This document shows positions 1 to 64,000 of a DNA stretch of 64,000 nucleotides, piece after piece; positions within the stretch are counted from its first letter, which is position 1; the number at the start of each line of letters is the position of its first letter. The position numbers and the translations under genes are program-made. The notes under the pieces are model-generated. The model was not told the DNA's origin and did not search any database. It saw only the letters and a list, made by a program, of their open reading frames with translations. This DNA comes from Chloroflexota bacterium (GTDB lineage Bacteria; Chloroflexota; UBA6077; FW602-bin22; JACPRP01). The stretch is from contig JAMCWX010000075.1 in the NCBI GenBank assembly GCA_023480885.1, positions 1 through 64,000 on the forward strand, in the 5' to 3' direction.

Positions 1-2
1 CA

Positions 3-314
3 ATGGATGTGATCCTGCGCGGGGGTGCCGTACTCGACGGTCTGGGTTCAAAAGCAGTCCACCGTGACGTGGGAGTGAAAGGAAACGCCATCGCTGCGAT
101 CGACGATCTGTCTGCCGCACAGGCGGATAGGATCATCGACGTGGCGGGACTGGTGGTTGCCCCGGGATTCATCGACGTGCACTCGCATTCGGACTTCACG
201 TTTTCGCTCGATCGAACGGCCGATAGCAAGATTCGCCAGGGCGTCACTACCGAAGTCGTCGGCCAATGCGGGCATGCCTCGCGCGAACAGTATCGAGGCA
301 ATGCTCTCTGTTGA
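3..314 (+). pseudogene. N-acyl-D-amino-acid deacylase (D-aminoacylase family), N-terminal fragment
   Basis: The first 90 residues read as the start of a D-aminoacylase-type amidohydrolase. They show the small N-terminal beta domain, the metal-ligand segment APGFIDVHSHSDF (residues 53-65) and the family signature QGVTTEVVGQCG (about 79-90), where the Q replaces the usual N. Family members are about 480-550 residues, but here the similarity stops at about base 272 and a stop follows at 312-314 after 13 unrelated residues. Beyond the break the DNA is the antisense of a creatininase-family gene. The fragment lacks most of the barrel and the other metal ligands, so it cannot be active. Family assignment is firm; whether the break is biological or an assembly join is unknown. 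Confidence 0.75.
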
Positions 315-905
315 TCCAACGTATCCCGCGACAGCTCGCTCCATGCGCACCAGATCGGGGCGCAAAGCGAGGATTAGCGAGGTCTCGGTCTCATCGGCGT
401 GGCCTCCGGCGGCCTCAGGGGGAACACCGAACTCAGATGAGGCCGCGCTTATCGTTTGGATGAAGCTTTCGAGACTGGTGTAGGCCACGACGTTGGTCTG
501 GGGAACCGTGTCCTTCAGCGCGCCGACGATGGCTGCCACTGGCCGGAAGTTGCCCCCGTGCGTTGGGACCAGGACGACGTTCCTGAAGCCATGCCGCGCC
601 AGACTGACGACGTAATCCCTGAGAATGCTGGCCAGTGTTTCCTGTTGAATCGAAATCGTGCCCGCAAAAGCCATGTGGTGATCCGAACAACCCACGCGCA
701 CAGGCGGGGCCAGAAGCGCTCTCCCAAGCCGCTTCGCCAGTTCCTCACCAACGGCCTGCGCTAGAAGAGCATCGGTGGCCAGAGGCAGGTGTGGCCCGTG
801 CTGCTCAGTAGAGCCAATAGTGATCACAACGGTATCCACCAGACCAGTTCTCAGGGACTCCTGCACCTCAGGCCACGTGTAATCTTCGAGCTTAACCTTG
901 TCCAC
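48..905 (-). CDS. creatininase-family amidohydrolase, C-terminus lost at a breakpoint
   Basis: Residues 1-212 match the creatininase / mycofactocin MftE-like family. Visible motifs are GSTEQHGPHLPLATDA (residues 31-46, metal ligands E and H), SDHHMAFAGTISI (74-86), VPTHGGNF (113-120) and GGHADETETSL (167-177). These enzymes are Zn or Mn amide hydrolases. The GTG start at 905 is preceded by AGGA. Family similarity ends at the MPAL segment (bases 264-275), where proteins normally continue with a G-x-G-D-P tail. The remaining 70 or so codons down to 48 are the antisense of the neighbouring D-aminoacylase fragment and are probably not native sequence. The active-site residues are all before the break, so the fused product could fold, but this is uncertain. 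Confidence 0.75.
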   Translation of the reverse strand: MDKVKLEDYTWPEVQESLRTGLVDTVVITIGSTEQHGPHLPLATDALLAQAVGEELAKRLGRALLAPPVRVGCSDHHMAFAGTISIQQETLASILRDYVVSLARHGFRNVVLVPTHGGNFRPVAAIVGALKDTVPQTNVVAYTSLESFIQTISAASSEFGVPPEAAGGHADETETSLILALRPDLVRMERAVAGYVGSTESIASILFARGMPALADDFGSDALANLAIGRSIERKREVRMRVHVDESRGNHQSRHVDDPIRLCGRQIVDRSDGVSFHSHVTVDCF

Positions 906-1032
906 CGATCCTGTCCCCCCTGCTGCTTATTGCACGACCATCCGCTCGCCGGTGCGAGTAGTATACCGTTCGTGGCGACCCAACGCAAGATATCCTGCTA
1001 GCGGAATCCTAGAAAGAGCAAGGTTTTTGGGT

Positions 1033-1038
1033 TATAAT
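1033..1038 (+). promoter_or_regulatory. -10 element upstream of the 1073 membrane gene
   Basis: A perfect TATAAT lies 35 bases before the GTG at 1073. The hexamer 17 bp upstream (TAGAAA, 1010-1015) is a poor -35, so the call rests mainly on the -10 and its position. Confidence 0.45.
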
Positions 1039-1072
1039 AGCTTCGTGAAGCAAAGTCAGATGGGAGCGTCGA

Positions 1073-1438
1073 GTGTCTGATAGGGGGACGCTGGCACTGC
1101 TGGGTGGCCTGGCCCCGCTCGCCTGGATAGGTCTGGGCTATATGGTCTTCAACGTGAGCCCAGACGAGACTGCAAACCGCGTGCTATTCTTCGGGCTCCT
1201 GTACGTGTCACTTGCGGCCACGTTCGGCCTCGTCGCTTACTTTCTCAGTTTCAGACTTTTCGCTTCAAAGCTCTACAAGGGGAACGTTTCGCGTTCGACT
1301 CAGCAAGGCGTGCTGTGGGCGTCTTTCGCCCTGGTCGCGCTCCTGCTGCAGACCACACGAGCTTTAACGCCAATGAACGGGCTGATCCTTGTGGCCGCTT
1401 TCGTGTTGGTCGAGTTCATCGCGCTAGGGAGAAGATGA
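1073..1438 (+). CDS. small integral membrane protein of unknown function
   Basis: The protein has 121 residues and I do not recognise its family. It contains four hydrophobic stretches, at about residues 7-27, 37-61, 77-95 and 101-118, the last ending in the basic tail GRR. The GTG start at 1073 overlaps no other gene and lies behind a TATAAT at 1033. The stop at 1436-1438 is one base before the M20 gene, whose ribosome-binding site (AGGGAGAAG) is inside this reading frame. The two genes are therefore probably translationally coupled. A role in uptake of the peptide or amide handled by the next gene is possible but unsupported by any motif. Confidence 0.6.
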   Translation: MSDRGTLALLGGLAPLAWIGLGYMVFNVSPDETANRVLFFGLLYVSLAATFGLVAYFLSFRLFASKLYKGNVSRSTQQGVLWASFALVALLLQTTRALTPMNGLILVAAFVLVEFIALGRR

Positions 1439-1439
1439 T

Positions 1440-2624
1440 ATGGTGGAGTTTCAGAACGCTTCGAGGCTAAAACGCATCGCCATTGAAGAGGTTGACAGGC
1501 TTAGAGATGAGCTTATCGATCTCAGCTTGCGGATACACGCTAATCCTGAACTTGCTTTTGAGGAATACAAGGCTGTCGAGTGGCTCACCGGAGCGCTTGA
1601 GGCGCGCGGGTTTCGCGTCGAGCGCGGCTCTTGCGATCTGGCGACGGCTTTCAGGGCCTCATTCGGCCGGGGAAATGGACCGAGAATCGCCCTGCTCGCC
1701 GAGTATGATGCGCTGGCCAAGCTTGGTCACGCTTGTGGCCACAACATTATGGGCACGGCGAGCGTGGGGGCGGCGATCGCCGTGAGCAAGGTCATGTCGA
1801 ACCTGGACGGCGAGGTGCTCGTCATCGGCACGCCCGCCGAAGAAGGTGGCGGCGGTAAGGCTATTATGATCGAGCGCGCTGCCTTCGCCGACATTGACGC
1901 GGCCATGATAGTCCATCCGGGGACGAAAACACGTGTGGTGACGCGGGCTCTGGCCTCCGCGACGATCGAGGTAGAGTTTCGGGGCAAGTCGGCTCACGCC
2001 GCGTCGCGACCCGAGGACGGGGTCAACGCCCTGGACGCGATGATCCTCAGTTATAACAATATCAATGCCCTTCGCCAGCATATACGTAGGGACGCGCGAA
2101 TTCACGGCATCATCACCAGTGGTGGCGAGGCTCCAAACATCGTGCCTTCCTATGCATCCGGCCGGTTTTTCGTGCGCGCGGAGGATGATCTCTACCTGGA
2201 CGGTCTCCTGGAGAAGGTTCTCGACTGTTTTCGTGGGGGAGAGAAAGCCTCGGGAGCCAGGCTCACTTATCATATGCCGGAAGCTCGTTACGCCCCGCTG
2301 CGCAACAACATGGCTCTGGCCGAGGCATTTGGTGCCAATTTGAGGGAGTTGGGTGTGGCCGTGCAGCCGGAGGATCCAAATCGAGCCTCAGGCTCTACGG
2401 ACATGGGCAATGTGAGCCAGGTCGTTCCCGCCATCCACCCGTCTATCGGCATCGCCGAGGAGACGATCTCAACGCACTCGCCGGAGTTTGCCACGGCCGC
2501 CATTTCGGAGAGCGGGCACCACGGTTTGCTGAACGCTGCCAAAGCGCTGGCCATGACCACGATCGATTTGCTGACTAACGCCAAGTTGCTGGCCCAGATG
2601 AAAGAGGAATTTGCCCGAAAATGA
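1440..2624 (+). CDS. M20-family metallo-amidohydrolase (AbgB / carboxypeptidase type)
   Basis: This 394-residue protein is a cytosolic dinuclear-metal amidohydrolase of the M20D type (AbgB, IAA-amino-acid hydrolase, aminoacylase). The metal-site motif GHACGHN is at residues 96-102 and the catalytic acid pair PAEEGGGG at about 132-139. A lid or dimerisation domain follows (SAHAASRPEDGVNAL, about 183-197), and the C-terminal metal motif is STHSPEFA. The length fits the family. The substrate class is N-acyl or dipeptide-like amides; the exact substrate cannot be read from sequence. The gene directly follows the small membrane gene and is followed after 54 bp by the CoA-dehydratase activase genes, with no terminator visible. 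Confidence 0.88.
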   Translation: MVEFQNASRLKRIAIEEVDRLRDELIDLSLRIHANPELAFEEYKAVEWLTGALEARGFRVERGSCDLATAFRASFGRGNGPRIALLAEYDALAKLGHACGHNIMGTASVGAAIAVSKVMSNLDGEVLVIGTPAEEGGGGKAIMIERAAFADIDAAMIVHPGTKTRVVTRALASATIEVEFRGKSAHAASRPEDGVNALDAMILSYNNINALRQHIRRDARIHGIITSGGEAPNIVPSYASGRFFVRAEDDLYLDGLLEKVLDCFRGGEKASGARLTYHMPEARYAPLRNNMALAEAFGANLRELGVAVQPEDPNRASGSTDMGNVSQVVPAIHPSIGIAEETISTHSPEFATAAISESGHHGLLNAAKALAMTTIDLLTNAKLLAQMKEEFARK

Positions 2625-2678
2625 AACCACTTTATTGGGCGGATAACGAGAAATCGCCGAAATGGCTCGAAGGAACAG

Positions 2679-3752
2679 GTGAAGATGGGTAAGAGGGTCG
2701 TCATTCCGCGGGCGTTGCTTTACTACGAATACTTCCCGATGTGGAAGACCTTCTTTGAATATCTCGGGGCTGAGGTGGTGACCACTGGCGAGACTACGAG
2801 GTCGGTTCTGGCCCAGGGGTCAGCGCGGGTTGTGGCCGAGACCTGCCTGCCAGCCAAGGTTTACTGCGGCCATGTTATCAGCATTGCCGAGAAAGCCGAC
2901 TACGTATTTGTCCCCAGCATACGCAGCCTAGAACCGCAGGTTTACAATTGCTCGAAGTTTCTCGGCCTGCCCGATCTGGTGCGTGGCACGGTGAAGGAAT
3001 CCCCGCCTGTGCTGGACATCGAGATCGACGTCAACAAGGGCGAGCGCAAAGTTCGCGAGCAAATCCACTGGCTGGGGAAGCACTTCACACGTAATCCGTT
3101 CAAGATCAATAGCGCCTACGAGAAAGCTTTGGAGGTAGATAGGGCTTACCAGCGACTGATGCGAGAGGAGAAGCTGACGCCACCCGAGGCTATCGCGCGA
3201 ATGTTTGGAATCGAGGCTGAGGTTGAAAAGCCTAAGGCGAAGCGTGATTCTCGCGCGGCCAGCGGCGGTTCCGACGTATCTATCCTTGGGGGCGGGGACA
3301 GCTCGATGCTGACGATCGCGCTGGTCGGCCATCCGTACAACATTTACGACACTTACATAAACCACAATCTGATGCAGCGATTGAAGTCCCTCGGCGTGAG
3401 GCTAGTGACCCCAGAGATAGCGCCCGAGGGCGCGCTCGATCTGGGCACGGCCAAGCTCGCCGGCAAGCCTTACTGGACTTTCGAGGATGAGGTGGTCGGC
3501 GCGGCCGGGCACTACCTGGACGCCGACGTCGACGGCCTTATTTGCGTTGTTTGCTTTGGTTGTGGCCCTGACTCTATGATGACCGACATCATTCAGCGAG
3601 CGGCGAAAGCACGCGGCAATAAGCCGCTCGTAACGTTAACGCTGGACGAGCACACTGGCGAAGCCGGCCTCGTCACGCGCCTGGAAGCCTTCGTGGATAT
3701 GCTCTATCGGCGGCGTGCTGATTCGCGCGGGCTAGCCCGCGCCTCCGTCTGA
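2679..3752 (+). CDS. acyl-CoA dehydratase activase-related protein (DUF2229 / CoA-activase C-terminal type)
   Basis: The 357 residues match the DUF2229 half of large 2-hydroxyacyl-CoA dehydratase activators. Features are the N-terminal IPRALLYYEYFPMWKTFF, conserved cysteines in AETCLPAKVYCGH (about 53-65) and VYNCSKF, and a second Rossmann-like part with VGHPYNIYDTYINH and a CFGCGPDSMM cluster. Such proteins often occur fused to the BcrA/BcrD-type ATPase; here the ATPase is a separate gene 109 bp downstream. Start is GTG 2679 or ATG 2685, both within reach of AAGGA at 2670. The last codons (RRADSRGLARASV) are formed by an intergenic-type palindrome, so the native C-terminus has been altered. 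The true molecular role of this family is poorly known. Confidence 0.8.
   Translation: MKMGKRVVIPRALLYYEYFPMWKTFFEYLGAEVVTTGETTRSVLAQGSARVVAETCLPAKVYCGHVISIAEKADYVFVPSIRSLEPQVYNCSKFLGLPDLVRGTVKESPPVLDIEIDVNKGERKVREQIHWLGKHFTRNPFKINSAYEKALEVDRAYQRLMREEKLTPPEAIARMFGIEAEVEKPKAKRDSRAASGGSDVSILGGGDSSMLTIALVGHPYNIYDTYINHNLMQRLKSLGVRLVTPEIAPEGALDLGTAKLAGKPYWTFEDEVVGAAGHYLDADVDGLICVVCFGCGPDSMMTDIIQRAAKARGNKPLVTLTLDEHTGEAGLVTRLEAFVDMLYRRRADSRGLARASV
3725..3748 (+). repeat. REP-like palindrome, copy 1 (inside the 3' end of a CDS)
   Basis: The inverted repeat CGCGGGCTAGCCCGCG is followed by CCTCCGT. The second copy at 24221-24246 has CGCAGGCTTTAGCCTGCG followed by CCTCCGT. The shared right arm plus tail (AGCC-Y-GCGCCTCCGT) shows that the two are copies of one element and not chance hairpins. 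Confidence 0.6.
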
Positions 3753-3861
3753 CGATATCGCACGCCAAAATCTTGCGAAATGGCCATGGACAATATAAAA
3801 TTGAGAGCCGTGGAACCAACTCTTTGAGTGTCAAATTGACATATGTACCACGGGAGGATTA

Positions 3862-4818
3862 ATGAAGGCATACCTGGGTATCGATGTGGGCTCAGTCACC
3901 ACCAAGTTTGCCGTTATCGACGAGTCTGATCAGCTTGTCGTTAGCCAGTGTATAAGGACGCAGGGCAAGCCTATAGCTGTCATCCAACAGGGGATGCGCG
4001 ACATTTCGCGGCAACTTCCGGAGGGCACCGAGATAATTGGCGTCGGCACAACCGGCAGCGCTCGCTATCTCACCGGTGTAGTCGTCGGCGCGGACGTGGT
4101 CAAGAACGAGATAACTGCCCACGCGGTGGGCGCGCTGCAGTACGTGCCAAAGGCTCAAACGGTCCTGGAGATCGGCGGCCAGGACTCGAAGATAATCATC
4201 ATGCGAGATGGCATCGTCGTCGATTTTGCGATGAATACCGTTTGCGCCGCTGGTACTGGAGCCTTTCTCGATCAACAGGCCTCACGCCTGAGCATGAACA
4301 TCGAAGACTTTGGCCCCCTCGCGCTGCAATCCAAGACCCCGGTGCGAATCGCCGGGCGCTGCACTGTATTCGCCGAGTCTGATATGATCCATAAACAGCA
4401 GATGGGCCACAGTGTGGAGGACATCCTGTACGGGCTTTGCGAGGCGATGGCCCGCAACTACCTCAACAACCTTGGCCTCGGCAAGGAGATACTGCCTCCG
4501 GTGGTTTTCCAGGGCGGCGTTGCCGCGAACAAAGGTATTGTGCGGGCTTTCGAGGCTGCGCTGAAGACCGAGGTGGTCGTGCCGCCACATCATCAGGTGA
4601 TGGGTGCGATCGGCGCCGCGCTCCTGGCACACGAGCACATGTCGATGAACGGAAGCGTCCCCACGAAGTTCAAGGGGTTTGGTGTGAGTGAGACGGAATA
4701 CGGGACGTCGTCGTTCGAGTGCAAGAGTTGCTCGAACGTCTGCGAGATCGTGGTGATCAAGACCGGCCGCGAGACCATTGCGCGTTGGGGCGGGCGCTGT
4801 GGCATGTGGGACGTCTAG
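3862..4818 (+). CDS. CoA-substrate-specific enzyme activase (BadF/BadG/BcrA/BcrD ATPase family)
   Basis: This 318-residue ATPase belongs to the ASKHA fold family that includes HgdC, BcrA/BcrD and BadF/BadG. These proteins couple ATP hydrolysis to low-potential electron transfer into 2-hydroxyacyl-CoA dehydratases or benzoyl-CoA reductases. Visible features are the phosphate-1 loop GIDVGSVTTKFAV (6-18), GTTGSARYLTG (62-72), and the cluster-bridging cysteines C128 (NTVCAAGTGAFLD) and C167 (AGRCTVFAESD), which in the homodimer hold one [4Fe-4S]. A C-terminal extension carries FECKSCSNVCE and GGRCGMWDV, a second cysteine group normally seen in the fused two-domain activators. ATG start with GGGAGG. 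No dehydratase or reductase subunits are in the window, so the partner is unknown. Confidence 0.88.
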   Translation: MKAYLGIDVGSVTTKFAVIDESDQLVVSQCIRTQGKPIAVIQQGMRDISRQLPEGTEIIGVGTTGSARYLTGVVVGADVVKNEITAHAVGALQYVPKAQTVLEIGGQDSKIIIMRDGIVVDFAMNTVCAAGTGAFLDQQASRLSMNIEDFGPLALQSKTPVRIAGRCTVFAESDMIHKQQMGHSVEDILYGLCEAMARNYLNNLGLGKEILPPVVFQGGVAANKGIVRAFEAALKTEVVVPPHHQVMGAIGAALLAHEHMSMNGSVPTKFKGFGVSETEYGTSSFECKSCSNVCEIVVIKTGRETIARWGGRCGMWDV

Positions 4819-4819
4819 C

Positions 4820-5140
4820 CTACAACATCCTCAAGACGACAGTGGCGTCGCTCCAGATCCTCTCCAATTTGTAATACTCGCGCTCGGTTGGAGAGAAGAC
4901 GTGCACGATGACTGCGCCATAGTCCAACAGTATCCAGCCTGAGTCCGCGGTTCCCTCGACGTGAAGCGGGATAAGCCTGTCGTCTGCCTTCAGTTTCTCC
5001 TGTAAATCGTCTGTGATCGCCTTGATCTGCCGGTCTGTTGTGCCAGTGCAGATGACGAAATAGTCGGCCATTACGGTCACGTGGCGGAGATCGAGAAGCA
5101 CGATGTCTGAAGCTTTCTTGTCGGAGGCGATGTCAACCAC
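4820..5140 (-). CDS. rsfS: ribosomal silencing factor RsfS (Iojap/YbeB)
   Basis: RsfS binds ribosomal protein L14 and blocks 30S-50S joining when nutrients are low. The protein shows DKKASDIVLLDLRHVTVMADYFVICTG, the family core, and the C-terminal DYGAVIVHVFSPTEREYYKLERIW. The GTG at 5140 removes the first family helix, whereas the frame upstream still codes LDSIDVARK directly before VVDIAS, which is typical RsfS N-terminal sequence. No ATG, GTG or TTG exists there in frame; a CTG at 5165-5167 sits about 6 bases after GGGAGG (5174-5180 region) and is the more likely start. The gene converges on the activase gene with one base between the stops. Confidence 0.9.
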   Translation of the reverse strand: MVDIASDKKASDIVLLDLRHVTVMADYFVICTGTTDRQIKAITDDLQEKLKADDRLIPLHVEGTADSGWILLDYGAVIVHVFSPTEREYYKLERIWSDATVVLRML

Positions 5141-5249
5141 TTTGCGAGCAACGTCTATTGAATCCAGAACTTCCCTCCCAGATCAGAATGGCGGTCTGTC
5201 GGTCACTCTATTATAGTATGGCTGCCTGGATTCAAGCAAGAGTGCTATC

Positions 5250-5278
5250 TTGAACTTGCCGAAGCCATATAGTATACT
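5250..5278 (+). promoter_or_regulatory. dnaN promoter
   Basis: TTGAAC (5250-5255) and TATACT (5273-5278) are separated by 17 bp, and the GTG start of dnaN is about 50 bases downstream. Confidence 0.7.
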
Positions 5279-5328
5279 TGTTGGGCTCATGAGGGAGCCA
5301 CTTCAGTGTCGTTAGGGAGGTTGGGCCT

Positions 5329-6462
5329 GTGAAGGTTTCGTGCTTGCAGGAAAACTTGGCAAAGGGCCTGTCTATCGTTGGGAAGGCAGTAGCGACAAAG
5401 AGCACGCTGCCCACAATAAGCAATGTCTTGATAGAAACCGACGATGGTCGTCTGAAACTCGCCGCGACCAACCTGGAGATTGCCATCACCTGTTGGGTAA
5501 CGGCTAAGATCGAGGAAAACGGGGCCATTACCGTGCCGGCCAAGCTGTTCTCCGAGTTCGTCAACTCCCTGCCCAACGATGACATAGAAATGGTCCTCAA
5601 CACGAGAACGCGCACGCTGAACGTGAAATGCGCTCGCTACGAGGCTAACTTTAAGGGGATCGATGCAGAGGAATTCCCACCCATTCCAAAGGTGAGCGAC
5701 ACTGCCACCTGCCGGGTCGAGCCTGCCGTGCTGGAGGAGGCGATAAACCAGGTAGTCTTCGCCGCGGCCACCGACGATACACGGCCAGTCCTGGCCGGCG
5801 TCCTGGCCAGCTTTGACGAGGAAGCGCTGACCCTTGCGGCGGCTGATGGTTTCAGGCTGGCGGTTCGACGGATCAACCTCCCGAATTCCGCGTCGGGCAA
5901 GATGGATATCATCGTTCCTGCGCGAGCGTTGCACGAGGTGGCTCGCATCCTGGGCGATCAGGAGGAGCCGGTCGAGGTTACCGTTACGCCCAATCGCAGC
6001 CAGGCGTTGTTCCATATGAAAGACGTCGAGCTGGTTTCTCGCCTGATCGAAGGCTCTTTCCCCAACTACAACCAGATAATTCCCAAGCGCCACAACACGC
6101 GTACGACCATCGGCACCGCGGATTTCCTCAAGGCGACCCGCATCGCCTCGTTTTTTGCGCGTGACGCGTCGAACATCGTGAAACTGCAGGCCACGCCAGG
6201 TGATGAACTGTCCCCAGGCAAGATGGTTGTAGCGGCGACCTCCGCTGAGACCGGCGACGCCGTTAGCGGCATCGACGCTATCGTCGAGGGTGAAATGGCC
6301 CAAATCGCCTTTAACGCCAAGTACCTTTCCGACGTGCTGAGCGTGCTGGGTTGTGCCCAGGTCGCCCTGGAGATAAGCAGCCCTTCAAGTCCGGGCGTGG
6401 TCAGGCCCGTCGGCGCCGACAACTACACCCACGTTATCATGCCCATGCACACGTCCAGATAG
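5329..6462 (+). CDS. dnaN: DNA polymerase III beta subunit (sliding clamp)
   Basis: This 377-residue protein is the ring clamp that tethers DNA polymerase III (dnaE is at 39937) and other clamp-binding proteins. It begins MKVSCLQENLAKGLSIVGKAV with GTG at 5329. The three repeated clamp domains can be followed: NVLIETDDGRLKLAATNLE (domain 1), GVLASFDEEALTLAAADGFRLA (domain 2) and the C-terminal VRPVGADNYTHVIMPMHTSR, close to the usual P-V/M-R ending of the peptide-binding groove. It has its own promoter and stands alone: dnaA and gyrB are not beside it and recF is 12 kb away, so the classic dnaA-dnaN-recF-gyrB origin cluster is broken up. No DnaA-box cluster was seen. Confidence 0.96.
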   Translation: MKVSCLQENLAKGLSIVGKAVATKSTLPTISNVLIETDDGRLKLAATNLEIAITCWVTAKIEENGAITVPAKLFSEFVNSLPNDDIEMVLNTRTRTLNVKCARYEANFKGIDAEEFPPIPKVSDTATCRVEPAVLEEAINQVVFAAATDDTRPVLAGVLASFDEEALTLAAADGFRLAVRRINLPNSASGKMDIIVPARALHEVARILGDQEEPVEVTVTPNRSQALFHMKDVELVSRLIEGSFPNYNQIIPKRHNTRTTIGTADFLKATRIASFFARDASNIVKLQATPGDELSPGKMVVAATSAETGDAVSGIDAIVEGEMAQIAFNAKYLSDVLSVLGCAQVALEISSPSSPGVVRPVGADNYTHVIMPMHTSR

Positions 6463-6485
6463 GCGCGGCTGGGCAAGCCTCCACG

Positions 6486-8117
6486 TTACGATTCGGAGGT
6501 CTGATCTTTTTCGCTGAGCCTCGCGGCGACCATTTTCCGTAGCGTGGTCTTGTCGACTTTGGTCAGCCCACCGGTGCCCTTCGGCAGTTCTTGAAAGACC
6601 TCGAGGCGCTCGGGTAGCTTGAAAGGCGCGATTTTCTCGCGTCTCAGGAATTCAGCCATTTCCTGGAAGGTCAGCATCTGGCCCGGCTGAAGGACGACAC
6701 AGGCGCAGACCCGTTCCCCGAAAACTTTATCAGGAATTCCAATCGCTGCCACTTGAGCCACCTTCGGGTGCTTCGCAAGAAGGTTCTCCACGTCGGCAGG
6801 GTAGATATTCTGCCCACCCCGAATGATGATATCCTTCAGTCTGCCAGCCAAAACGACATTACCCGCGGCGTCCATCTGGCCGAATTCCTGTGTGTCGAAG
6901 AAGCCGGTCGCCCACGACTCCGCCTGCAGTGCTGGATTACGATGATAGCCTGCAACTGCGTGTGCCCCGCGTACAAGGATTCGACCGACCTCACCTCTCG
7001 GCACATCTCGTCCCAGATCGTCCACGAGACGCAGCTCGTTGCCGTCCAGGGGTTTCCCAACGGTCCCTAGTCTTACGTCCGAAGGGTCATCATAGCACGT
7101 CGCGCAGATGCCACCATAGTCCGCCGAGCCGTAGGCCTGAACTACTTTCGCTCCCGTGCGAGCCTCTACTTCCTGTGCAAGTTCTGACACCAGAAGGGCG
7201 CCATGACTGACGACGACACGCAAATTCGCAACGCGATCACGTGACAATGTCGGAAGCTGGACAAACTGGGCGAGCATCGTGGGAACGACAATGGCTACTG
7301 TGACCTTTTCCCTCTCGATAACTTCCAGCGCTTCCTGCGCATTAAAGTGGCTAGGCAGAACTAGCTTTGCACCAAGACGGGCACCATTATAGTAAGCGAG
7401 AGAGTTCGAAGTGCCTGTTGTCAATGGCGTGAAGGCCCCAATAACGTCAGAAGATGTCACGCGATACCGTTGCGCCTGAACATACCCGGTGAGGAACCTG
7501 GATGCGATGGGCACGTCGACACACTTTGGCACGCCTGTCGAACCGCTAGTTGTTTGGATTTCGGCCACATCAAAGAAGCCGATCTTGGTCTGAGCGAGCG
7601 TGTGACCTCCGTGGATGGGTGTCGAGAGGAGTTCTTCAAGGAGGACGGCTCCCGATGCACAGGTCTCTCCTGCCGCAACGATTCTCAGGCCCGAGTCGTT
7701 CCCGATCAGACTGGATATCATTCGAACGTAGTCGACGTCTCGATATTTCGATTTCACGAGGGCCACAGAGGGGCGCACGTGCTCGATAATGGCTCGCAGC
7801 TCAGCCTCCCTGAAGCTGACAGGAGCGGAAACAAGCCTGACCCCTGCTTTTTCACACGCGACGCGAATAGTGAAGAGATCGACGCCGTTTGGCATTTGCA
7901 CGAGCGCCACATCTTCTCGGCCAAGCCCAAGGTCGAGAAGCGCTAGCGCCATCCTATCGGTGCGCTGCTTGACTTGTCTCCAGCTGAGGCGCGTGTCATC
8001 GCCAACTAACGCTTCGGCGTCGCCCATAACGTCAGCATTGCGATCGATAGCTTCGGAGACGGCTATGGAATCGACTGGTTTCAGAAAAGCTGCTTCGCGA
8101 GAGGTCTCTTGGTTCAA
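6486..8117 (-). CDS. acyl-CoA synthetase / AMP-dependent ligase (ANL superfamily)
   Basis: The 543-residue protein forms an acyl-adenylate and transfers the acyl group to CoA. Motifs seen are the P-loop TTSGSTGVPK, the A5-type YGSADYGG, the hinge GRLKDIIIRGGQNIYP and the C-terminal KGTGGLTKVDK containing the adenylation lysine region. It resembles short- or medium-chain, aryl and cyclohexane-carboxylate CoA ligases; the substrate cannot be fixed. The start is TTG at 8117 in the best frame, preceded by GGGGGAG. It lies 17 bp after the stop of the leftward flavin reductase, so the two genes form an operon: activation of a carboxylate to its CoA thioester plus reduction of an enoyl-type bond. 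Confidence 0.88.
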   Translation of the reverse strand: MNQETSREAAFLKPVDSIAVSEAIDRNADVMGDAEALVGDDTRLSWRQVKQRTDRMALALLDLGLGREDVALVQMPNGVDLFTIRVACEKAGVRLVSAPVSFREAELRAIIEHVRPSVALVKSKYRDVDYVRMISSLIGNDSGLRIVAAGETCASGAVLLEELLSTPIHGGHTLAQTKIGFFDVAEIQTTSGSTGVPKCVDVPIASRFLTGYVQAQRYRVTSSDVIGAFTPLTTGTSNSLAYYNGARLGAKLVLPSHFNAQEALEVIEREKVTVAIVVPTMLAQFVQLPTLSRDRVANLRVVVSHGALLVSELAQEVEARTGAKVVQAYGSADYGGICATCYDDPSDVRLGTVGKPLDGNELRLVDDLGRDVPRGEVGRILVRGAHAVAGYHRNPALQAESWATGFFDTQEFGQMDAAGNVVLAGRLKDIIIRGGQNIYPADVENLLAKHPKVAQVAAIGIPDKVFGERVCACVVLQPGQMLTFQEMAEFLRREKIAPFKLPERLEVFQELPKGTGGLTKVDKTTLRKMVAARLSEKDQTSES

Positions 8118-8134
8118 GGCAAACCCTACTCCCC

Positions 8135-10099
8135 CTAGATTTTGAGCGCAAGTTCTAGCGCGGCGCCAGTTCCCGCGATGGCGTGTTGCACCTCTGCCGC
8201 GTTGCCCAATGTGTATGTTTCAGGAACGATGTTCTTGATAGCTTGATAAAGGCTGTCGTCTGACACGTATCCGACGGCCAGAACTACGGTATCAGCAGGA
8301 ATGAATGCGTCCTCTTTGCCGCTGCGAGCCACAACCCCATCGCGTCTGATCTCGGTAACCTCGGCTGGGGCGAGCGTATGCACACCAGATGATTCGAGTT
8401 CTCGACGCAAGACCCACCGTGTGCCAGGGCCAAGCCCTTTCCCCACGCTGGGATTACGTCCCACAAGCGTCACGTCGTGCTTTTGCCCGACGAGGGTAGA
8501 TTCGTTCTCCATCGCGGCAAACTCGCGCAGAAACGATAGTGTGGTGCGATCGGGAGCCCACCTTTGAGCCAGATAGATTGCCGTCTCAACTCCGACGCCC
8601 CCTCCGCCAATGACCGTCGCTCTGGGGCCTACCTGGACTTTGCCTTCCAGGACATCATGGGCAAAGACGACATGCGGCAAGTCGGCCCCACGGATTGCGG
8701 GAATCCGTGGCTTTGCTCCCGTGGTGACGATCACGGCGTCGGGGGCTATGTCTCGCACGAGTTCAGGGGTCACCTCAGTCGCCAGATGAATGTTTACGCC
8801 GGCGCGCTTTACTTGCCGCGAGAGCCAGTATAGAAAGTTGAGAAGCTCGCCTCTCCCCGCTGTGACAAACGATGCTCGCCACTTCCCCCCGAGGTAGCTC
8901 TCTTTGTCGTACAGGCTTACTCGGTGGCCACGCTCAGCGCAACTTAGCGCTGCCTGAAGGCCGGCAATTCCACCGCCGACGACCACGACCTTTCTAGACT
9001 TGGAGGCAGCAGGCAGTGGCGCTCTTTCGGAAACACGACCAACCTTGGGATTCACCAGGCATCGCACCTCCTTCTCCCTCGCCGTCGCGGCATCCAAGCA
9101 CTCGTTGCACGCGACGCACAGGCGGATGTCCTCGAACTCACCCTCTAGCGCCTTGCGAGGCCAATCGGGGTCGGCCAGCGACGCCCTGCCGAGGCTGACG
9201 AAGTCGGCCCATCCCTTGCGGAGGATCTCCTCGGCGATGACAGGATGGTTGATGCGATTGGAGGCTGCGACAAGGGCTTGTGGCTGAACAGCGCTCTTTA
9301 TCTCGCGGGCCAGGAAGGCGAACGCTCCACGCGGAACGTTAGGGGTTAGCTGAGGCACAGAAGTTGCGTGGCTGCCGCCAGTTACGTTGAAAAAGCTGAC
9401 GCCCGCGTCGGCCAGGGCCTTGGCGATCCTTTTCGCCGTTTCGTTAGTGTAGCCCTTGGGCAGGAACTCTCCGCCGTGAAGGCGGAAGAAGACAGGATAA
9501 TCATCGCCTAGTTCCCTCCTGATGCCACGCAGCATCTCCATCGGGAACCGCAGGCGGTTTTCGAAGCTGCCACCCCATGTATCAGTGCGATCGTTAAAGA
9601 CTTCTGAGAGAAAAATGCTGATTCCCCCGCCACCTACGCCAAGGAGGTCGACGGCGTCATATCCAGCCTCTCGCGCTCGCACCGCGCTTTCGATGACGCT
9701 GGCGACCATGCGCTCAATTAATTCTGCTGGAATGGTAGATAGCTTCGGAAAAGTACGCATCTCGTGCAGTGGCCAGATACGTCGTATGCCAATCTGAGCG
9801 TAAATCACGGTGCCGTAATCTTTGGCAGCCTTTACCAGTTCGGCGTGGCGGCGAACGTGTTGCTTGTTTTGAAGCAGAAGCTCAAGCGGACTGGACCATT
9901 CGAAAGGATGGGAGTCGATTATGCCTACTCCCACCATTCCAAAGCCGCCTTTGGCTCGGGCCAGGTAATACTCAATCGCTCGATCAGTTATGCCTTCGTC
10001 CCTGTTGCCCAGATTGGTGTGCATCGCTGGCACCACCAGCCTGTTCTTCACCTTCAAACCCTTGATCGTCGCTGGCTCGAACATCTTTTGTAGAATCAC
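8135..10099 (-). CDS. FMN/FAD/[4Fe-4S] enoate or 2,4-dienoyl-CoA reductase-like oxidoreductase
   Basis: The 654 residues have the layout of 2,4-dienoyl-CoA reductase (FadH), enoate reductase and BaiCD enzymes. An old-yellow-enzyme TIM barrel (about 1-340) contains NRLVVPAMHTNLG and FLSEVFNDRTDTWGGSFENRLRF. A cluster motif follows, C-x2-C-x3-C-x11-C (CVACNEC...RC), and then an FAD/NAD(P) domain with VVVVGGGIAGLQAA and a second GGGGVGVETA. It probably reduces an activated alkene with NAD(P)H. The start is GTG 10099 behind GGGAGGGACCAG. It is the first gene of the leftward pair with the acyl-CoA ligase and is divergent from the ABC-transporter cluster, so both may respond to the regulatory sites at 10227-10370. 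Confidence 0.88.
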   Translation of the reverse strand: MILQKMFEPATIKGLKVKNRLVVPAMHTNLGNRDEGITDRAIEYYLARAKGGFGMVGVGIIDSHPFEWSSPLELLLQNKQHVRRHAELVKAAKDYGTVIYAQIGIRRIWPLHEMRTFPKLSTIPAELIERMVASVIESAVRAREAGYDAVDLLGVGGGGISIFLSEVFNDRTDTWGGSFENRLRFPMEMLRGIRRELGDDYPVFFRLHGGEFLPKGYTNETAKRIAKALADAGVSFFNVTGGSHATSVPQLTPNVPRGAFAFLAREIKSAVQPQALVAASNRINHPVIAEEILRKGWADFVSLGRASLADPDWPRKALEGEFEDIRLCVACNECLDAATAREKEVRCLVNPKVGRVSERAPLPAASKSRKVVVVGGGIAGLQAALSCAERGHRVSLYDKESYLGGKWRASFVTAGRGELLNFLYWLSRQVKRAGVNIHLATEVTPELVRDIAPDAVIVTTGAKPRIPAIRGADLPHVVFAHDVLEGKVQVGPRATVIGGGGVGVETAIYLAQRWAPDRTTLSFLREFAAMENESTLVGQKHDVTLVGRNPSVGKGLGPGTRWVLRRELESSGVHTLAPAEVTEIRRDGVVARSGKEDAFIPADTVVLAVGYVSDDSLYQAIKNIVPETYTLGNAAEVQHAIAGTGAALELALKI

Positions 10100-10226
10100 C
10101 TGGTCCCTCCCTTCAGACCGAGAAAGCGTTTTGCTGCGCTAGAATATCGACACGTTGCGGCCAAGTTTGACAACGTGAAAGTGATTGCGATTGCTAGCCT
10201 TGGCTCAGAAGCCCAATTTCACTCTG

Positions 10227-10370
10227 AGAAATGGCATTTCTATGGCGCTAATGGTAGCACTGAAGTGACAGGTTGTCAAGAGCATTGTGAACTGTGAAAT
10301 GGGCATTCTGAAATGGCTTGACAACGTGCAATAAGGGTGATAATATCCGTGTATTAGAAAATGGATTTCT
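10227..10370 (+). promoter_or_regulatory. array of three AGAAATG-n-CATTTCT palindromes (operator-like)
   Basis: A perfect 15-bp palindrome AGAAATGGCATTTCT lies at 10227-10241. Two degenerate copies follow: TGAAATGGGCATTCT at 10295-10309, just before the -35, and AGAAAATGGATTTCT at 10356-10370, just after the -10. The centres are 68 and 61 bp apart, close to six helical turns. The placement suggests a repressor or activator acting on the 10627 operon and perhaps on the divergent pair at 6486-10099. No regulator gene for it is in the window. Confidence 0.55.
10318..10346 (+). promoter_or_regulatory. promoter of the ABC-transporter/catabolic operon
   Basis: A perfect TTGACA (10318-10323) is followed after 17 bp by TAATAT (10341-10346), overlapping TGATAAT. 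The leader to the first start codon is about 275 bases. The decamer TTGACAACGTG around this -35 is repeated at 10167-10177. Confidence 0.6.
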
Positions 10371-10626
10371 CATAGTGAAATATAACCCTTTCATTGCTGT
10401 CGTCCTGAAATGAAACGGCTCTCGATACCTCACAGGTCTCGCCGCGGCAGTAGATTCTTGTGCACGGCTGCCGAGGTGCGATCGACAGATTGCCCATTGG
10501 TCACGCGTTTGAGTGTGCAACGAGTCCTTCCGCGGAAGGAGGTGGTAGTTTCGGCGCTTTGGTCACGAGGGGCTGCTAACCTGTTCCAGAATCGCGTTCA
10601 AAGTATCTCTAAAGAGGAGGAGAAGC

Positions 10627-11562
10627 ATGAAACGTCTTGCGTTCCTAGCATTGATTCTCGCGATTGTCACGAGCCTTGCTGTCAGCGCTTGCAGCACGCA
10701 GACGGCACCTGCGAGCAAGCCGGCTGCCGATACGCAGGCTAAACCAGCGGCTGACACCCAGGCTAAGCCCGCGGCTGATACTCAAAGCAAGCCGGCTGCT
10801 AGCAGTTCCTCGGCAACGAAGGATGATACCGTCGATAAGATCAAGAAGCGGGGCGAGTTGATCGTGGCGATGACCGGTACAAACTGGGGATTCAATATGG
10901 TCAACCGCAACAACGAAACCATCGGGTATGATGTCGACATAGCTAAGAAGGTTGCGGAGAAGCTTGGGGTAAAGCTCAGCATTCAGTTGCAGAAATGGCC
11001 TGGCCTCATCCCGTCGCTCCAGGCTGGCAAGGTGGATATGATCTCCGCGGGCATGACCATTACCCCGCAGAGGAAGGAGACAGTCGATTTCTCCGACACC
11101 TATGTCAAGGAAGGTAAACTCCTTTTGGTCAATAAGGCCAAACATCCCAATGCCTCCAGCGTAGAGGAGTTCAACAAGCCGGGAATCCAGATAGGCGTGA
11201 CTGCAGGTTCGACCGATGAAACTGCGGCTATGGCGTTCCTGCCCAAGGCGAGTATTCTGAGGTTCGACTCGGGCGTTAGCACCGGCCTTGAGTTGCAGGC
11301 AGGCCGAATTGATGCGATGCCAGCCAATATCGCCTGGGCCAGGATTTACAGTAAGCTGAACGCAGACAAGGTCCGTCTGATTGATAAGCCTTTCCAGCCC
11401 GAGGACTATGGCATTGCTGTCGCAAAGGGAGCGGATTCCCTCCGTGCGGTCGTGAATCAGGTTCTCAAGGAGCTTAAGGCATCTGGCGAATATCAGAAGA
11501 TCTACGACAAATGGTTCGTCACTTTGGACTGGCTCAATGAAGTGGAACTTCTCAAGAAGTAG
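10627..11562 (+). CDS. ABC transporter substrate-binding lipoprotein, polar amino acid family (SBP family 3)
   Basis: The 311-residue protein begins with a lipoprotein signal (MKRLAFLALILAIVTSLAVSAC, lipobox AVSAC, Cys22). A linker contains three copies of the octapeptide KPAADTQA/S. The binding domain has the family-3 features GYDVDIAKKVAEKLGVKL, GKVDMISAGMTITPQRK, VDFSDTYV and GVTAGSTDETAA. It would capture an amino acid or amino-acid-like ligand outside the membrane and hand it to the permease at 11650. ATG start with AAAGAGGAGGAG. It heads the catabolic cluster, so the ligand is probably the substrate degraded by the downstream enzymes. The ligand itself cannot be deduced. Confidence 0.92.
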   Translation: MKRLAFLALILAIVTSLAVSACSTQTAPASKPAADTQAKPAADTQAKPAADTQSKPAASSSSATKDDTVDKIKKRGELIVAMTGTNWGFNMVNRNNETIGYDVDIAKKVAEKLGVKLSIQLQKWPGLIPSLQAGKVDMISAGMTITPQRKETVDFSDTYVKEGKLLLVNKAKHPNASSVEEFNKPGIQIGVTAGSTDETAAMAFLPKASILRFDSGVSTGLELQAGRIDAMPANIAWARIYSKLNADKVRLIDKPFQPEDYGIAVAKGADSLRAVVNQVLKELKASGEYQKIYDKWFVTLDWLNEVELLKK

Positions 11563-11577
11563 GGCATAGATGAAAGG

Positions 11578-11618
11578 TTGTCCTTGGCGACTGGTCACCA
11601 CCGGGTCGCCAAGGACAA
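11578..11618 (+). other. 13-bp perfect hairpin between binding-protein and permease genes
   Basis: TTGTCCTTGGCGA (11578-11590) pairs exactly with TCGCCAAGGACAA (11606-11618) around a 15-base loop. There is no T-run, so it is more likely an mRNA-stabilising or partial-termination structure that keeps binding-protein mRNA above permease mRNA than a full terminator. Confidence 0.65.
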
Positions 11619-11649
11619 TCGGAACTGCTAATAGAAAGGTTGGGGCGGT

Positions 11650-12306
11650 TTGGAAGATTTCTCATTGCCAGTCCTATTGAATTACTTGCCTCTTCTGCTG
11701 TCAGGCCTGCCTGGCACTGTTGGCATCGCTTTCTTCGCCATCTTATGTGGCGTTTTCATCGGCTTTTTTGCAGGGCTGGCTAGGGTCTCGCTTAACCCGG
11801 TCATCAAGCACCTTGCAACGATCTACGTCGAGGTTATTCGCGGTGTCCCATTGCTCGTCATCATCTATCTTATTTACTTCGGCCTCGGCTCGTTCGTGGA
11901 CATTCCGCGTTACGCGGCGGCGGTCATCTCACTCGGCGTTTTTAGCGGCGCCTATGTCGCAGAAATCTTCAGGGCTGCGGTCGAATCTGTCCCCAGTGGC
12001 CAGATGGAGGCCGCCCTATCTGTTGGCCTCACACGAGGCCAGGCGCTCCGCAAGATCATTTTGCCTCAAGCGTTGAAAAGGATGGTGCCTCCCTTAGCAG
12101 GTCAGTTCATCTCTCTGACCAAAGATTCCTCGCTCGCTTCCGTCATCGCTATTCCCGAACTGACCTTGACCACCTATCAGGCCATCACGATGACCTTCCG
12201 TTCATTTCAGTTCTGGATGACAACAGCCTTTATGTACTTTGTGCTTGGCTGGGTATTGCAGCGGGTGGCTCGTTACCTCGAGAGGAGGTTTGCCGTCATT
12301 GATTAG
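11650..12306 (+). CDS. polar amino acid ABC transporter permease (HisM/GlnP type)
   Basis: The 218-residue membrane protein has about five transmembrane segments. It carries the permease EAA motif [36 protein letters not shown] (about 113-149, shown here as the segment after AAVE) and the early [19 protein letters not shown] typical of HisMQ/GlnP proteins. It forms the channel with the ATPase at 12299. The best start is TTG at 11650, giving [10 protein letters not shown] and preceded by AAAGGTTGGGG. Its last eight bases overlap the ATPase gene, which implies translational coupling. Only one permease gene is present, so it probably works as a homodimer. Confidence 0.92.
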
Positions 12307-13021
12307 GTTAATTGGCTTGAATAAATGGTTTGGGAAGCACCACGTGCTGGTAGATATCAACGAACACGTGAAACCTGGCGAGGTGGTAGTGATCATTGGT
12401 CCGAGTGGGTCGGGTAAGACAACCCTGATTCGCTGCATCAATGTTCTGGAGAAAGCGGATAAGGGAGAGATATTCGTGAACGGAGTACCTGTTCACAATC
12501 CAAAGACAAATCTTTGCGAGCTTCGCCAGCAGGTTGGATTCGTGTTTCAGCATATCAATTTGTTTCCACACATGACAGCGCTGGAGAACGTGACTTTTGC
12601 GCCGGCGGAGGTCAAGCTCATGAGCAAGAAGGAAGCAACAGACGTGGGGATGGATCTGCTGAACAAGGTTGGGTTGGCGGAGAAGGCGCATAGTTTTCCG
12701 GGGCAGTTGTCTGGAGGGCAGAAGCAGCGCGTCGCGATAGCGCGAGCGTTGGGGATGCGGCCGAAAGTAGTGTTATTTGACGAGCCGACATCGGCGTTGG
12801 ACCCGGAGATGATCAAGGAAGTGCTGGAGGTAATGAAGCAGCTTGCATACGATGGGATGACGATGGTGGTGGTGACGCACGAGATGGGCTTTGCTCGTGA
12901 GGTGGCGAACCGCGTCGTATTCATCGATCAGGGCAGAGTGGTGGAAGTTGGCACGCCAGAGCATTTCTTCACGAATCCTCAGACGGATCGAGCGAAACTG
13001 TTTCTCAGTAGGATCCTCTGA
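12299..13021 (+). CDS. polar amino acid ABC transporter ATP-binding protein (GlnQ/HisP type)
   Basis: Taking TTG 12299 as start gives [17 protein letters not shown] and 240 residues, the usual GlnQ length. AGGAGG at 12283-12288 is 10 bases upstream, while an upstream in-frame TTG at 12290 would be only one base from it. Walker A is [10 protein letters not shown], the Q-loop [10 protein letters not shown], the signature [15 protein letters not shown], Walker [15 protein letters not shown] and the H-loop [14 protein letters not shown]. The gene overlaps the permease by 8 bp (TTGATTAG). The second half (from about 12640) uses many more GGG, TTG and GTG codons than the first half, an unusual internal change. 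Confidence 0.92.
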
Positions 13022-13095
13022 TTCGCCAACGCGAAGAATCGCTCCGACGGCGTGGTTTCTGCCGTTGCTTTCAATGTAATGGTGAGGGTGCAATC

Positions 13096-14253
13096 GTGAG
13101 TGATCTTTACATCGCGGGAGTCGAAGAATTCCGCAACAGATTCCCCATCTTTAGGGAAAAGGTATATATTAACAGTTGCTCGAAGGGCGCACTATCGGAT
13201 CTCGTCGTAGAGGCAATTCAGGAGTTCCTGGATACGTGGCGTTTTCGGGGCTCGCCTTGGGAGGTCTGGGGTGAACGCGTTGCCCAGGCTAGAGCAGCGT
13301 TTGCGAACCTTATCGGTGCCGAGCCGAGAGAGATCGCCGTGAGCTTCTGCGCTTCCACGGCGATAAATGCCATAGCCAGCGCTCTTGAGTATAAAGGGCG
13401 ATCCAAGGTGGTGCTGGGCACTCTCGAGTTCCCTACAATGGCTCACATCTGGCTGGCTCAGCGCAAGCGAGGCGCACAGGTCGTGCGCGTGAACGGCAGG
13501 AATCACAGGCTAGAGCCAGAGGATTATGCCGCTGAGATCGACGAAAACACTCTTATCATACCGATGACCCACGTGTGCTATGAGAACGGGTTCAAGACTG
13601 ATATCAAGAAGGTCATTCAACTGGCTCATTCATTCGGAGCGTACGCGTTTGTCGATGCTTACCAATCGATGGGGACAACTCCTATCAACGTGAAGGAACT
13701 CGACGTCGATTTCCTGGTGAGCGGCTGTCTCAAGTACATGCTTGGCCTTCCAGGCATTGCTTTCCTGTATGTAAAATCGGAGTTGATCGAACGGCTAGAA
13801 CCCTGTGATACGGGTTGGCAAGCCCAATCACTGCGCAACATGCTTAACAACGAAGCGCTAGACTACGCTGAGGATGCACGCCGTTTCCAGAGTGGAACGC
13901 AGGCTGCTCAAAATGCTTACGCGGCTCTCGCAGGAATGCAGATGCTTCAGGCAGTTGGCTTGCCAGCGATCGAGGCGTGGATCGGGGAGCTAACGCAGGC
14001 GATTATCGATGGCGCAATTGCCCGAGGAATGCAGGTGCTCACGCCGACTGATAGGCGAGACAGAGGAGCTATGGTTGCGATCCAATCAAAGGATCCGGCG
14101 GCTGCGGTCGCGGCTTTGCAAGAACATGGGGTTATCGCCTCCTGGCGAGGCAGTGCAGTTCGACTTTCTGTGCACTACTATAACGACATGGATGACGTGG
14201 AAGCTGCTCTGCGTGTTCTTGAATCAAACCGCGATTTAATGGTTGGCGCCTGA
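13096..14253 (+). CDS. PLP-dependent class V aminotransferase / desulfurase-like enzyme
   Basis: The 385-residue protein has the class V fold used by cysteine desulfurases, kynureninase-like and isopenicillin-N-epimerase-like enzymes. PLP contacts visible are D187 and Q190 in FVDAYQSMGT and the Schiff-base K213 in LVSGCLKYMLGLPG. The active-site cysteine loop of true cysteine desulfurases is not evident, so sulfur transfer for cofactor synthesis is unlikely. The GTG start at 13096 follows GGTGAGGG. It sits between the transporter and alanine dehydrogenase, a pairing often used to recycle alanine made by a pyruvate-dependent transaminase or lyase. I infer that it acts on the imported compound. 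Confidence 0.8.
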   Translation: MSDLYIAGVEEFRNRFPIFREKVYINSCSKGALSDLVVEAIQEFLDTWRFRGSPWEVWGERVAQARAAFANLIGAEPREIAVSFCASTAINAIASALEYKGRSKVVLGTLEFPTMAHIWLAQRKRGAQVVRVNGRNHRLEPEDYAAEIDENTLIIPMTHVCYENGFKTDIKKVIQLAHSFGAYAFVDAYQSMGTTPINVKELDVDFLVSGCLKYMLGLPGIAFLYVKSELIERLEPCDTGWQAQSLRNMLNNEALDYAEDARRFQSGTQAAQNAYAALAGMQMLQAVGLPAIEAWIGELTQAIIDGAIARGMQVLTPTDRRDRGAMVAIQSKDPAAAVAALQEHGVIASWRGSAVRLSVHYYNDMDDVEAALRVLESNRDLMVGA

Positions 14254-14273
14254 TCGGAAGGAAGTTACAGAGA

Positions 14274-15383
14274 ATGATTGTCGGTATTCCCAAGGAAGTG
14301 AAGAACAACGAGTACCGCGTGTCTTTGACCCCGTCAGGAGTCGACATGTTGGTGAAGGAAGGGCATCGCGTACTGGTCGAGGAGAAGGCGGGCGTTGGAA
14401 GTGGGTTCGGCGACGAAGATTACCGCGCCGCTGGGGCGGTTATCACGGATCGGGATGTGGTATTCTGCGAAGCTGATCTGGTGGTCAAGGTGAAGGAGCC
14501 TATCCCGGATGAATACGATTTCCTGCGCGAACGCCAACTGCTGTTCACCTATCTGCATTTGGCTGCGAACGAGCACCTTACGCGAACGCTGATGAAGAAG
14601 AAGGTGACAGCTATAGCTTATGAGACGGTAGAAACGTTGAATGGTTTCCTTCCGCTCCTCGCTCCCATGAGCGAGGTTGCTGGACGGATGGCTGTGCAGG
14701 TGGCGGCTCACTACCTGGAAAAGGAGAATGGTGGAGCTGGCAAGCTTTTGGGTGGGGTCCCGGGCGTTGCCCCCTGTAGCGTGGTGATTCTCGGAGCAGG
14801 CGTGGTAGGAACGAACGCCGCGCAGATGGCTCTAGGCATGGGAGCGCGCGTTACCCTGATCGAAAGGAATGTCGAGCGTCTGCGATATTTGAGCACAATA
14901 TTGCACGGCAATCTGACTACGCTTGCGGCCGTGGCTCAGAATACCGCTGATGCCGTGAGAAGTGCTGATGTCGTTATTGGCGCTGCCCTTGTGGCGGGGG
15001 CGAAGGCGCCGCGTCTGGTAACGCGTGAAATGATTCGAACGATGAAGCCAGGCGGCGTCATCGTCGACATCTCGGTGGACCAGGGTGGATGCATCGAAAC
15101 CACACACCCGACAACGCACAGTAATCCAACCTACGAGGTAGATGGCGTCGTGCATTATGGTGTATCGAACATGCCCGGTGCGGTACCTCACACGTCTACC
15201 TATGCGCTTACCAACGTTACCCTTCCGTATATCCTAAAGTTGAGCGCGCTGGGCTTTCAGGCTGCAATTCGCGAAGATGGCGAGTTGGCAAAAGGCGTGA
15301 ACGTTTGCGGTGGTCACCTGACTTCAGTCCCTGTTGCCAACAGCTTCGGATTGCCATACGTGCCCCTCACGGAAGTCGCCTAA
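14274..15383 (+). CDS. ald: alanine dehydrogenase
   Basis: The 369-residue protein interconverts L-alanine and pyruvate plus ammonia with NAD. It begins MIVGIPKEVKNNEYRVSLTPSGV, the standard Ald N-terminus. It has K-VKVKEPIPDEY with substrate-binding lysine and arginine residues, HLAANEHLT, the nucleotide-binding VVILGAGVVGTNAAQMALGMGA and SVDQGGCIETTHPTTHSNP with the conserved catalytic histidine and aspartate region. It lies 20 bp after the class V gene and 102 bp before the cyclic amidohydrolase. In this setting it probably removes alanine and regenerates pyruvate for the neighbouring PLP enzyme. Confidence 0.95.
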   Translation: MIVGIPKEVKNNEYRVSLTPSGVDMLVKEGHRVLVEEKAGVGSGFGDEDYRAAGAVITDRDVVFCEADLVVKVKEPIPDEYDFLRERQLLFTYLHLAANEHLTRTLMKKKVTAIAYETVETLNGFLPLLAPMSEVAGRMAVQVAAHYLEKENGGAGKLLGGVPGVAPCSVVILGAGVVGTNAAQMALGMGARVTLIERNVERLRYLSTILHGNLTTLAAVAQNTADAVRSADVVIGAALVAGAKAPRLVTREMIRTMKPGGVIVDISVDQGGCIETTHPTTHSNPTYEVDGVVHYGVSNMPGAVPHTSTYALTNVTLPYILKLSALGFQAAIREDGELAKGVNVCGGHLTSVPVANSFGLPYVPLTEVA

Positions 15384-15485
15384 CACAGGGTCTTAGTCGG
15401 GAAAATCTTTCTGGTTCTTGCAAGTGTGCATAACCTTCATCGAGAATCGTTCGTGAGTTGCGAGAGAAATCTTTGGAGAAAATAA

Positions 15486-16850
15486 ATGCTTGATCTTAAG
15501 ATCGAAAATGGCACCCTTGTGATACCTGGTGTGGGCCTTGCAAACTGTGGGATTGGCATTTCTGACGGCAAGGTCGCGATGCTCTCTACAGAATCGGATC
15601 TTCCCGATGCGAAAAGGGTGATCGACGCCGCAGGAAAACACGTGCTGCCCGGAGCGATAGATCCACATGTCCATTTGGGCGTGGCGGGTCGTTCGTTTGC
15701 GGATGCTTGCCGAACGGAGACGCGTTCTGCCCTTGCGGGTGGGGTCACAACCAGTATAACAAGGGTGCGCGCGAACACTTCATATTTTGAAATGGTGGAT
15801 GGCCTGATCGATCAGGTTGAGGCTAACTCGTCAACCGACGTGATTCTTCATCTACGCGTAGAAAACCAGCAGCAACTGGAAGAGATACCCGAATACATAT
15901 CGAGATTCGGGATCAACTCTTTCAAAGTCTATATGAGTGGTGTCCCGAATGTAATCTCCTCTGTGAGCGACGCGTTCATACTCGATGTCTTCAAGAAGGT
16001 TGCCGAATTGCCGCAGCCAGCAGTTGTGTGCCTCCACGCCGAAAACGCATCAATGGTAGACGCGGCTCTCGAACGCGTGCTGAAGACGAAACCTAATGGA
16101 ACCCTGGCCGATTGGTCTGAAAGCCACCCGAACGAGGCCGAGGAGGAAGCAGTGATACGTGCCTCTTTCATGGCCTCGATAACAGGTGTCCGGTTGTACC
16201 TCGTTCACATTTCTGCGAAGGGCTCGATCAACCGCCTGAGGCAAATCAGACACGAAAACAGAAATGTATACGTGGAGACTACATCGCCATATCTATCGGT
16301 GAGCAACGATGATCCCGTCGGATTCCTGGCCAAGATGGTGCCGCCTGTGCGGAGCAGGGCGGATGTCGAGGCCCTCTGGCTTGGAGTTCGCGATGGGATC
16401 ATCGATTCGTTCGGCACTGACGATACAGCTCGCAAGCGCGAGATGAAGCAGGTGGAAAAGGGGCTGGCAGGCTCGTCTACGGGGTATCCTGCGGTAGGCA
16501 CTCACCTCGTCGCTTTGCTTCACGAAGGGTGTTGCAAACGAGGGATACCTTTGCTTGATATCGTCGAGAAGGCTTCCGCCAATCCTGCGAAGATTTTCGG
16601 TATCTATCCTCAGAAAGGCACTATTGCCGTGGGGAGTGATGCCGACCTCGTGCTTGTCGATCTCGACAAAGAGCAGAAGGTTGATCCATCTCGCCTGCAT
16701 TCTTTCGCTGATTTCTCCATACTGGAGGGCAGGACTCTTAAGGGATGGCCAGTGATGACCGTCAAAAGTGGGGTTGTGGCGGTGGAAAATGGTGAGATCC
16801 TGGTTGATCCAGGCTTTGGCCATTATCTTCGAAGAGAGGCAAAGAGATAA
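15486..16850 (+). CDS. cyclic amidohydrolase (dihydroorotase / hydantoinase / allantoinase family)
   Basis: The 454-residue protein has the dinuclear-metal barrel of cyclic amidohydrolases. The first metal ligands are in GAIDPHVHLGV (about 57-67). A probable carbamylated lysine is in NSFKVYMSG, further ligands are in CLHAENASM and LVHISAKGS, and the catalytic aspartate is in SFGTDDTA. The C-terminus has the usual GTIAVGSDADLVLVDLD strand. It would open a cyclic amide or imide such as a hydantoin, dihydropyrimidine or allantoin. No pyrimidine-biosynthesis genes are near, so a catabolic role is favoured. ATG start behind TGGAGAAAATAA. Confidence 0.85.
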   Translation: MLDLKIENGTLVIPGVGLANCGIGISDGKVAMLSTESDLPDAKRVIDAAGKHVLPGAIDPHVHLGVAGRSFADACRTETRSALAGGVTTSITRVRANTSYFEMVDGLIDQVEANSSTDVILHLRVENQQQLEEIPEYISRFGINSFKVYMSGVPNVISSVSDAFILDVFKKVAELPQPAVVCLHAENASMVDAALERVLKTKPNGTLADWSESHPNEAEEEAVIRASFMASITGVRLYLVHISAKGSINRLRQIRHENRNVYVETTSPYLSVSNDDPVGFLAKMVPPVRSRADVEALWLGVRDGIIDSFGTDDTARKREMKQVEKGLAGSSTGYPAVGTHLVALLHEGCCKRGIPLLDIVEKASANPAKIFGIYPQKGTIAVGSDADLVLVDLDKEQKVDPSRLHSFADFSILEGRTLKGWPVMTVKSGVVAVENGEILVDPGFGHYLRREAKR

Positions 16851-16918
16851 GTACTCAACGGGCCTGATAACATGAGGGAAGTATCAATTGCTGGCGAAAG
16901 GCGGGTTAGGCGAGAGAA

Positions 16919-18589
16919 GTGAGACTAGCTGGAAAAGAAGTTTTGTGCAGGATTCTTCAGATGGAGGGGGTCAGCGAGGTCTTCGGTAATCCCGGCAGCA
17001 CTGAGGTTCCTTTCATCGACACACTGGTCAACTACCCGAGAACACGTTACGTGCTGGCGCTCCACGAGGGTGAGGCGGTGGCCATGGCTGACGGTTATGC
17101 CAGGGCCTCAGGCAAGGTTGGCGTAGTCAGCGTGCACGCTGCTCCCGGGACGGCTAATACACTGGGCAATCTGTATAACGCCTACATCGATAACATCCCA
17201 CTGGTGATACTGGCCGGCCAGCAGGATTCGAGAATGCTTGTGCGTCAGCCGTATCTCTCAGCGGATCTTGCCAGACTGGCGAGCCAGTTCACGAAGTGGA
17301 GTTGGCAGGTTTCGCGAGTTGAGGAACTGACCGTCGCTTTGCGACGAGCCTTTAAGGAGGCGACTTCTCCACCTGCTGGACCTGTTTTCCTCGCGCTCTC
17401 CCGAAACGTGCTCGATGAGACGACTGAATACGAGGACATTCCTGCTTCGAAGTTCACAGTCTCCGACAGAACAAGAGGTGATATCGATGAGGTTCGTAAG
17501 GCTGCCGAACTCCTGGTAGCTGCCAAAAGCCTGGTTATCGTCGCTGGGGAAAGGGTTGGCAGGGCTGGCGCGGTGGCTGAGTTGGTAGAACTGGCAGAAA
17601 TGCTGGGCGCACGTGTTTACGGCGAGGCCAGCGCCTTTCCGACAGGACATCCTCAATACGTTGGGCCCATCGAAAGGCAGATCGGTTCGTTAGCTAACGC
17701 AGGAGATACAATCCTCGCCGTCGGCATGCGATTGTTCCCCGAGTTCTCCTATTCCACCGGGCCGATGTTCCCCAAGGAGACGTCGCTTGTTCATCTCGAC
17801 GTCAATCCCTGGGAGATCGCCAAGAACATCCCTGTGGACGCTGGGATAGTTGCCAACATCAAGATAGGGTTGAGAGAACTGATTTCTGAGACAAGAGTGC
17901 TGCTGGACTCGACTCGACGGGAAGGTATCGAGCAACGACTTGGAGAGGTGAAACGCCGCAGGGCGGCTGTCCAGGATGCTCTTGAGCGTGACCTTCGCGC
18001 GGTGTGGGACGCGGTGCCTATTCGTGTCCCGCGTTTGCTCAAGGAAATGCAAGAAGTCCTGCCCCATGATGCTATCATAATCGACCAGAGCATACGCAGC
18101 GCGACTTATCTCAGGAGATACTTCGAGTTTACCACGCCTGGAACGTATTTCTCAGAGGGAGGTGGGTGTCTTGGCTGGGGAATTGGTGCATCTGTGGGAG
18201 CGCAACTGGCCAGGCCCGATCGTAGGGTGGTTGGCTTCCTGGGTGACGGATCGGCGAACTTCGGTCCCAAGAGCCTGTGGACCGCGGCGAAATACAATAT
18301 TCCAGTTGTCATAATCGTCATCAATAATCGTGGCTACGCGGCTGTGAAGGGTCTGCTTCTTTCCTACAAAGGCGAGGCTGCGGAGCAGGGCATGTTTATA
18401 GGCGCTGAGATATCAGGATTGGATTACGTCAAACTTGCTGAAGCTTACGGCGTACGTGGCTGGAGAGTCGAGATGCCCGGGGAAATCAGGCCCACGCTCG
18501 AACAAGCCCTGGGCACTGGCGGGCCAGCGCTGTTAGAAGTTGTCGTCGATCCAAAGGACTTAGGTTTCGGTATGCCTCGTCTGCAATAG
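16919..18589 (+). CDS. thiamine-diphosphate enzyme, benzoylformate decarboxylase-like
   Basis: The 556-residue protein has the three-domain ThDP decarboxylase layout. Close to benzoylformate decarboxylase (MdlC) are VFGNPGSTEVPFI (Ser27), the cofactor-activating Glu50 in LALHEGEAV, His73 in SVHAAPGTAN, and AGQQDSRML. The ThDP-Mg motif is GDGSANFGPKSLWTAAKY ending in NNRGY. It probably decarboxylates a 2-oxo acid to an aldehyde, but acetolactate-synthase-like or oxalyl-CoA-like chemistry cannot be excluded. It starts at GTG 16919 and is the last gene of the cluster. With transamination upstream it could act on the keto acid derived from the imported amino compound. Confidence 0.83.
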   Translation: MRLAGKEVLCRILQMEGVSEVFGNPGSTEVPFIDTLVNYPRTRYVLALHEGEAVAMADGYARASGKVGVVSVHAAPGTANTLGNLYNAYIDNIPLVILAGQQDSRMLVRQPYLSADLARLASQFTKWSWQVSRVEELTVALRRAFKEATSPPAGPVFLALSRNVLDETTEYEDIPASKFTVSDRTRGDIDEVRKAAELLVAAKSLVIVAGERVGRAGAVAELVELAEMLGARVYGEASAFPTGHPQYVGPIERQIGSLANAGDTILAVGMRLFPEFSYSTGPMFPKETSLVHLDVNPWEIAKNIPVDAGIVANIKIGLRELISETRVLLDSTRREGIEQRLGEVKRRRAAVQDALERDLRAVWDAVPIRVPRLLKEMQEVLPHDAIIIDQSIRSATYLRRYFEFTTPGTYFSEGGGCLGWGIGASVGAQLARPDRRVVGFLGDGSANFGPKSLWTAAKYNIPVVIIVINNRGYAAVKGLLLSYKGEAAEQGMFIGAEISGLDYVKLAEAYGVRGWRVEMPGEIRPTLEQALGTGGPALLEVVVDPKDLGFGMPRLQ

Positions 18590-18643
18590 CTGATGGAGTG
18601 CAACCGCTAATGGCGGTACAGAGTCGCCTGGGCGCCTCTTCCC

Positions 18644-18672
18644 TTGTTGCCATTTCCCCCTGCTGGTATAAT
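18644..18672 (+). promoter_or_regulatory. recF promoter with extended -10
   Basis: TTGTTG (18644-18649), a 17-bp spacer and TGGTATAAT (TATAAT at 18667-18672) lie 46 bases before the recF start. Confidence 0.65.
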
Positions 18673-18717
18673 TTCCTCTGATAGGGCATCGTTTCCAAGC
18701 CTGAGAGCAGGATATCC

Positions 18718-19956
18718 ATGTATCTGACCCACCTTTCACTAAAAAACTTCCGCAACTACGTTCGGCTCGAACTGGAATTGTCTCCGGGCGTCGTCGTCAT
18801 CGTCGGCAATAACGCTCAGGGAAAAAGCAATCTGCTCGAGGCGATATACTTTCTGGCAACGGCAAAGTCCTTCCGTGCCAGCAACGACCGCGAGCTCATA
18901 AACTGGCTTGCCGCGGACACGGACATCCCTTTCGCCTACCTGCTCGCCAAGGTCGAGAAAGAGCATGCCAACCTGCGCATTGAGATCGCCATCAAAGAGG
19001 AAGCGAGGAAGGAGAATGGCGCGAATGGGGCGACGATGCCGGCGGTCTCGAAGAGGATTCGAACGAACAACGTGGCGCGGCGAGCCATAGACCTGATCGG
19101 CCTGGCCAACGTGGTCATGTTCTCACCTCAAGATATCGACCTGATCCAGGGGGCGCCGCAGATGCGTCGGCGCTATCTCGACGTAACGATATCGCAGGTT
19201 GACCCGCGTTATTGCCGCAGTCTTGCGCATTACAATAAGGTGCTTATACAGCGCAATCATCTGCTGCGGCAGATACGCGAGAAGCACGCTCGGCCGGACC
19301 AGTTGTTATTCTGGGATCAGGAACTGGTAAGCGCCGGGGCGTATGTTATTCTGCAGCGACTGGTCACAGTGTCTGCGCTAAACGAGTTGACGTTTGGCAT
19401 CCATCGCGGGCTCACGGGCAGCCAGGAAAGATTTCACACGGTTTGTCGCCTGAATCTCGACGTTGCGGCAGGCGCCAATCTCGCTGAGACGCTGCACGGC
19501 GAACTGGCGCGGGCAACCCCTGAGGCCAGGATCGGCGCGATTGCCGAGGTTTTCAAGCGGAAGCTGGCGCAGTTTCAACCGCGCGAGATAGCTTATGGGA
19601 TGTCTCTCCTCGGCCCACACCGCGACGACCTGGCGTTTGTCGTCGACGACCGGGAGGTGAGCCTCTATGGCTCGCGAGGACAGCAGCGCACCGTGGCGTT
19701 ATCTCTCAAGATGGCTGAGGCGGAGTTCATGCGCTCACGGACGGGGGAGGAGCCCATACTCCTTCTAGACGATGTAACCTCCGAACTGGATGCTGAGCGT
19801 CGGAGTTACGTGCTCGAAAGCATCAAAGAACGGCAGCAAGTGCTCGTGACGACATCGGATTTGCACGCCTTCGACGCGGACTTTCTCGCCAAATCGCTAC
19901 TGCTCCGCGTCGAGAACGGGGCCATCGAGCCGGTAAACCTGGCTACACTAAGCTAG
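18718..19956 (+). CDS. recF: DNA replication and repair protein RecF
   Basis: RecF is an SMC-like ATPase that loads RecA at gaps with RecO and RecR. The N-terminus MYLTHLSLKNFRNYVRLELEL and Walker A GNNAQGKSNLLEAIYFL are typical. The middle contains NVVMFSPQDIDLIQGAPQMRRRYLD, the signature-like YGSRGQQRTVALSLKMAE and Walker B PILLLDDVTSELD. At 412 residues it is about 40 longer than common RecF proteins, mainly from an insert around residues 95-115 (KEEARKENGANGATMPAVSK). It is monocistronic, apart from dnaN and with no gyrB next to it. Confidence 0.96.
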   Translation: MYLTHLSLKNFRNYVRLELELSPGVVVIVGNNAQGKSNLLEAIYFLATAKSFRASNDRELINWLAADTDIPFAYLLAKVEKEHANLRIEIAIKEEARKENGANGATMPAVSKRIRTNNVARRAIDLIGLANVVMFSPQDIDLIQGAPQMRRRYLDVTISQVDPRYCRSLAHYNKVLIQRNHLLRQIREKHARPDQLLFWDQELVSAGAYVILQRLVTVSALNELTFGIHRGLTGSQERFHTVCRLNLDVAAGANLAETLHGELARATPEARIGAIAEVFKRKLAQFQPREIAYGMSLLGPHRDDLAFVVDDREVSLYGSRGQQRTVALSLKMAEAEFMRSRTGEEPILLLDDVTSELDAERRSYVLESIKERQQVLVTTSDLHAFDADFLAKSLLLRVENGAIEPVNLATLS

Positions 19957-19991
19957 GACACGCCTTGAGGGCTTGAACGAGCGCTCTCTTT

Positions 19992-20020
19992 TTGCTTTTT
20001 GGCAGAGAATGTTCTATAAT
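19992..20020 (+). promoter_or_regulatory. rpsA promoter
   Basis: TTGCTT (19992-19997) and a perfect TATAAT (20015-20020) are 17 bp apart. This promoter fixes the rpsA start at GTG 20052, since codons further upstream would precede the transcript. Confidence 0.7.
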
Positions 20021-20051
20021 AGCCTCAAAGTTATCTCTTGAAGGTAGGCGC

Positions 20052-21557
20052 GTGAGCGAAGGTTTCGTTGAAGGACAGGTGGCCCAGCAACTGCATAGGC
20101 TAGAGGCATCTGAAGCCAGGTCCGATGGCAGCGAAAATGAAGAAACTCTGGGAGGAAAAGCTGTGCATCTCGAAGCAGCGACGACGGGGGATTCCTCCGT
20201 GCAAGCCGAGCAGCCGGTATCCGCTGAATCAGAGGACGCCGGGGCAGAGGTGGTTTCCGAGGAGATGGAGCAGCAGTCTGAAGACGAGGGTCAGTCCCAA
20301 GGCGAAATGCAGAACTTGATGGCGGACTTCGACCGTCAATACCGTACGCCTACCCGAGGGGATGTTCTCGACGGTGTCATCGTCCGCATCGACAAAGACG
20401 GGATCTTGGTCGACATTGGCACCAAATCCGAAGGCATTATTTCCAGCCACGAGGTGCAGAGCCTCAGCCCTGATGTCTTGCAAAACCTCAAAGTAGGCGA
20501 TGACATCCTTGTCTATGTGCTTCAACCTGAGAACCAAAATGGCCACGTTGTCCTTTCTTTGAACCGCGCGCGAGCGGAGCAGGGCTGGCGAACCGTCCAA
20601 AAGCAATACGAAGCTGGGCAGACCATCGAAGCCGAGGTCACGGACTTCAATCGCGGCGGGCTCATCGTCAACGTCGATGGCGTCCGTGGATTTGTACCCA
20701 TCTCTCAGGTGATCGGCCTGCGCCACGACGGTTCCTCTGAGGGAGAGATCGAGAACCGCATGGCCGCGATGGTTGGGAAGCGAGTTTCCCTCAAAGTCAT
20801 CGAGGTAAATCGCAGCCGCAATCGCCTCATCCTGTCGGAACGAGCTGCCATGCAAGAAATCCGCGCTCAGAAGAAAGAGCAACTGCTAAACGAGTTGCAC
20901 GAGGGCGAGATTCGCCACGGCAAAGTCAACAGCATCTGTGATTTCGGCGCTTTCGTGGACCTTGGCGGAGCAGACGGACTGGTTCACCTTTCGGAGCTCT
21001 CCTGGGGACAGGTCTCGCATCCTGGCGAAGTAGTCAAGGTTGGCGACGAGGTAGACGTTTTCGTTCTTGGCGTCGACCGCGAAAAGAAAAAGATCGCTCT
21101 GAGCTTGCGGCGAAGTCAGCCGGGTCCGTGGGCACGCATAGCCGAGAAGTACAAGGTCGGCGACCTCGTGACAGCCACGGTCACAAAGCTGGCTAGCTTT
21201 GGAGCCTTTGCCAGAATAGAAGATGGCGTAGAAGGCTTGATTCACGTCAGCGAGCTCGGCGAGGGACGCGTTCCGCATCCCAGGAACGTAGTCCAGGAAG
21301 GCGACGAACTGACGTTGCGGGTGATTCGTATCGATCCATCACGTCGTCGACTCGGACTCAGTCTGAAGCAGGCGCAGGGTGAGGAAGCAGGAAATGAAGA
21401 GGGAAGGGGCGAGGGGACGCAAGAGGCAAGCTCCACCGATCGATCAGCGCCAGTAGACGATGTCGCCGAAGAAGCTTCAAACGATGAAGCGAGCAACGCA
21501 GTTGATGCCGAGCAGCGACTGGCAACAACTGGGGCGGAGACTGCGGGCGAGTCGTAA
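20052..21557 (+). CDS. rpsA: 30S ribosomal protein S1 homologue, four S1 domains
   Basis: The 501-residue protein starts with GTG 20052 ([19 protein letters not shown]) behind AAGGTAGG. An acidic, low-complexity region of about 90 residues comes first. Four S1 RNA-binding domains follow, beginning near [61 protein letters not shown] and [20 protein letters not shown]. The protein ends in another acidic Ser/Glu-rich tail. Four domains are fewer than the six of E. coli S1 and resemble the form in many Gram-positive and Chloroflexota-type bacteria. It helps mRNA binding at the ribosome. It is transcribed alone from the 19992 promoter. Confidence 0.93.
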
Positions 21558-21574
21558 AGACCCGAAATGCCTCG

Positions 21575-21595
21575 TGAAAGCAAACCGGGCTTTCA
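21575..21595 (+). terminator. possible rpsA terminator hairpin without a strong T-run
   Basis: TGAAAGC (21575-21581) pairs with GCTTTCA (21589-21595). The outer CCCGA (21561-21565) and TCGGG (21596-21600) can extend the stem. The following AATTTCC is only weakly T-rich. Confidence 0.45.
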
Positions 21596-21615
21596 TCGGG
21601 AATTTCCCCGCGTAG

Positions 21616-21621
21616 TATAAT
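21616..21621 (+). promoter_or_regulatory. -10 element before clpC
   Basis: A perfect TATAAT lies 69 bases before the clpC start. The hexamer 17 bp upstream (TCATCG) is a weak -35. No CtsR- or CIRCE-type operator was recognised. Confidence 0.45.
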
Positions 21622-21689
21622 TGCATCGAGTGGCACGCTTTGTGCTAAAAGCATATTAGCGGGCCACAAGGCCTGGAGGGGGTTCGCAG

Positions 21690-24173
21690 GTGCCAGATAG
21701 GTTCGACAAGTTCACCGAAAGAGCGCGCAAGGTCTTGACTCTCGCTCAAGAGGAAGCGCAGCGCTTCAATCATAACTATATTGGGACCGAGCATCTTCTG
21801 CTGGGGCTTGTGAGGGAAGGCGACGGTGTTGCCGCCAAAGTGCTGGCGAACATGGGCGTCGAACTGAACAAGGTGAGATCGGCAGTCGAGTTCATCATCG
21901 GTCGGGGCGACAGGGTTGTGATGGGCGAGATTGGCCTCACGCCGCGAGCAAAGAAAGTCATCGAGCTCGCCGTGGACGAGGCGCGCCGCCTCAATCACCA
22001 CTATATTGGCACCGAGCATCTTCTCCTCGGCCTGGTGAGAGAAGGCGAAGGCATCGCCGCGGGGGTGCTTGAAAGCCTGGGCGTCAGCCTCGACAAGGTG
22101 CGAGCGCAGGTCATCCATGTTTTGAGCCAGAGCTCGACCTACAACGAGCGGGAAGCTCGCCAGGGAACGCGCACGCCTACCATCGATCAAATGGGGATGG
22201 ACCTGACTGCGGCCGCGCGTGCTGGCAAGCTGGACCCTGTCATAGGGCGTTTCAAAGAAATCGAGCGCGTTGTCCAGATTCTGTCTCGACGCACGAAGAA
22301 CAATCCTGCCCTCATCGGCGAGCCTGGCGTGGGTAAGACGGCCATCGTCGAAGGCCTTGCTCAGAAGATCGTCGCCGGCGACGTGCCCGAAACCCTTCTC
22401 GGCAAGCGCCTGTTGACCCTGGATATTGGCTCGCTGGTCGCCGGCACCAAGTACCGCGGCGAGTTCGAGGAACGGCTCAAGAAGATCATCGAAGAGATCA
22501 AGGGCGCGGGCAACTGTGTGATGTTCATCGACGAGCTGCATACGCTGGTAGGCGCCGGGGCTGCCGAAGGCGCTGTGGACGCTGCCAACATCCTCAAGCC
22601 GTCGCTGGCTCGGGGCGAGCTCCAGTGCATCGGCGCAACTACTCTCGACGAGTATCGAAAATACATCGAGCGGGACGCGGCGCTCGAACGCCGATTCCAG
22701 CCCGTTATGGTCGATGAGCCGTCGATCGAGGAAACCATCGAGATACTGCGCGGCATCAAGGAGCGATACGAGCAGCATCATCGCCTCGAGATCAGCGACG
22801 AGGCCCTGCGGGCAGCGGCAGAGCTGGCCGCGAGGTATATCCCCGACAGATTCCTGCCTGACAAGGCAATCGACCTGGTAGACGAGGCATCCTCACGAGT
22901 TCGCCTGCAGAAATCTGTGGCCCCTCCATCGCTGAAAGAAGCGATGCGTGGCCTGGAGGCGGTCCAGCGCGAGAAAGAAGCGGCGATAGCTGCGCAGCAG
23001 TACGAGCTGGCGGCGGAGCTGCGTGACCGCGAGGTCAAGCTGCGGGAGAAAATCGAAAATCTCGAAGCTGGATGGCACGATACCCAGGCGGCGGAGAAGC
23101 CAACAGTCACAGAAGAACACATCGCCGAAGTGGCCTCTATGTGGACTGGCATCCCGGTGATGCGCATCGCGCGCGATGAGTCTGTGCGCCTCCTCCAAAT
23201 GGAGGAAGCCCTGCACAATCGCATCATCGGGCAGAATGAAGCTATCGTCACGATTTCTCGTGCGGTGCGAAGAGCCCGCGCCGGGCTCAAGGACCCGCGA
23301 CGGCCGATTGGCTCGTTCATATTCCTCGGCCCTACAGGCGTGGGTAAGACCGAGCTGGTCAAGGCGCTGGCCGAGTTCATGTTCGGCAGCGAGGATGCGA
23401 TGATCAAGATCGACATGTCCGAGTTTATGGAGAGGCACTCTGTAGCTCGGCTAGTCGGCGCACCGCCAGGCTACATCGGCTACGAAGAGGGTGGCCAGTT
23501 GACCGAGGCCGTGCGCCGCAAGTCCTACTCGGTCATCCTTCTCGACGAGATCGAGAAGGCGCACCCGGAAGTCTTCAACATGCTGCTTCAGATCATGGAA
23601 GACGGGCAGCTTACGGATGCCAAGGGCCGGCGTGTCGACTTCCGCAACACTATCATAATCATGACCTCGAACGTGGGCGCCGAGTTGCTCAAGCGAGATA
23701 CCTCCATTGGCTTCGCTATCAAGCAGGATGAAGTGAAGACTGCGCAGGATAAGTACGACAAGATGAAGGAGAAAGTCCTGAGCGAGTTGAAGAACACGTT
23801 CAGGCCCGAGTTCCTCAACAGGATCGATGCCACCGTCGTCTTCCACGCGCTAACCGTCGAGGAGATACGCGAGATCGTCGATTTGATGCTGAAGCGCGTG
23901 CGGACGCAGCTCTCCGAGCAGCAGATAAAGCTCGAACTCACCGACGCGGCCAAGGACCTGTTGGTGAAGAAGGGATACGATCAAACGTTCGGTGCCCGTC
24001 CATTGCGGCGGACCATTCAGAACTTGATCGAGGATCCCCTCGCCGAGGCCCTGCTGGAGGGGCGTTTCTCTACAGGTGCGACTGTTCTCGTCGACGCGGA
24101 GAACGAGGAGCTAACGATGAAGGCCGAGGGGGCGCTCGAAGAGGTGGCGGCCGCGGCGAGCACCTCCAATTGA
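21690..24173 (+). CDS. clpC: ATP-dependent Clp protease ATPase / chaperone ClpC
   Basis: ClpC is the hexameric AAA+ unfoldase that feeds ClpP. The 827 residues show two N-terminal repeats ([21 protein letters not shown] and [21 protein letters not shown] cores). The first AAA domain has [13 protein letters not shown] and [23 protein letters not shown]-type middle segment ([20 protein letters not shown]) marks it as ClpC and not ClpB. The second AAA domain has [15 protein letters not shown] and [14 protein letters not shown]. The start is GTG 21690 after TGGAGGGGG. It is transcribed alone; the usual ctsR-mcsA-mcsB partners of Firmicutes are absent. Confidence 0.97.
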
Positions 24174-24218
24174 TGTGGCGAAAGAGCCCACATCTTTCAT
24201 CTTCACGCGTCCCCTGCA

Positions 24219-24246
24219 GCCGCAGGCTTTAGCCTGCGCCTCCGTA
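24219..24246 (+). repeat. REP-like palindrome, copy 2
   Basis: CGCAGGCTTTAGCCTGCG (24221-24238) is followed by CCTCCGT. It shares its right arm and tail with the element at 3725-3748. It lies between clpC and radA and could also act as a hairpin in the transcript. Confidence 0.6.
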
Positions 24247-24266
24247 ACTAGAATTCGAGGCCTGAG

Positions 24267-25643
24267 ATGTCCAAGAGCCGCTCCAGAACAGTTTTTGTGT
24301 GCCAACAATGCAGCGCCGAGAGCCCGCGTTGGGGCGGTCGATGTCCAAACTGCGGCGCGTGGAACAGCATGGTCGAGACGATCGAAAGCTCGGTCGGTTC
24401 CGCGAGCCCGGCCGGCGGCCTTCGCGGCCAGCCAGAGGCGATCACGCGCATCGCCGCCGACAGCTTTCGTCGCGTCGAGGTGCCCATCGACGAGTTCAAC
24501 AGGGTCCTGGGCGGTGGCATAGTTCCTGGCTCGCTGGTCCTGATCGGCGGCGACCCTGGTATCGGCAAGTCAACCCTTCTCCTCCAGGTATCTGGCGTCC
24601 TGGCCAGGGCCATAGGCAAGGTCCTCTACGTTTCGGGCGAGGAATCGGCGCATCAGATCAAGATGCGCGCCGACAGGCTGGGAGCGAACGCCGACAACCT
24701 CTTCATCCTGGCGGAGACGAATCTGAATGCGATTATGCAGTCCATTCAAGACGTAACTCCCTCCCTGGTCATCATCGACTCGATTCAGACGGTCTACCTG
24801 GACGAGCTCGAGTCCGCGGCAGGCAGCGTTGGCCAACTGCGCGAATGCACGATGGCTTTAATGCGTTTGGCAAAATCGTCGCACATCCCCATCTTCCTGG
24901 TCGGCCACGTTACCAAGGAAGGAGCTATCGCCGGTCCGCGAGTGCTGGAGCACATCGTCGATACGGTGCTTTACCTGGAGGGGGAGCGTTTCCATACCTA
25001 TCGTCTTCTCAGGGGCGTTAAGAATCGCTTTGGCTCCACGAATGAAATTGGCGTGTTCGAGATGTGCAACGAGGGGATGGTGGAGGTGCCGAATCCCTCG
25101 CAGGTGTTCCTGTCCGAGCGCCAGGGGACGAACCCTGGCTCGACGGTTGCCGTGACGGTCGAAGGCACGCGGCCTCTTCTTGTGGAAGTTCAAGCTTTGA
25201 CGACGGCGACGAACTTCGGCCTTCCAAGACGCACCGCGAATGGCATAGATTATAGCCGCCTCTTGCTCTTGACCGCTGTGCTCACCAAACGGGTGGGACT
25301 TGGCCTTTCGAACCAGGATGTTTACGTCAACATTGTCGGCGGAATCAAGATAGCCGAGCCCGCCATCGACCTTGGCGTGGCGCTGGCTATCGCCTCCAGC
25401 TTCAAGGATGTTCCAATCGCGCCTGACCTCGTGGCGATTGGCGAAATCGGGCTCTCGGGCGAGCTGCGGCGCGTTGCCCAGGTGGAGAAGCGTCTGACTG
25501 AGGCAGCGAAGCTAGGCTTCAAGCGTTGTCTGCTGCCTGGTTCGATCGACGATACCAGGTTGGCCAGATCGATCGGCATAGAGACTATCGGCGCCCGATC
25601 GGTCGCCGAGGCGCTCGAGATTGCCTGGAGCAACCGATTTTGA
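24267..25643 (+). CDS. radA: DNA repair protein RadA/Sms
   Basis: RadA is a RecA-like, DnaB-type branch-migration ATPase used in recombination. The 458-residue protein starts MSKSRSRTVFVCQQC. It has the four-cysteine zinc finger CQQC...CPNC (about residues 12-30), Walker A GGDPGIGKSTLL, the RadA-specific KNRFGSTNEIG motif and a C-terminal Lon-like domain (IVGGIKIAEPAIDLGVALAIASS). Full length for the family. Its last codons contain the TTGACA of the next promoter. Confidence 0.97.
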   Translation: MSKSRSRTVFVCQQCSAESPRWGGRCPNCGAWNSMVETIESSVGSASPAGGLRGQPEAITRIAADSFRRVEVPIDEFNRVLGGGIVPGSLVLIGGDPGIGKSTLLLQVSGVLARAIGKVLYVSGEESAHQIKMRADRLGANADNLFILAETNLNAIMQSIQDVTPSLVIIDSIQTVYLDELESAAGSVGQLRECTMALMRLAKSSHIPIFLVGHVTKEGAIAGPRVLEHIVDTVLYLEGERFHTYRLLRGVKNRFGSTNEIGVFEMCNEGMVEVPNPSQVFLSERQGTNPGSTVAVTVEGTRPLLVEVQALTTATNFGLPRRTANGIDYSRLLLLTAVLTKRVGLGLSNQDVYVNIVGGIKIAEPAIDLGVALAIASSFKDVPIAPDLVAIGEIGLSGELRRVAQVEKRLTEAAKLGFKRCLLPGSIDDTRLARSIGIETIGARSVAEALEIAWSNRF

Positions 25644-25669
25644 CAATGCATTTCACGTTGTGCTAGTAT
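25640..25669 (+). promoter_or_regulatory. promoter of the PIN/TRAM-isp-cys operon
   Basis: TTGACA (25640-25645) overlaps the radA stop codon. After 18 bp comes TGCTAGTAT, an extended -10 (TAGTAT 25664-25669). The leader is about 250 bases and contains nothing else recognised except GCCGA/TCGGC arms at 25872-25889. Confidence 0.65.
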
Positions 25670-25923
25670 AGCTTAACTACCAATGTCGCTAGCTCGCCGT
25701 CGGCAACAGAATACTTGATCGACCAGCGCCGAACCGACATCCACACGGTACTGGCTGCCAGGGCGTCTTATTGAGCGGATTCATCTACCTGTTATTTATC
25801 ATTGGCCAGCAGCCTAGTTCAGGCGGGTCACTGGAGTGTACTGCGATACACCTTTGTCGTGGAAAGGAGGTGGCCGATCAGCTAGTCGGCAACAAGTAGG
25901 ATATGCCTTTGGGAGGTAATCCT

Positions 25924-26976
25924 ATGTTAGTCGAGTTCATCTTCCGCGCCATTGGCGCAGTTGGCCTGGCGGTTGGTGGATGGTACCTGGGCATGGCCTT
26001 TACCGGGCCCACTGTCGAAGCCGACGAGGTCCGCTACGTCGTGGCTCTGACAGTTGCGGGATTTGGCCTGGGCCTGCTGGTCACGCCGTATCTTACGCTA
26101 AACCCCATGATCTGGCTCCGCGATCGAATCCGCAAGATCCCTTCGCACGACCTCGTGGCTGCTACCTTCGGTCTCTTAATCGGTCTGATCATCTCTGCAC
26201 TTATGGCGATTCCTCTATCGATGCTGCCGTCGTACTTCGGCAAATTACTTCCCTTCGTCGCGCTTATCTGTTTCGGGTATCTGGGCATCGTCACTATGGT
26301 TGCTCGCAAGCGCGACATCTTTGGCGTTCTCGGTGGCCGTTTTGGGGGTGTAGCGGAGAGCGGCGATCGAGGCCATTCCTCGCAAGTTCTCGTCGATACC
26401 AGCGCGATAATCGATGGGCGCATTGCCGATATCAGCCAGACGGGGTTTATCACCGGCACGCTGGTAGTGCCGAAGTTCGTGCTCAACGAGCTGCAGCACA
26501 TCGCGGACTCAGCGGATGCGCTTCGTCGGAACCGGGGTCGGCGTGGCCTGGATATCCTGAACAGGCTGCAAAAGGATTCTGTGGTGCCGATCCACATCTC
26601 TGAGTACGAAGTCAACGGAGTGAACGACGTCGACAGCAAGCTGGTGAAGCTGGCGAAGCACCTACATTGCCCGATTGTCACTAACGATTTCAACCTTAAC
26701 CGCGTGGCGGCGATTCAGGGGGTGCGTGTCCTGAACATCAACGAACTGGCCAACGCGGTGAAGTCCGTGGTCCTTCCCGGCGAAGAAATGATTGTGCGAG
26801 TGATTCAAGAAGGTAAGGAACATGGGCAGGGAGTGGGCTATCTCGAAGACGGGACGATGGTGGTCGTCGAGGGCGGGCGCAGATTCATCAATTGCGACGT
26901 CGAGGTCGTCGTCACCAGGGTGTTGCAGACGGTGGCGGGCAGGATGATCTTCGCGCATCCGCGAGACCAGAGCTGA
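25924..26976 (+). CDS. PIN/TRAM-domain integral membrane ribonuclease-like protein (YacL type)
   Basis: The 350-residue protein has four membrane segments in its first 130 residues. A PIN nuclease domain follows (VLVDTSAIIDGRIADI, KFVLNELQHIADSAD, RRGLDILNRLQ, CPIVTNDFNLNRVAAIQGV), with acidic residues in the expected places. A C-terminal TRAM domain (GEEMIVRVIQEGKEHGQGVGYLEDGTMVVVE) probably binds RNA. ATG 25924 is chosen because GGGAGG stands 7 bases before it; an ATG at 25903 has a poorer site. Family members occur next to ispD in many Gram-positive and Chloroflexota-like genomes, as here. The substrate is not known. Confidence 0.92.
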   Translation: MLVEFIFRAIGAVGLAVGGWYLGMAFTGPTVEADEVRYVVALTVAGFGLGLLVTPYLTLNPMIWLRDRIRKIPSHDLVAATFGLLIGLIISALMAIPLSMLPSYFGKLLPFVALICFGYLGIVTMVARKRDIFGVLGGRFGGVAESGDRGHSSQVLVDTSAIIDGRIADISQTGFITGTLVVPKFVLNELQHIADSADALRRNRGRRGLDILNRLQKDSVVPIHISEYEVNGVNDVDSKLVKLAKHLHCPIVTNDFNLNRVAAIQGVRVLNINELANAVKSVVLPGEEMIVRVIQEGKEHGQGVGYLEDGTMVVVEGGRRFINCDVEVVVTRVLQTVAGRMIFAHPRDQS

Positions 26977-27022
26977 AGGGGGGCTGGCACTGGCAACGAA
27001 GACTGGCGAAAGGGTTGGAGCG

Positions 27023-27697
27023 GTGATTGCGGCGGCCGGATCGAGCCGGCGGATGGGCTTCGACAAGCTGACGGCTGAGCTTGGAGGCGCTCCCATTCTC
27101 GCGCACACGGTCTTCGCATTTGAGCTTTGCCCTCAGGTGGACGAGATCGTGCTCGTCGTCAGCCGCGAGAATCTCGAATGGTGCGAGCAACTGATCAAGA
27201 ATCTCGCCAGATCGGAGGTTAAGAAACCGTGCCTCGGAGGGGAGCGGCGCCAGGACTCGGTGCTTCGTGGGCTGGAAGAGCTGACAGGATGCCAGTGGGC
27301 GCTGATTCAAGACGGCGCCAGGCCTTTCACCGACCGTGATTTGATAATAAGGGGGCTTGGAGAAGCCGAGCTGGTCGGTGCGGCAATAGCCGCGGTGCCG
27401 GTCAAGGATACGATCAAGCTCGTCGACGAGCAGCGCCTGATCGTGAGCACTCCCAACCGCGCGATGACGTGGGCGGCGCAGACGCCACAGGTCTTTCGCC
27501 ACGATCTTATTGCCAGCGCTTTGAGACAGGTTAAGGAAGAAATCACCGACGATGCGCAGGCGCTGGAGCGGATGGGCCTGCCAGTCAAGGTTTACATGGG
27601 CTCGTACGACAACATCAAAATCACGACGCCGGAAGATCTGGGCCTGGCGGAGTCGATCTGGCGGCGCAGGCAAAGGTTAGGGTCTCCCAGAGGGTGA
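27023..27697 (+). CDS. ispD: 2-C-methyl-D-erythritol 4-phosphate cytidylyltransferase
   Basis: IspD makes CDP-methylerythritol in the MEP isoprenoid pathway. The nucleotide-binding loop is AAAGSSRRMG, followed by GGERRQDSVLRGLE, DGARPFTD, VPVKDTIK and TPQVFRHDL, with KITTPEDL at the end. GTG 27023 leaves only one residue before the first beta strand, too short for the family. The frame is open upstream and reads LATKTGERVGAV before the loop, with CTG 26990 standing behind AAGGGGGG. CTG is therefore the more probable start. It is followed by ispF, so two successive pathway-linked enzymes are encoded together. Confidence 0.94.
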   Translation: MIAAAGSSRRMGFDKLTAELGGAPILAHTVFAFELCPQVDEIVLVVSRENLEWCEQLIKNLARSEVKKPCLGGERRQDSVLRGLEELTGCQWALIQDGARPFTDRDLIIRGLGEAELVGAAIAAVPVKDTIKLVDEQRLIVSTPNRAMTWAAQTPQVFRHDLIASALRQVKEEITDDAQALERMGLPVKVYMGSYDNIKITTPEDLGLAESIWRRRQRLGSPRG

Positions 27698-27811
27698 GGG
27701 CAAATCGGAACAGGCTTCTTCACCGGTAGGGCCTTGTCGAGGGCGTGAAAGGCTTCGCTCAGGGTGACTGCTGGAAGAGACTTGAACGAGAGCAACGAAG
27801 GACTGTCAGAA

Positions 27812-28300
27812 ATGGTTATCCCTGGCGTTCGTGTAGGCATTGGCTACGACGTGCATCGCCTGGTGGAAGGACGCAAGCTCTTCCTGGGTGGCGTCGAGAT
27901 ACCTTACTCGCTGGGCTTGCTTGGCTTCTCGGACGCCGACGTGGTGCTGCACGCGATCATGGACGCGATGCTTGGCGCGGCGGCGCTTGGCGATATCGGG
28001 CAACACTTCCCGCCTGGAGACGCTCGATTCAAAGACATTTCGAGCGTATTGCTCCTGGAGCGGGTGAACGAGATGATACTTCAGCGGCGTTTTCGCCTGG
28101 GCAACGTCGACGTAACCGTCGTCGCGGAACAGCCTAAGCTGCTGCCGCATATCCCGGCGATACGCAAAAGAATCGCAGATACTGTAAAATTAGATATCGA
28201 CTGCGTGAGCGTCAAGGGCAAGACGACTGAAGGCCTGGGGTTTGCCGGCCGGGGAGAGGGAATAGCGGCTTACGCTGTCGTGGCACTGGAGACATTTTAG
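27812..28300 (+). CDS. ispF: 2-C-methyl-D-erythritol 2,4-cyclodiphosphate synthase
   Basis: IspF cyclises the MEP-pathway diphosphate and is a trimer with a zinc site. The 162-residue protein (ATG 27812, GAAGGA upstream) starts [17 protein letters not shown]. The metal ligands are the D and H of GYDVHRL and the H of [23 protein letters not shown]. The C-terminus has [17 protein letters not shown]. Length and motifs are standard. The 114 bases from ispD contain no terminator that I can see. Confidence 0.96.
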
Positions 28301-28311
28301 GGGAAATCGAT

Positions 28312-29037
28312 ATGTCCATTCGAGATGAAATAAGAGCGGTATTCGAAAGAGATCCTGCGGCTACGAGCATCTGGGAAGTGCTACTGGCCTACCCAGGTTT
28401 TCACGCCATATTGTTCCATCGTGTGGCGCACTGGCTGCACGTACACGGGGTGCCCTTGATTCCCAGGCTGATCTCGCATCTCGGTCGATTCCTGACTGGG
28501 ATCGAGATTCATCCTGGCGCCAAAATCGGCAAGGGGTTCTTCATCGACCACGGCATGGGCGTGGTTATTGGGGAAACGGCGGAAGTTGGCGACAACGTCA
28601 CCCTTTACCAGGGGGTAACGCTGGGAGGAACTGGAAAACAGAAGGGCAAGCGGCACCCGACTCTGGGCAACAACATCACAATCGGTGTCGGCGCCAAGAT
28701 TCTCGGGGCCATCACGCTGGGCGACAACGTTCGCGTTGGCGCCGGGTCGGTTGTGCTCAACGACGTGCCTCCGAACGCCACGGCGGTAGGCGTTCCCGCT
28801 AAGGTAGTCGTGTTTCGCGACCCTGATAGCGGCTCGACAAAGCGTGTCGAGCGCCTGCCGGACCCTGAGGCTGATATGATCGATAGCCTGCACCGCAAGA
28901 TCATCGAGCTCGAAGACCGTATCATAGTTCTAGAAAGGGCCCTCGAGGAAAAGGCGCTCGATGAAGCGCAGGGGGCGCGCAAAGGCTCGTCTCCTGACCA
29001 GGAGCTTACTTCTATTCGTCCTTTGACTGGAGAATGA
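28312..29037 (+). CDS. cysE: serine O-acetyltransferase
   Basis: CysE acetylates L-serine for cysteine synthesis. The 241-residue protein has the left-handed beta-helix hexapeptide repeats from about residue 60 ([22 protein letters not shown], then [22 protein letters not shown]), with the catalytic histidine in DHGMG, and ends the helix with [15 protein letters not shown] charged helical C-terminal extension of about 70 residues follows. It lies 11 bp after ispF and 4 bp before cysS, so cysteine supply and cysteinyl-tRNA charging are encoded together. Confidence 0.95.
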
Positions 29038-29041
29038 ACCG

Positions 29042-30442
29042 ATGAAAATCTACAACACTCTAACTGGCCAGAAGGAAGAGTTCAAGCCTTTTGGCACTCC
29101 AGTTAAGATGTACGTTTGTGGCGTGACGCCCTACGACGAGGCGCATATCGGCCACGCGATGTCGTACATCGTGTTCGATATGATAACTCGCTATCTGGAG
29201 TTCAGGGGCTATCAGGTGAAGCACGTACAGAACTTCACCGATATCGACGACAAGATCATCGCCCGAGCGCAGGAAAGGAATGTTTCCGCTAGAGAGCTTG
29301 CCGAGGGATATATCGCGGAGTTTTTCAAGGATATGGATGCCCTCAACGTCAAGAGGGCCGACATCTACCCGCGGGCAACCGAGGAAATGAACAAGATCGT
29401 CGAAGTAATCGGCGGGCTAATAGCCCAGGATCAGGCCTACGTGTCTGACGGCGACGTCTATTTCCGCGTCACGTCCGACGGCGACTACGGTAAGCTGTCG
29501 CACCGTTCGCTGGATGATATGATGGCCGGGGCGCGCGTCGAAGTGGACGTGCGCAAGGAGCATCCGATGGATTTCGCCCTCTGGAAGGCTTCCAAGCCGG
29601 GCGAGCCTTACTGGGAGAGCCCCTGGGGCCACGGCCGGCCTGGCTGGCACATCGAGTGCTCGGCGATGATTCTGAAGTACCTGGGAGACCGCATCGACAT
29701 CCACGGCGGCGGGCAGGACCTCATCTTCCCTCACCACGAGAACGAGATCGCGCAGTCGGAATCCTTCTCGAACAAGAAGCCCTTCGTGAAATACTGGATG
29801 CACAATGGCCTATTGCAGCTTGGCGGGGAGAAGATGTCCAAGTCTCTGGGCAACCTCATTACGATTAAAGAGGCCCTGTCGCGCTATAGCTCGGACGCCC
29901 TGCGTTTGTTCGTGCTCTCGTCGCACTACCGGGCGCCGCTCACTTACACCGACGAAGTCGTGATGGCAGCGGAGCGCGGCGCCGAGCGCATGCGCGCGGC
30001 TGTGCAGGGTCACGAGGCCAGGAAGCCGATGGGAGACTCGTCATCGCCCCTGGTTGTCGCGGCGAAGGAAGCTCGGGCGCGCTTCGTCGAGGCGATGGAC
30101 GACGACTTCAATACCGCCGCCGCCGTTGCCGCGCTGTTCGACCTCGTTCGGGACATCAACAGGGCCAAAGAGCAGGCGGTGTCCGCGGACGACCTGGCCG
30201 AGGCTCAGGGCGTTCTCCTGGAGCTGGCTGGCGTCCTCGGCTTCACGCTCGAGGAGGTCGCGGTCGAGGAGGTTGCCGCTGCTCCGTTCATCGAGCTGCT
30301 GATCGACGTCCGTCGCGAGTTGCGCGCGGTCAAGCAATATGCCCTGGCAGATCAGATTCGGAAACGTCTCGCGGACCTTGGCATAGCCCTGGAAGACCAT
30401 CCAGAAGGGACGACTTGGAAGGCGAGCAAAGTTAAGCCGTAA
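29042..30442 (+). CDS. cysS: cysteinyl-tRNA synthetase
   Basis: The 466-residue class I synthetase charges tRNA-Cys. The HIGH motif appears as [10 protein letters not shown] (about 32-41), the KMSKS motif as [11 protein letters not shown], and the zinc ligands as the C of [21 protein letters not shown] and the HH of [12 protein letters not shown]. The C-terminal DALR-like helical domain and [18 protein letters not shown] are as expected. ATG start 4 bp after cysE. Confidence 0.97.
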
Positions 30443-30469
30443 TCCAGGCCCTATATGATAGAGGGTTAG

Positions 30470-30721
30470 GTGATAGAAGTGGAGAATACTTACGCCGTGC
30501 CAGTTAAGATCAGCAAGCAGGAGGATGGGCTTTGGCGAGCGGAATGCCCAGAGTTTCCTGGTTGCTTTGTGGACAACGCGGACCTCAGCAAAGCCCTCTC
30601 GGAGATACAAGATGTCATCCGTATGTATATTGAGCTTTACCGCGAGCAGGGCAAGCCATTGCCAGAGCCTATTGGGATCGATGCCACAACACTGATTACT
30701 GTGATACCCGTAGCTGCTTAA
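30470..30721 (+). CDS. hicB: HicB-family antitoxin
   Basis: The 83-residue protein has the partial RNase-H-like HicB fold: YAVPVKISKQEDGLWRAECPEFPGCFVDNADLSKALSEI, with the typical E-C-P-E-F-P-G-C core. A ribbon-helix-helix or other DNA-binding tail is not obvious. It neutralises the HicA ribonuclease and usually represses the pair. Start GTG 30470 behind GAGGGTTAGG. Its stop overlaps the hicA start by one base (TAATG). The order antitoxin-toxin is the reverse of the classical hicAB. Confidence 0.85.
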   Translation: MIEVENTYAVPVKISKQEDGLWRAECPEFPGCFVDNADLSKALSEIQDVIRMYIELYREQGKPLPEPIGIDATTLITVIPVAA

Positions 30722-30921
30722 TGACTTACGCAGAACTTACGCGCAGACGGCTTGAGCTGGGATGTCTTCCTGCAAAGCAGGGCAGCCATCACGAGATCTG
30801 GATCAATCCGATTCTAGGTCAGACAACAGCGATTCCACGGCACTACGGTAAGGACATCCCCAAAGGCACTTTGTCCAAGATAGTGAAAGACCTTGGTGTT
30901 GCGGATCATTTCAGACATTAG
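30721..30921 (+). CDS. hicA: HicA-family mRNA interferase toxin
   Basis: The 66-residue protein has the double-stranded-RNA-binding-like HicA fold. The catalytic histidine segment is KQGSHHEIWINP, followed by IPRHYGKDIPKGTLSKIVKDLGV, both hallmark sequences. It would cleave mRNA in a translation-independent manner when not bound by HicB. The module is inserted between cysS and rlmB on the same strand with short gaps, so it may be cotranscribed with essential genes. Confidence 0.85.
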   Translation: MTYAELTRRRLELGCLPAKQGSHHEIWINPILGQTTAIPRHYGKDIPKGTLSKIVKDLGVADHFRH

Positions 30922-30931
30922 GGCTCGCTGA

Positions 30932-31678
30932 ATGACTATAATCTGGGGCAGAAACGCCGTCAATGAGGCGCTGAAGGCAGGAAGGGACGTCGACAAAGTC
31001 CTCATAGCTGAGGGGACCAGGCCTGCCGGCATTGTCGCCGAGATCGTGGGCGCTGCGCGCTCGCAGGGCATCTCCGTCCAGTACCTCGATCGGCGAGCCA
31101 TCGAGCGCCTGGCCCGAACCGACAAGCACCAGGGCGTCGTCGCCGAGGTCTCGGAATTCGAGTATGCCACGGTGGACGAGATCCTCGAATTGGCCCACAA
31201 GCGTGGCGAATACCCTTTCATTCTTATCCTCGACACGCTCCAGGACCCGCAGAACCTTGGCTCCCTTATCCGCACCGCCGAAGCCGTCGGCGTGCACGGC
31301 ATCATCATTCCGAAGCATCGAGCGGTTGGCGTGACGCCGGCTGTCGTGAAAGCGTCGGGTGGCGCCGTCGAACACCTCCCTGTGGCCCGCGTGACGAACC
31401 TTTCACGCGCGATTGAGGAACTGAAAAAGCAGGGCGTATGGGTTGTTGGGGTCGACATGGAGGGTGACCGAGCCTACGACGAAGCAGACGTGAACATCCC
31501 CGTCGCCTTCGTCGTGGGCGCCGAAGGGAAAGGCATCAGCCGCCTGGTCAAAGAGAAATGCGATTTCCTCGTGAATATCCCCATGCGCGGGCACGTTGCC
31601 AGCCTGAACGCGGCGGTGGCGGGGTCGATTGTGGTCTATCACGCGTGGCGGCAGCGCTCGAGGATAAAGAACCCGTGA
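30932..31678 (+). CDS. rlmB: 23S rRNA (guanosine-2'-O-)-methyltransferase RlmB / TrmH-family (SpoU)
   Basis: The 248-residue SPOUT methyltransferase starts MTIIWGRNAVNEALKAGRDVDKV, a small substrate-binding domain. The trefoil-knot domain shows LILDTLQDPQNLGSLIRTAEAVG (motif 1), VVGAEGKGISRLV (motif 2) and IPMRGHVASLNAAVAGSIVVYH (motif 3). RlmB modifies G2251 in the peptidyl-transferase P-loop; a paralogue with another site cannot be excluded. It follows the hicBA pair by 10 bp and precedes the TPR gene by 10 bp. Confidence 0.92.
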   Translation: MTIIWGRNAVNEALKAGRDVDKVLIAEGTRPAGIVAEIVGAARSQGISVQYLDRRAIERLARTDKHQGVVAEVSEFEYATVDEILELAHKRGEYPFILILDTLQDPQNLGSLIRTAEAVGVHGIIIPKHRAVGVTPAVVKASGGAVEHLPVARVTNLSRAIEELKKQGVWVVGVDMEGDRAYDEADVNIPVAFVVGAEGKGISRLVKEKCDFLVNIPMRGHVASLNAAVAGSIVVYHAWRQRSRIKNP

Positions 31679-31688
31679 GGCACGAGAG

Positions 31689-32603
31689 GTGATTCTCGGA
31701 AGGGTGGACAACAGGGCTCTGAACCGCGCCATCGCCGTCGTCGCGGCGGCCTGGATCCTCCTTGCGGGCGGCTTTGGTCTGTACTATTATTCGGATCGCT
31801 ACGGCCACGCCAGCCTGCCGATTGTCGACAGAGGAATCGAGCAGATGGCCCAGATTCTCGAGGCCGATCCGTCTGATCTCGATGCTCGCGCGGAACTCGC
31901 CCTTTACTTCTTGGAGGGGAAAATGCTGGACGACGCCATCGAACAGAGCGAGGCTGTGCTGCTAGTCAAGCCTGACCACCAGGGTGCCCTGTTTGTCGCC
32001 GGCAAAGCCTACCTGGCCAAGGAGAATGAAGACAAGTCCGCCGAATACTTTGGAAGGATTGTGGAGCTCAACAAAGAGAACCAGTACGCCAGGTTTGACT
32101 GGAAGCTAGGAATTGTCCATTACGACCTGGGCAATATCTTTCTCAAGCGCGGGCAATACACCAGGGCGGAGTGGGAGTTCCAGGCCCTCCTGATGGCCGA
32201 CCGGACCGATGCCGACGCGTATTTCGGATTAGGCCAGTCCCTGATGGAACAGCAGAAACTTGACCTGGCTATCGAGGCGTTCAGAAGCGCTCTGCGCCTT
32301 GATCCCGAGCATGGGCAGTTCTACGAGGGCCTGAAAGAAGCCTGCGACAGAAAAGGATTGAAGGATTACGCCGCTTTCGCCAGGGCAATGTTGCTCTACA
32401 CCCAGGGCAATTGCGACGAGGCTCTTGCCGAGTTGCAAAGGGTGGCAGAGGCTCTGCCAGAGTATTCCGAAGTTCACCGCGCACTGGGGATGAGCTATGA
32501 GCGGATCGGGAAAAGGGACGAAGCGGTGCGTGCCTACAGGAGGGCGCTGGAACTTGATCCAGGCGACCGGGCGTCGGAGCAGGGGTTAAAGCGTCTTGAC
32601 TAG
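31689..32603 (+). CDS. membrane-anchored tetratricopeptide-repeat protein
   Basis: The 304-residue protein starts at GTG 31689. One membrane segment (IAVVAAAWILLAGGFGLYYY, about 12-31) would anchor it with the rest outside the cytoplasm. At least six TPR units follow, for example LDARAELALYFLEGKMLDDAIEQ, ADAYFGLGQSLMEQQKLDLAIEAFRSALRLDPEH and SEVHRALGMSYERIGKRDEAVRAYRRALELDPGD. TPR proteins are scaffolds for protein complexes. It precedes an NHL-repeat protein and a multihaem cytochrome with short gaps, so it may be an assembly factor or partner for an extracytoplasmic electron-transfer complex. That role is inference. Confidence 0.85.
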   Translation: MILGRVDNRALNRAIAVVAAAWILLAGGFGLYYYSDRYGHASLPIVDRGIEQMAQILEADPSDLDARAELALYFLEGKMLDDAIEQSEAVLLVKPDHQGALFVAGKAYLAKENEDKSAEYFGRIVELNKENQYARFDWKLGIVHYDLGNIFLKRGQYTRAEWEFQALLMADRTDADAYFGLGQSLMEQQKLDLAIEAFRSALRLDPEHGQFYEGLKEACDRKGLKDYAAFARAMLLYTQGNCDEALAELQRVAEALPEYSEVHRALGMSYERIGKRDEAVRAYRRALELDPGDRASEQGLKRLD

Positions 32604-32654
32604 CTGCTGGCGATTTTGCGGGGAGCGTGGCATTCGACGATGAGTGGATGAGTC

Positions 32655-33689
32655 GTGGACGATAGGGAATTGGTCGCGGAGGCCAGGCAGTTCCAGGAGA
32701 ACTGGAAAGACGAGGCTAGGCCAAGGCAGGGCACCCGCTGGCGCATTGCCATTCTGAGCGTGCTTCTGTTGCTGCTGCTGGCAACGGCGGCGACCGCGGT
32801 ACGCTATCTTGTCACTCGTGCGCCAATGCAGACCCTGCTGCCCGCGCCGCGCCCTCTTCTCGCGGGGCTGTCCATCCCGCCTCGCTATCAGTTCTCGCTA
32901 TACGGGGTGCGAGGCCCGTTGGGTGTGGCCGTGAGCCCTGATAATAGCCGAGTTTACGTGACGGAAGGGGCAGGCGCACGGCAGATCGTCGTCTTCGACC
33001 GGCTCGGCATGGAGGTCGGCCGCTTTGCGCCGCCAGGATCGCAACCCGGCGGGCGCTTTCCGGCATATATTGCTGCCAACGGAGACAAAGTGTACGTGAC
33101 GGATACGCTAAGGCACTCGCTGGACATGTACAGCGCTGATGGCGAGTATCTCGGCGCCGCTTTGCCGCCAGACGGCGCACCTGGCTGGTCGCCGTTGGGC
33201 ATTGGCTTTGATAGGGCGGGCAACACGCTGGTTACCGATGCTGCCCAGGGCTCGCACCGGCTGCTGGTCTTCGATGCGCTGGGCCGCGTCGCTCTCGGCG
33301 TGGGCGGCGAGGGAGTGCAACCGGGCCAGTTCTCTTTTCCCAATGGCGTCGCTGCCGACGCCAAGCGCCGCGTATACGTGGCCGACGGCAACAACGGTCG
33401 TGTTCAGGTCTTCGACGACAGTGGCCGGCTGGTGTCCTCGATTGGCCGTCTGGGTTTGCCCCGTGGCCTGGCCGTCGATTTCGCCGAGCGACTGTATGTG
33501 GTGGACGCGACGAACCACACGGTGGTCGTCTACGACGTTAACGAGAGCCGCATGCGCCTTTTTAGCTTCGGCTCCCATGGTTTCGACGATGGCCAGTTCA
33601 ATTATCCTAACGGCGTGGCTACTGACGCCACAGGACGCGTTTACGTCGCCGATCGAGAGAACCATCGCGTCCAGGTGTGGATCTATTGA
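32655..33689 (+). CDS. membrane-anchored NHL-repeat beta-propeller protein
   Basis: The 344-residue protein starts at GTG 32655, with a basic N-terminus and one membrane helix (about 36-55, WRIAILSVLLLLLLATAATA). Five to six NHL repeats follow, such as LGVAVSPDNSRVYVTEGAGARQIVVFDRLG and PNGVAADAKRRVYVADGNNGRVQVFDDSG, ending with PNGVATDATGRVYVADRENHRVQVWIY. These form an extracytoplasmic beta-propeller for protein or ligand binding. NHL proteins often accompany multihaem cytochromes in anaerobes and metal or ammonium oxidisers. The next gene is a seven-haem cytochrome 71 bp downstream. Confidence 0.88.
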   Translation: MDDRELVAEARQFQENWKDEARPRQGTRWRIAILSVLLLLLLATAATAVRYLVTRAPMQTLLPAPRPLLAGLSIPPRYQFSLYGVRGPLGVAVSPDNSRVYVTEGAGARQIVVFDRLGMEVGRFAPPGSQPGGRFPAYIAANGDKVYVTDTLRHSLDMYSADGEYLGAALPPDGAPGWSPLGIGFDRAGNTLVTDAAQGSHRLLVFDALGRVALGVGGEGVQPGQFSFPNGVAADAKRRVYVADGNNGRVQVFDDSGRLVSSIGRLGLPRGLAVDFAERLYVVDATNHTVVVYDVNESRMRLFSFGSHGFDDGQFNYPNGVATDATGRVYVADRENHRVQVWIY

Positions 33690-33760
33690 GGCTTCTTCGG
33701 TCTTTTGCTTAGCATAATCCTGCCGGGCTACGTGCGGCCACCGGGGTAGGAGTTGCCGCA

Positions 33761-34864
33761 GTGTTTGGCTCGGTACTGAGAAAAAGGAAGAGAGGCGTGA
33801 GACTGTTCCTTGTTGGCGCCGCCGTATTGCTATTGAGCCTGGGACTTGTGGGCAATGCCCTGGCTGACAACGGCGTGCACGGTAGTTACACGGCGACGAC
33901 GGACAAGTGCGCTGCCTGTCACAGGACGCACACCGCGCAGGGTGTTAGCTTGCTGAAAGCGGCTGCCACGGCTACTGACAAGAGCGCGTTCTGCTATAGC
34001 TGCCACAGCGGGGGATTTGGGGCATACACCGACGTCAGGAACGGGCTTTTCCTCATCACGGCTACAGTAGCGCTGTCTGACGAGAACACCAGCGTGCCGG
34101 CCTCAAACAGACCCCTGAGGGGTGGCGGTTTCGAGAACGTGAGGATGAATCCCGATCTGAGCGGCTCGACGACCTTGACCACCACTTCCAGCCATATGGT
34201 CGGCGGTGGCTCGAACACGGTCTGGGGCTTCGGCTCCATCACTTCGACTGTCAACGTCGGTGCGGCAAACGTGGCTTTGACCTGCACCAACTGCCATAAC
34301 CCACACGGCGGCGCAGGTGCCAACCAGACTGCGACCTATCGCATCTTGAAGGGCGGCGGCGCGGATAATACGCCGCTCTTTAGCAATGGCACGGTGACGC
34401 CAACCGCGAGCGTGGATGTACCCGACGAGAGCGCGGCGAAGGCATATTACATTGATAACGCCAGCGATAGCTACTTTGCTCAACACGGCGCCTCGGTCGG
34501 ATCCACCAACGTCTACGCGGCCATGACAGGCTGGTGTGCGCAGTGCCACACTCGCTACATGGCGCCGATGCCCCTGTCGCCGGGCTCTACCGCTTCGGGC
34601 GACGCCGTCTTTAGGTTCAGGCACGGCACGAACAAGAGCGATATCCTGGATTGTTCGAGCTGTCACTACGATTTGCACGCCGTAGGGTCACCTTACCCGG
34701 GGTGCATGACCTGCCACGTGGCTCACGGTACCGGGGTCAGAATGCAAACCTACTCTGGCGCTGTGTCCTGGCCCGGTGGAGGAACAGTTCCAAACGGCAA
34801 TGCCCGAGGTGCGTTGCTTCGCCTTGACAATCGTGGCGTCTGCCAGCAGTGCCACAACAAGTGA
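33761..34864 (+). CDS. secreted multihaem c-type cytochrome, seven CxxCH motifs
   Basis: The 367-residue protein starts at GTG 33761 with TAGGAG upstream. A signal peptide (RLFLVGAAVLLLSLGLVGNALA) is probably cut after residue 35. Haem-attachment motifs are CAACH (50), CYSCH (78), CTNCH (175), CAQCH (259), CSSCH (298), CMTCH (315) and CQQCH (361). The first pair, CAACHRTHTAQG and CYSCH, resembles doubled-CxxCH domains. A Ser/Thr/Gly-rich stretch between residues 90 and 170 has no cysteines. It is likely an extracellular or cell-surface electron carrier. The cytochrome-maturation genes are not in the window. Confidence 0.9.
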   Translation: MFGSVLRKRKRGVRLFLVGAAVLLLSLGLVGNALADNGVHGSYTATTDKCAACHRTHTAQGVSLLKAAATATDKSAFCYSCHSGGFGAYTDVRNGLFLITATVALSDENTSVPASNRPLRGGGFENVRMNPDLSGSTTLTTTSSHMVGGGSNTVWGFGSITSTVNVGAANVALTCTNCHNPHGGAGANQTATYRILKGGGADNTPLFSNGTVTPTASVDVPDESAAKAYYIDNASDSYFAQHGASVGSTNVYAAMTGWCAQCHTRYMAPMPLSPGSTASGDAVFRFRHGTNKSDILDCSSCHYDLHAVGSPYPGCMTCHVAHGTGVRMQTYSGAVSWPGGGTVPNGNARGALLRLDNRGVCQQCHNK

Positions 34865-34884
34865 GGGCGCTACTTCGGACCTCG

Positions 34885-34980
34885 CTACTCTACAATCCGC
34901 CCATCGCGCAGGATGATGGCCCTCTCGGCTGCTTCGGCGACGGTGGGATCGAGCGTAACGATGATTATCTCATCCTTGAC
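34885..34980 (-). pseudogene. C-terminal remnant of an ABC transporter ATPase (LolD/MacB type)
   Basis: Reading the minus strand from 34980 gives VKDEIIIVTLDPTVAEAAE then RAIILRDGRIVE and a stop (34885-34887). This is the D/H-loop end of a MacB/LolD-like ATPase, where V-T-H-D-P is expected; the histidine is already changed to leucine. No Walker motifs exist upstream, where the promoter and tRNA-Thr sit. It is a dead fragment left by a deletion. Confidence 0.7.
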
Positions 34981-35005
34981 CGGTTACCCCATTTTTGCAT
35001 ATAAT
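34976..35005 (+). promoter_or_regulatory. promoter of tRNA-Thr and tuf
   Basis: TTGACC (34976-34981), an 18-bp spacer and TATAAT (35000-35005) precede the tRNA by 42 bases. The -35 overlaps the edge of the ABC-ATPase remnant. Confidence 0.65.
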
Positions 35006-35047
35006 AGAACGTGTTGTCGCGCAACCGGTTGCGGCCGGGCGCGCAAC

Positions 35048-35123
35048 GCCCGAGTGGCGCAATGGTAGCGCAACCGACTTGTAATCGGTAGGTTGGTGGG
35101 TTCGAATCCCCTCTCGGGCTCCA
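35048..35123 (+). tRNA. tRNA-Thr (anticodon TGT), CCA encoded
   Basis: Acceptor arms GCCCGAG (35048-35054) and CTCGGGC (35113-35119) pair perfectly. The anticodon stem ACCGA/TCGGT encloses loop CTTGTAA, anticodon TGT. The T arm is GGTGGGTTCGAATCCCC-like, and CCA is encoded at 35121-35123. It probably shares a transcript with tuf, an arrangement seen in several bacteria. Confidence 0.95.
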
Positions 35124-35136
35124 CCAGCGCTTGTCA

Positions 35137-35166
35137 ATGGGCCAAGGGCTTCAATCCCTGGCCCAT
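35137..35166 (+). other. strong hairpin in the tRNA-Thr / tuf spacer
   Basis: ATGGGCCAAGGG (35137-35148) pairs with CCCTGGCCCAT (35156-35166) with one bulged A and a 7-base loop. Only CAAAAATG follows, so it is not a standard terminator. It may be a processing site or an attenuator between the tRNA and the tuf mRNA. Confidence 0.6.
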
Positions 35167-35212
35167 CAAAAATGTCTACGACTGAGCACTCGCATAAGGA
35201 GGAAGCTAACAG

Positions 35213-36415
<1,203 letters not shown>

Positions 36416-36443
36416 GAGGAAAACGGGGAGAGGGTGCCTTCCG

Positions 36444-36457
36444 CGGACTCAAGTCCG
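36444..36457 (+). repeat. GC-rich palindrome CGGACTCAAGTCCG
   Basis: Six-base arms CGGACT and AGTCCG around CA. It resembles the other short intergenic palindromes of the window in style. It lies 28 bp after tuf and could be a hairpin at the mRNA end. Confidence 0.5.
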
Positions 36458-36558
36458 TAGCCAACCCGCGCCGGGGTGTTGCTCGCATTGATAGTTTGAG
36501 GCGAGGATTCGGCGTGAAACCGATCCCGAACCGTGTGCCCGATGTAGAACAGGTGGCA

Positions 36559-36581
36559 GCGGCAGGTTTCAAATCTGCCGC
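36559..36581 (+). repeat. GC-rich palindrome GCGGCAG ... CTGCCGC
   Basis: Seven-base arms enclose GTTTCAAAT and are followed by GGTTTGTTGG. It is 30 bp before the rpmG start, so it may also affect read-through from tuf. Confidence 0.5.
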
Positions 36582-36611
36582 GGTTTGTTGGTCGCTCTCT
36601 CCCGTAAAGCT

Positions 36612-36782
36612 ATGGCAAAGAAGAAGGGCGAGGCCCGGATAATCATCACCCTGGCGTGCGGCACGTGCAAATCGCGCACGTACACTACCTTCAAGAATAA
36701 GAAGAACGATCCTGACCGCTTGGAACTGAACAAGTACTGTCCCAAGTGCCGCCAGGCTACGCCACACAAGGAAACCAAGTAG
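36612..36782 (+). CDS. rpmG: 50S ribosomal protein L33
   Basis: The 56-residue zinc-binding L33 starts at ATG 36612: [19 protein letters not shown]. Zinc ligands are CGTC and CPKC. The sequence [26 protein letters not shown] is standard. In related genomes tuf-rpmG is usually followed by tRNA-Trp, secE, nusG and rplK; here the next gene is a thioesterase, so the cluster is interrupted. Confidence 0.95.
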
Positions 36783-36793
36783 ACCGCGGCGCT

Positions 36794-37222
36794 ATGTCGG
36801 ACGCACATCTGGAGCTCTTTGAGCCGTTTGCCGCCACTCCTTACGCGGCGTTTCTCGGCATCAAGCTGTTGGAGCTGTCACCCGGCTATGCGAAACTATC
36901 CATGGTCGTGCGGCCGTCTCATCTCAACTTCGCGCAGGAAGTTCACGGTGGGGTAATTATGTCCTTTCTAGATCAGGCTTTCGCCTGCGCCGTGAACAGC
37001 TATGGAAAGCTGTACGTAGCGGTCCAGTTCAGCACGAACCTCATTGGCACGGCGGATGTGGGGGAAACCATCTACGCCGAGGGCAAGGTCACGCATTTCG
37101 GCAAGACCATCGGCGTCTGCGAGCTGACCGCGACCGACTCAAGGGGTAAGCTGATCGCCAGGGCCACGGGAACGGCCGCGGGGATTCACAACCGCAAGCC
37201 AACCGGAGAGCCGATAGGATAG
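36794..37222 (+). CDS. PaaI-type hotdog-fold thioesterase
   Basis: The 142-residue protein (ATG 36794) has the hotdog fold of PaaI/YdiI thioesterases. Visible are YAAFLGIKLLELSPGYAKLSM, the HGG loop in EVHGGVIMSFLDQAFACAVN (catalytic aspartate or asparagine region), and the final strands GKTIGVCELTATDSRGKLIARATGT. It hydrolyses acyl- or aryl-CoA thioesters; the substrate is not readable. It lies 11 bp after rpmG and probably reads from the same transcript. Confidence 0.87.
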   Translation: MSDAHLELFEPFAATPYAAFLGIKLLELSPGYAKLSMVVRPSHLNFAQEVHGGVIMSFLDQAFACAVNSYGKLYVAVQFSTNLIGTADVGETIYAEGKVTHFGKTIGVCELTATDSRGKLIARATGTAAGIHNRKPTGEPIG

Positions 37223-37290
37223 GCCTGTTGGGCTGCCATTTCAGGCACAACCACTCTCCGTAGCCTGATTCGGATGACCTAAGTCTGTTT

Positions 37291-37326
37291 ATAAGTAGGG
37301 GCGAACGGCCGTTCGCCCCTACTTAT
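37291..37326 (+). repeat. 36-bp perfect palindrome with no spacer
   Basis: Two 18-base arms, beginning ATAAGTAGGGGCGAACGG and continuing directly into the exact complement, centre at 37308/37309. It lies between the thioesterase and glutamate dehydrogenase genes. It is longer and more perfect than a typical terminator and has no T-run, so it resembles a miniature mobile or REP-type element. Confidence 0.7.
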
Positions 37327-37379
37327 GCTATAGGGGACGTCTATTTTGCTGAATACCCCTAGCCAAGCGCTGTCCCTCG

Positions 37380-37388
37380 TGCTAGAAT
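37380..37388 (+). promoter_or_regulatory. extended -10 (TGCTAGAAT) before glutamate dehydrogenase
   Basis: TAGAAT at 37383-37388 with TG one base upstream, 52 bases before the gene. No convincing -35 was found. Confidence 0.45.
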
Positions 37389-37439
37389 GAGCTCAGGTGC
37401 AGGAGCAGGGTGCTCCAGAATTCATCGAGGAGGGATGAC

Positions 37440-38711
37440 ATGCCAGATCATCAGCGTGGGGCTCAAGCCGAGGAATCGTCTTACGAGGTCGCTCAGCAGC
37501 AGTTCAACATAGTCGCCGATTTGCTTGAGCTTGCCCCCGATGTGCGCGAGGTGCTGCGCTACCCCAAGCGCGAGCTCATTGTCCATTTCCCCGTGAAGAT
37601 GGACGATGGCACGGTGAAGATGTTCACCGGCTTTCGGGTTCAACATAACATCGCTCGTGGTCCTGCTAAGGGCGGTGTGCGGTACCATCCCGACGTCACA
37701 CTGGAAGAGGTTAAAGCTCTCGCCATGTGGATGACCTGGAAGTGCGCCGTGGTGGGTATTCCATACGGCGGCGCCAAGGGTGGCGTGATTTGCGATCCCA
37801 AGAAGATGTCAGTCGGAGAGATCGAACGTCTCACCCGTCGCTACACGTCTGAGATCGCTCTCCTTATCGGCCCTGAGAGCGATATTCCAGCCCCGGACCT
37901 CAACACTTCGGCGCGCGAGATGGGCTGGATGATGGATACTTACTCGATGCAAAAGGGGTACTCCGTGCCGGCCGTCGTCACCGGCAAACCCTTGAGCATT
38001 GGCGGGTCGGAGGGCAGACGCGAGGCGACCGGTCGTGGTGTCACCTTCGCTATTCAAGAGGCCGCGAGGCACCTGAACATGGACCTGCTCGACAGCAAGA
38101 TCGTCGTTCAGGGCATCGGGAACGTCGGCGGCGCGGCGGCTGACCTCCTCAGCCGCACGGGCGCGAAAATCGTGGGTCTCAGCGACTCCAAGGCGGGCGT
38201 CTTTAATTCCAAAGGATTGAACGTAGCCGAGATTCTGCGCTACAAGAACGAGAACGGGACGCTTCAGGGGTTCCCCGAGGCGGACGCGGTCACCAACGCC
38301 GAGTTATTGGAGCTTCCCTGCGATATCCTCGTTCCAGCGGCTATCCAGAGCCAGATCACGGGAGAGAACGCCCCCTGCATCAAGACCAAGGTCGTCGCCG
38401 AGGGGGCGAATGGCCCGACTACGCCTCAGGCGGACGATGTGCTGAACGATCGAGGCATCTTCCTGATACCAGATATCCTGGCCAACGCTGGCGGCGTAAC
38501 CGTCTCCTATTTCGAGTGGGTGCAAGACCTCCAGTCCCTCTTCTGGTCGGAGGAGGAGATCAACGCCAGACTCGAAAAGATAATGACCAAAGCGTTCCGC
38601 GACGTCTACAACACCGCCAGGGAGCGCAAGTTAGACATGCGCTCCGCGGCTAACGTGCTGGCCGTCAGCCGCGTCGTGCAAGCTTTCCGCGATAGAGGAA
38701 TCTACCCGTAA
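37440..38711 (+). CDS. gdhA: glutamate dehydrogenase (Glu/Leu/Phe/Val dehydrogenase family)
   Basis: The 423-residue protein starts at ATG 37440 behind GAGGAGGG. It has the dimerisation domain with RVQHNIARGPAKGGVRYHPDVTLEEVKALAMWMTWKCAV, split here as RGPAKGGVR (substrate lysine) and PYGGAKGG (catalytic lysine). The Rossmann motif is VQGIGNVGGAAADLL. Size and sequence fit hexameric NAD(P)-dependent glutamate dehydrogenases of the 410-430-residue class. It links 2-oxoglutarate and ammonium to glutamate. Coenzyme choice is uncertain. The stop is one base before the convergent hydrolase stop. Confidence 0.94.
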   Translation: MPDHQRGAQAEESSYEVAQQQFNIVADLLELAPDVREVLRYPKRELIVHFPVKMDDGTVKMFTGFRVQHNIARGPAKGGVRYHPDVTLEEVKALAMWMTWKCAVVGIPYGGAKGGVICDPKKMSVGEIERLTRRYTSEIALLIGPESDIPAPDLNTSAREMGWMMDTYSMQKGYSVPAVVTGKPLSIGGSEGRREATGRGVTFAIQEAARHLNMDLLDSKIVVQGIGNVGGAAADLLSRTGAKIVGLSDSKAGVFNSKGLNVAEILRYKNENGTLQGFPEADAVTNAELLELPCDILVPAAIQSQITGENAPCIKTKVVAEGANGPTTPQADDVLNDRGIFLIPDILANAGGVTVSYFEWVQDLQSLFWSEEEINARLEKIMTKAFRDVYNTARERKLDMRSAANVLAVSRVVQAFRDRGIYP

Positions 38712-38712
38712 G

Positions 38713-39396
38713 CTAAGCTGTGTAGCTCTCGCCGGGCTTCAGTATCACGACTTTGGTCTTTAGCCTGGATTCGACCTTGTCCTTGAACTCCTGAGGATCC
38801 TGTCGTATCTCGGGCAGCGTGTTGTAATGCATAGGGATGACGACCTTGGGCTTGAGCAGCTCGACCGCCTTGACGGCATCGTCGACGCCCATTGTGTAGT
38901 GGCCTCCGATTGGTAGCAGGGCGATGTCGATGGGGGTCACCTCGGCGATCAGCTTCATGTCGCCGAAAACGGTGGTGTCGCCCGCGTCGTAGATGGTGAT
39001 ATCAGGGAACATAATGACGAAGCCGCAGGGGTTGCCTGCGTATTGAAACTCGTCACCGAAGCTGGAACTGTGCCACGCTGGCACCAGCTTGACCTTCCCG
39101 AAGTCGAAGCTAACCGTGCCGCCGTAGCCAGCGCCGACTGTCTTTGCTCCAGCTTGAGCTGCTCGCCCAGCCGTCTCGAATATCGCCAGAACAGGCGCTC
39201 CTGTCCTTTGGGAGATGCTGGCTGCGTCGCCCATATGGTCTCCATGGGCGTGAGAGACCAGGATCAAGTTGGGACTCAGTTGATCGGGCTTTGCGGCGGC
39301 CAGGGGATTGTAGGTGAGGAACGGATCGGTGACGATCTGGGCTCCTTCCCTCTCGATCTTGAAACACGAATGGCCCAAGTAAGTGATCTTCGTCAT
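38713..39396 (-). CDS. UPF0173-type metallo-beta-lactamase-fold metal-dependent hydrolase
   Basis: The 227-residue protein has the MBL fold: MTKITYLGHSCFKIE, the metal motif SHAHGDHMGDA (H-x-H-x-D-H), AWHSSSFGDEFQYAGNPCGFVI, DAGDTTVFGDMKLI and HYTMGVDDAVKAVELLKPKVVIPMHYNT in separate blocks. UPF0173 proteins are conserved in bacteria and archaea, but their substrate is unknown. The ATG start at 39396 is preceded by GAAGGAGAGCAGGAAAG on the minus strand. An inverted repeat at 39432-39452 lies just upstream. Confidence 0.92.
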   Translation of the reverse strand: MTKITYLGHSCFKIEREGAQIVTDPFLTYNPLAAAKPDQLSPNLILVSHAHGDHMGDAASISQRTGAPVLAIFETAGRAAQAGAKTVGAGYGGTVSFDFGKVKLVPAWHSSSFGDEFQYAGNPCGFVIMFPDITIYDAGDTTVFGDMKLIAEVTPIDIALLPIGGHYTMGVDDAVKAVELLKPKVVIPMHYNTLPEIRQDPQEFKDKVESRLKTKVVILKPGESYTA

Positions 39397-39431
39397 ACTT
39401 TCCTGCTCTCCTTCTCGCGATTTGGAGTCGT

Positions 39432-39452
39432 ATGGGCAGTTAATTTGCCCAT
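39432..39452. promoter_or_regulatory. inverted repeat ATGGGCA-n7-TGCCCAT upstream of the MBL hydrolase
   Basis: Perfect 7-bp arms around GTTAATT, 36 bp upstream of the leftward gene start. It could be an operator. No partner copy was found in the window. Confidence 0.4.
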
Positions 39453-39548
39453 CGCTCCGGCGGCAGGCCTGTCAAAGATTGTTAAGTTAAGTTTACTGGT
39501 GAGCAAACTGCCTGTCAAGATAATTATCGAGCCGACAAAGCTTCGATA

Positions 39549-39752
39549 TTGCTCATTCCTCCAATCGGCCTCCCGATACCAAGGATCTGCCGCCACCTCA
39601 AAGACGATTATCTATTGGCCTATGCTCTTGTAGGAGAAGCCGACTTCCTGGTTAGCGGCGACGCCGACCTTCTGGTCTTGGGCGAGGTCGAGAGTGTCGA
39701 GGTCGTGACTCCGACCGACTTTCTAGAGATTCTTAAGAGCGCTGGCTGCTGA
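39549..39752 (+). pseudogene. C-terminal remnant of a PIN-domain toxin
   Basis: Residues from about PIPRICRHLKDDYLLAYAL then EADFLVSGDADLLVLGEVE match the last half of COG1569-type PIN toxins, like the intact one at 45329-45754 (NKYLAAAEAGGAEYIVSGDEHLL). The first half with the DTN motif is missing; upstream DNA to 39397 has no matching sequence. It is probably inactive and no antitoxin gene stands beside it. Confidence 0.6.
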
Positions 39753-39897
39753 AGGAAACGATCCGCCACACAGGTTAGAACAGACGGTTGGAAAATCCGG
39801 GATAGCGACCCATTCCGCTGCTGTCTGGATGTTCAGGCAGGGTTTCGCAAATACTCTTAATGGCGACATAATATCTGCCCAGCAGGCCGTCCTCTTG

Positions 39898-39906
39898 TGT
39901 TATAAT
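39898..39906 (+). promoter_or_regulatory. extended -10 (TGTTATAAT) before dnaE
   Basis: A perfect TATAAT at 39901-39906 with TG upstream, 31 bases before the ATG at 39937. No clear -35 was found. Confidence 0.5.
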
Positions 39907-39936
39907 TGGTGCCCGGATGAAACCAGGGGAGCTACG

Positions 39937-42900
39937 ATGGCAGACTTCACTCACCTCCACGTTCACAGCGAGTATTCTCTCCTCGACGGCCTGGGACGCG
40001 TCGACCAGCTTGTAGCGCGAGCTAAAGACCTCGGCATGTCAGCCCTCGCCATTACCGACCACGGCGTTATGCACGCGGCCGTGGATTTCTACATGGCTGC
40101 CAAGAACGCCGGCATTAAGCCGATCGTGGGCTGCGAGGTATACGTGGCTCCGAACGGCCGACAGGACCGCCGCGCGAAGATAGACGGCAATCCTTTCCAC
40201 CTGGTGCTTCTGGCCAAAGACCGCACTGGCTACCGCAACCTGCTCAGTCTGGCGACTAAAGCCCACCTCGAAGGCTTCTACTACAAGCCCAGGGTCGACA
40301 AGGAGATTCTCGCAAGCCACAGAGACGGCCTGATCGCGCTATCAGCCTGTCCCTCCGGCGAGATTCCGAGGCAGATTCTGGCCGGGGACTTAGAAGGTGC
40401 GCGAAAAACCGCAGTCTGGCTGAAAGAGCTCTTCGGCGAGGGCAACTTCTATCTGGAGCTGCAGAAGCACGATTTGCCGGAGCTGGAGACTATCAACAAA
40501 GGGCTGGTGGCTATCGGTCGCGAGCTCGATATCCCCCTGGTTGCCACGAACGACGTTCATTATGTGGGGCCAGAGGACGCCTATGCGCAGGAGATACTCC
40601 TGTGCATTCAGACCAACACGACGATCGAAGATCCCAAACGGATGCGTATGCCAGGCGAGTCCTTCTACTTGCGATCATCTGAAGAGATGGCTGCGCTGTT
40701 CGAGGAACTGCCCGAGGCCATCGCGAACACGCGGGCGATCGCGGAGAAATGCGATCTCAAACTGGAATTCAACCGGTTACACCTGCCACAATTTCAGATC
40801 CCCGAGGGTTACACGCCCAGCACCTATCTGGAGAAGCAATGTCGGGATGGGCTCAAGCGGCGTTACGCCCGCATCACGCCAGAGATAGAGGAGCGACTGT
40901 CCTACGAGCTCTCTGTTATCGAGAAGACCGGTTTCCCAGTATATATACTCATCGTGGCCGACTTCGTGGCTCACGCTCGGGCCACTGGCATCCGTTTCGG
41001 CCCGCGCGGCTCGGCAGCGGGCAGCATCGTGTGCTACTGCCTGGGGATCAGCGACGTCGATCCGATTCGCAACAAGCTCGTCTTCGAGCGCTTCCTCAAC
41101 ATCGAGCGCAAGGAAATGCCCGATATCGACATGGACTTCGCCGACGATCGGCGAGATGAGATGATCACCTACGCGGCCCAGAAGTATGGGCGAGATCACG
41201 TCGCGCAAATAATCACGTTCGGTACGCTAGGCGCAAAGGCGGCGATTCGCGACGTGGGCCGAGCGCTGGGCATGCCGTATGGCGAAGTCGACAGGGTGGC
41301 GAAGCTCGTTCCATCCTTGCCTGTGGGCATCACGATCGACAAGGCTCTGGAGGGTAACCCTGAGTTTCGTGAGCTCTACGAAGGCGACGAGATAGTCAAG
41401 AAGCTGGTCGACACCGCGAAAAGCATCGAGGGCGTCGCTCGCCACGCCTCGACGCACGCCGCCGGCGTGGTCATCTCGCGCGATTCCCTGACTCACCACG
41501 TTCCCCTGCAACGGGCGTCCAAAGGCGAGGACGCGATAATGACGCAGTACCCGGCGAACACCCTGGCAAAGATCGGGCTGCTGAAGATGGATTTCCTCGG
41601 GCTGGCCAACCTGACCATCCTGGGGCGGACGATCGAGATAATTCGGCAAGCGCGCGGCATCGAGCTTGATATCGACACGATCCCGCGAGATGACCCGAAA
41701 GTCTTCGAAATGCTTGGCCAGGGCGAGACGACCAACATCTTCCAGCTTGAAGGCGCGGGCATGCGCAATTACATCAAACAGCTCAAGCCGACGAGCGTCG
41801 ACGATCTCGCGGCCATGGTGGCGCTCTACCGGCCAGGTCCTATGGCCCACATTCCGAAGTTCATCGAGGGCAAGGCGGGGACAAAGCCTATCGAGTACAT
41901 CCATCCCGCCCTGGAGCCGATCCTCAGCGATACTTACGGCGTCATTGTTTATCAAGAGCAGGTGCTCGGCATAGTTCGGGCCGTCGCCGGCTACTCTCTC
42001 GGCCAGGCCGACATCCTCCGCAAGGCGATGGGGAAAAAGATCGCCGAGGAGATGAAAAAGCAGCGCGGCAATTTCGTCGCAGGGGCGAAGAAGAACGGCA
42101 CTAGCGAAAAAGACGCCTCCAATATCTTCGACCTCATCGAGCCCTTCGCGGGCTACGCATTCAACCGTGCCCACGCCTACTGCTACGCCAATCTCGCCTA
42201 CCAGACCGCCTATTTGAAGGCCAATTATGCCATCGAGTACATGGTCGCCGTTCTCAGCACGGCCGTGGGCAATATCGACAAGGTGGCCAGCGGCATCGCC
42301 GAATGCCGGCGCCTGGGCATCGAGGTGTTGCCTCCTGATATCAATCGCAGCCAGTTGGGCTTCTCCATCGAGAGCAATCACACCAGCAGAGGCATTCGCT
42401 TCGGACTGGCAGCGATAAAGAACGTCGGCGAAGGAGCCATTGAGACGATTCTTGCTGCCCGCCAGGTAGGCGGAGCCTTCAAGTCCATCGACGACTTCGG
42501 GCAGCGCGTGGACCTGCGGCTGGTGAATAGACGGGCGCTCGAAAGCCTTATTAAGGCAGGGGCGCTGGATTGCCTGGGCAAGCGGGGCCAGCTCATATCA
42601 GTGCTCGATCGCGTGATGAGCTTCAGCCAGCAGTCGCAGAAGGCGACCCAAAGCGGACAAGGAAGCCTTTTCGACTTTATGATCGGCGACAGCGAGATGG
42701 TCTCGATAAAGCTGCCCAACGTTCCCGACGCCGCGCTCAAGGACAAGCTGGCCTGGGAGAAGGAGTTGCTGGGAGTGTACGTGTCGGAGCATCCGATGCA
42801 CCAGGCAACCCGGGAGCTTGGCGACATCGCGACCGCTTTCTGCGATCAGATCGACGAGGAACTCGTCGGGCAGAAGGTAACCGTCGCCGGCGTCGTTTGC

Positions 42901-43539
42901 AGCGTGCGCAAGCTGATGACAAAGAAGCGCGATGCGATGGCCGCGGTGGTGTTGGAGGACATGCACGGCTCCATCGAGATCGTAGCTTTTCCCAAGACGT
43001 ATGAGGCAACGCAAGAGGTCTGGAAAGAAGACAACATCGTCGTGGTCGAGGGCAAGGTCGATGCGCGCGGCGACCGTCTTCAGATCATCTGCGAATCCGC
43101 CAGGGTGCACGTGTCCACGGAGAGCAGCGAAGGAACAGGTGAGGGGCAGCCTCGCCAGGAAGAACGGCAAGAGGCGGACCCTTCAGGCGGCACCGCGGCA
43201 CGGCGGAACGGCCAGGAGGATGGCGGTTTGGCATCCCAGAACGGCTCTGCCTCCTCGCGAGCTCCTTTGAAATCTCAGCGTCGCCATCGTCTTTGCCTCA
43301 CCATACGCCGCAGTGGCGACGACGACAAAGACCTTCTGCGGCTGCAAAACGTCTTTGCCGTGCTGGCACGCCATAACAAAGGGGAGGACATCGTCGAGAT
43401 GTGCATCGCCGCCAATGGACACGAGCGTGTCGATCTCGAGCTGCCGCACGCCAGGGTTCGTTACGGCAGGCAGTTGAAGGAGGAGCTGGCCGAGCTCATC
43501 GGCGCTGACGGAATAAGCGTGGAGCAACTGGAGGGCTGA
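39937..43539 (+). CDS. dnaE: DNA polymerase III alpha subunit
   Basis: The 1200-residue replicative polymerase starts at ATG 39937 (MADFTHLHVHSEYSLLDG) behind AGGGGAG. The PHP domain comes first (HVHSEYS, ITDHGVMHA). The polymerase palm has GPRGSAAGSIVCYCLGI and PDIDMDFADDRRDEM, the catalytic aspartates. Further on are TTNIFQLEGAGMRNYIKQLKP, helix-hairpin-helix and the OB domain (VTVAGVVCSVRKLMTKK). A Gln/Glu/Ser-rich linker of about 60 residues (around 1065-1120) leads to a conserved C-terminal domain. Unlike PolC it has no inserted exonuclease. It would work with the clamp encoded at 5329. Confidence 0.97.
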   Translation: MADFTHLHVHSEYSLLDGLGRVDQLVARAKDLGMSALAITDHGVMHAAVDFYMAAKNAGIKPIVGCEVYVAPNGRQDRRAKIDGNPFHLVLLAKDRTGYRNLLSLATKAHLEGFYYKPRVDKEILASHRDGLIALSACPSGEIPRQILAGDLEGARKTAVWLKELFGEGNFYLELQKHDLPELETINKGLVAIGRELDIPLVATNDVHYVGPEDAYAQEILLCIQTNTTIEDPKRMRMPGESFYLRSSEEMAALFEELPEAIANTRAIAEKCDLKLEFNRLHLPQFQIPEGYTPSTYLEKQCRDGLKRRYARITPEIEERLSYELSVIEKTGFPVYILIVADFVAHARATGIRFGPRGSAAGSIVCYCLGISDVDPIRNKLVFERFLNIERKEMPDIDMDFADDRRDEMITYAAQKYGRDHVAQIITFGTLGAKAAIRDVGRALGMPYGEVDRVAKLVPSLPVGITIDKALEGNPEFRELYEGDEIVKKLVDTAKSIEGVARHASTHAAGVVISRDSLTHHVPLQRASKGEDAIMTQYPANTLAKIGLLKMDFLGLANLTILGRTIEIIRQARGIELDIDTIPRDDPKVFEMLGQGETTNIFQLEGAGMRNYIKQLKPTSVDDLAAMVALYRPGPMAHIPKFIEGKAGTKPIEYIHPALEPILSDTYGVIVYQEQVLGIVRAVAGYSLGQADILRKAMGKKIAEEMKKQRGNFVAGAKKNGTSEKDASNIFDLIEPFAGYAFNRAHAYCYANLAYQTAYLKANYAIEYMVAVLSTAVGNIDKVASGIAECRRLGIEVLPPDINRSQLGFSIESNHTSRGIRFGLAAIKNVGEGAIETILAARQVGGAFKSIDDFGQRVDLRLVNRRALESLIKAGALDCLGKRGQLISVLDRVMSFSQQSQKATQSGQGSLFDFMIGDSEMVSIKLPNVPDAALKDKLAWEKELLGVYVSEHPMHQATRELGDIATAFCDQIDEELVGQKVTVAGVVCSVRKLMTKKRDAMAAVVLEDMHGSIEIVAFPKTYEATQEVWKEDNIVVVEGKVDARGDRLQIICESARVHVSTESSEGTGEGQPRQEERQEADPSGGTAARRNGQEDGGLASQNGSASSRAPLKSQRRHRLCLTIRRSGDDDKDLLRLQNVFAVLARHNKGEDIVEMCIAANGHERVDLELPHARVRYGRQLKEELAELIGADGISVEQLEG

Positions 43540-43541
43540 TT

Positions 43542-43883
43542 ATGGGAGGATTCCTTCGCCGTTGGCTGGTTACGTTCATCGCGGTCTTTGTGGCAGCATA
43601 CTTGCTGCGGAACTGGTTAACCTACACTGACCTGACGGCGCTGGTGGTGTTCGCTCTCATTCTAGCTATGCTCAACGCCATCTTGCGTCCATTGCTCATC
43701 GTTCTGACGCTTCCTTTGAGTGTTCTCACTCTGGGGTTATTCGTCCTCATTGTGAACGCAATTGTGTTCTGGTTGGCGGCCGCTATCGTTCCCGGCATAT
43801 ACGTTCGAGACTTTTTCGGCGCGTTTCTGGCTGCTATTGTGGTCAGCATCGTCAGCTATTTTGCCAACCGCGTATTCGATTGA
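43542..43883 (+). CDS. phage-holin-superfamily-IV-like small membrane protein
   Basis: The 113-residue protein is almost all membrane: four hydrophobic stretches (about 6-22, 30-52, 56-81 and 87-109). The segment LNAILRPLLIVLTLPLSVLTLGLFVLIVNAIVFWLAAAIVPG, seen in parts, is typical of the PF04020 (YvlD-like) family. Its function is unknown; the holin name is historical and it is not evidence of a prophage. The ATG is 2 bp after dnaE. Confidence 0.8.
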   Translation: MGGFLRRWLVTFIAVFVAAYLLRNWLTYTDLTALVVFALILAMLNAILRPLLIVLTLPLSVLTLGLFVLIVNAIVFWLAAAIVPGIYVRDFFGAFLAAIVVSIVSYFANRVFD

Positions 43884-43930
43884 AGATGGCACGTTATTTG
43901 CTCTGGAAGCCTGAGGTTATCTGTTCAAGG

Positions 43931-43959
43931 TTTCAATTAGTCTTGTTGCGTGATATAAT
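43931..43959 (+). promoter_or_regulatory. promoter before the YvcK-like gene
   Basis: TTTCAA (43931-43936), 17 bp, then TGATATAAT, an extended -10 with TATAAT at 43954-43959. Confidence 0.55.
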
Positions 43960-43995
43960 GCGTGCAGCAAACGGGCGGAGGTAGCAGGGGACAAG

Positions 43996-45312
43996 ATGAA
44001 TTTCCTCAAATGGTTCTATCCCGGCATGCATGTCAAGCGCTGGCTGCTGCTACTGCTCGTCGGTATAACTGTTATCAGCCTTGGCATTGCGTACGTGATG
44101 GTTGAGTTCTACAGGAATCAACCGTTCCCTGAGTTTGTCTCTTACCTTACCCTTCAGTTTATCCCCAGGTGGCTTCGTGGCGTGATCTTCATCGTCTTCG
44201 GCGTTGGTGCAGCAGGCCTGGCGATCCTCCAGTTCAACCGATCCCTTCTCTCAGCGTTCGTGCCACCTGGTAAAGAGAACATCGTGGACATCATTTACCA
44301 GCATCGCTATCTGCGGCGAGGTCCGAAGATCGTCGCCATCGGAGGCGGCACCGGTCTCTCCACGCTGCTGCGCGGGTTGAAGGAATACACTGGCAACCTG
44401 ACGGCCGTCGTGACGGTGGCGGACGACGGCGGCAGCTCTGGGCGGCTGCGGCGCGAGCTGGGAGTGCTCCCGCCGGGGGATTTCCGCCAGTGCCTGGTTG
44501 CGCTCTCCGACGTCGAGCCGTTGATGACCAAGCTGTTCCAGTACCGTTTTGGCGAGGGAACTGGCCTGGAGGGGCACAGCTTCGGCAACCTGTTCATCGT
44601 GGCGATGTCGGCGATCACTGGCAACTTCGAGCGGGCGATTCGCGAATCGAGCCGCGTTCTGGCTGTGAGGGGCCAGATTCTGCCCTCGACGATCGCAGAC
44701 GTGACGCTTTGCGCCGAGTTCCAAGACGACGACCTCGTCCGTGGGGAATCGGAGATCACCAAGACGCATAAGGAGATCAAGAGGATATTCCTGCAGCCGG
44801 CGCATCCGCCCGCCTATCCTGAAGCCATCAGGGCCATCCTCGACGCCGATCTCATCGTCATCGGCCCTGGGAGCCTTTACACGAGCGTGCTGCCGAACCT
44901 GCTGGTCGAGGATATCAGTCGGGCCATCAAAGCGTCCAGCGCCACGAAGGTCTATGTGTGCAACGTGGCCACAGAGCGAGGCGAGACAGATGAGTTCAAC
45001 GTGAGCGATCACATCGGCGTGCTGGAGGGCCACATCGGCCACAACGTCTTCAACTACGTCCTGGCCAATAACAATCACAACGTGCATATCGCTCCGGAGC
45101 TGAGGTCCGAGCCGGTGACAGTCAATGGCGAAATCGTCGAATTGGACCAGTACAAGGTGGTTGTCGCCGACATCGTGGATCCGGCGGCGCCGATGCGCCA
45201 CGATTCTAAGAAACTGGCCCAGAGCATAATGCGGGTCTACTACGATGGCGCCCAGGCTTTCAACGGTCGCCTCAGTCGGTCGAAAGAGAAAGCCGAGTCG
45301 GTGACGGCGTAG
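43996..45312 (+). CDS. YvcK/CofD-like gluconeogenesis factor with N-terminal membrane segments
   Basis: The 438-residue protein has two membrane helices (about 15-38 and 58-76) before the YvcK domain. That domain shows IGGGTGLSTLLRGLKEYTGN, TVADDGGSSGRLRRELG, PPGDFRQCLVALSD, GHSFGNLFIVAMSAI and IGPGSLYTSVLPNL. In Gram-positive bacteria YvcK proteins bind UDP-sugars and are needed for cell-wall and shape control during gluconeogenic growth. The membrane extension is seen in Chloroflexota-like and cyanobacterial forms. ATG 43996 behind GGAGGTAGCAGGGG. Confidence 0.9.
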   Translation: MNFLKWFYPGMHVKRWLLLLLVGITVISLGIAYVMVEFYRNQPFPEFVSYLTLQFIPRWLRGVIFIVFGVGAAGLAILQFNRSLLSAFVPPGKENIVDIIYQHRYLRRGPKIVAIGGGTGLSTLLRGLKEYTGNLTAVVTVADDGGSSGRLRRELGVLPPGDFRQCLVALSDVEPLMTKLFQYRFGEGTGLEGHSFGNLFIVAMSAITGNFERAIRESSRVLAVRGQILPSTIADVTLCAEFQDDDLVRGESEITKTHKEIKRIFLQPAHPPAYPEAIRAILDADLIVIGPGSLYTSVLPNLLVEDISRAIKASSATKVYVCNVATERGETDEFNVSDHIGVLEGHIGHNVFNYVLANNNHNVHIAPELRSEPVTVNGEIVELDQYKVVVADIVDPAAPMRHDSKKLAQSIMRVYYDGAQAFNGRLSRSKEKAESVTA

Positions 45313-45328
45313 TCACGGTACCTCCTCG

Positions 45329-45754
45329 TCATTCCCCCTGATTCAGAAGGGCCAGAAAGACTGCTGGGGACAGGATTCGGATGCCTTGATGCTCCCTTAA
45401 CTTCAGCAGGTGCTCGTCGCCGCTTACGATGTACTCAGCCCCGCCGGCCTCGGCCGCGGCGAGGTACTTGTTGTCATCATCGTCGTCCACGATTGCTTGA
45501 AAGTTTTCTTCTGGCTCGACGAGAACGGCGAGTCTCCTGAACATGTCGACTAGTTGAGCGATCTCATCGTCGTCCAGGAGGTGACGAGTCCGGACGTGCT
45601 TGTAGGTCAGTGCCCTTTGATACTCGGCCAAAATCGCCTCGGAAACCAGCCACTCGAATGCTTCAGCCTGCCAGTAAGCGAAGAAGCGCGCGGGCACTCC
45701 TGCAGGGGATAAGAAGCGGCTAACGACCACGTTGGTGTCGATGACGATCCTCAT
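45329..45754 (-). CDS. PIN-domain toxin (COG1569 type)
   Basis: The 141-residue protein has the PIN nuclease pattern: MRIVIDTNVVVSRFLSPAG (first aspartate), SEAILAEYQRAL (glutamate), DDDDDNKYLAAAEAGGAEYIVSGDEHLL (last aspartates). It is expected to cut RNA. It follows the Phd-type antitoxin gene by 4 bp on the same strand, so the two form a toxin-antitoxin operon. ATG start at 45754. Confidence 0.88.
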   Translation of the reverse strand: MRIVIDTNVVVSRFLSPAGVPARFFAYWQAEAFEWLVSEAILAEYQRALTYKHVRTRHLLDDDEIAQLVDMFRRLAVLVEPEENFQAIVDDDDDNKYLAAAEAGGAEYIVSGDEHLLKLREHQGIRILSPAVFLALLNQGE

Positions 45755-45758
45755 GGGG

Positions 45759-46028
45759 TTAACTGCCCCTGCGCACTTGTCTCACTGCTTCTTTGGCGAG
45801 CTTGTCAGCCTCCTCTGGGGTCATGTTCGCTTCCTCGGAAATGACTCGCAATCTATCGAAGAAGTCGTCGCGGGCTTTCTTCCACTGATCGTAAACCTCG
45901 ATGGGCACGACAGCGGCAATCGGTTCGCCGTGTCGCTCGACGACATATCTGTCGCCCTTGGCGACAACCTCTTGCAAGACCTTGCCAAGCTGGCGTCGAA
46001 CTGCAAAAGCTCCGATTGTCTTTTCCAT
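45759..46028 (-). CDS. Phd/YefM-family antitoxin
   Basis: The 89-residue protein starts at ATG 46028 (MEKTIGAFAVRRQLGKVLQEV), 4-5 bases after GGAGGA. A GTG four codons upstream is inside that ribosome-binding site. The N-terminal half RYVVERHGEPIAAVVPIEVYDQWK is the YefM/Phd DNA-binding fold. The C-terminal half (DDFFDRLRVISEEANMTPEEADKLAKEAVRQVRR) should wrap the PIN toxin. It probably represses its own operon. Confidence 0.85.
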   Translation of the reverse strand: MEKTIGAFAVRRQLGKVLQEVVAKGDRYVVERHGEPIAAVVPIEVYDQWKKARDDFFDRLRVISEEANMTPEEADKLAKEAVRQVRRGS

Positions 46029-46159
46029 TATTTCCTCCACGAGAGATCAGCCGAGTTTTGCGCAATGTATATAAGCAGCGCTATCAGCGCAATTATCGCA
46101 GTTTTCGAGCAGTTCGTCAACAGCGTGAAGGAGTGCTTGTCCAAGAGCCTGCTTGTTCC

Positions 46160-46189
46160 TTGACTATCGCCGCCGGCAGATGCTATACT
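46160..46189 (+). promoter_or_regulatory. tRNA-Val promoter
   Basis: TTGACT (46160-46165), 18 bp, then TGCTATACT with TATACT at 46184-46189. The tRNA starts 13 bp later. Confidence 0.65.
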
Positions 46190-46202
46190 GAGAGGTGCGC
46201 GA

Positions 46203-46279
46203 GGGCAATTAGCTCAGTTGGTTAGAGCACACGGCTTACATCCGTGAGGTCGTAGGTTCGAATCCTACATTGCCCACCA
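46203..46279 (+). tRNA. tRNA-Val (anticodon TAC), CCA encoded
   Basis: Acceptor arms GGGCAAT and ATTGCCC pair fully. D arm TAGCTCAGTTGGTTAGAGCA, anticodon stem CACGG/CCGTG with loop CTTACAT, T arm GTAGGTTCGAATCCTAC, discriminator A and CCA at 46277-46279. Its 3' half is repeated at 46989-47026. Confidence 0.96.
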
Positions 46280-46347
46280 ATCGAGCCTGGTCAAGCAGGC
46301 TTTCTGCTATCTGACCTCCCAGGCTTCCCCGACCATTGGAGGCGGTG

Positions 46348-46911
46348 ATGGACCCGGCCACGCTGTTGGTGGCATTACTGGTAGTATCTGTCCTCGTCTG
46401 GGCGCTCTTCCTCGGGTTCGTTGGCCTGCTGGGGTATCGGCTCATCGGCCGCGCCGGGCAGGGCTGGCTCGCCTTCCAGGCCGCCTTCATGCTGCCGGGC
46501 CCGCGTCGGGAGGTCATCCGGCTCAGGGTGCAACTGACCCGTGAAGTGCGCGGTGCCAGAAAGGCGCTCTCCACGATTGATGCCAACGGCGCAACGCGAG
46601 GCGAGCTGGCCATCCTGGTGCGTCGACTGGAACGCCTGGCGCAAACCCTGGACAGCCAGTTGCGTCTCTTGAGTTGTGAGCCAGACGAAGAGATGCTTCG
46701 TGGCTTTCTTCGCCCGGCGCGACAGCGCGTGGAGGAGTTCGTGGGCGCCACCAGGCGCATCCGGCAGGTAGCCCTGGCCGTGCTTGGTGGGGAGACCGAC
46801 GACACCCTTCACCGGTTAACGTCTGACGTGGACCGCGAAGTCCTAGCGCTTCAAGCAGGAGTAGATGCCCTGCAAGCCCTGGCCGCGCAGCAACTGGAAG
46901 ACAAACACTGA
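46348..46911 (+). CDS. membrane-anchored coiled protein of unknown function in the tRNA-Val interval
   Basis: The 187-residue protein starts at ATG 46348, five bases after GGAGG. A single membrane helix lies at about residues 4-29 (LLVALLVVSVLVWALFLGFVGLLG). The rest is Arg- and Leu-rich and helical, without recognisable motifs (EVIRLRVQLTREVRGARKAL, RRLERLAQTLDSQLRLL). I do not recognise a family. It is the only gene between tRNA-Val and the displaced tRNA 3' half, so it may be the last cargo of a small integrated element, or simply a host gene between duplicated tRNAs. Confidence 0.6.
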   Translation: MDPATLLVALLVVSVLVWALFLGFVGLLGYRLIGRAGQGWLAFQAAFMLPGPRREVIRLRVQLTREVRGARKALSTIDANGATRGELAILVRRLERLAQTLDSQLRLLSCEPDEEMLRGFLRPARQRVEEFVGATRRIRQVALAVLGGETDDTLHRLTSDVDREVLALQAGVDALQALAAQQLEDKH

Positions 46912-46988
46912 GACACCCGCGCTTGCTTTTTCCACACGAGGACCAGACCCTTGCTGCGGCTTTGAAGCAGCCCTTCATCGAAAGCCAA

Positions 46989-47026
46989 ATCCGTGAGGTC
47001 GTGGGTTCGAATCCTACACTGCCCAC
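46989..47026 (+). repeat. displaced copy of the tRNA-Val 3' half (possible att site)
   Basis: 38 bases match 46240-46277 with no gap and two mismatches (A to G at 47003, T to C at 47019), offset 749 bp. The copy starts in the anticodon loop and ends at the acceptor end, with CGA in place of CCA. No 5' half precedes it. Confidence 0.85.
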
Positions 47027-47033
47027 GAGGTTT

Positions 47034-47055
47034 GCCCCAGAATGGGGCTTTTTTT
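47034..47055 (+). terminator. intrinsic terminator after the tRNA remnant
   Basis: GCCCC (47034-47038), loop AGAAT, GGGGC (47044-47048), followed by seven T. This is one of the two clear intrinsic terminators in the window; the other is at 57613-57636. Confidence 0.85.
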
Positions 47056-47120
47056 GTTGGATTGCTGGTCGACAACACCACAGAAACCGTCAACTTCGAT
47101 TGTGGTTCCCCACTCTTCAC

Positions 47121-47756
47121 TCACATCGTTGGCACTGACTGGGCAGATCGCCACTCAACCGGACAGAACAGCATAAACCCGTCAGCTTTGGCTACTGTCA
47201 GGGGGGACTGGCTTTTTGCAATGGGCGCTCGACCAATGTGGAAAAAGGCTGATGCGGACTTCGCCAACTCAGCCGAATAACGATCCGGCGGGAACGCGAT
47301 TACCACTCGCTTCGCTGGGAAGAGCTTCACAAGGGAGTTCACTGCAGGAGTGAGGTCAGCATCAGCCGAAATCAATAGCGCGGTGTCAAAGCTGTCGAGG
47401 ACGGCATCTTCCAGGAGCTTTACGGCGATGTTGACATCGGTCATCTTTTCACTTGGCACACTATCTTGGAATCCACAGCTCCGACACAGCCGACGATTGA
47501 GCTGATATTTGCCTTCCATGATCTCCAATTCGGACAGTGTTTGTAGTGCCTCAATGAAGGTTGACTGGCGCTTTCGCTTACCCTGCGGTCCGTTAATTCG
47601 GGCCGTAAAGTACTTCGTGCCGACAAGCATCTGGTTGGGCCGCAGTAGTCGTGAGGCCAGTTCTTTGACGTTCAGCCAGTAGTAGCGCTTCCAGCCCTTG
47701 GATTTCAGTCCAAAGTAAAGGTTGAAACCATCGACGTAGGCTATTACTCTTTCCAA
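47121..47756 (-). CDS. NYN-domain (PIN-like) ribonuclease, LabA/DUF88 family
   Basis: The 211-residue protein starts at TTG 47756, four bases after AGGAGG. Family motifs are VIAYVDGFNLYFGLK (first aspartate), EKMTDVNIAVKLLEDAV (second) and TALLISADADLTPAVNSLVKLFP (last aspartates). One CRSC pair is present at about residue 93. NYN proteins are metal-dependent RNases found in housekeeping and in phage-defence settings. Here it stands alone behind its own promoter at the left end of the accessory region. Confidence 0.87.
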   Translation of the reverse strand: MERVIAYVDGFNLYFGLKSKGWKRYYWLNVKELASRLLRPNQMLVGTKYFTARINGPQGKRKRQSTFIEALQTLSELEIMEGKYQLNRRLCRSCGFQDSVPSEKMTDVNIAVKLLEDAVLDSFDTALLISADADLTPAVNSLVKLFPAKRVVIAFPPDRYSAELAKSASAFFHIGRAPIAKSQSPLTVAKADGFMLFCPVEWRSAQSVPTM

Positions 47757-47800
47757 AAAGCCTCCTAACCTACTTGACAAGACGCAGTTGGAGCGCTAGT

Positions 47801-47809
47801 ATTATAGCA
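47801..47809 (-). promoter_or_regulatory. extended -10 (TGCTATAAT, minus strand) of the NYN gene
   Basis: Read on the minus strand, TATAAT is at 47806-47801 with TG upstream, 45 bases before the TTG start. No good -35 was found. Confidence 0.5.
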
Positions 47810-47815
47810 TACAGC

Positions 47816-47867
47816 GCCAACGATAGCATCGTTGGCTTGGCGTTCCCTTCTTGACTGGAGGGAACGC
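47816..47867. other. two adjacent perfect hairpins
   Basis: GCCAACGAT-AGC-ATCGTTGGC (47816-47836) is followed by GCGTTCCCT (47840-47848) pairing with AGGGAACGC (47859-47867) around a 10-base loop, then TTCTCTTTG. They could be a factor-independent terminator for plus-strand transcripts, a recombination site, or operator sites for the NYN promoter beside them. Confidence 0.6.
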
Positions 47868-48485
47868 TTCTCTTTGTTCGGTGTCGAGGCCCCGTCCGAC
47901 CGGTTATGCGGCTATACAACCACAATCCCTCCTGCTCCCAAGCAGAGGCGTAGACTCGGCTCTTGCGGGACACTATTGACCGAATCGTTGGGGTCCGTTA
48001 ACCAGGGGTGGGGCGCGGAGGCCGCAGGCGATTCAAACTGACAGGCAGCAATGGTATCGGTCAACAGTCAGCAGTTCTAGACTGCTTGCCGTGCTCAGGG
48101 ATACTCGCAGCGTAGCTGGGGCGGCTTCGGTTCTTGGGAAACTCTCAGTAGAAGGGGCAAGCGTTCCTCTGTTAGGAAGGTCTGAGCATCGCTAGTGGCC
48201 GATCCTCAACGCCCAGGGCATTCTGTACAACACTTGGGACCATTTGGGGCGCGTACAGATGGAGCACACAGGGGATTACCCCCCTACTTACTTACCGCCA
48301 GGCAAGCACTCGCTTCATGCAACTTGGCGGTATTCAGTCGTTCGTTAATTGAGGGCACGCGATGTCAGAGTTGAGAGCATCCCTAATGAATCCACGGCTT
48401 GATCGATGAAGTGAGCGAGGCAGGTAGTGCCCATCGTCTCTTTGACGTTTCTAAACTGTGGAATACCGCGCTTTAGTTGAAAACG
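47868..48485. other. about 620 bases without a recognisable gene
   Basis: Neither strand gives a convincing coding frame, and I recognise no RNA family; tmRNA and RNase P RNA were considered. The sequence is probably decayed. Some short inverted repeats exist, but none is strong. Confidence 0.4.
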
Positions 48486-48641
48486 ATGGCCAAATTGCCT
48501 ACGAGCGGTGTCTTGACCATTATCGGTGCGGCAGGCGCTGACGTATTCAAGGTGCCGTGGCTTGCAGAACACGAGCGGCCAAGACCATGGCCTGGAAACG
48601 AGTCCCGAGACTTGAGCACCGAAACTGGCGGGAGAATGTGA
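48486..48641 (+). CDS. candidate 51-residue small protein before the DNA methyltransferase
   Basis: ATG 48486 to TGA 48639-48641. The product begins MAKLPTSGVLTIIGAAGADV, followed by FKVPWLAEHERPRPW, and then a polar tail. The N-terminal part looks protein-like (alternating hydrophobic residues, no low complexity), but the ribosome-binding site is weak. The stop is 10 bases before the methyltransferase ATG. It does not look like a helix-turn-helix controller protein. I do not recognise it. Confidence 0.3.
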   Translation: MAKLPTSGVLTIIGAAGADVFKVPWLAEHERPRPWPGNESRDLSTETGGRM

Positions 48642-48651
48642 CTAACCAAAA

Positions 48652-49968
48652 ATGATAGCAGAAACGATCTACGTCGGTAAACAGCACGCTGCCGTGCGGA
48701 CAATCAATTTCACTTTCAGTCAACTCATTCCTTATATTGGAAACAAGAGAAAACTGCTCGATCTAATCGCACGTGCCTTAGCGCACACGGGCAAACACCA
48801 GCAGGCAGTGTTTCTGGATATGTTTGCCGGTAGCGGTGTTGTTGCGAGGTTGGCCAAAACCCTTGGTTACCGTGTTATCGCTAACGACTGGGAACCTTAC
48901 AGCAGGGCGATCAACAGCTGCTACATCGCCTGCAATGTACCGCCACTATTTGCCAACATCGGTGGCTACGAAAAGGCAGTCGACATCCTGAACCATCTCC
49001 CGCCCAGGGTAGACTGGGTAACTGAACATCTGTGTCCACGTGACGATGTTGAGTACGATGCTGCAATTGACCGGATGTTTTACATGCGAAAGAACGGAAT
49101 GAGAATCGACGCGATACGCCACCAGATATTGGTGTGGCGGTCTCAGGGTGTGATAAACGAAATAGAGGAAGACTGCCTTCTTGCTCCTCTTATTTACCAA
49201 GCCTGCTATACCAGCAATACGAGCGGCGTCTTCAAGGGATTCCACAACGGATGGGGGGGCAAAACGAGGACAGCTCTGTATCGCATAGCCAGCGACCTGA
49301 CACTTGCTCCAGCCGTGTTTTTCGATAACGGGGTCCCAAACGAGGTGCTATGTGAGGACGCTCAGCGGGTAGCAGAAAGGCTTGGCGGCGAGGAACTAAC
49401 TGTGGTATATCTCGATCCTCCTTATAACCAACATCCCTACGGGAGTAACTATCACGTGCTCAACTCCATTTCGCTCTGGGACAAGCCGCAGATCGATAAG
49501 ACCATAACCCCCGGAACCAAATCCGCCATCCGAATCGATTGGCGTACGACGCGACGGAGCGCGTATAATTACCGGGACGAGGCAGCAGTCGCCTATTGGC
49601 GGCTGATTCAGACACTGAATGCACATTACATTCTCACAAGTTATAGTACTGATGGCACGATTTCTCTTGAACAGCTTCTTGCTGCCAATACCTACCGTGG
49701 CCGCGTCCGTGTCGTTATGAAGGGGTATAAGAGATATCGCGTAAGTTCTCAACGGTTTTCTGATAAACCCATGAACGTCGAGTTTATTGTTGTAGTCGAT
49801 ACCCATAAGAAGTCCGATATCTCGATTGATGAGCTCCAATACACTATCTTATCCAAGGAGCAGGCGGTACTGAACAGTCATCCTGAGTACGTGGTCCAGA
49901 ACAAATATCAACCGAAACTCTTCTGGTGGGAGCGCGAATTGCGTGGCAAAGAAACACCAACTCCGTGA
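48652..49968 (+). CDS. D12-class (Dam-like) DNA adenine methyltransferase
   Basis: The 438-residue protein has the D12-class order: SQLIPYIGNKRKLLDLIARAL (target-recognition and AdoMet-binding entry), motif I FLDMFAGSGVVARLAKTLGY, and the catalytic motif IV as YLDPPYNQHPYGSNYH, which is D-P-P-Y and indicates N6-adenine methylation. It is longer than typical Dam proteins, with an insert of about 100 residues between motif I and motif IV that may carry the recognition domain. It is followed, with overlap, by the remains of an EcoRI-family endonuclease, so it was the modification half of a type II system and is now an orphan. Confidence 0.87.
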   Translation: MIAETIYVGKQHAAVRTINFTFSQLIPYIGNKRKLLDLIARALAHTGKHQQAVFLDMFAGSGVVARLAKTLGYRVIANDWEPYSRAINSCYIACNVPPLFANIGGYEKAVDILNHLPPRVDWVTEHLCPRDDVEYDAAIDRMFYMRKNGMRIDAIRHQILVWRSQGVINEIEEDCLLAPLIYQACYTSNTSGVFKGFHNGWGGKTRTALYRIASDLTLAPAVFFDNGVPNEVLCEDAQRVAERLGGEELTVVYLDPPYNQHPYGSNYHVLNSISLWDKPQIDKTITPGTKSAIRIDWRTTRRSAYNYRDEAAVAYWRLIQTLNAHYILTSYSTDGTISLEQLLAANTYRGRVRVVMKGYKRYRVSSQRFSDKPMNVEFIVVVDTHKKSDISIDELQYTILSKEQAVLNSHPEYVVQNKYQPKLFWWERELRGKETPTP

Positions 49969-50610
49969 AGTCCGCGCTGGAACAATTATCAACGTTACGT
50001 CGAAGAAACAGGAGACCGAGGTAACCCAAGCTCTGACACAAGTAGTTTAATAATTGATTCGCAAGTTTGGGAAGACAATTGCTCTCGCTCACGAGAGACA
50101 ATGGTACCTCAAAGACATTGTCTCAGAATTCCGACATACATATCCCGATACTGAGTCTTATTATCATTTTGACAACAGCTGAATTCGGCCCGACGGTGGC
50201 ATCCTTTGCATACGCGGTCAAAAGGGCGACAAGCTTTCGTATCCTATCCTGATCTGTGAAGTGAAGAACCAAGGAACCAATGATCTACGTGCCCAGGAAG
50301 GGCTACCAAAGCAAGCAAGAGGAAATGCCATCGAACTGCCCTAATGCGAGAAAGCATCTTCCCATTCGTATGCTTTGGGTATGGGTGCGATTTCGAGGCG
50401 AACTCCTCGATTCTCGACAGGGTTTCCACAATGGCGATGTTCGGAAAGTTAAATACGACGTACTTGCACAACGAGGAAGGTGGAAAGCTTAACAGGGGAA
50501 GTTTCTATTTTAGGCCGAGCAAGTGGACCGTTGCAGAGATGTACGAAATCATGGTGGACATCGCTGAACGGTCTGTACTGTATTATTTCTCAAGGTACAG
50601 CGAGGACCAT
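49943..50610 (+). pseudogene. EcoRI-family type II restriction endonuclease, decayed
   Basis: One frame from GTG 49943 reads MAKKHQLREVRAGTIINVTS and, past stops TAA-TAA (50048-50053), HERQWYLKDIVSEFRHTYPD. It then passes TGA (50180-50182) into IRPDGGILCIRGQKGDK and ILICEVKNQG, the PD...E-x-K nuclease core, and GNAIE. A deletion with frameshift near 50340 leads to the second frame: MRESIFPFVCFGYGCDFE ... WTVAEMYEIMVDIAERSVLYY. Remembered EcoRI sequence has PDGGIVEVKD, AEAKHQG, GNAIERSHKN, ESHFPYVLFLEG and WDSKIMFEIMFDIS at the same places. The gene overlaps the methyltransferase by 26 bp. With four in-frame stop codons and a frameshift it is inactive. Confidence 0.8.
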
Positions 50611-51007
50611 TTCCGTCATTCAGAACGGTCCGGAAGCGCTCGATCTCAGTCGCCTGGAGTTGCGCTACTGGCTCAGGACCGGCGAAGCCATCGATACGGA
50701 GCAGCAGGCTGTCGTCGACTCGGCAAATCCCCGTGCGGCGTACATCCTGGCCGACGTGGTGCCGACCAATAGGGGAAGCCAGGACTACTACCTGAGAGTG
50801 CGTTTTGCCCCGGGTGCCGGCGCGGTAGGCCGCTACCAGAGAAGCGAGGAGATAGCGGTCCGATTCCCCAGGACGGGCTGGACGAACCATGCTCTCGCCG
50901 GCGACTACAGCTTTGCCGGCGTCCCCGAACGCCCTGACAGCTTCCGAGAGTGGGACAGGGCAACCCTCTACCTTGATGGGCGACTCGTGTGGGGAACCGA
51001 GCCTTAG
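50610..51007 (+). pseudogene. fragment of a family 3 carbohydrate-binding module (CBM3)
   Basis: The frame reads NGPEALDLSRLELRYWL and AAYILADVVPTNRGSQDYYL, then the characteristic end EWDRATLYLDGRLVWGTEP with a stop at 51005-51007. This is the C-terminal two thirds of a cellulose-binding CBM3. The first strands (V-x-Y-x-x-G-D ... I-R-P) and any signal peptide or catalytic domain are missing. It is joined directly to the end of the endonuclease pseudogene, in another frame, by a deletion. Confidence 0.72.
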
Positions 51008-51124
51008 CGGGAGGAAGTGGCCAATGCAGACGCGCTTGCTGGCGCCTGATGTTCCCCACAAAGGCCATCCTCGTGCCGTCGCCTGTTCACAGCCGCGGGC
51101 CGTGTTCCCTGAAGTTATAGCAGA

Positions 51125-52960
51125 CTACGGCGTTGCTGAGGGGGCCGGGTGCGGTGCGGGCGCTGGCGTTCGCGTCGGCGTGGCTGCTGGTGGAACGACT
51201 GTCGGAGTTGCGGTTGCTGCTATGGTAGGTGTTGCCGATGGGGTGGCTGGTGTGTGCGATGCTGCCGGTGTTGCGCTCGCCGGCACTGTCCCCCTTCCCG
51301 TCACTGTGCCCGTGGGTGATGCTGCCGGCCTGGGCGTCGAACCGCGTGAAGGGGACGCGGTTGGCGTGATCGTGGTAGATATATGTGGCGTTGGCGACGG
51401 CATGACTGGTGCCCACCCTTGGAAGTTCTCCACACCGGGCGCGCTGGATGGGGCTGCGCTATCTACTGGAACCGACAGATCGGCAAGGCTCTTGTCGTTC
51501 GCGCCAAGATCGAGCACCAGTTCGTCGGGATTCCCCGCCGGCGTTTCGGCAACTTCCTGGAAGTGAACTCCGAGGTCTTTCTCCAATTGCGCGGCCACCA
51601 GTTTGGCTTTTCCGCCTGTCCGATCGATCAGTCGCGATTCGGCTCGCTCCTGGCCAGGCTGGGGCGTTCCAACGCGGTAGCCCAGTTTCATCAATAGCTC
51701 GCTCAGGCGCGTCGCCAAGCCCGGGTCTCCAGTGTTGTTTACCACGACAATTCTCGTATCGGCCATAGCGACCCCAGTCGCGGGTTCCTGCCACAGACGA
51801 CGGGCGAAGGCCCGAATCTGCGCCCAGGAGTGGTCCGGAGCGCTGGGAATCAGCACGTAAGCACCACCGGGGCCTGTACCCTCCGCTAGGTAATTTGCGG
51901 TCGTCAACGCGGTTTGGTAGATGTGAACGTCCTTCCATTCCAGAATAAGCTGGCTCAGTTGAGGTGCCGCCGTAATCGGATAATTCGTGTTTACGTGGCG
52001 CGCCACAATAGGGAGGATTTGCGGCATGTGGATCAGCCCGCCTGGCTCGAGGAGGCGAGACTTGAATGCCTCCATGATGATGCGCTGGCGCCGCGAGCGA
52101 GCGAAATCTGTTCCTTCGCTCACATTGTTAATCGTTTCCCGAGCCCTGGCAAATTCGATCGCCCGCTCGCCGTTCATGTGCTCCACGCCCTTCGTGAAGC
52201 GTACGGTAATCCAGCTTGGGTCAATCGATGGATCGTCGTTAGCGGGGTAGAGCGCGGCAAAGCTAGCGGGAACCCTGGCGTCGACGCCACCAACGGCGTC
52301 TATCATCTCGCGAAAACCCTGGAAGTCGAGCACGAAATAGTTGGAAATCGGTATGCCCAAAGGGCGAGACACCGTGTCCGCGGTAAAGCTGCCCGGACCC
52401 TGGCTGCCAGTGTAGCGCGGCAATCGGTTGGGATAGGCGTTGGTATCTACGGCATACGCGTAAGCGGTGTTAATCTTGCTGTAAATGGCTGTCTTGCCGT
52501 CGAACTGCAACGGCACCCAGCAGTCCCGTGGGATTGAGAGCAACGTCAACGTCTTCTGAGTCGGGTCTGCAATCGCGACCATAATCGAGTCTGTCAGGTA
52601 CGCGCCGTCGTGGCCTCCGCCCCCGTATCCCAGCAGCAGGAAGGAAATGCGCGGGTCGGAGGACGGTTTACGTGGAATCCCGTATCGGTCGGCTGATGCC
52701 GCGCCGATCGCCGACGAAGCGTCAGCGTCAACCTGCCTATCACCCTCCGCCTCGGATGGTTGGGTTGGTGACGATACCTGATCTTTCGATGAGGGGATGG
52801 TCGAGGTGTGCCTGGCAAGTATCAATCCTCCGCCGATGCCGTTCAGGGCGATGAGCGCTAGCAGGAGATACAGCAAGGTCTTCCTTTCGAGGCGAAGGCG
52901 ATGGGAGCGCTGGCTGTCTGCTTGCCCAGCAGGGCAATTTACAACTGAGTCCTCTTCCAT
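51125..52960 (-). CDS. LytR-CpsA-Psr (LCP) family cell-wall polymer transferase with LytR_C domain
   Basis: The 611-residue protein has a cytoplasmic N-terminus, one membrane helix (about 28-49, TLLYLLLALIALNGIGGGLI) and an LCP domain (about 100-290). LCP motifs are TDSIMVAIADP, LTLLSIPRD, YSKINTAYAY, VDARVPASF and HMNGERAIEFARAR, with the arginines that bind the polyprenyl pyrophosphate. A LytR_C domain follows (TRIVVVNNTGDPGLATRLSELLMKLGY, seen in parts). The last 95 residues are Pro/Thr/Ser/Ala-rich. LCP enzymes attach teichoic acids or other glycopolymers to peptidoglycan, which supports a monoderm-type wall. Confidence 0.92.
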   Translation of the reverse strand: MEEDSVVNCPAGQADSQRSHRLRLERKTLLYLLLALIALNGIGGGLILARHTSTIPSSKDQVSSPTQPSEAEGDRQVDADASSAIGAASADRYGIPRKPSSDPRISFLLLGYGGGGHDGAYLTDSIMVAIADPTQKTLTLLSIPRDCWVPLQFDGKTAIYSKINTAYAYAVDTNAYPNRLPRYTGSQGPGSFTADTVSRPLGIPISNYFVLDFQGFREMIDAVGGVDARVPASFAALYPANDDPSIDPSWITVRFTKGVEHMNGERAIEFARARETINNVSEGTDFARSRRQRIIMEAFKSRLLEPGGLIHMPQILPIVARHVNTNYPITAAPQLSQLILEWKDVHIYQTALTTANYLAEGTGPGGAYVLIPSAPDHSWAQIRAFARRLWQEPATGVAMADTRIVVVNNTGDPGLATRLSELLMKLGYRVGTPQPGQERAESRLIDRTGGKAKLVAAQLEKDLGVHFQEVAETPAGNPDELVLDLGANDKSLADLSVPVDSAAPSSAPGVENFQGWAPVMPSPTPHISTTITPTASPSRGSTPRPAASPTGTVTGRGTVPASATPAASHTPATPSATPTIAATATPTVVPPAATPTRTPAPAPHPAPSATP

Positions 52961-53045
52961 TCAGACGTGTCTTACTCCGCGATGCCTTGTATCGTACGGC
53001 ACGAGTTCGTCGGCCGAACACTGTCCAAAAAAGATTGCGCACACT

Positions 53046-53051
53046 AGTATA
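53046..53051 (-). promoter_or_regulatory. -10 element (TATACT, minus strand) of the LCP gene
   Basis: TATACT on the minus strand 86 bases before the ATG, with TTTCCT 17 bp upstream as a weak -35, in the gap after the amidase stop. Confidence 0.4.
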
Positions 53052-53088
53052 CTAAACGAACGAGCTTTAGGAAAGGTTCATTTGTACC

Positions 53089-54255
53089 CTACCTGTTCCC
53101 CAGCCAAAGGAAGTACTCCACCACCGCTTTGTTATAGGCTTCGGCGATCGTGTCGATGGTCTTGTCGTCGCGCAGCAACTGGCCCTCCGCGGGGTTTGTG
53201 ATGAACAGCGCCTCGCCGAGAACCGAAGGCATCGCGATGGGCTTTCCTTTGCCGCTCGTCGCTGGCCCCAGCACGTACAGATGAGTATGATAGACGGACT
53301 GCGTGTCCACCTTGACCCCTCGGTTGGACGGCCTGTAACCGAGAGAGCCGATCTCGTCGAGCAGGCTCTGCTGGAGGAACTGGGCCATCTTCTTGCTCTT
53401 GTCCGCAAATGGGCGGTCCTGGCAGTAGAAAACCTCGGTGCCACCCTGGGCATTGGCCGCGGCGTTGAAGTGGATGGACACGAAGAGGTCTGCCTTGGCC
53501 TCGTTGGCGATGTCTACCCTGGCCTGAAGATCATCAGACAGGTTGATCACGCCGTCTCCAGTTCGGTCCCTTGCTGGCTGATTGGCTGCTCCCGACGTGT
53601 TGCGGGTCAAGACTACCCTGAATCCTTCGGCCTCCAGTTTGGGTGCCAGCTTGAGGGCCACCTTCAGTGTCAAATTCTGCTCTCGCATCAGGTAGCCATC
53701 GGGGAACTTTCGCTCCGCCCCCGGGTCGACAGTGCCGCCATGTCCCGGGTCGATCGCCACGATGCCGCGCGGTTTTTTCGGCGCGTTGTCTGTCGAGGCG
53801 GGTACATCCTTAGGCGCATCCTTCGGCGCAGCTTTGGTTTGCTCTCCAGACGGGGTTTGCGTTGCCTCAGGCGTAGCGGTGGGCGAAGGCTGGGCTGCAG
53901 CGGTGGGCGGAGGCGTTGGCTCGGCCTCCGTGCTGCCGACTGCGGCTGAATCTGCTTGTGAATCGTCTCGGCCTGGTTCGCCCCGGGAGCTCAGCTTGCG
54001 TATGACTTCGGCGTTAAGTTTGGGACTACTCGTTTCTCGCGTTGCCCACGCGGGAAGGTTGATAGATTCCTGCCTCACGCCGGCGTCGCTTGCCGAAGCA
54101 AGTGGCACGATGCCAGATAGCAGGGCCGCTGTGCTCAACGAGAAGAGGACTATCGGAAGTGACACCAAGACGAATCCGTTAATGGGGAGGCTATGTGGCA
54201 GCCTGGAAATGAAAGAAAGAATCTTCTGGGCGCATAAGAGTGGTGATCTTCTCAA
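53089..54255 (-). CDS. N-acetylmuramoyl-L-alanine amidase (Amidase_3, AmiC/CwlM type)
   Basis: The 388-residue protein starts at TTG 54255, behind GAAAGGAC. A membrane or signal helix (about 26-50) leads to a Pro/Thr/Ala-rich linker (about 100-150, PTPPPTAAAQPSPTATPEAT). The zinc amidase domain runs from GIVAIDPGHGGTVDPGAE (first histidine) through MREQNLTLKVALKLAPKLE (glutamate) and FVSIHFNAAANAQGGTE (second histidine) to the final ALFITNPAEGQLLRDD (catalytic glutamate region). It cuts the bond between N-acetylmuramic acid and the peptide. It is upstream of, and on the same strand as, the LCP gene, so both belong to wall remodelling. Confidence 0.93.
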   Translation of the reverse strand: MRRSPLLCAQKILSFISRLPHSLPINGFVLVSLPIVLFSLSTAALLSGIVPLASASDAGVRQESINLPAWATRETSSPKLNAEVIRKLSSRGEPGRDDSQADSAAVGSTEAEPTPPPTAAAQPSPTATPEATQTPSGEQTKAAPKDAPKDVPASTDNAPKKPRGIVAIDPGHGGTVDPGAERKFPDGYLMREQNLTLKVALKLAPKLEAEGFRVVLTRNTSGAANQPARDRTGDGVINLSDDLQARVDIANEAKADLFVSIHFNAAANAQGGTEVFYCQDRPFADKSKKMAQFLQQSLLDEIGSLGYRPSNRGVKVDTQSVYHTHLYVLGPATSGKGKPIAMPSVLGEALFITNPAEGQLLRDDKTIDTIAEAYNKAVVEYFLWLGNR

Positions 54256-54602
54256 TCCACGTCCTTTCTAGTCCATCGAGGGACGGTCCGCGCGTTGTCG
54301 TTGGGGTGAGGTGCGGAATGTGGATACACCGCGTTTTGAAGATTGTTCTGGCAGGCGATAAGTGCCAGGTGCTTGAGTCTAATGCAGTTGGGCATTCGAA
54401 CGGAATAGGAATAAAGTACCAAAGGATGACTTCTTCTAATGATATCTTATCCAGTCAGTTCACGTATGTTGACACGAGCGGGCGGCGGAATTACACTATC
54501 GCTGGCAAAAGGGACGCGATGGATGCGGTGGCCTTCTCGCCAGCACGTATCGCGAAGTGGCCAGGAGGCAAGCGACGCAATTCAGGTTTGAAGGAGTGAG
54601 CC
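54256..54602. other. spacer between divergent amidase and type IIG genes
   Basis: 347 bases without a convincing gene. An open frame of 119 codons ends at TGA 54597-54599 but has no protein-like character. A promoter at 54469-54497 points to the type IIG gene. Confidence 0.5.
54469..54497 (+). promoter_or_regulatory. promoter of the type IIG restriction-modification gene
   Basis: A perfect TTGACA (54469-54474), 17 bp, then TACACT (54492-54497). The transcript would start about 100 bases before the ATA codon at 54603. Confidence 0.55.
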
Positions 54603-57590
54603 ATAGCTGACAAGCTGACACCATCTGCGGACGAAGCCCGCGTCGAGATCGCCAAGCTTGTTGACAAGTTTGCTAAAGAGCACAACCTGGCACAGTCCGA
54701 AGCTGATGTCAGGGCGGGCTACATTGATCTTCTCTTTCACGCGCTGGGTTGGAATGTCTACAACGAGCCTGGCCAAACGACCAACTACCGGCGTGAGGGC
54801 TACGTTCGCGGCGCTGGTTACGTGGATGTGGGACTTGAGCTTCGAGGCCAGCCAGTGCTCTTCCTGGAAGCCAAGCGGTTCGGAAGGATACCCCCCGCCT
54901 TAGAACGCGCTGGCGACCGTACCACCGAGGAGAAACAAGCCTTCAGGTACGCTCGCGGTAAGAAGATAACCTACGCGGTCCTTACGAACTTCGAACGGCT
55001 GCACCTCTTCAACGCCGACCACGAGCGTCTGATCTATGCCTTCGACCAGCCGCAAGATTATCTCAAGAATTTTGAAGCGCTCTGGCGCCTTTCTCCCTCG
55101 GAGGTGGAACGCGGCAGCCTGCTGTGGTGGGAGGGCCAGTTGGGGAAGAGGGATGTGGATCTGGAGTTCCTCGCTGCGCTTCGGCGGTGGCGTCTGGAAT
55201 TGGCCAATGCCATCTACCAGCGCAACGCTGGTAACCCTCACCTCGGCTACAAGGACGGGGGTTTCGACTTCGATCAGCTTATGACGGCGGTACAGCGCAT
55301 CCTCGACCGCCTCATACTGATTCGCTATGGCGACGACAAGGAGGTGCTCCTCACACACGACCTGCTGGATACAATGCTGGCCGACTATCGTAATCGAGGG
55401 GCCTATGCTAGCCCCGACCATTTGATGCGCGCGTTTGTGGACCTGTCTCATATGATGGACAAGCATCACAACACAACCCTCTTCGCACCCAGCCACGTCT
55501 GCGAGCAAGTGACCGTTCCCAACGAGACGCTGGCTAAGGTGATCGAGGAGATGATTAGCATCTCGTTCCGGAAGTTCACATCCGATATTCTGGGCAACAC
55601 TTATGAGAGCTATCTCGGCACCAGGTTAACCTTGCGCAATGGCCAGATCGAGGACGAAGAGCGCCGGGACGTTCGCAAGGGCAACGGCATCTACTACACG
55701 CCAGGCTGGGTCGTGGAGTACATCGTGGACAGCACCCTGGGGCGTCGCCTGAAGGAACTGGAGGAGGAACACGGCCTCCACGCTATCGAGAAGGTCCGTG
55801 GGCTGGCCATTCTGGACCCAGCCAGCGGTTCCGGCTCTTTCCTGATCTACGCCTACCGAGTGCTCGCGAACTTTTATCGGCGCCTGAACGAGCGCATTGC
55901 TCAGGAGCAGGCGCGGCTACTAGCCAACGCTGCCCAGTTCAAGCTTTTTGAAACCCTGGAGGAGATTAAGGACCTGCCTCAGCCGGTCACTGATTATCCT
56001 GATGTGATCCTACAGGAGCACCTGTTCGGCGTGGACCTCGACCCAGAGGCCGCTGAAATCGCCGCTGTAAACCTGACCATGCAGGCGTTTGCCGACTCCC
56101 ACGAGAAGAAGCTGCCGCTGATCCTGAACGAGAACATCAAGGTGGGCAACTCGCTTGTCTCTGGCGGTGAGGAGGATCTGAAGCGCTACTTTGGCGAAAC
56201 CTGGCTGGAGAAGCGCCCCTTCAACTGGGCAGACGAGTTCCCCGAGGTTATGGGGCGAGGGGGTTTCGACCTGGTGGTGGGGAACCCGCCGTATGTCGGA
56301 TTTCACGGTTTTGACGAAGAAAAGCCCTATTATAAAGATGCGTTCGACTGCGCTTCGGGACGGTTTGACCTTTATATGCTGTTTATCGAGCAAAGCTTAC
56401 GTGTACTCAAGTCCGGCGGTTTGCTGGGCTTTATTTGTCCCACAAACTTCATGAAGCGGCAGCATGGTGAGGCGCTTCGCAGTACGCTGAAGCGGGGCTC
56501 AACGATAGTGGAAATCGTTGATTTCAAGCACGGCAGAGTTTTCGCAGACGCTCTAAACTACACGTGCATCATGATTCTTCAAAAGAGCGAACCTTCGCCG
56601 ACCCACGTAATCACTTACCGCGCAGAAAGCACGGAAGCGAGTTCTTACGGCATCGGCCAAGACCAACTGTCTAGCAGCGGTTGGGTGTTCCTGAGCCCTG
56701 AAGCCTCGCCGTTAGGGGACAAGATCAAATCTTCGAAGACCGTTCCATTGGACAGCCTTGTCGACGGAATCGAGGAGGGGATCGTCACTGGGAAAAACGA
56801 CGTATTCGTTCTTAGCGGGGATGAGGCTTCGCGTATCGCACTCGAACCGGCCGTAATTCGTTCGGCGATTCAGGGGAAGCAGATATATCGGTACCGCGTT
56901 GGAGAATTGCCGCGTGTTTTGATCTACCCATACGAGAATGTGCACGGGAAAGCCATACCTTTGGAGGAAAGCGCTTTTGCGGCAAGGTACCCGACTGCCT
57001 ATCGCTATCTTCTATCTAGAAAGAACGAACTATCTGGTAGGTCGTACTTTGATCGTTCTACAAAGGCATGGTACGAACTTTGGAACGAGAGGAGTTACAG
57101 CAAACAGGCATGCCCGAAGATCGTTGTTCGAGAGCTGGCAACTCGTAGCACATTTGCGTTAGGTGACGAGGCCCAATTCTACCTTGACACGGTTTGCGGG
57201 ATTGTCCCACGCGACAGGCGAGAAGAATCCCTGTACTACCTTCTGGGGCTCCTTAACTCGTCTCTTCTGAATTACTATTACAAAGCTACCACTGTGCCCA
57301 AGGCCAATGGCTTCTTCATCTACAAGACTCACTTCCTCAAACAGCTCCCCATAGGCCGCGTCGACTTCGATGATGCCGGAGAGAGGGAGATGCACGGTCA
57401 TCTGGTGAGACTAGTCGAGCGCATGCTGGGGCTGCACAAACGCAAAGCCGAGTTGTCTCTACCGCAGAGCGAATTGGAGGATGTCGAGCGTCTTATCGAC
57501 GAGACCGACTGCGAGATTGATGACTTGGTCTATGACCTCTACGGCTTGACGGAGGAAGAGCGGCAGGTGGTGGAGGGGGCTGGGCGCTAA
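54603..57590 (+). CDS. type IIG (Eco57I-like) restriction-modification protein with ATA at the expected start
   Basis: The open frame begins right after TGA 54597 and codes 995 residues from ATA 54603, which stands six bases after AAGGAG. The N-terminal nuclease part reads EADVRAGYIDLLFHALGWN, then VDVGLELRGQPVLFLEAKRFG with D75, E89 and K91 as the PD-(D/E)xK site. The gamma-class N6-adenine methyltransferase part has YYTPGWVVEYIVDSTLG, motif I ILDPASGSGSFLI and motif IV GNPPYVGFHGF. A target-recognition domain of about 300 residues, with KQIYRYRVG and FDRSTKAWYELW, completes the enzyme. The first standard start in frame, GTG 54822, would remove the nuclease N-terminus. Either ATA is used weakly, or an ATG was lost by mutation and restriction is silenced while methylation may survive. 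Confidence 0.85.
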   Translation: MADKLTPSADEARVEIAKLVDKFAKEHNLAQSEADVRAGYIDLLFHALGWNVYNEPGQTTNYRREGYVRGAGYVDVGLELRGQPVLFLEAKRFGRIPPALERAGDRTTEEKQAFRYARGKKITYAVLTNFERLHLFNADHERLIYAFDQPQDYLKNFEALWRLSPSEVERGSLLWWEGQLGKRDVDLEFLAALRRWRLELANAIYQRNAGNPHLGYKDGGFDFDQLMTAVQRILDRLILIRYGDDKEVLLTHDLLDTMLADYRNRGAYASPDHLMRAFVDLSHMMDKHHNTTLFAPSHVCEQVTVPNETLAKVIEEMISISFRKFTSDILGNTYESYLGTRLTLRNGQIEDEERRDVRKGNGIYYTPGWVVEYIVDSTLGRRLKELEEEHGLHAIEKVRGLAILDPASGSGSFLIYAYRVLANFYRRLNERIAQEQARLLANAAQFKLFETLEEIKDLPQPVTDYPDVILQEHLFGVDLDPEAAEIAAVNLTMQAFADSHEKKLPLILNENIKVGNSLVSGGEEDLKRYFGETWLEKRPFNWADEFPEVMGRGGFDLVVGNPPYVGFHGFDEEKPYYKDAFDCASGRFDLYMLFIEQSLRVLKSGGLLGFICPTNFMKRQHGEALRSTLKRGSTIVEIVDFKHGRVFADALNYTCIMILQKSEPSPTHVITYRAESTEASSYGIGQDQLSSSGWVFLSPEASPLGDKIKSSKTVPLDSLVDGIEEGIVTGKNDVFVLSGDEASRIALEPAVIRSAIQGKQIYRYRVGELPRVLIYPYENVHGKAIPLEESAFAARYPTAYRYLLSRKNELSGRSYFDRSTKAWYELWNERSYSKQACPKIVVRELATRSTFALGDEAQFYLDTVCGIVPRDRREESLYYLLGLLNSSLLNYYYKATTVPKANGFFIYKTHFLKQLPIGRVDFDDAGEREMHGHLVRLVERMLGLHKRKAELSLPQSELEDVERLIDETDCEIDDLVYDLYGLTEEERQVVEGAGR

Positions 57591-57612
57591 TGCGATTCAG
57601 AGGAAGCACGTT

Positions 57613-57636
57613 GGGCTCCATGAGGAAGCCCTTTTT
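57613..57636 (+). terminator. intrinsic terminator after the type IIG gene
   Basis: GGGCT (57613-57617), a 9-base loop, AGCCC (57627-57631) and five T. It lies between the convergent type IIG and DUF5615 genes. Confidence 0.6.
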
Positions 57637-57698
57637 GACGTAGGTCAAAAGCGACCCGTTTCTCACCGCCAACAGACGGCACCCCCTAGCGACCATCT

Positions 57699-58085
57699 CT
57701 AGCGATATACTCTGAATGTGTTTGTCCCTACCTCAAACATAAGCCGCTTATCGCTTAGTCCTTGGACTTGCTCATACTCAAATTCAATCGATTCGATGAG
57801 GGCCTTGGTTCGTGCAAGCCCCATTGGCTCGCTACAGGTGTATGTGATTCTACCTAAATCCCGCAGTTTTTGGCGGTTCCCTTCAGGGAATCGACTCACT
57901 ATCGCCTTAAAGTGTTTGTGATTCCAAGTAACCACGATGGCGCCTAATATGTTGCCGCTGGTGGCAATGACTGGGTCTGGCGCTCCAGCCGCCAGCAAAT
58001 CACGCACATGCAGCGTGTCATGTCCGCGAGACTCGTAGAATTCCACGACAGAAGCAGGCACATTTTCGTCAACGAGCAGAAGCAT
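57699..58085 (-). CDS. DUF5615 PIN-like toxin-type protein
   Basis: The 128-residue protein starts at ATG 58085: MLLLVDENVPASVVEFYESRGHD. It continues with TLHVRDLLAAGAPDPVIATSG and VVTWNHKHFKAIV, the DUF5615/Mut7-C-like PIN fold in which the aspartates of D-E-N and G-A-x-D are metal ligands. Such proteins are found beside DUF433 antitoxins, as here. A longer start at 58133 would overlap the upstream gene by 35 bases and is less likely. Toxicity is inferred from the pairing. Confidence 0.75.
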   Translation of the reverse strand: MLLLVDENVPASVVEFYESRGHDTLHVRDLLAAGAPDPVIATSGNILGAIVVTWNHKHFKAIVSRFPEGNRQKLRDLGRITYTCSEPMGLARTKALIESIEFEYEQVQGLSDKRLMFEVGTNTFRVYR

Positions 58086-58098
58086 TTTCTGCCGAGAC

Positions 58099-58743
58099 TT
58101 ACCCTGCCTGCTTGCGGCGTCGCTCAACTTCATGCGCTATTGCCGCACGAACATCTTCGGGGGTAAGTCGCGGATACTCCTTAATTATTGCGTCGATACT
58201 ATACCCGGCTTGGGAAAAATTCCATATCGCCACGGTGGAGATCCTCGTTCCTGCTATGCTATCCGCGTTATGAAGAATATATCGACTGTGGATTATTCTT
58301 CCAATTTGCTCCGGTTTCCGCTCGCGAAGTTTCTCGGCTGCCTCACGCATCTCCCTCTGAATCCGATCCATTTCGATAGGCATCGCTGTTTGAAATGGCA
58401 GCACTCCTGTTCTTCGAATTCCAGCGTCGTCTTCAAAAAAGACTCTTCTGCCGCGAACGTAAAATGTCAGCGACGCCCAAGGACTATCGTATCGGTCCTT
58501 GAGCCACGCACCCAACTTCCTGAGTTCTTGCAAAGAAACATGATATTTGTTGAGGAGCAGTGCCAGCGTCCGAAGTCCCACAACATCTTTGAACGAGTAG
58601 ATACGGCCGAATGGTCGACGCCGACATTCGTCGGCATACTGAGGAGCAAAGAACCCTTGGCTGTCCCAATAACGGAGTTGCCGCATCGAAAGACCCGTGA
58701 GTTGACAAACGTGCTCAGCACTGAAAGCTACCAGCTCAGCCAT
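58099..58743 (-). CDS. MerR-type HTH fused to a DUF433 antitoxin domain
   Basis: The 214-residue protein begins with a MerR-like winged helix (FSAEHVCQLTGLSMRQLRYWDSQGFF and YSFKDVVGLRTLALL). A middle region contains a charged helix (MDRIQREMREAAEKLRERKPEQ). It ends with DUF433 (IAGTRISTVAIWNFSQAGYSIDAIIKEYPRLTPEDVRAAI, seen in parts). DUF433 proteins are antitoxins of DUF5615/PIN toxins. The fusion would place promoter control and toxin binding in one protein. It lies 13 bp before the DUF5615 gene in the same operon. Confidence 0.82.
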   Translation of the reverse strand: MAELVAFSAEHVCQLTGLSMRQLRYWDSQGFFAPQYADECRRRPFGRIYSFKDVVGLRTLALLLNKYHVSLQELRKLGAWLKDRYDSPWASLTFYVRGRRVFFEDDAGIRRTGVLPFQTAMPIEMDRIQREMREAAEKLRERKPEQIGRIIHSRYILHNADSIAGTRISTVAIWNFSQAGYSIDAIIKEYPRLTPEDVRAAIAHEVERRRKQAG

Positions 58744-58904
58744 GGATCATTACCTCCTTATAAACCAGCCAAGCGAAGAAGTGACGTGAGTGCAAGCTGC
58801 TCTGTGTATCAGAGTATCAGGTAAAGGGTATTCCAGTCAACCTGTCCACTATTCATCTTAGCTATGACATACATACAACAAGGCGGCTTGGTGGATTGTA
58901 GCAC

Positions 58905-59077
58905 TCAGTGGACTCGTCGGTCAATGTTTTGAAAGAACATTGAGGATCTACCCCTAGCGAAACCGATGTGGAATGACATACCCAACGCGTCCCATATGTC
59001 CAGGATGTCGTGCATATGCTTGATCGAGCGGAAAGCCGTGTCCAGCTTGAACACCAGGACCACTGCCAACTCCCACT
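58905..59077 (-). pseudogene. serine recombinase (resolvase/invertase) fragment
   Basis: The minus strand from 59077 reads WELAVVLVFKLDTAFRSIKH then MHDILDIWDALGMSF and a diverged end to the stop at 58905-58907. This is the resolvase segment around the conserved K-L-D-R-x-x-R-S motif, here KLDTAFRS with the first arginine replaced by T. The catalytic serine region and the DNA-binding domain are absent. It is a remnant of a mobile element at the right border of the accessory region. Confidence 0.72.
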
Positions 59078-59097
59078 ACCCGTGGCCCAACTTATTT

Positions 59098-59127
59098 GAC
59101 AATGCCATCGGGGATAAGATAGTATAG
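59098..59127 (+). promoter_or_regulatory. argG promoter
   Basis: TTGACA (59098-59103), 18 bp, TAGTAT (59122-59127). It has the same hexamers and spacing as the promoter at 25640. No ARG-box-like palindrome was recognised. Confidence 0.6.
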
Positions 59128-59165
59128 TCGCAATTCTACGGGATTGACCTTGGAGGATGACGCTG

Positions 59166-60422
59166 GTGGAAAAAGTTGTCTTGGCGTATTCCGGTGGGTT
59201 GGACACCTCGGTTGCCATCAGGTGGTTGGGGGAGAAATATGGCCTCGACGTCGTCACTTTGACGATCGATCTCGGTGCTAACGATCGCGACCTCGAAGGC
59301 ATCAGGGAAAAGGCGATCAAGATCGGCGCTGTCAAGGCGGTAGTGGTCGACGCAAAAGAGCTGTTCGTGAGGCACTTCATTTTCCCTGCCCTGCAGGCCG
59401 GCGCCCTGTATGAGGGAGAGTATCCGCTGGCTACAGCGCTGGCGCGTCCTTTGATTGCCAAGCTGCTGGTCGACGTGGCGCGGGATGAGAACGCCCAGGC
59501 CGTCGCCCACGGTTGCACGGGCAAAGGCAACGACCAGGTTCGCTTCGACGTGGCGGTTGCCGCCCTGGCGCCTGACCTGAAGGTTATCGCCCCCATCAGG
59601 GAATGGAAGATGTCCCGCGAGGAAGAGATCGAGTATGCCGTGGAGCGGGGAATCCCTGTTCCCGTGACTGTGGCCAGTCCGTACAGCATCGATCAGAACC
59701 TCTGGGGACGAAGCATTGAGTGCGGCGCGCTGGAAGACCCCTGGACCGAGCCGCCAGCCGACGTGTTCCAATGGACGGCGGCCCCGCATAAATCGCCTGA
59801 CGAGCCTCTTTACGTAGAGCTCGAATTCGAGCGCGGGATACCGGTCGCCTTGAACGGCGAGCGGATGGATAGCATTGCCCTGATCACCGCTCTGAACGAG
59901 CTGGCGGGCAACCACGGCGTTGGCCGGATCGATATGGTCGAGAATCGCCTTGTGGGCATCAAGTCGCGCGAGGTCTACGAGGCCCCGGCCGCGGTCACTC
60001 TGCACAAAGCGCACCAAGCGCTGGAGGCGCTTACTCTCAGCAAGGACTCCATCAGGTTCAAAGCTATCGTCGCTCAGAATTACGCCGACTTGATCTACAA
60101 CGGCCTGTGGTTCTCGTCGTTGCACCAGGACATCGCCGCCTACGTTGCCAGCTCGCAGAGGAACGTGACCGGCACCATCCGAGTGAAGCTGTTCAAGGGC
60201 ATTTGCCAGGTGGTGGGCCGCCAGTCGGAGAAATCCCTGTACAGACACGCTTTGGCAACCTACGACAGGGGCGATGCCTTCGATTATACCGCCGCCGAGG
60301 GTTTCATCAAGCTCTGGGGCCTGCCCCTCAAGACGCAAGCGCAAGTGCAATTGCTCGGCCAGGGCGAGACGTACGGTATTTTGCCTCCAAAGGTAGAGTA
60401 TAAGGGCAAAGACGAAAGCTAA
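59166..60422 (+). CDS. argG: argininosuccinate synthase
   Basis: ArgG joins citrulline and aspartate using ATP. The P-loop-like pyrophosphatase motif is LAYSGGLDTSVAIRWL near the N-terminus, followed by AHGCTGKGNDQVRFD and SIECGALEDPW. GTG 59166 is chosen because GGAGG (59152-59156) is 9 bases upstream and directly abuts the ATG at 59157, which is too close to be used. The product from GTG is 418 residues, normal for the family. It is followed after 9 bp by argH, so the last two steps of arginine synthesis are coupled. Confidence 0.96.
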   Translation: MEKVVLAYSGGLDTSVAIRWLGEKYGLDVVTLTIDLGANDRDLEGIREKAIKIGAVKAVVVDAKELFVRHFIFPALQAGALYEGEYPLATALARPLIAKLLVDVARDENAQAVAHGCTGKGNDQVRFDVAVAALAPDLKVIAPIREWKMSREEEIEYAVERGIPVPVTVASPYSIDQNLWGRSIECGALEDPWTEPPADVFQWTAAPHKSPDEPLYVELEFERGIPVALNGERMDSIALITALNELAGNHGVGRIDMVENRLVGIKSREVYEAPAAVTLHKAHQALEALTLSKDSIRFKAIVAQNYADLIYNGLWFSSLHQDIAAYVASSQRNVTGTIRVKLFKGICQVVGRQSEKSLYRHALATYDRGDAFDYTAAEGFIKLWGLPLKTQAQVQLLGQGETYGILPPKVEYKGKDES

Positions 60423-60431
60423 GAATACTGT

Positions 60432-61853
60432 ATGAAGCTCTGGGCTGGACGCTTTCAAAAGGATACCGATAGGGCCGTGGAGAACTTCACGGCGTCGATT
60501 CATTTCGACCAGCGACTGTATCGCTACGACATTTTGGGTAGCATCGCGCACAGCCGCATGCTTGTCAAGCAGGGAATTATCGAGCAAGGCGAAGGCGACG
60601 CCATCGTGCGCGGCCTTGCCGAGATCCTGGACGAAATAGAAACCGACCAGTTCCCGTGGCGGGTCGAATTGGAAGACGTTCATATGAACGTCGAAGCTCG
60701 CTTGAAAGAGAAGATCGGCGACGTTGCCGGGAAGTTGCACACGGCGCGAAGCCGCAACGACCAGGTCGCTCTGGATGCGCGCCTCTTCGCCAAGGATGCT
60801 ATTAGAGATGCTGTCGAGCGACTGGCGGCAGTGCAGCAAACGCTAACGGAGCTTTCCCGAAAGCACCTGGGCGCGGTTATGCCAGGATATACTCATCTGC
60901 AGCGAGCGCAACCCGTCCTGTTGTCGCATCACCTCATGGCCTACTTCGAGATGTTCCAGCGCGACGTGGCTCGCTTCCGAGCTGCATATCAGCGCTGCGA
61001 TGTCTTGCCTTTGGGTTCAGGCGCCCTGGCCGGGACGACGTTCCCAATCGACCGGGAAGCCGTACGTGAGGCGCTCGGCTTTGCCGAGGCCAGCCGTAAT
61101 AGCATGGATAGTGTCAGCGATCGGGACTTTGTCGTCGACTACTTAGCCGCTGCCGCCACCGTGATGATGCATCTCTCACGTCTGGCTGAGGAATTCGTGC
61201 TCTGGTCGTCGGGCGAGTTCGGCTTCGTGGAGCTGGATGATGCCTACAGCACTGGCAGTAGCATGATGCCGCAGAAGAAGAACCCCGACGTGGCAGAGCT
61301 CATCCGTGGAAAGACGGGGCGGGTCTACGGACATCTGCAGGCCATACTCACTCTGCTGAAGGCGCTGCCTCTGACGTACAATCGCGACCTGCAAGAGGAC
61401 AAAGAGGCGTTTTTCGACACTGTCGATACGTTGCTCGCCTGCCTTGAGCTAATGAACGGGATGCTGCGGTCGGCGCGATTTGTGACCGAGCGGATGCGCG
61501 GCGCGGCTGGCGAGAGCTTCACTCTGGCCACCGACGTTGCGGACTACCTCGTCCGGCGCGGCCTTCCCTTCCGCCAGGCGCACGAGGTTGTTGGCAAGCT
61601 GGTGGCCTATTGTCTGGATACGGATCGAGACTTGACCAGGCTTACTCTAGAGGAATACCGCCGATACTCTCCCGCTTTTGATAGCGATGTCCTGAACATT
61701 ACGGTCACTTCCGCCGTAGGCGCGCGCGCCTGCCCTGGCGGAACCGCTCCTCGCCAGGTCGACGCGGCAATGCAGGCGGCAGATGCAATCGTCGAGGATA
61801 ACCTTGAGTGGTTGAAGCAGACGCCGCCGATCAGACTCATCCCGCTGACCTAG
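60432..61853 (+). CDS. argH: argininosuccinate lyase
   Basis: ArgH splits argininosuccinate into arginine and fumarate. The 473-residue protein starts MKLWAGRFQKDTDRAVENFTASI and has HTARSRNDQVALDARLF, YTHLQRAQPVLLSHHL and the fumarase-superfamily signature GSSMMPQKKNPDVAELIRGK, whose loop supplies the catalytic serine. It shares the argG promoter. The end shows no terminator. Confidence 0.97.
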   Translation: MKLWAGRFQKDTDRAVENFTASIHFDQRLYRYDILGSIAHSRMLVKQGIIEQGEGDAIVRGLAEILDEIETDQFPWRVELEDVHMNVEARLKEKIGDVAGKLHTARSRNDQVALDARLFAKDAIRDAVERLAAVQQTLTELSRKHLGAVMPGYTHLQRAQPVLLSHHLMAYFEMFQRDVARFRAAYQRCDVLPLGSGALAGTTFPIDREAVREALGFAEASRNSMDSVSDRDFVVDYLAAAATVMMHLSRLAEEFVLWSSGEFGFVELDDAYSTGSSMMPQKKNPDVAELIRGKTGRVYGHLQAILTLLKALPLTYNRDLQEDKEAFFDTVDTLLACLELMNGMLRSARFVTERMRGAAGESFTLATDVADYLVRRGLPFRQAHEVVGKLVAYCLDTDRDLTRLTLEEYRRYSPAFDSDVLNITVTSAVGARACPGGTAPRQVDAAMQAADAIVEDNLEWLKQTPPIRLIPLT

Positions 61854-61934
61854 CCCCCACCGATTTAGATGAGATTTAGATAACAAAATCTTCACATTAG
61901 CTGGCATCGGTACTAAATTACTAACAGGAAGCGG

Positions 61935-61963
61935 TTGACCAGACGCCAGAGTTGCGGTATAAT
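61935..61963 (+). promoter_or_regulatory. promoter of the LysM-NlpC gene
   Basis: TTGACC (61935-61940), 17 bp, and a perfect TATAAT (61958-61963), leaving a leader of about 170 bases. Confidence 0.7.
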
Positions 61964-61974
61964 GCGCCCGTCGT

Positions 61975-62130
61975 CCAATTACGCGAGCTAGCCATTGATT
62001 GGGGGATAGGCCGGAAACGCGTTGGCGTTGGCTGGTGAACAGGGAGTAGCTGGGGGTTCGGCCCTGCTCTCCTGGGATGAGGTGAGGTGAATCGTAAGGG
62101 GAACTCGTAGGGCGAGCAAAACATCCTATA
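61975..62130 (+). ncRNA. structured leader, possible c-di-AMP (ydaO/yuaA) riboswitch
   Basis: The leader contains GGCCGGAAACGCG, a GC-rich hairpin region (AGTAGCTGGGGGTTCGGCCC) and the blocks GAGGTGAATCG, AAGGGGAACTCGTAGGGCGA. These resemble, from memory, the GGUGAAUC and AACCUCGUAGGC blocks of the c-di-AMP riboswitch, which often controls LysM/NlpC wall hydrolases. The match is partial and the pairing was not computed, so only a structured leader is well supported. Confidence 0.4.
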
Positions 62131-62141
62131 TTCCACAGACG

Positions 62142-63794
62142 TTGGAGCACATAATAGGCTCTCGCTCTATTATCGGAGCTCTGCCTCTTCGTTACTTCGG
62201 CCATTTGCTGGTCGTTCTCCTAGCGCTGGGCATCGCGATTCTGGGGGATTTCGGACGTAACCAGGCCAACCTGAGCGCTTTCTCTGTTCAGGGAGCAGTT
62301 ACCAGCGCTTCTGCCTTTGCGCAGCCGACGGCCAGGGCCGAAGGTGATCTCGTGGTGAAGCGGCCGACCCTTGTCACGACGTTGGTTAATCGCCCAAGGG
62401 AAGGCATAATCACGCACAGAGTCGTCGAAGGGGAGTCCGTAGCCTCCATCGCCGACAAGTACGGCATCAGCGCGAATACCGTGCTTTGGGCGAACAACCT
62501 CAGAGAGAACGATCCTATCTCACCTGGGCAAGTTCTCTTGATCCTCCCCGTATCAGGAATCCTGCATAAAGTGCAGCCGGGAGACACTATCGAGGATATT
62601 GCCTGGAAGTATCAGTCGGACGTTCGTGCTATTATCGAGTTCAACCAACTGACAGATCCATCCAACCTGGTGGCGGACGATGTGCTCGTCGTGCCTGGTG
62701 GGAGGAAAGAAGACACGCCACGTCCTCAACTCGCTTCCCGCGGCGCTCAGCGTCCCCCAGAGGATACCGATCAGCCGAAGCAGCAGCAGGCTCTGAAGCC
62801 ATTTTCGTACAAAGTGGCCCCTGGAGACACACTCGGCGCCATAGCCGAAAAGTTTGGTGTCAGCCAGGACACCATCATCGCCGCTAACGATATGGCCGCC
62901 AATCCGGACATGATCTCTCCAGGGCAGGATCTCACGATTCTGCCTGTTTCGGGCGTGCTACATACGGTGCGGGAAGGCGAGAGCATCCTTGCCCTGGCTT
63001 CCAGATACGATGTAGCCCCCGACGAAATCGTGAAAGCGAATGCGCTCAAGGATGCCGATACTGTTGCGCAGGGCCAGAAGCTTGTGATTCCAGGCGCTAA
63101 AGCGATAATCGCGCCTCCTCAGCCTGCCCCTGTCGCCGAGGCGAGCATCACGCACGTCGTTCGCCCTGGCGAGAGCTTGAGGCTCATCGCCGAGAGGTAT
63201 AACGCGAACCCGGCCAGGATAGTTCAGGCCAACGGCATCGCCGATGCCGATGTGGTGGTGGTTGGCCAGGCGTTGAAGATCCCAGGTGGCCAGGCTCCCG
63301 CACAACCTGCTGCGCGAGCTGCGGCTCCCGCTCCCGCACCAGCCCGCGCTCCAGCGCCAGCGCCGGCTCCTGCACCTGCGCCAGCTCCCGCCCCTGCTCC
63401 AGCGCCCGCGGCGCCCTCCAATGGCGGGTGGAATATTGTGGGCATCGCTTCCAAGTATCTTGGATATCGCTATGCGTGGGGCGGGATATCGCCGAGCACT
63501 GGCTTTGATTGCAGCGGCTTCGTGTACTACGTGTACCGAACAGCGGGTGTTCCCGTGCCTCGTGATCTCTGGGGTCAGCTTCAGGCTGGTCCGCGAATAA
63601 AACAGGCCAACCTGCAACCTGGCGACATCGTGTTTTTCGAGAATACCTATACGTCCGGCCTCTCGCACAATGGCATCTACATTGGCGGCGGACGTTTCAT
63701 CAATGCCGAGAGTGAGGGCGCGGGAGTCAAGGTTGCCAGCCTCTCCGATAGGTATTGGGCGGCTCGCTACTACGCCGCCTCACGACCCTGGTAG
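62142..63794 (+). CDS. cell-wall endopeptidase: five LysM domains plus NlpC/P60
   Basis: The 550-residue protein has a membrane or signal helix (about 22-40, LLVVLLALGIAILG). Five LysM peptidoglycan-binding domains follow, recognisable by VVEGESVASIADKYGIS, VQPGDTIEDIAWKYQ, VAPGDTLGAIAEKFGVS, VREGESILALASRYDVA and VRPGESLRLIAERYNA. A linker of about 40 residues made of Ala-Pro repeats leads to the NlpC/P60 domain, with catalytic Cys in GFDCSGFVYYVY and His in LSHNGIYIGGGRFI. It cleaves stem peptides. TTG 62142 is the only upstream start in reach and has a poor ribosome-binding site, so a start some codons downstream is possible. The leader may be a riboswitch. Confidence 0.9.
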   Translation: MEHIIGSRSIIGALPLRYFGHLLVVLLALGIAILGDFGRNQANLSAFSVQGAVTSASAFAQPTARAEGDLVVKRPTLVTTLVNRPREGIITHRVVEGESVASIADKYGISANTVLWANNLRENDPISPGQVLLILPVSGILHKVQPGDTIEDIAWKYQSDVRAIIEFNQLTDPSNLVADDVLVVPGGRKEDTPRPQLASRGAQRPPEDTDQPKQQQALKPFSYKVAPGDTLGAIAEKFGVSQDTIIAANDMAANPDMISPGQDLTILPVSGVLHTVREGESILALASRYDVAPDEIVKANALKDADTVAQGQKLVIPGAKAIIAPPQPAPVAEASITHVVRPGESLRLIAERYNANPARIVQANGIADADVVVVGQALKIPGGQAPAQPAARAAAPAPAPARAPAPAPAPAPAPAPAPAPAPAAPSNGGWNIVGIASKYLGYRYAWGGISPSTGFDCSGFVYYVYRTAGVPVPRDLWGQLQAGPRIKQANLQPGDIVFFENTYTSGLSHNGIYIGGGRFINAESEGAGVKVASLSDRYWAARYYAASRPW

Positions 63795-63840
63795 CGGACT
63801 TGCCCGCTCAGAAAGTGGCCTGAACGAAGCCCCCGGTTGG

Positions 63841-63869
63841 TTGCAGCTAATCTCTGTAGCCTCTATAAT
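63841..63869 (+). promoter_or_regulatory. promoter of the remA-like gene
   Basis: TTGCAG (63841-63846), 17 bp and a perfect TATAAT (63864-63869), 88 bases before the GTG at 63958. Confidence 0.6.
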
Positions 63870-63957
63870 TACTTTGCCCTCGATACGATTTACCGTCGCG
63901 CCTGGTGAGGGGCTAGCTCGGCACCATCGGGCGATTTGGACATTGCGGTGGTTGGCA

Positions 63958-64000
63958 GTGGCGGTTGAGCTTGTACACATCGGCTTCGGCAACGTAATAG
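63958..64000 (+). CDS. RemA/DUF370 family regulator, N-terminus only (cut by the window edge)
   Basis: GTG 63958 begins MAVELVHIGFGNVI, 14 codons before the window ends. E-L-V-H-I-G-F-G-N is the invariant N-terminus of DUF370 proteins such as Bacillus RemA, a DNA-binding regulator of matrix genes; in many phyla the gene precedes gmk. A TTG two codons upstream is an alternative start. Only the start can be judged. Confidence 0.7.
   Translation, partial: MAVELVHIGFGNVI

Follow-up and report, generated by a model that had tools for sequence, protein, structure and literature searches.

The intergenic region between two divergent gene sets, in a window of 64,000 nucleotides from a Chloroflexota bacterium (the window is the whole stretch of DNA that was analysed), holds an imperfect mirror-image, or quasi-palindromic, divergent control region of 166 bp at 10216-10381, with its centre at 10298.5. 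In our view this region is probably a two-way promoter with a shared repressor, whatever the family of that repressor may be. More specifically, we favour a mirror-symmetric divergent promoter on which an unlinked repressor of the IclR family binds the two ends of the element, O1 and O3, and closes both promoters, a tentative reading to which we give slightly less than an even chance. We infer the promoter activity, the start sites, the repression and the ligand, as well as the protein family, the last from the geometry of the boxes in the sequence.

On the plus strand the region is followed by an amino-acid type ABC transporter (10627-13021), composed of a family 3 substrate-binding protein (10627-11562), a permease (11650-12306) and an ATPase (12299-13021), and by the presumed remainder of the operon (13096-18589), which encodes a class V aminotransferase-fold enzyme, an alanine dehydrogenase, a dihydropyrimidinase-like amidohydrolase and a thiamine-diphosphate enzyme. 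The alanine dehydrogenase exceeds the curated cut-off of TIGR00518, and the other enzymes of 13096-18589 stay below their equivalog cut-offs. On the minus strand lies a divergent pair (6486-10099), in which the first gene (8135-10099) encodes an FMN/FAD oxidoreductase of the old-yellow-enzyme/2-enoate reductase type and the second (6486-8117) an AMP-binding acyl-CoA ligase-like enzyme. To judge from orientation and spacing, each side probably forms one operon. Among the proteins scanned in 1-21.6 kb (with Pfam, and with NCBIfam for the thiamine-diphosphate enzyme) there is no DNA-binding regulator domain, which bears out the remark of the initial annotation that no regulator gene is near; the open reading frame at 1073-1438 (121 aa) matches nothing in Pfam. 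Elsewhere in the window, the part at 46203-58743, which comes after a tRNA gene, is possibly a genomic island and contains an Eco57I/TaqI-like restriction-modification protein (54822-57590), a D12-class adenine DNA methyltransferase (48652-49968), an NYN-domain protein (47121-47780) and a MerR/DUF433 protein (58099-58743).

In the mechanism that we propose, the rightward promoter (P-plus) would drive the operon of the ABC transporter, aminotransferase, alanine dehydrogenase, amidohydrolase and thiamine-diphosphate enzyme, and the leftward one (P-minus) would drive the flavoenzyme and the acyl-CoA ligase. An IclR-family regulator encoded elsewhere would sit on O1 and O3 as a dimer or tetramer and block RNA polymerase at both starts, and a weaker middle site, O2, would help by cooperativity or by keeping O1 and O3 together in a looped complex. 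The substrate of the pathway or its CoA thioester would then free the repressor, and the uptake and breakdown arms would come on together. If this is true, the region offers a small and testable example of an alternating-box repressor that closes a two-way promoter as one symmetric complex, and the uncharacterised flavoenzyme/CoA-ligase pair and the amino-acid-type transporter operon would belong to one co-regulated pathway. Eight candidate regulator proteins can be named, six of the IclR family and two of the PaaX family (on contigs C33 and C2).

Mirror symmetry of the divergent region

A search for inverted matches in 10100-10626 returned one long imperfect palindrome, namely 10216-10381. 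About its centre 49 of 83 pairs match, the top value among 127,640 window centres at that arm length (mean 21.2, sd 4.2), a rank that is partly after the fact since the arm length of 83 was taken from the found element itself; with arms of 60 pairs the same centre shares third place in the window (31 pairs vs the best 32). Directly outside the element the symmetry falls to 14/66. Inside, it amounts to 21/26 at the ends and 6/6 in the -35 block, and is near chance (7/19) at the centre. An earlier test, which omitted self-overlapping matches and hence the mirror itself, was unremarkable, as 11 of 200 shuffles reached its score. The second-best centre in the window, 24482.5 (24400-24565, 45/83 pairs), lies in GC-rich coding sequence of a radA-like gene and is probably due to chance. 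We also compared 13 divergent regions, some of them delimited by crude gene calls: by the measure of 83 pairs the present region has 49, a pair on contig C46 has 42 and the rest have at most 35, and by the measure of 60 pairs the values are 31, 34 and at most 29, respectively. The layout of 10216-10381 is ordinary in kind and unusually neat.

The initial annotation had described this stretch as one perfect 15-bp palindrome and two degenerate copies, 68 and 61 bp apart, which frame a promoter in the manner of a cooperative regulator. On re-reading the sequence, the perfect palindrome about a central G (AGAAATGGCATTTCT, 10227-10241) is present, and so is the degenerate copy AGAAAATGGATTTCT at 10356-10370, with three mismatches to the former. 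With a middle copy centred at 10302 the two centre-to-centre spacings are right, but this copy is weak, having four mismatches, and is missed by a 15-mer scan at up to three mismatches. A predicted -35 and -10 (TTGACA-17-TAATAT) do lie between the flanking repeats, but a second promoter-like site on the minus strand, at mirrored coordinates, had been overlooked. Likewise, a layout of several regulator sites round a promoter is supported, but that promoter is predicted to fire both ways, and the repeated unit extends beyond the palindrome: the conservation includes the palindrome but actually spans 10216-10241 and 10356-10381 (21/26).

Neither in the window nor in the genome does the 15-mer exceed chance. 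At up to three mismatches the window has 5 matches vs 2.0 +/- 1.53 expected, a number reached in 8 of 100 shuffles, and at up to two mismatches the whole genome has 9 places vs 8 for the backward control. The genome scan that had been proposed as a check for a regulon mostly fails, since seven of the eight other places at up to two mismatches are within or overlap predicted reading frames and the remaining one, on contig C23, is at the start of an unassigned gene. The repeats are real, yet in our reading they are only part of a longer multi-part arrangement of predicted binding sites, which is repeated in mirror image. As a separate observation on C23 (L008 1-2492), GAAATGGCATTTC stands at a gene start and is identical to the O1 core, probably by chance, and the genes there resemble by eye a phage portal and terminase, without a Pfam match.

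Predicted promoters and three-box operators

A consensus scan of 9900-10900 found two sigma-70-like sites vs 0.8 +/- 0.7 in shuffles, which is about 1.7 sd above. They are P-plus (10318-10346, plus strand; TTGACA, 17 nt, TAATAT) and P-minus (10251-10279, minus strand; TTGACA, 17 nt, TACCAT), both with a TG extension and both with a score of 10/12. The coordinates of the two predicted promoters sum to 20597, as do those of O1 and O3, so the mirroring about 10298.5 is exact. At the consensus level, then, two sigma-70-type promoters would fire outward, with a putative operator on each.

The putative operator O1 (10216-10241, plus strand) reads ATTTC-N7-GAAAT-N3-ATTTC and includes the palindrome at 10227-10241, and O3 (10356-10381, minus strand) is its inverted copy (21/26) and includes the copy at 10356-10370. 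If the start sites are assumed to lie 7 nt past the -10 boxes, O1 would occupy about +4 to +29 of P-minus, and O3 would occupy the same positions of P-plus. The end sequences of the element are ATTTCACTCTGAGAAATGGCATTTCT and ATTTCACTATGAGAAATCCATTTTCT, and their best-conserved part, ATTTCACTMTGAGAAAT, overlaps the earlier palindrome only partly. Of 500 dinucleotide shuffles of 10100-10626, one produced inverted 26-bp arms as good as these. By a sequence-blind score, which asks for boxes of alternating direction with one shared box sequence, O1 has 15/15 and O3 13/15; the value of O1 was reached by none of 1000 shuffles with its own spacing, and by 3 of 1000 with a choice of three spacings. The pattern TTYC-N7-GRAA-N5-TTYC is exact in both O1 and O3, and with its flanking RY/R positions it has two exact places genome-wide, both of them here. 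At up to one mismatch it is not enriched: the genome has 12 places vs 14 in the control, and the window has 4 vs 1.87 expected, with 11 of 100 shuffles reaching 4.

The weak putative operator O2 (10284-10309, plus strand) is degenerate, is in the register of O1 and lies between the two -35 boxes. It is the best further match inside 10242-10355, with 17/26 to O1 and 14/26 to O3, and was equalled in 30 of 2000 shuffles; scores of its level occur at 14 places in the window on both strands, O1, O2 and O3 counted in. As an operator it is no more than suggestive.

Two other features stand near these sites. A direct repeat, TTGACAACGTGMAA, at 10167-10180 and 10318-10331, puts a further -35-like copy upstream of O1, with no good -10 to go with it. 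In the long leader ahead of the substrate-binding protein gene there is a perfect 16-bp palindrome, TCCTTCCGCGGAAGGA, at 10525-10540, which overlaps an AAGGAGG Shine-Dalgarno-like stretch with no obvious start codon.

Beyond the window, the 13-mer core at up to one mismatch has 58 places in the genome vs 30 in the control, the 17-mer at up to three mismatches 11 vs 3, and the composite at up to two mismatches 5 vs 1, the five being O1, O3, two shifted readings over O1 and C75:61299. The idea of a regulon was tried with the 15-mer, the 13-mer (50 of its 58 places), the 17-mer, the composite and the three-box pattern and was rejected, as none of these scans turned up the full operator a second time in the genome; nor did it turn up in 28 other genomes of the class. 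We read the context of 31 other places, among them C74:18147, C74:31555, C74:84272 and C75:61299, and a crude codon-usage gene finder placed 4 of the 31 in intergenic sequence, namely C63:14716, C33:32003, C34:21629 and C23:956, the last of which is read as a gene start; of the four, C33:32003 alone stood out as of interest.

Relatives with the same operon were likewise not found in the genomes, the G044 locus and the plasmid records searched. A search of 150 other genomes with the substrate-binding protein found nothing at 1e-40, and in a scan of genome contigs the best 80 of its 157 relatives have 28-38% identity. The aminotransferase has a relative of 49% identity in the genome G044 and weaker matches in 29 other genomes, and by tblastn the 19.9 kb round it in G044 lacks the rest of the operon and holds only ATPases of another ABC type. 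In the plasmid records all relatives are below 60% identity.

Candidate regulators and competing readings

For the IclR family, Suvorova and Gelfand (PMC8222616) give a group 1 motif, WTTYCRYW3RYGRAAW (among variants), and a group 2 motif, TGRAACAN1-2TGTTYCA, and predict for 32 IclR groups three-box alternating sites that combine the two; they list HisJM-GlnQ transporters among the regulog members and report that the centre of a site is usually 20-80 nt before the gene start. The box spacing of O1 and O3 is that of group 1 plus group 2 and of the three-box sites. With regard to the group 1 consensus, O3 fits at 16/17 and O1 at 15/17 positions, the TTYC-N7-GRAA spacing being exact in both, and at up to two mismatches the window has 4 places vs 1.59 expected (5 of 100 shuffles give as many). 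The group 2 pair GRAA-N5(6)-TTYC is exact in spacing, and for O1 the full consensus reaches 8/14, in the core only, the other bases being different. The group 1 centres lie 125 bp (O1) and 254 bp (O3) before the called gene starts, beyond the usual distance.

Six IclR_C genes score over the cut-off in the genome, one each on C7, C42, C56 and C65 and two on C46, and none was found on C74, the contig of the window. Because of this, and because there is no second full copy of the operator, the region has no genetic link to any IclR regulator; at a genome completeness of 88.7%, and with a window that begins at a contig end, the regulator may also sit in missing sequence. No ATTTC-type site was found at the six genes. 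At the C56 gene (L147 4789-4842), TTGACA and TATAGT are directly followed by a near-perfect ATTCC-N6-GGAAT-N3-ATTCC, whose score of 15/15 was reached by none of 1000 shuffles with N6 allowed (three spacings) and by 69 of 1000 with N7 only. The C42 gene has GTTTC-N7-GCAAC-N3-GTTTC with 13/15, equalled in 40 of 1000 shuffles, or in 124 of 1000 with three spacings. By eye, the C56 and C42 sites directly follow a -10-like sequence, as O1 and O3 do, and the other four upstream regions have no significant three-box site. All six IclR proteins stay candidates.

Our confidence in the IclR family, which had stood slightly above an even chance, was lowered because boxes linked to a PaaX gene turned up on contig C33. 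In the locus L182 (C33:24000-43586), at 7116-9177, a PaaX-family gene is followed by an enoyl-CoA hydratase gene, and four boxes stretch across the end of the first gene and the gap. The regulator might accordingly be this PaaX-family protein (C33:31115-31978), which would bind GAAAT-N3-ATTTC and sense the acyl-CoA formed by the left-hand ligase, a reading that we regard as unlikely, at about one chance in five. If the protein binds at both places, the common unit would be the core palindrome that the initial annotation had singled out. The gene has all three PaaX domains; GAAAT, ATTTC, GAAAT and ATTTC follow each other within 44 bp between it and the hydratase gene; and C33:32003 is one of five perfect GAAAT-N3-ATTTC cores among the matches listed, with further boxes at 31972 and 31989. 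Across 247,973 bases of the same genome, at least three boxes starting within 45 bp were met solely at C74 and C33, but the count is biased, the C33 locus having been chosen for its core and the loci partly picked by motif matches. Besides, the PaaX of E. coli represses divergent operons and responds to phenylacetyl-CoA (PMC9493321). However, the box adjoining the C33 core stands at N9, where IclR-type spacing needs N7, no promoter-like site was found at the C33 boxes, and the promoter-like stretch ahead of the PaaX gene has single boxes only. The E. coli site TGATTC(N27)GAATCA is absent at O1-O3 at up to three mismatches, and it is not enriched in the window (18 places vs 24.8 expected) or at C33. 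The second PaaX gene, on C2, has no box cluster by eye in 2 kb, and no PaaX gene was found on C74. As for further targets, the core at C33:32003, the sole other intergenic case of the five perfect cores among the matches listed, makes one more possible.

The divergent promoter and its operators may also be real and be served by a regulator of yet another family, such as GntR, LacI, MarR, Lrp/AsnC or similar. The boxes are short and AT-rich and able to serve several families, and they have no linked IclR or PaaX gene, but the N7/N5 alternation of three boxes is a published IclR signature (PMC8222616), and a close three-box version stands at one or two of the six IclR genes of the genome; we think this improbable. 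Somewhat more improbable still is activation, in which a regulator would recruit the polymerase from a site that lies between the -35 boxes and covers about -40 to -69 of either promoter, with O1 and O3 of minor importance. O2 is nearly symmetric and at an activator distance from both promoters, and a title cited in PMC8222616 presents PcaU, an IclR-family protein, as an activator. Nevertheless O2 is the worst of the copies (17 and 14 of 26), those at the start sites are the best, and both -35 boxes are perfect TTGACA.

A reading without regulatory design, in which the mirrored stretch would have been left behind by a small mobile element with inverted repeats or would stem from an inverted duplication by accident, is very unlikely. 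It is true that the 166-bp element is bounded by two 26-bp inverted ends and that the symmetry is lost abruptly outside them. On the other hand, the other nine places of the 17-mer all have three mismatches and eight of them lie in predicted genes, the 28 other genomes of the class have no copy at up to three mismatches, and no target duplication is visible by eye. The mirrored -35 hexamers and the placement at the start sites favour function, with which an origin by inverted duplication is compatible. Finally, an action of the repeats in RNA, as a similar 5' leader on both transcripts, is hardly credible: O1 and O3 do lie within the first 30 nt of the predicted transcripts and are alike in the sense direction, but in folding neither the predicted 5' ends (z 0.13 and -0.23) nor the long leader (z -0.09) surpasses shuffles, O2 would lie outside the transcripts, and Rfam (T-box, riboswitch and other leader RNAs) has nothing over threshold in the region, the best hit being 12.2 bits vs a threshold of 88.

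A parallel on contig C46 and known systems

Returning to a shared repressor of the IclR family as the preferred reading, a parallel within the same genome is found on C46, where an old-yellow-enzyme-type gene and an IclR gene point away from each other. The 122-bp intergenic region between them is mirror-symmetric (L146 15372-15493), with 34 of 60 pairs, the top value among the 39,454 centres of that locus. The resemblance extends by eye to a mirrored -35/-10 pair, with inverted boxes beyond both promoters and an old-yellow-enzyme gene on one side; the differences are that the other gene is the IclR regulator itself and that the boxes are GTTCA-like vs ATTTC here. We also note in this promoter an outer palindrome, AGTTCAATATGTTGAACT, with a mirror copy (L146, C46:17000-36866, at 15320-15495). 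The place C46:21752 is genic by the crude codon-usage gene finder, and by eye there is a promoter there. Mirror symmetry of this order was not seen in the 320 bp ahead of 29 further IclR genes (28 in other genomes and the one on C56): z is 5.5 for the C46 locus and 4.2 for the next, the neighbouring genes being taken in whatever orientation. It is conceivable, at hardly more than one chance in five, that this genome builds two-headed promoters as almost exact mirror images, with identical three-box operators at the start points and a weak middle one, closed by one unlinked repressor as a single symmetric complex, of which there would be at least two cases (here and on C46), perhaps by inverted duplication of a promoter and operator beside old-yellow-enzyme genes.

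In the open-licence literature, consulted mostly as titles and abstracts on the operators of IclR and PaaX and on divergent promoters with three operators or with symmetric sequence, we found no prior description of the mirrored three-box layout. Several known systems share single features with it. The E. coli PaaX closes two divergent catabolic operons, paaZ and paaABCDEFGHIJK (PMC9493321), as one repressor is proposed to do here, and a PaaX gene of this genome, on C33, adjoins GAAAT/ATTTC boxes; its site TGATTC(N27)GAATCA, however, has no counterpart here. AcrC of Actinoplanes, a LacI/MalR type regulator of acbE-acbD (PMC5526262), has two operators in a divergent intergenic region, one of them downstream of the start, is encoded outside the gene cluster and has been proposed to form a loop, but it belongs to another protein family and has another motif, and the part of that source drawn on here reports no mirrored promoter pair. 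Rco of the plasmid pLS20 (PMC4207663) likewise combines divergent promoters, several operators and a tetramer loop, but there the promoters overlap, the regulator is one of the divergent genes and the function is conjugation instead of catabolism. PheR of Sphingobium (PMC13273656) is an IclR repressor which protects +23 to -21 at a catabolic start, apparently cooperatively, but it acts on one promoter and its core is GCAACG. A further likeness is to the three-box operators of the IclR family, such as those of PcaU, PobR and HmgR (PMC8222616), which have the same alternating boxes, TTYC-N7-GRAA plus GRAA-N5-TTYC, and catabolic or transport targets. In contrast to those, the present region has two mirror-image full copies on a predicted divergent promoter together with a degenerate third, its sites lie far from the gene starts, the regulator would be unlinked, and ATTTC was not seen at the IclR sites of the genome.
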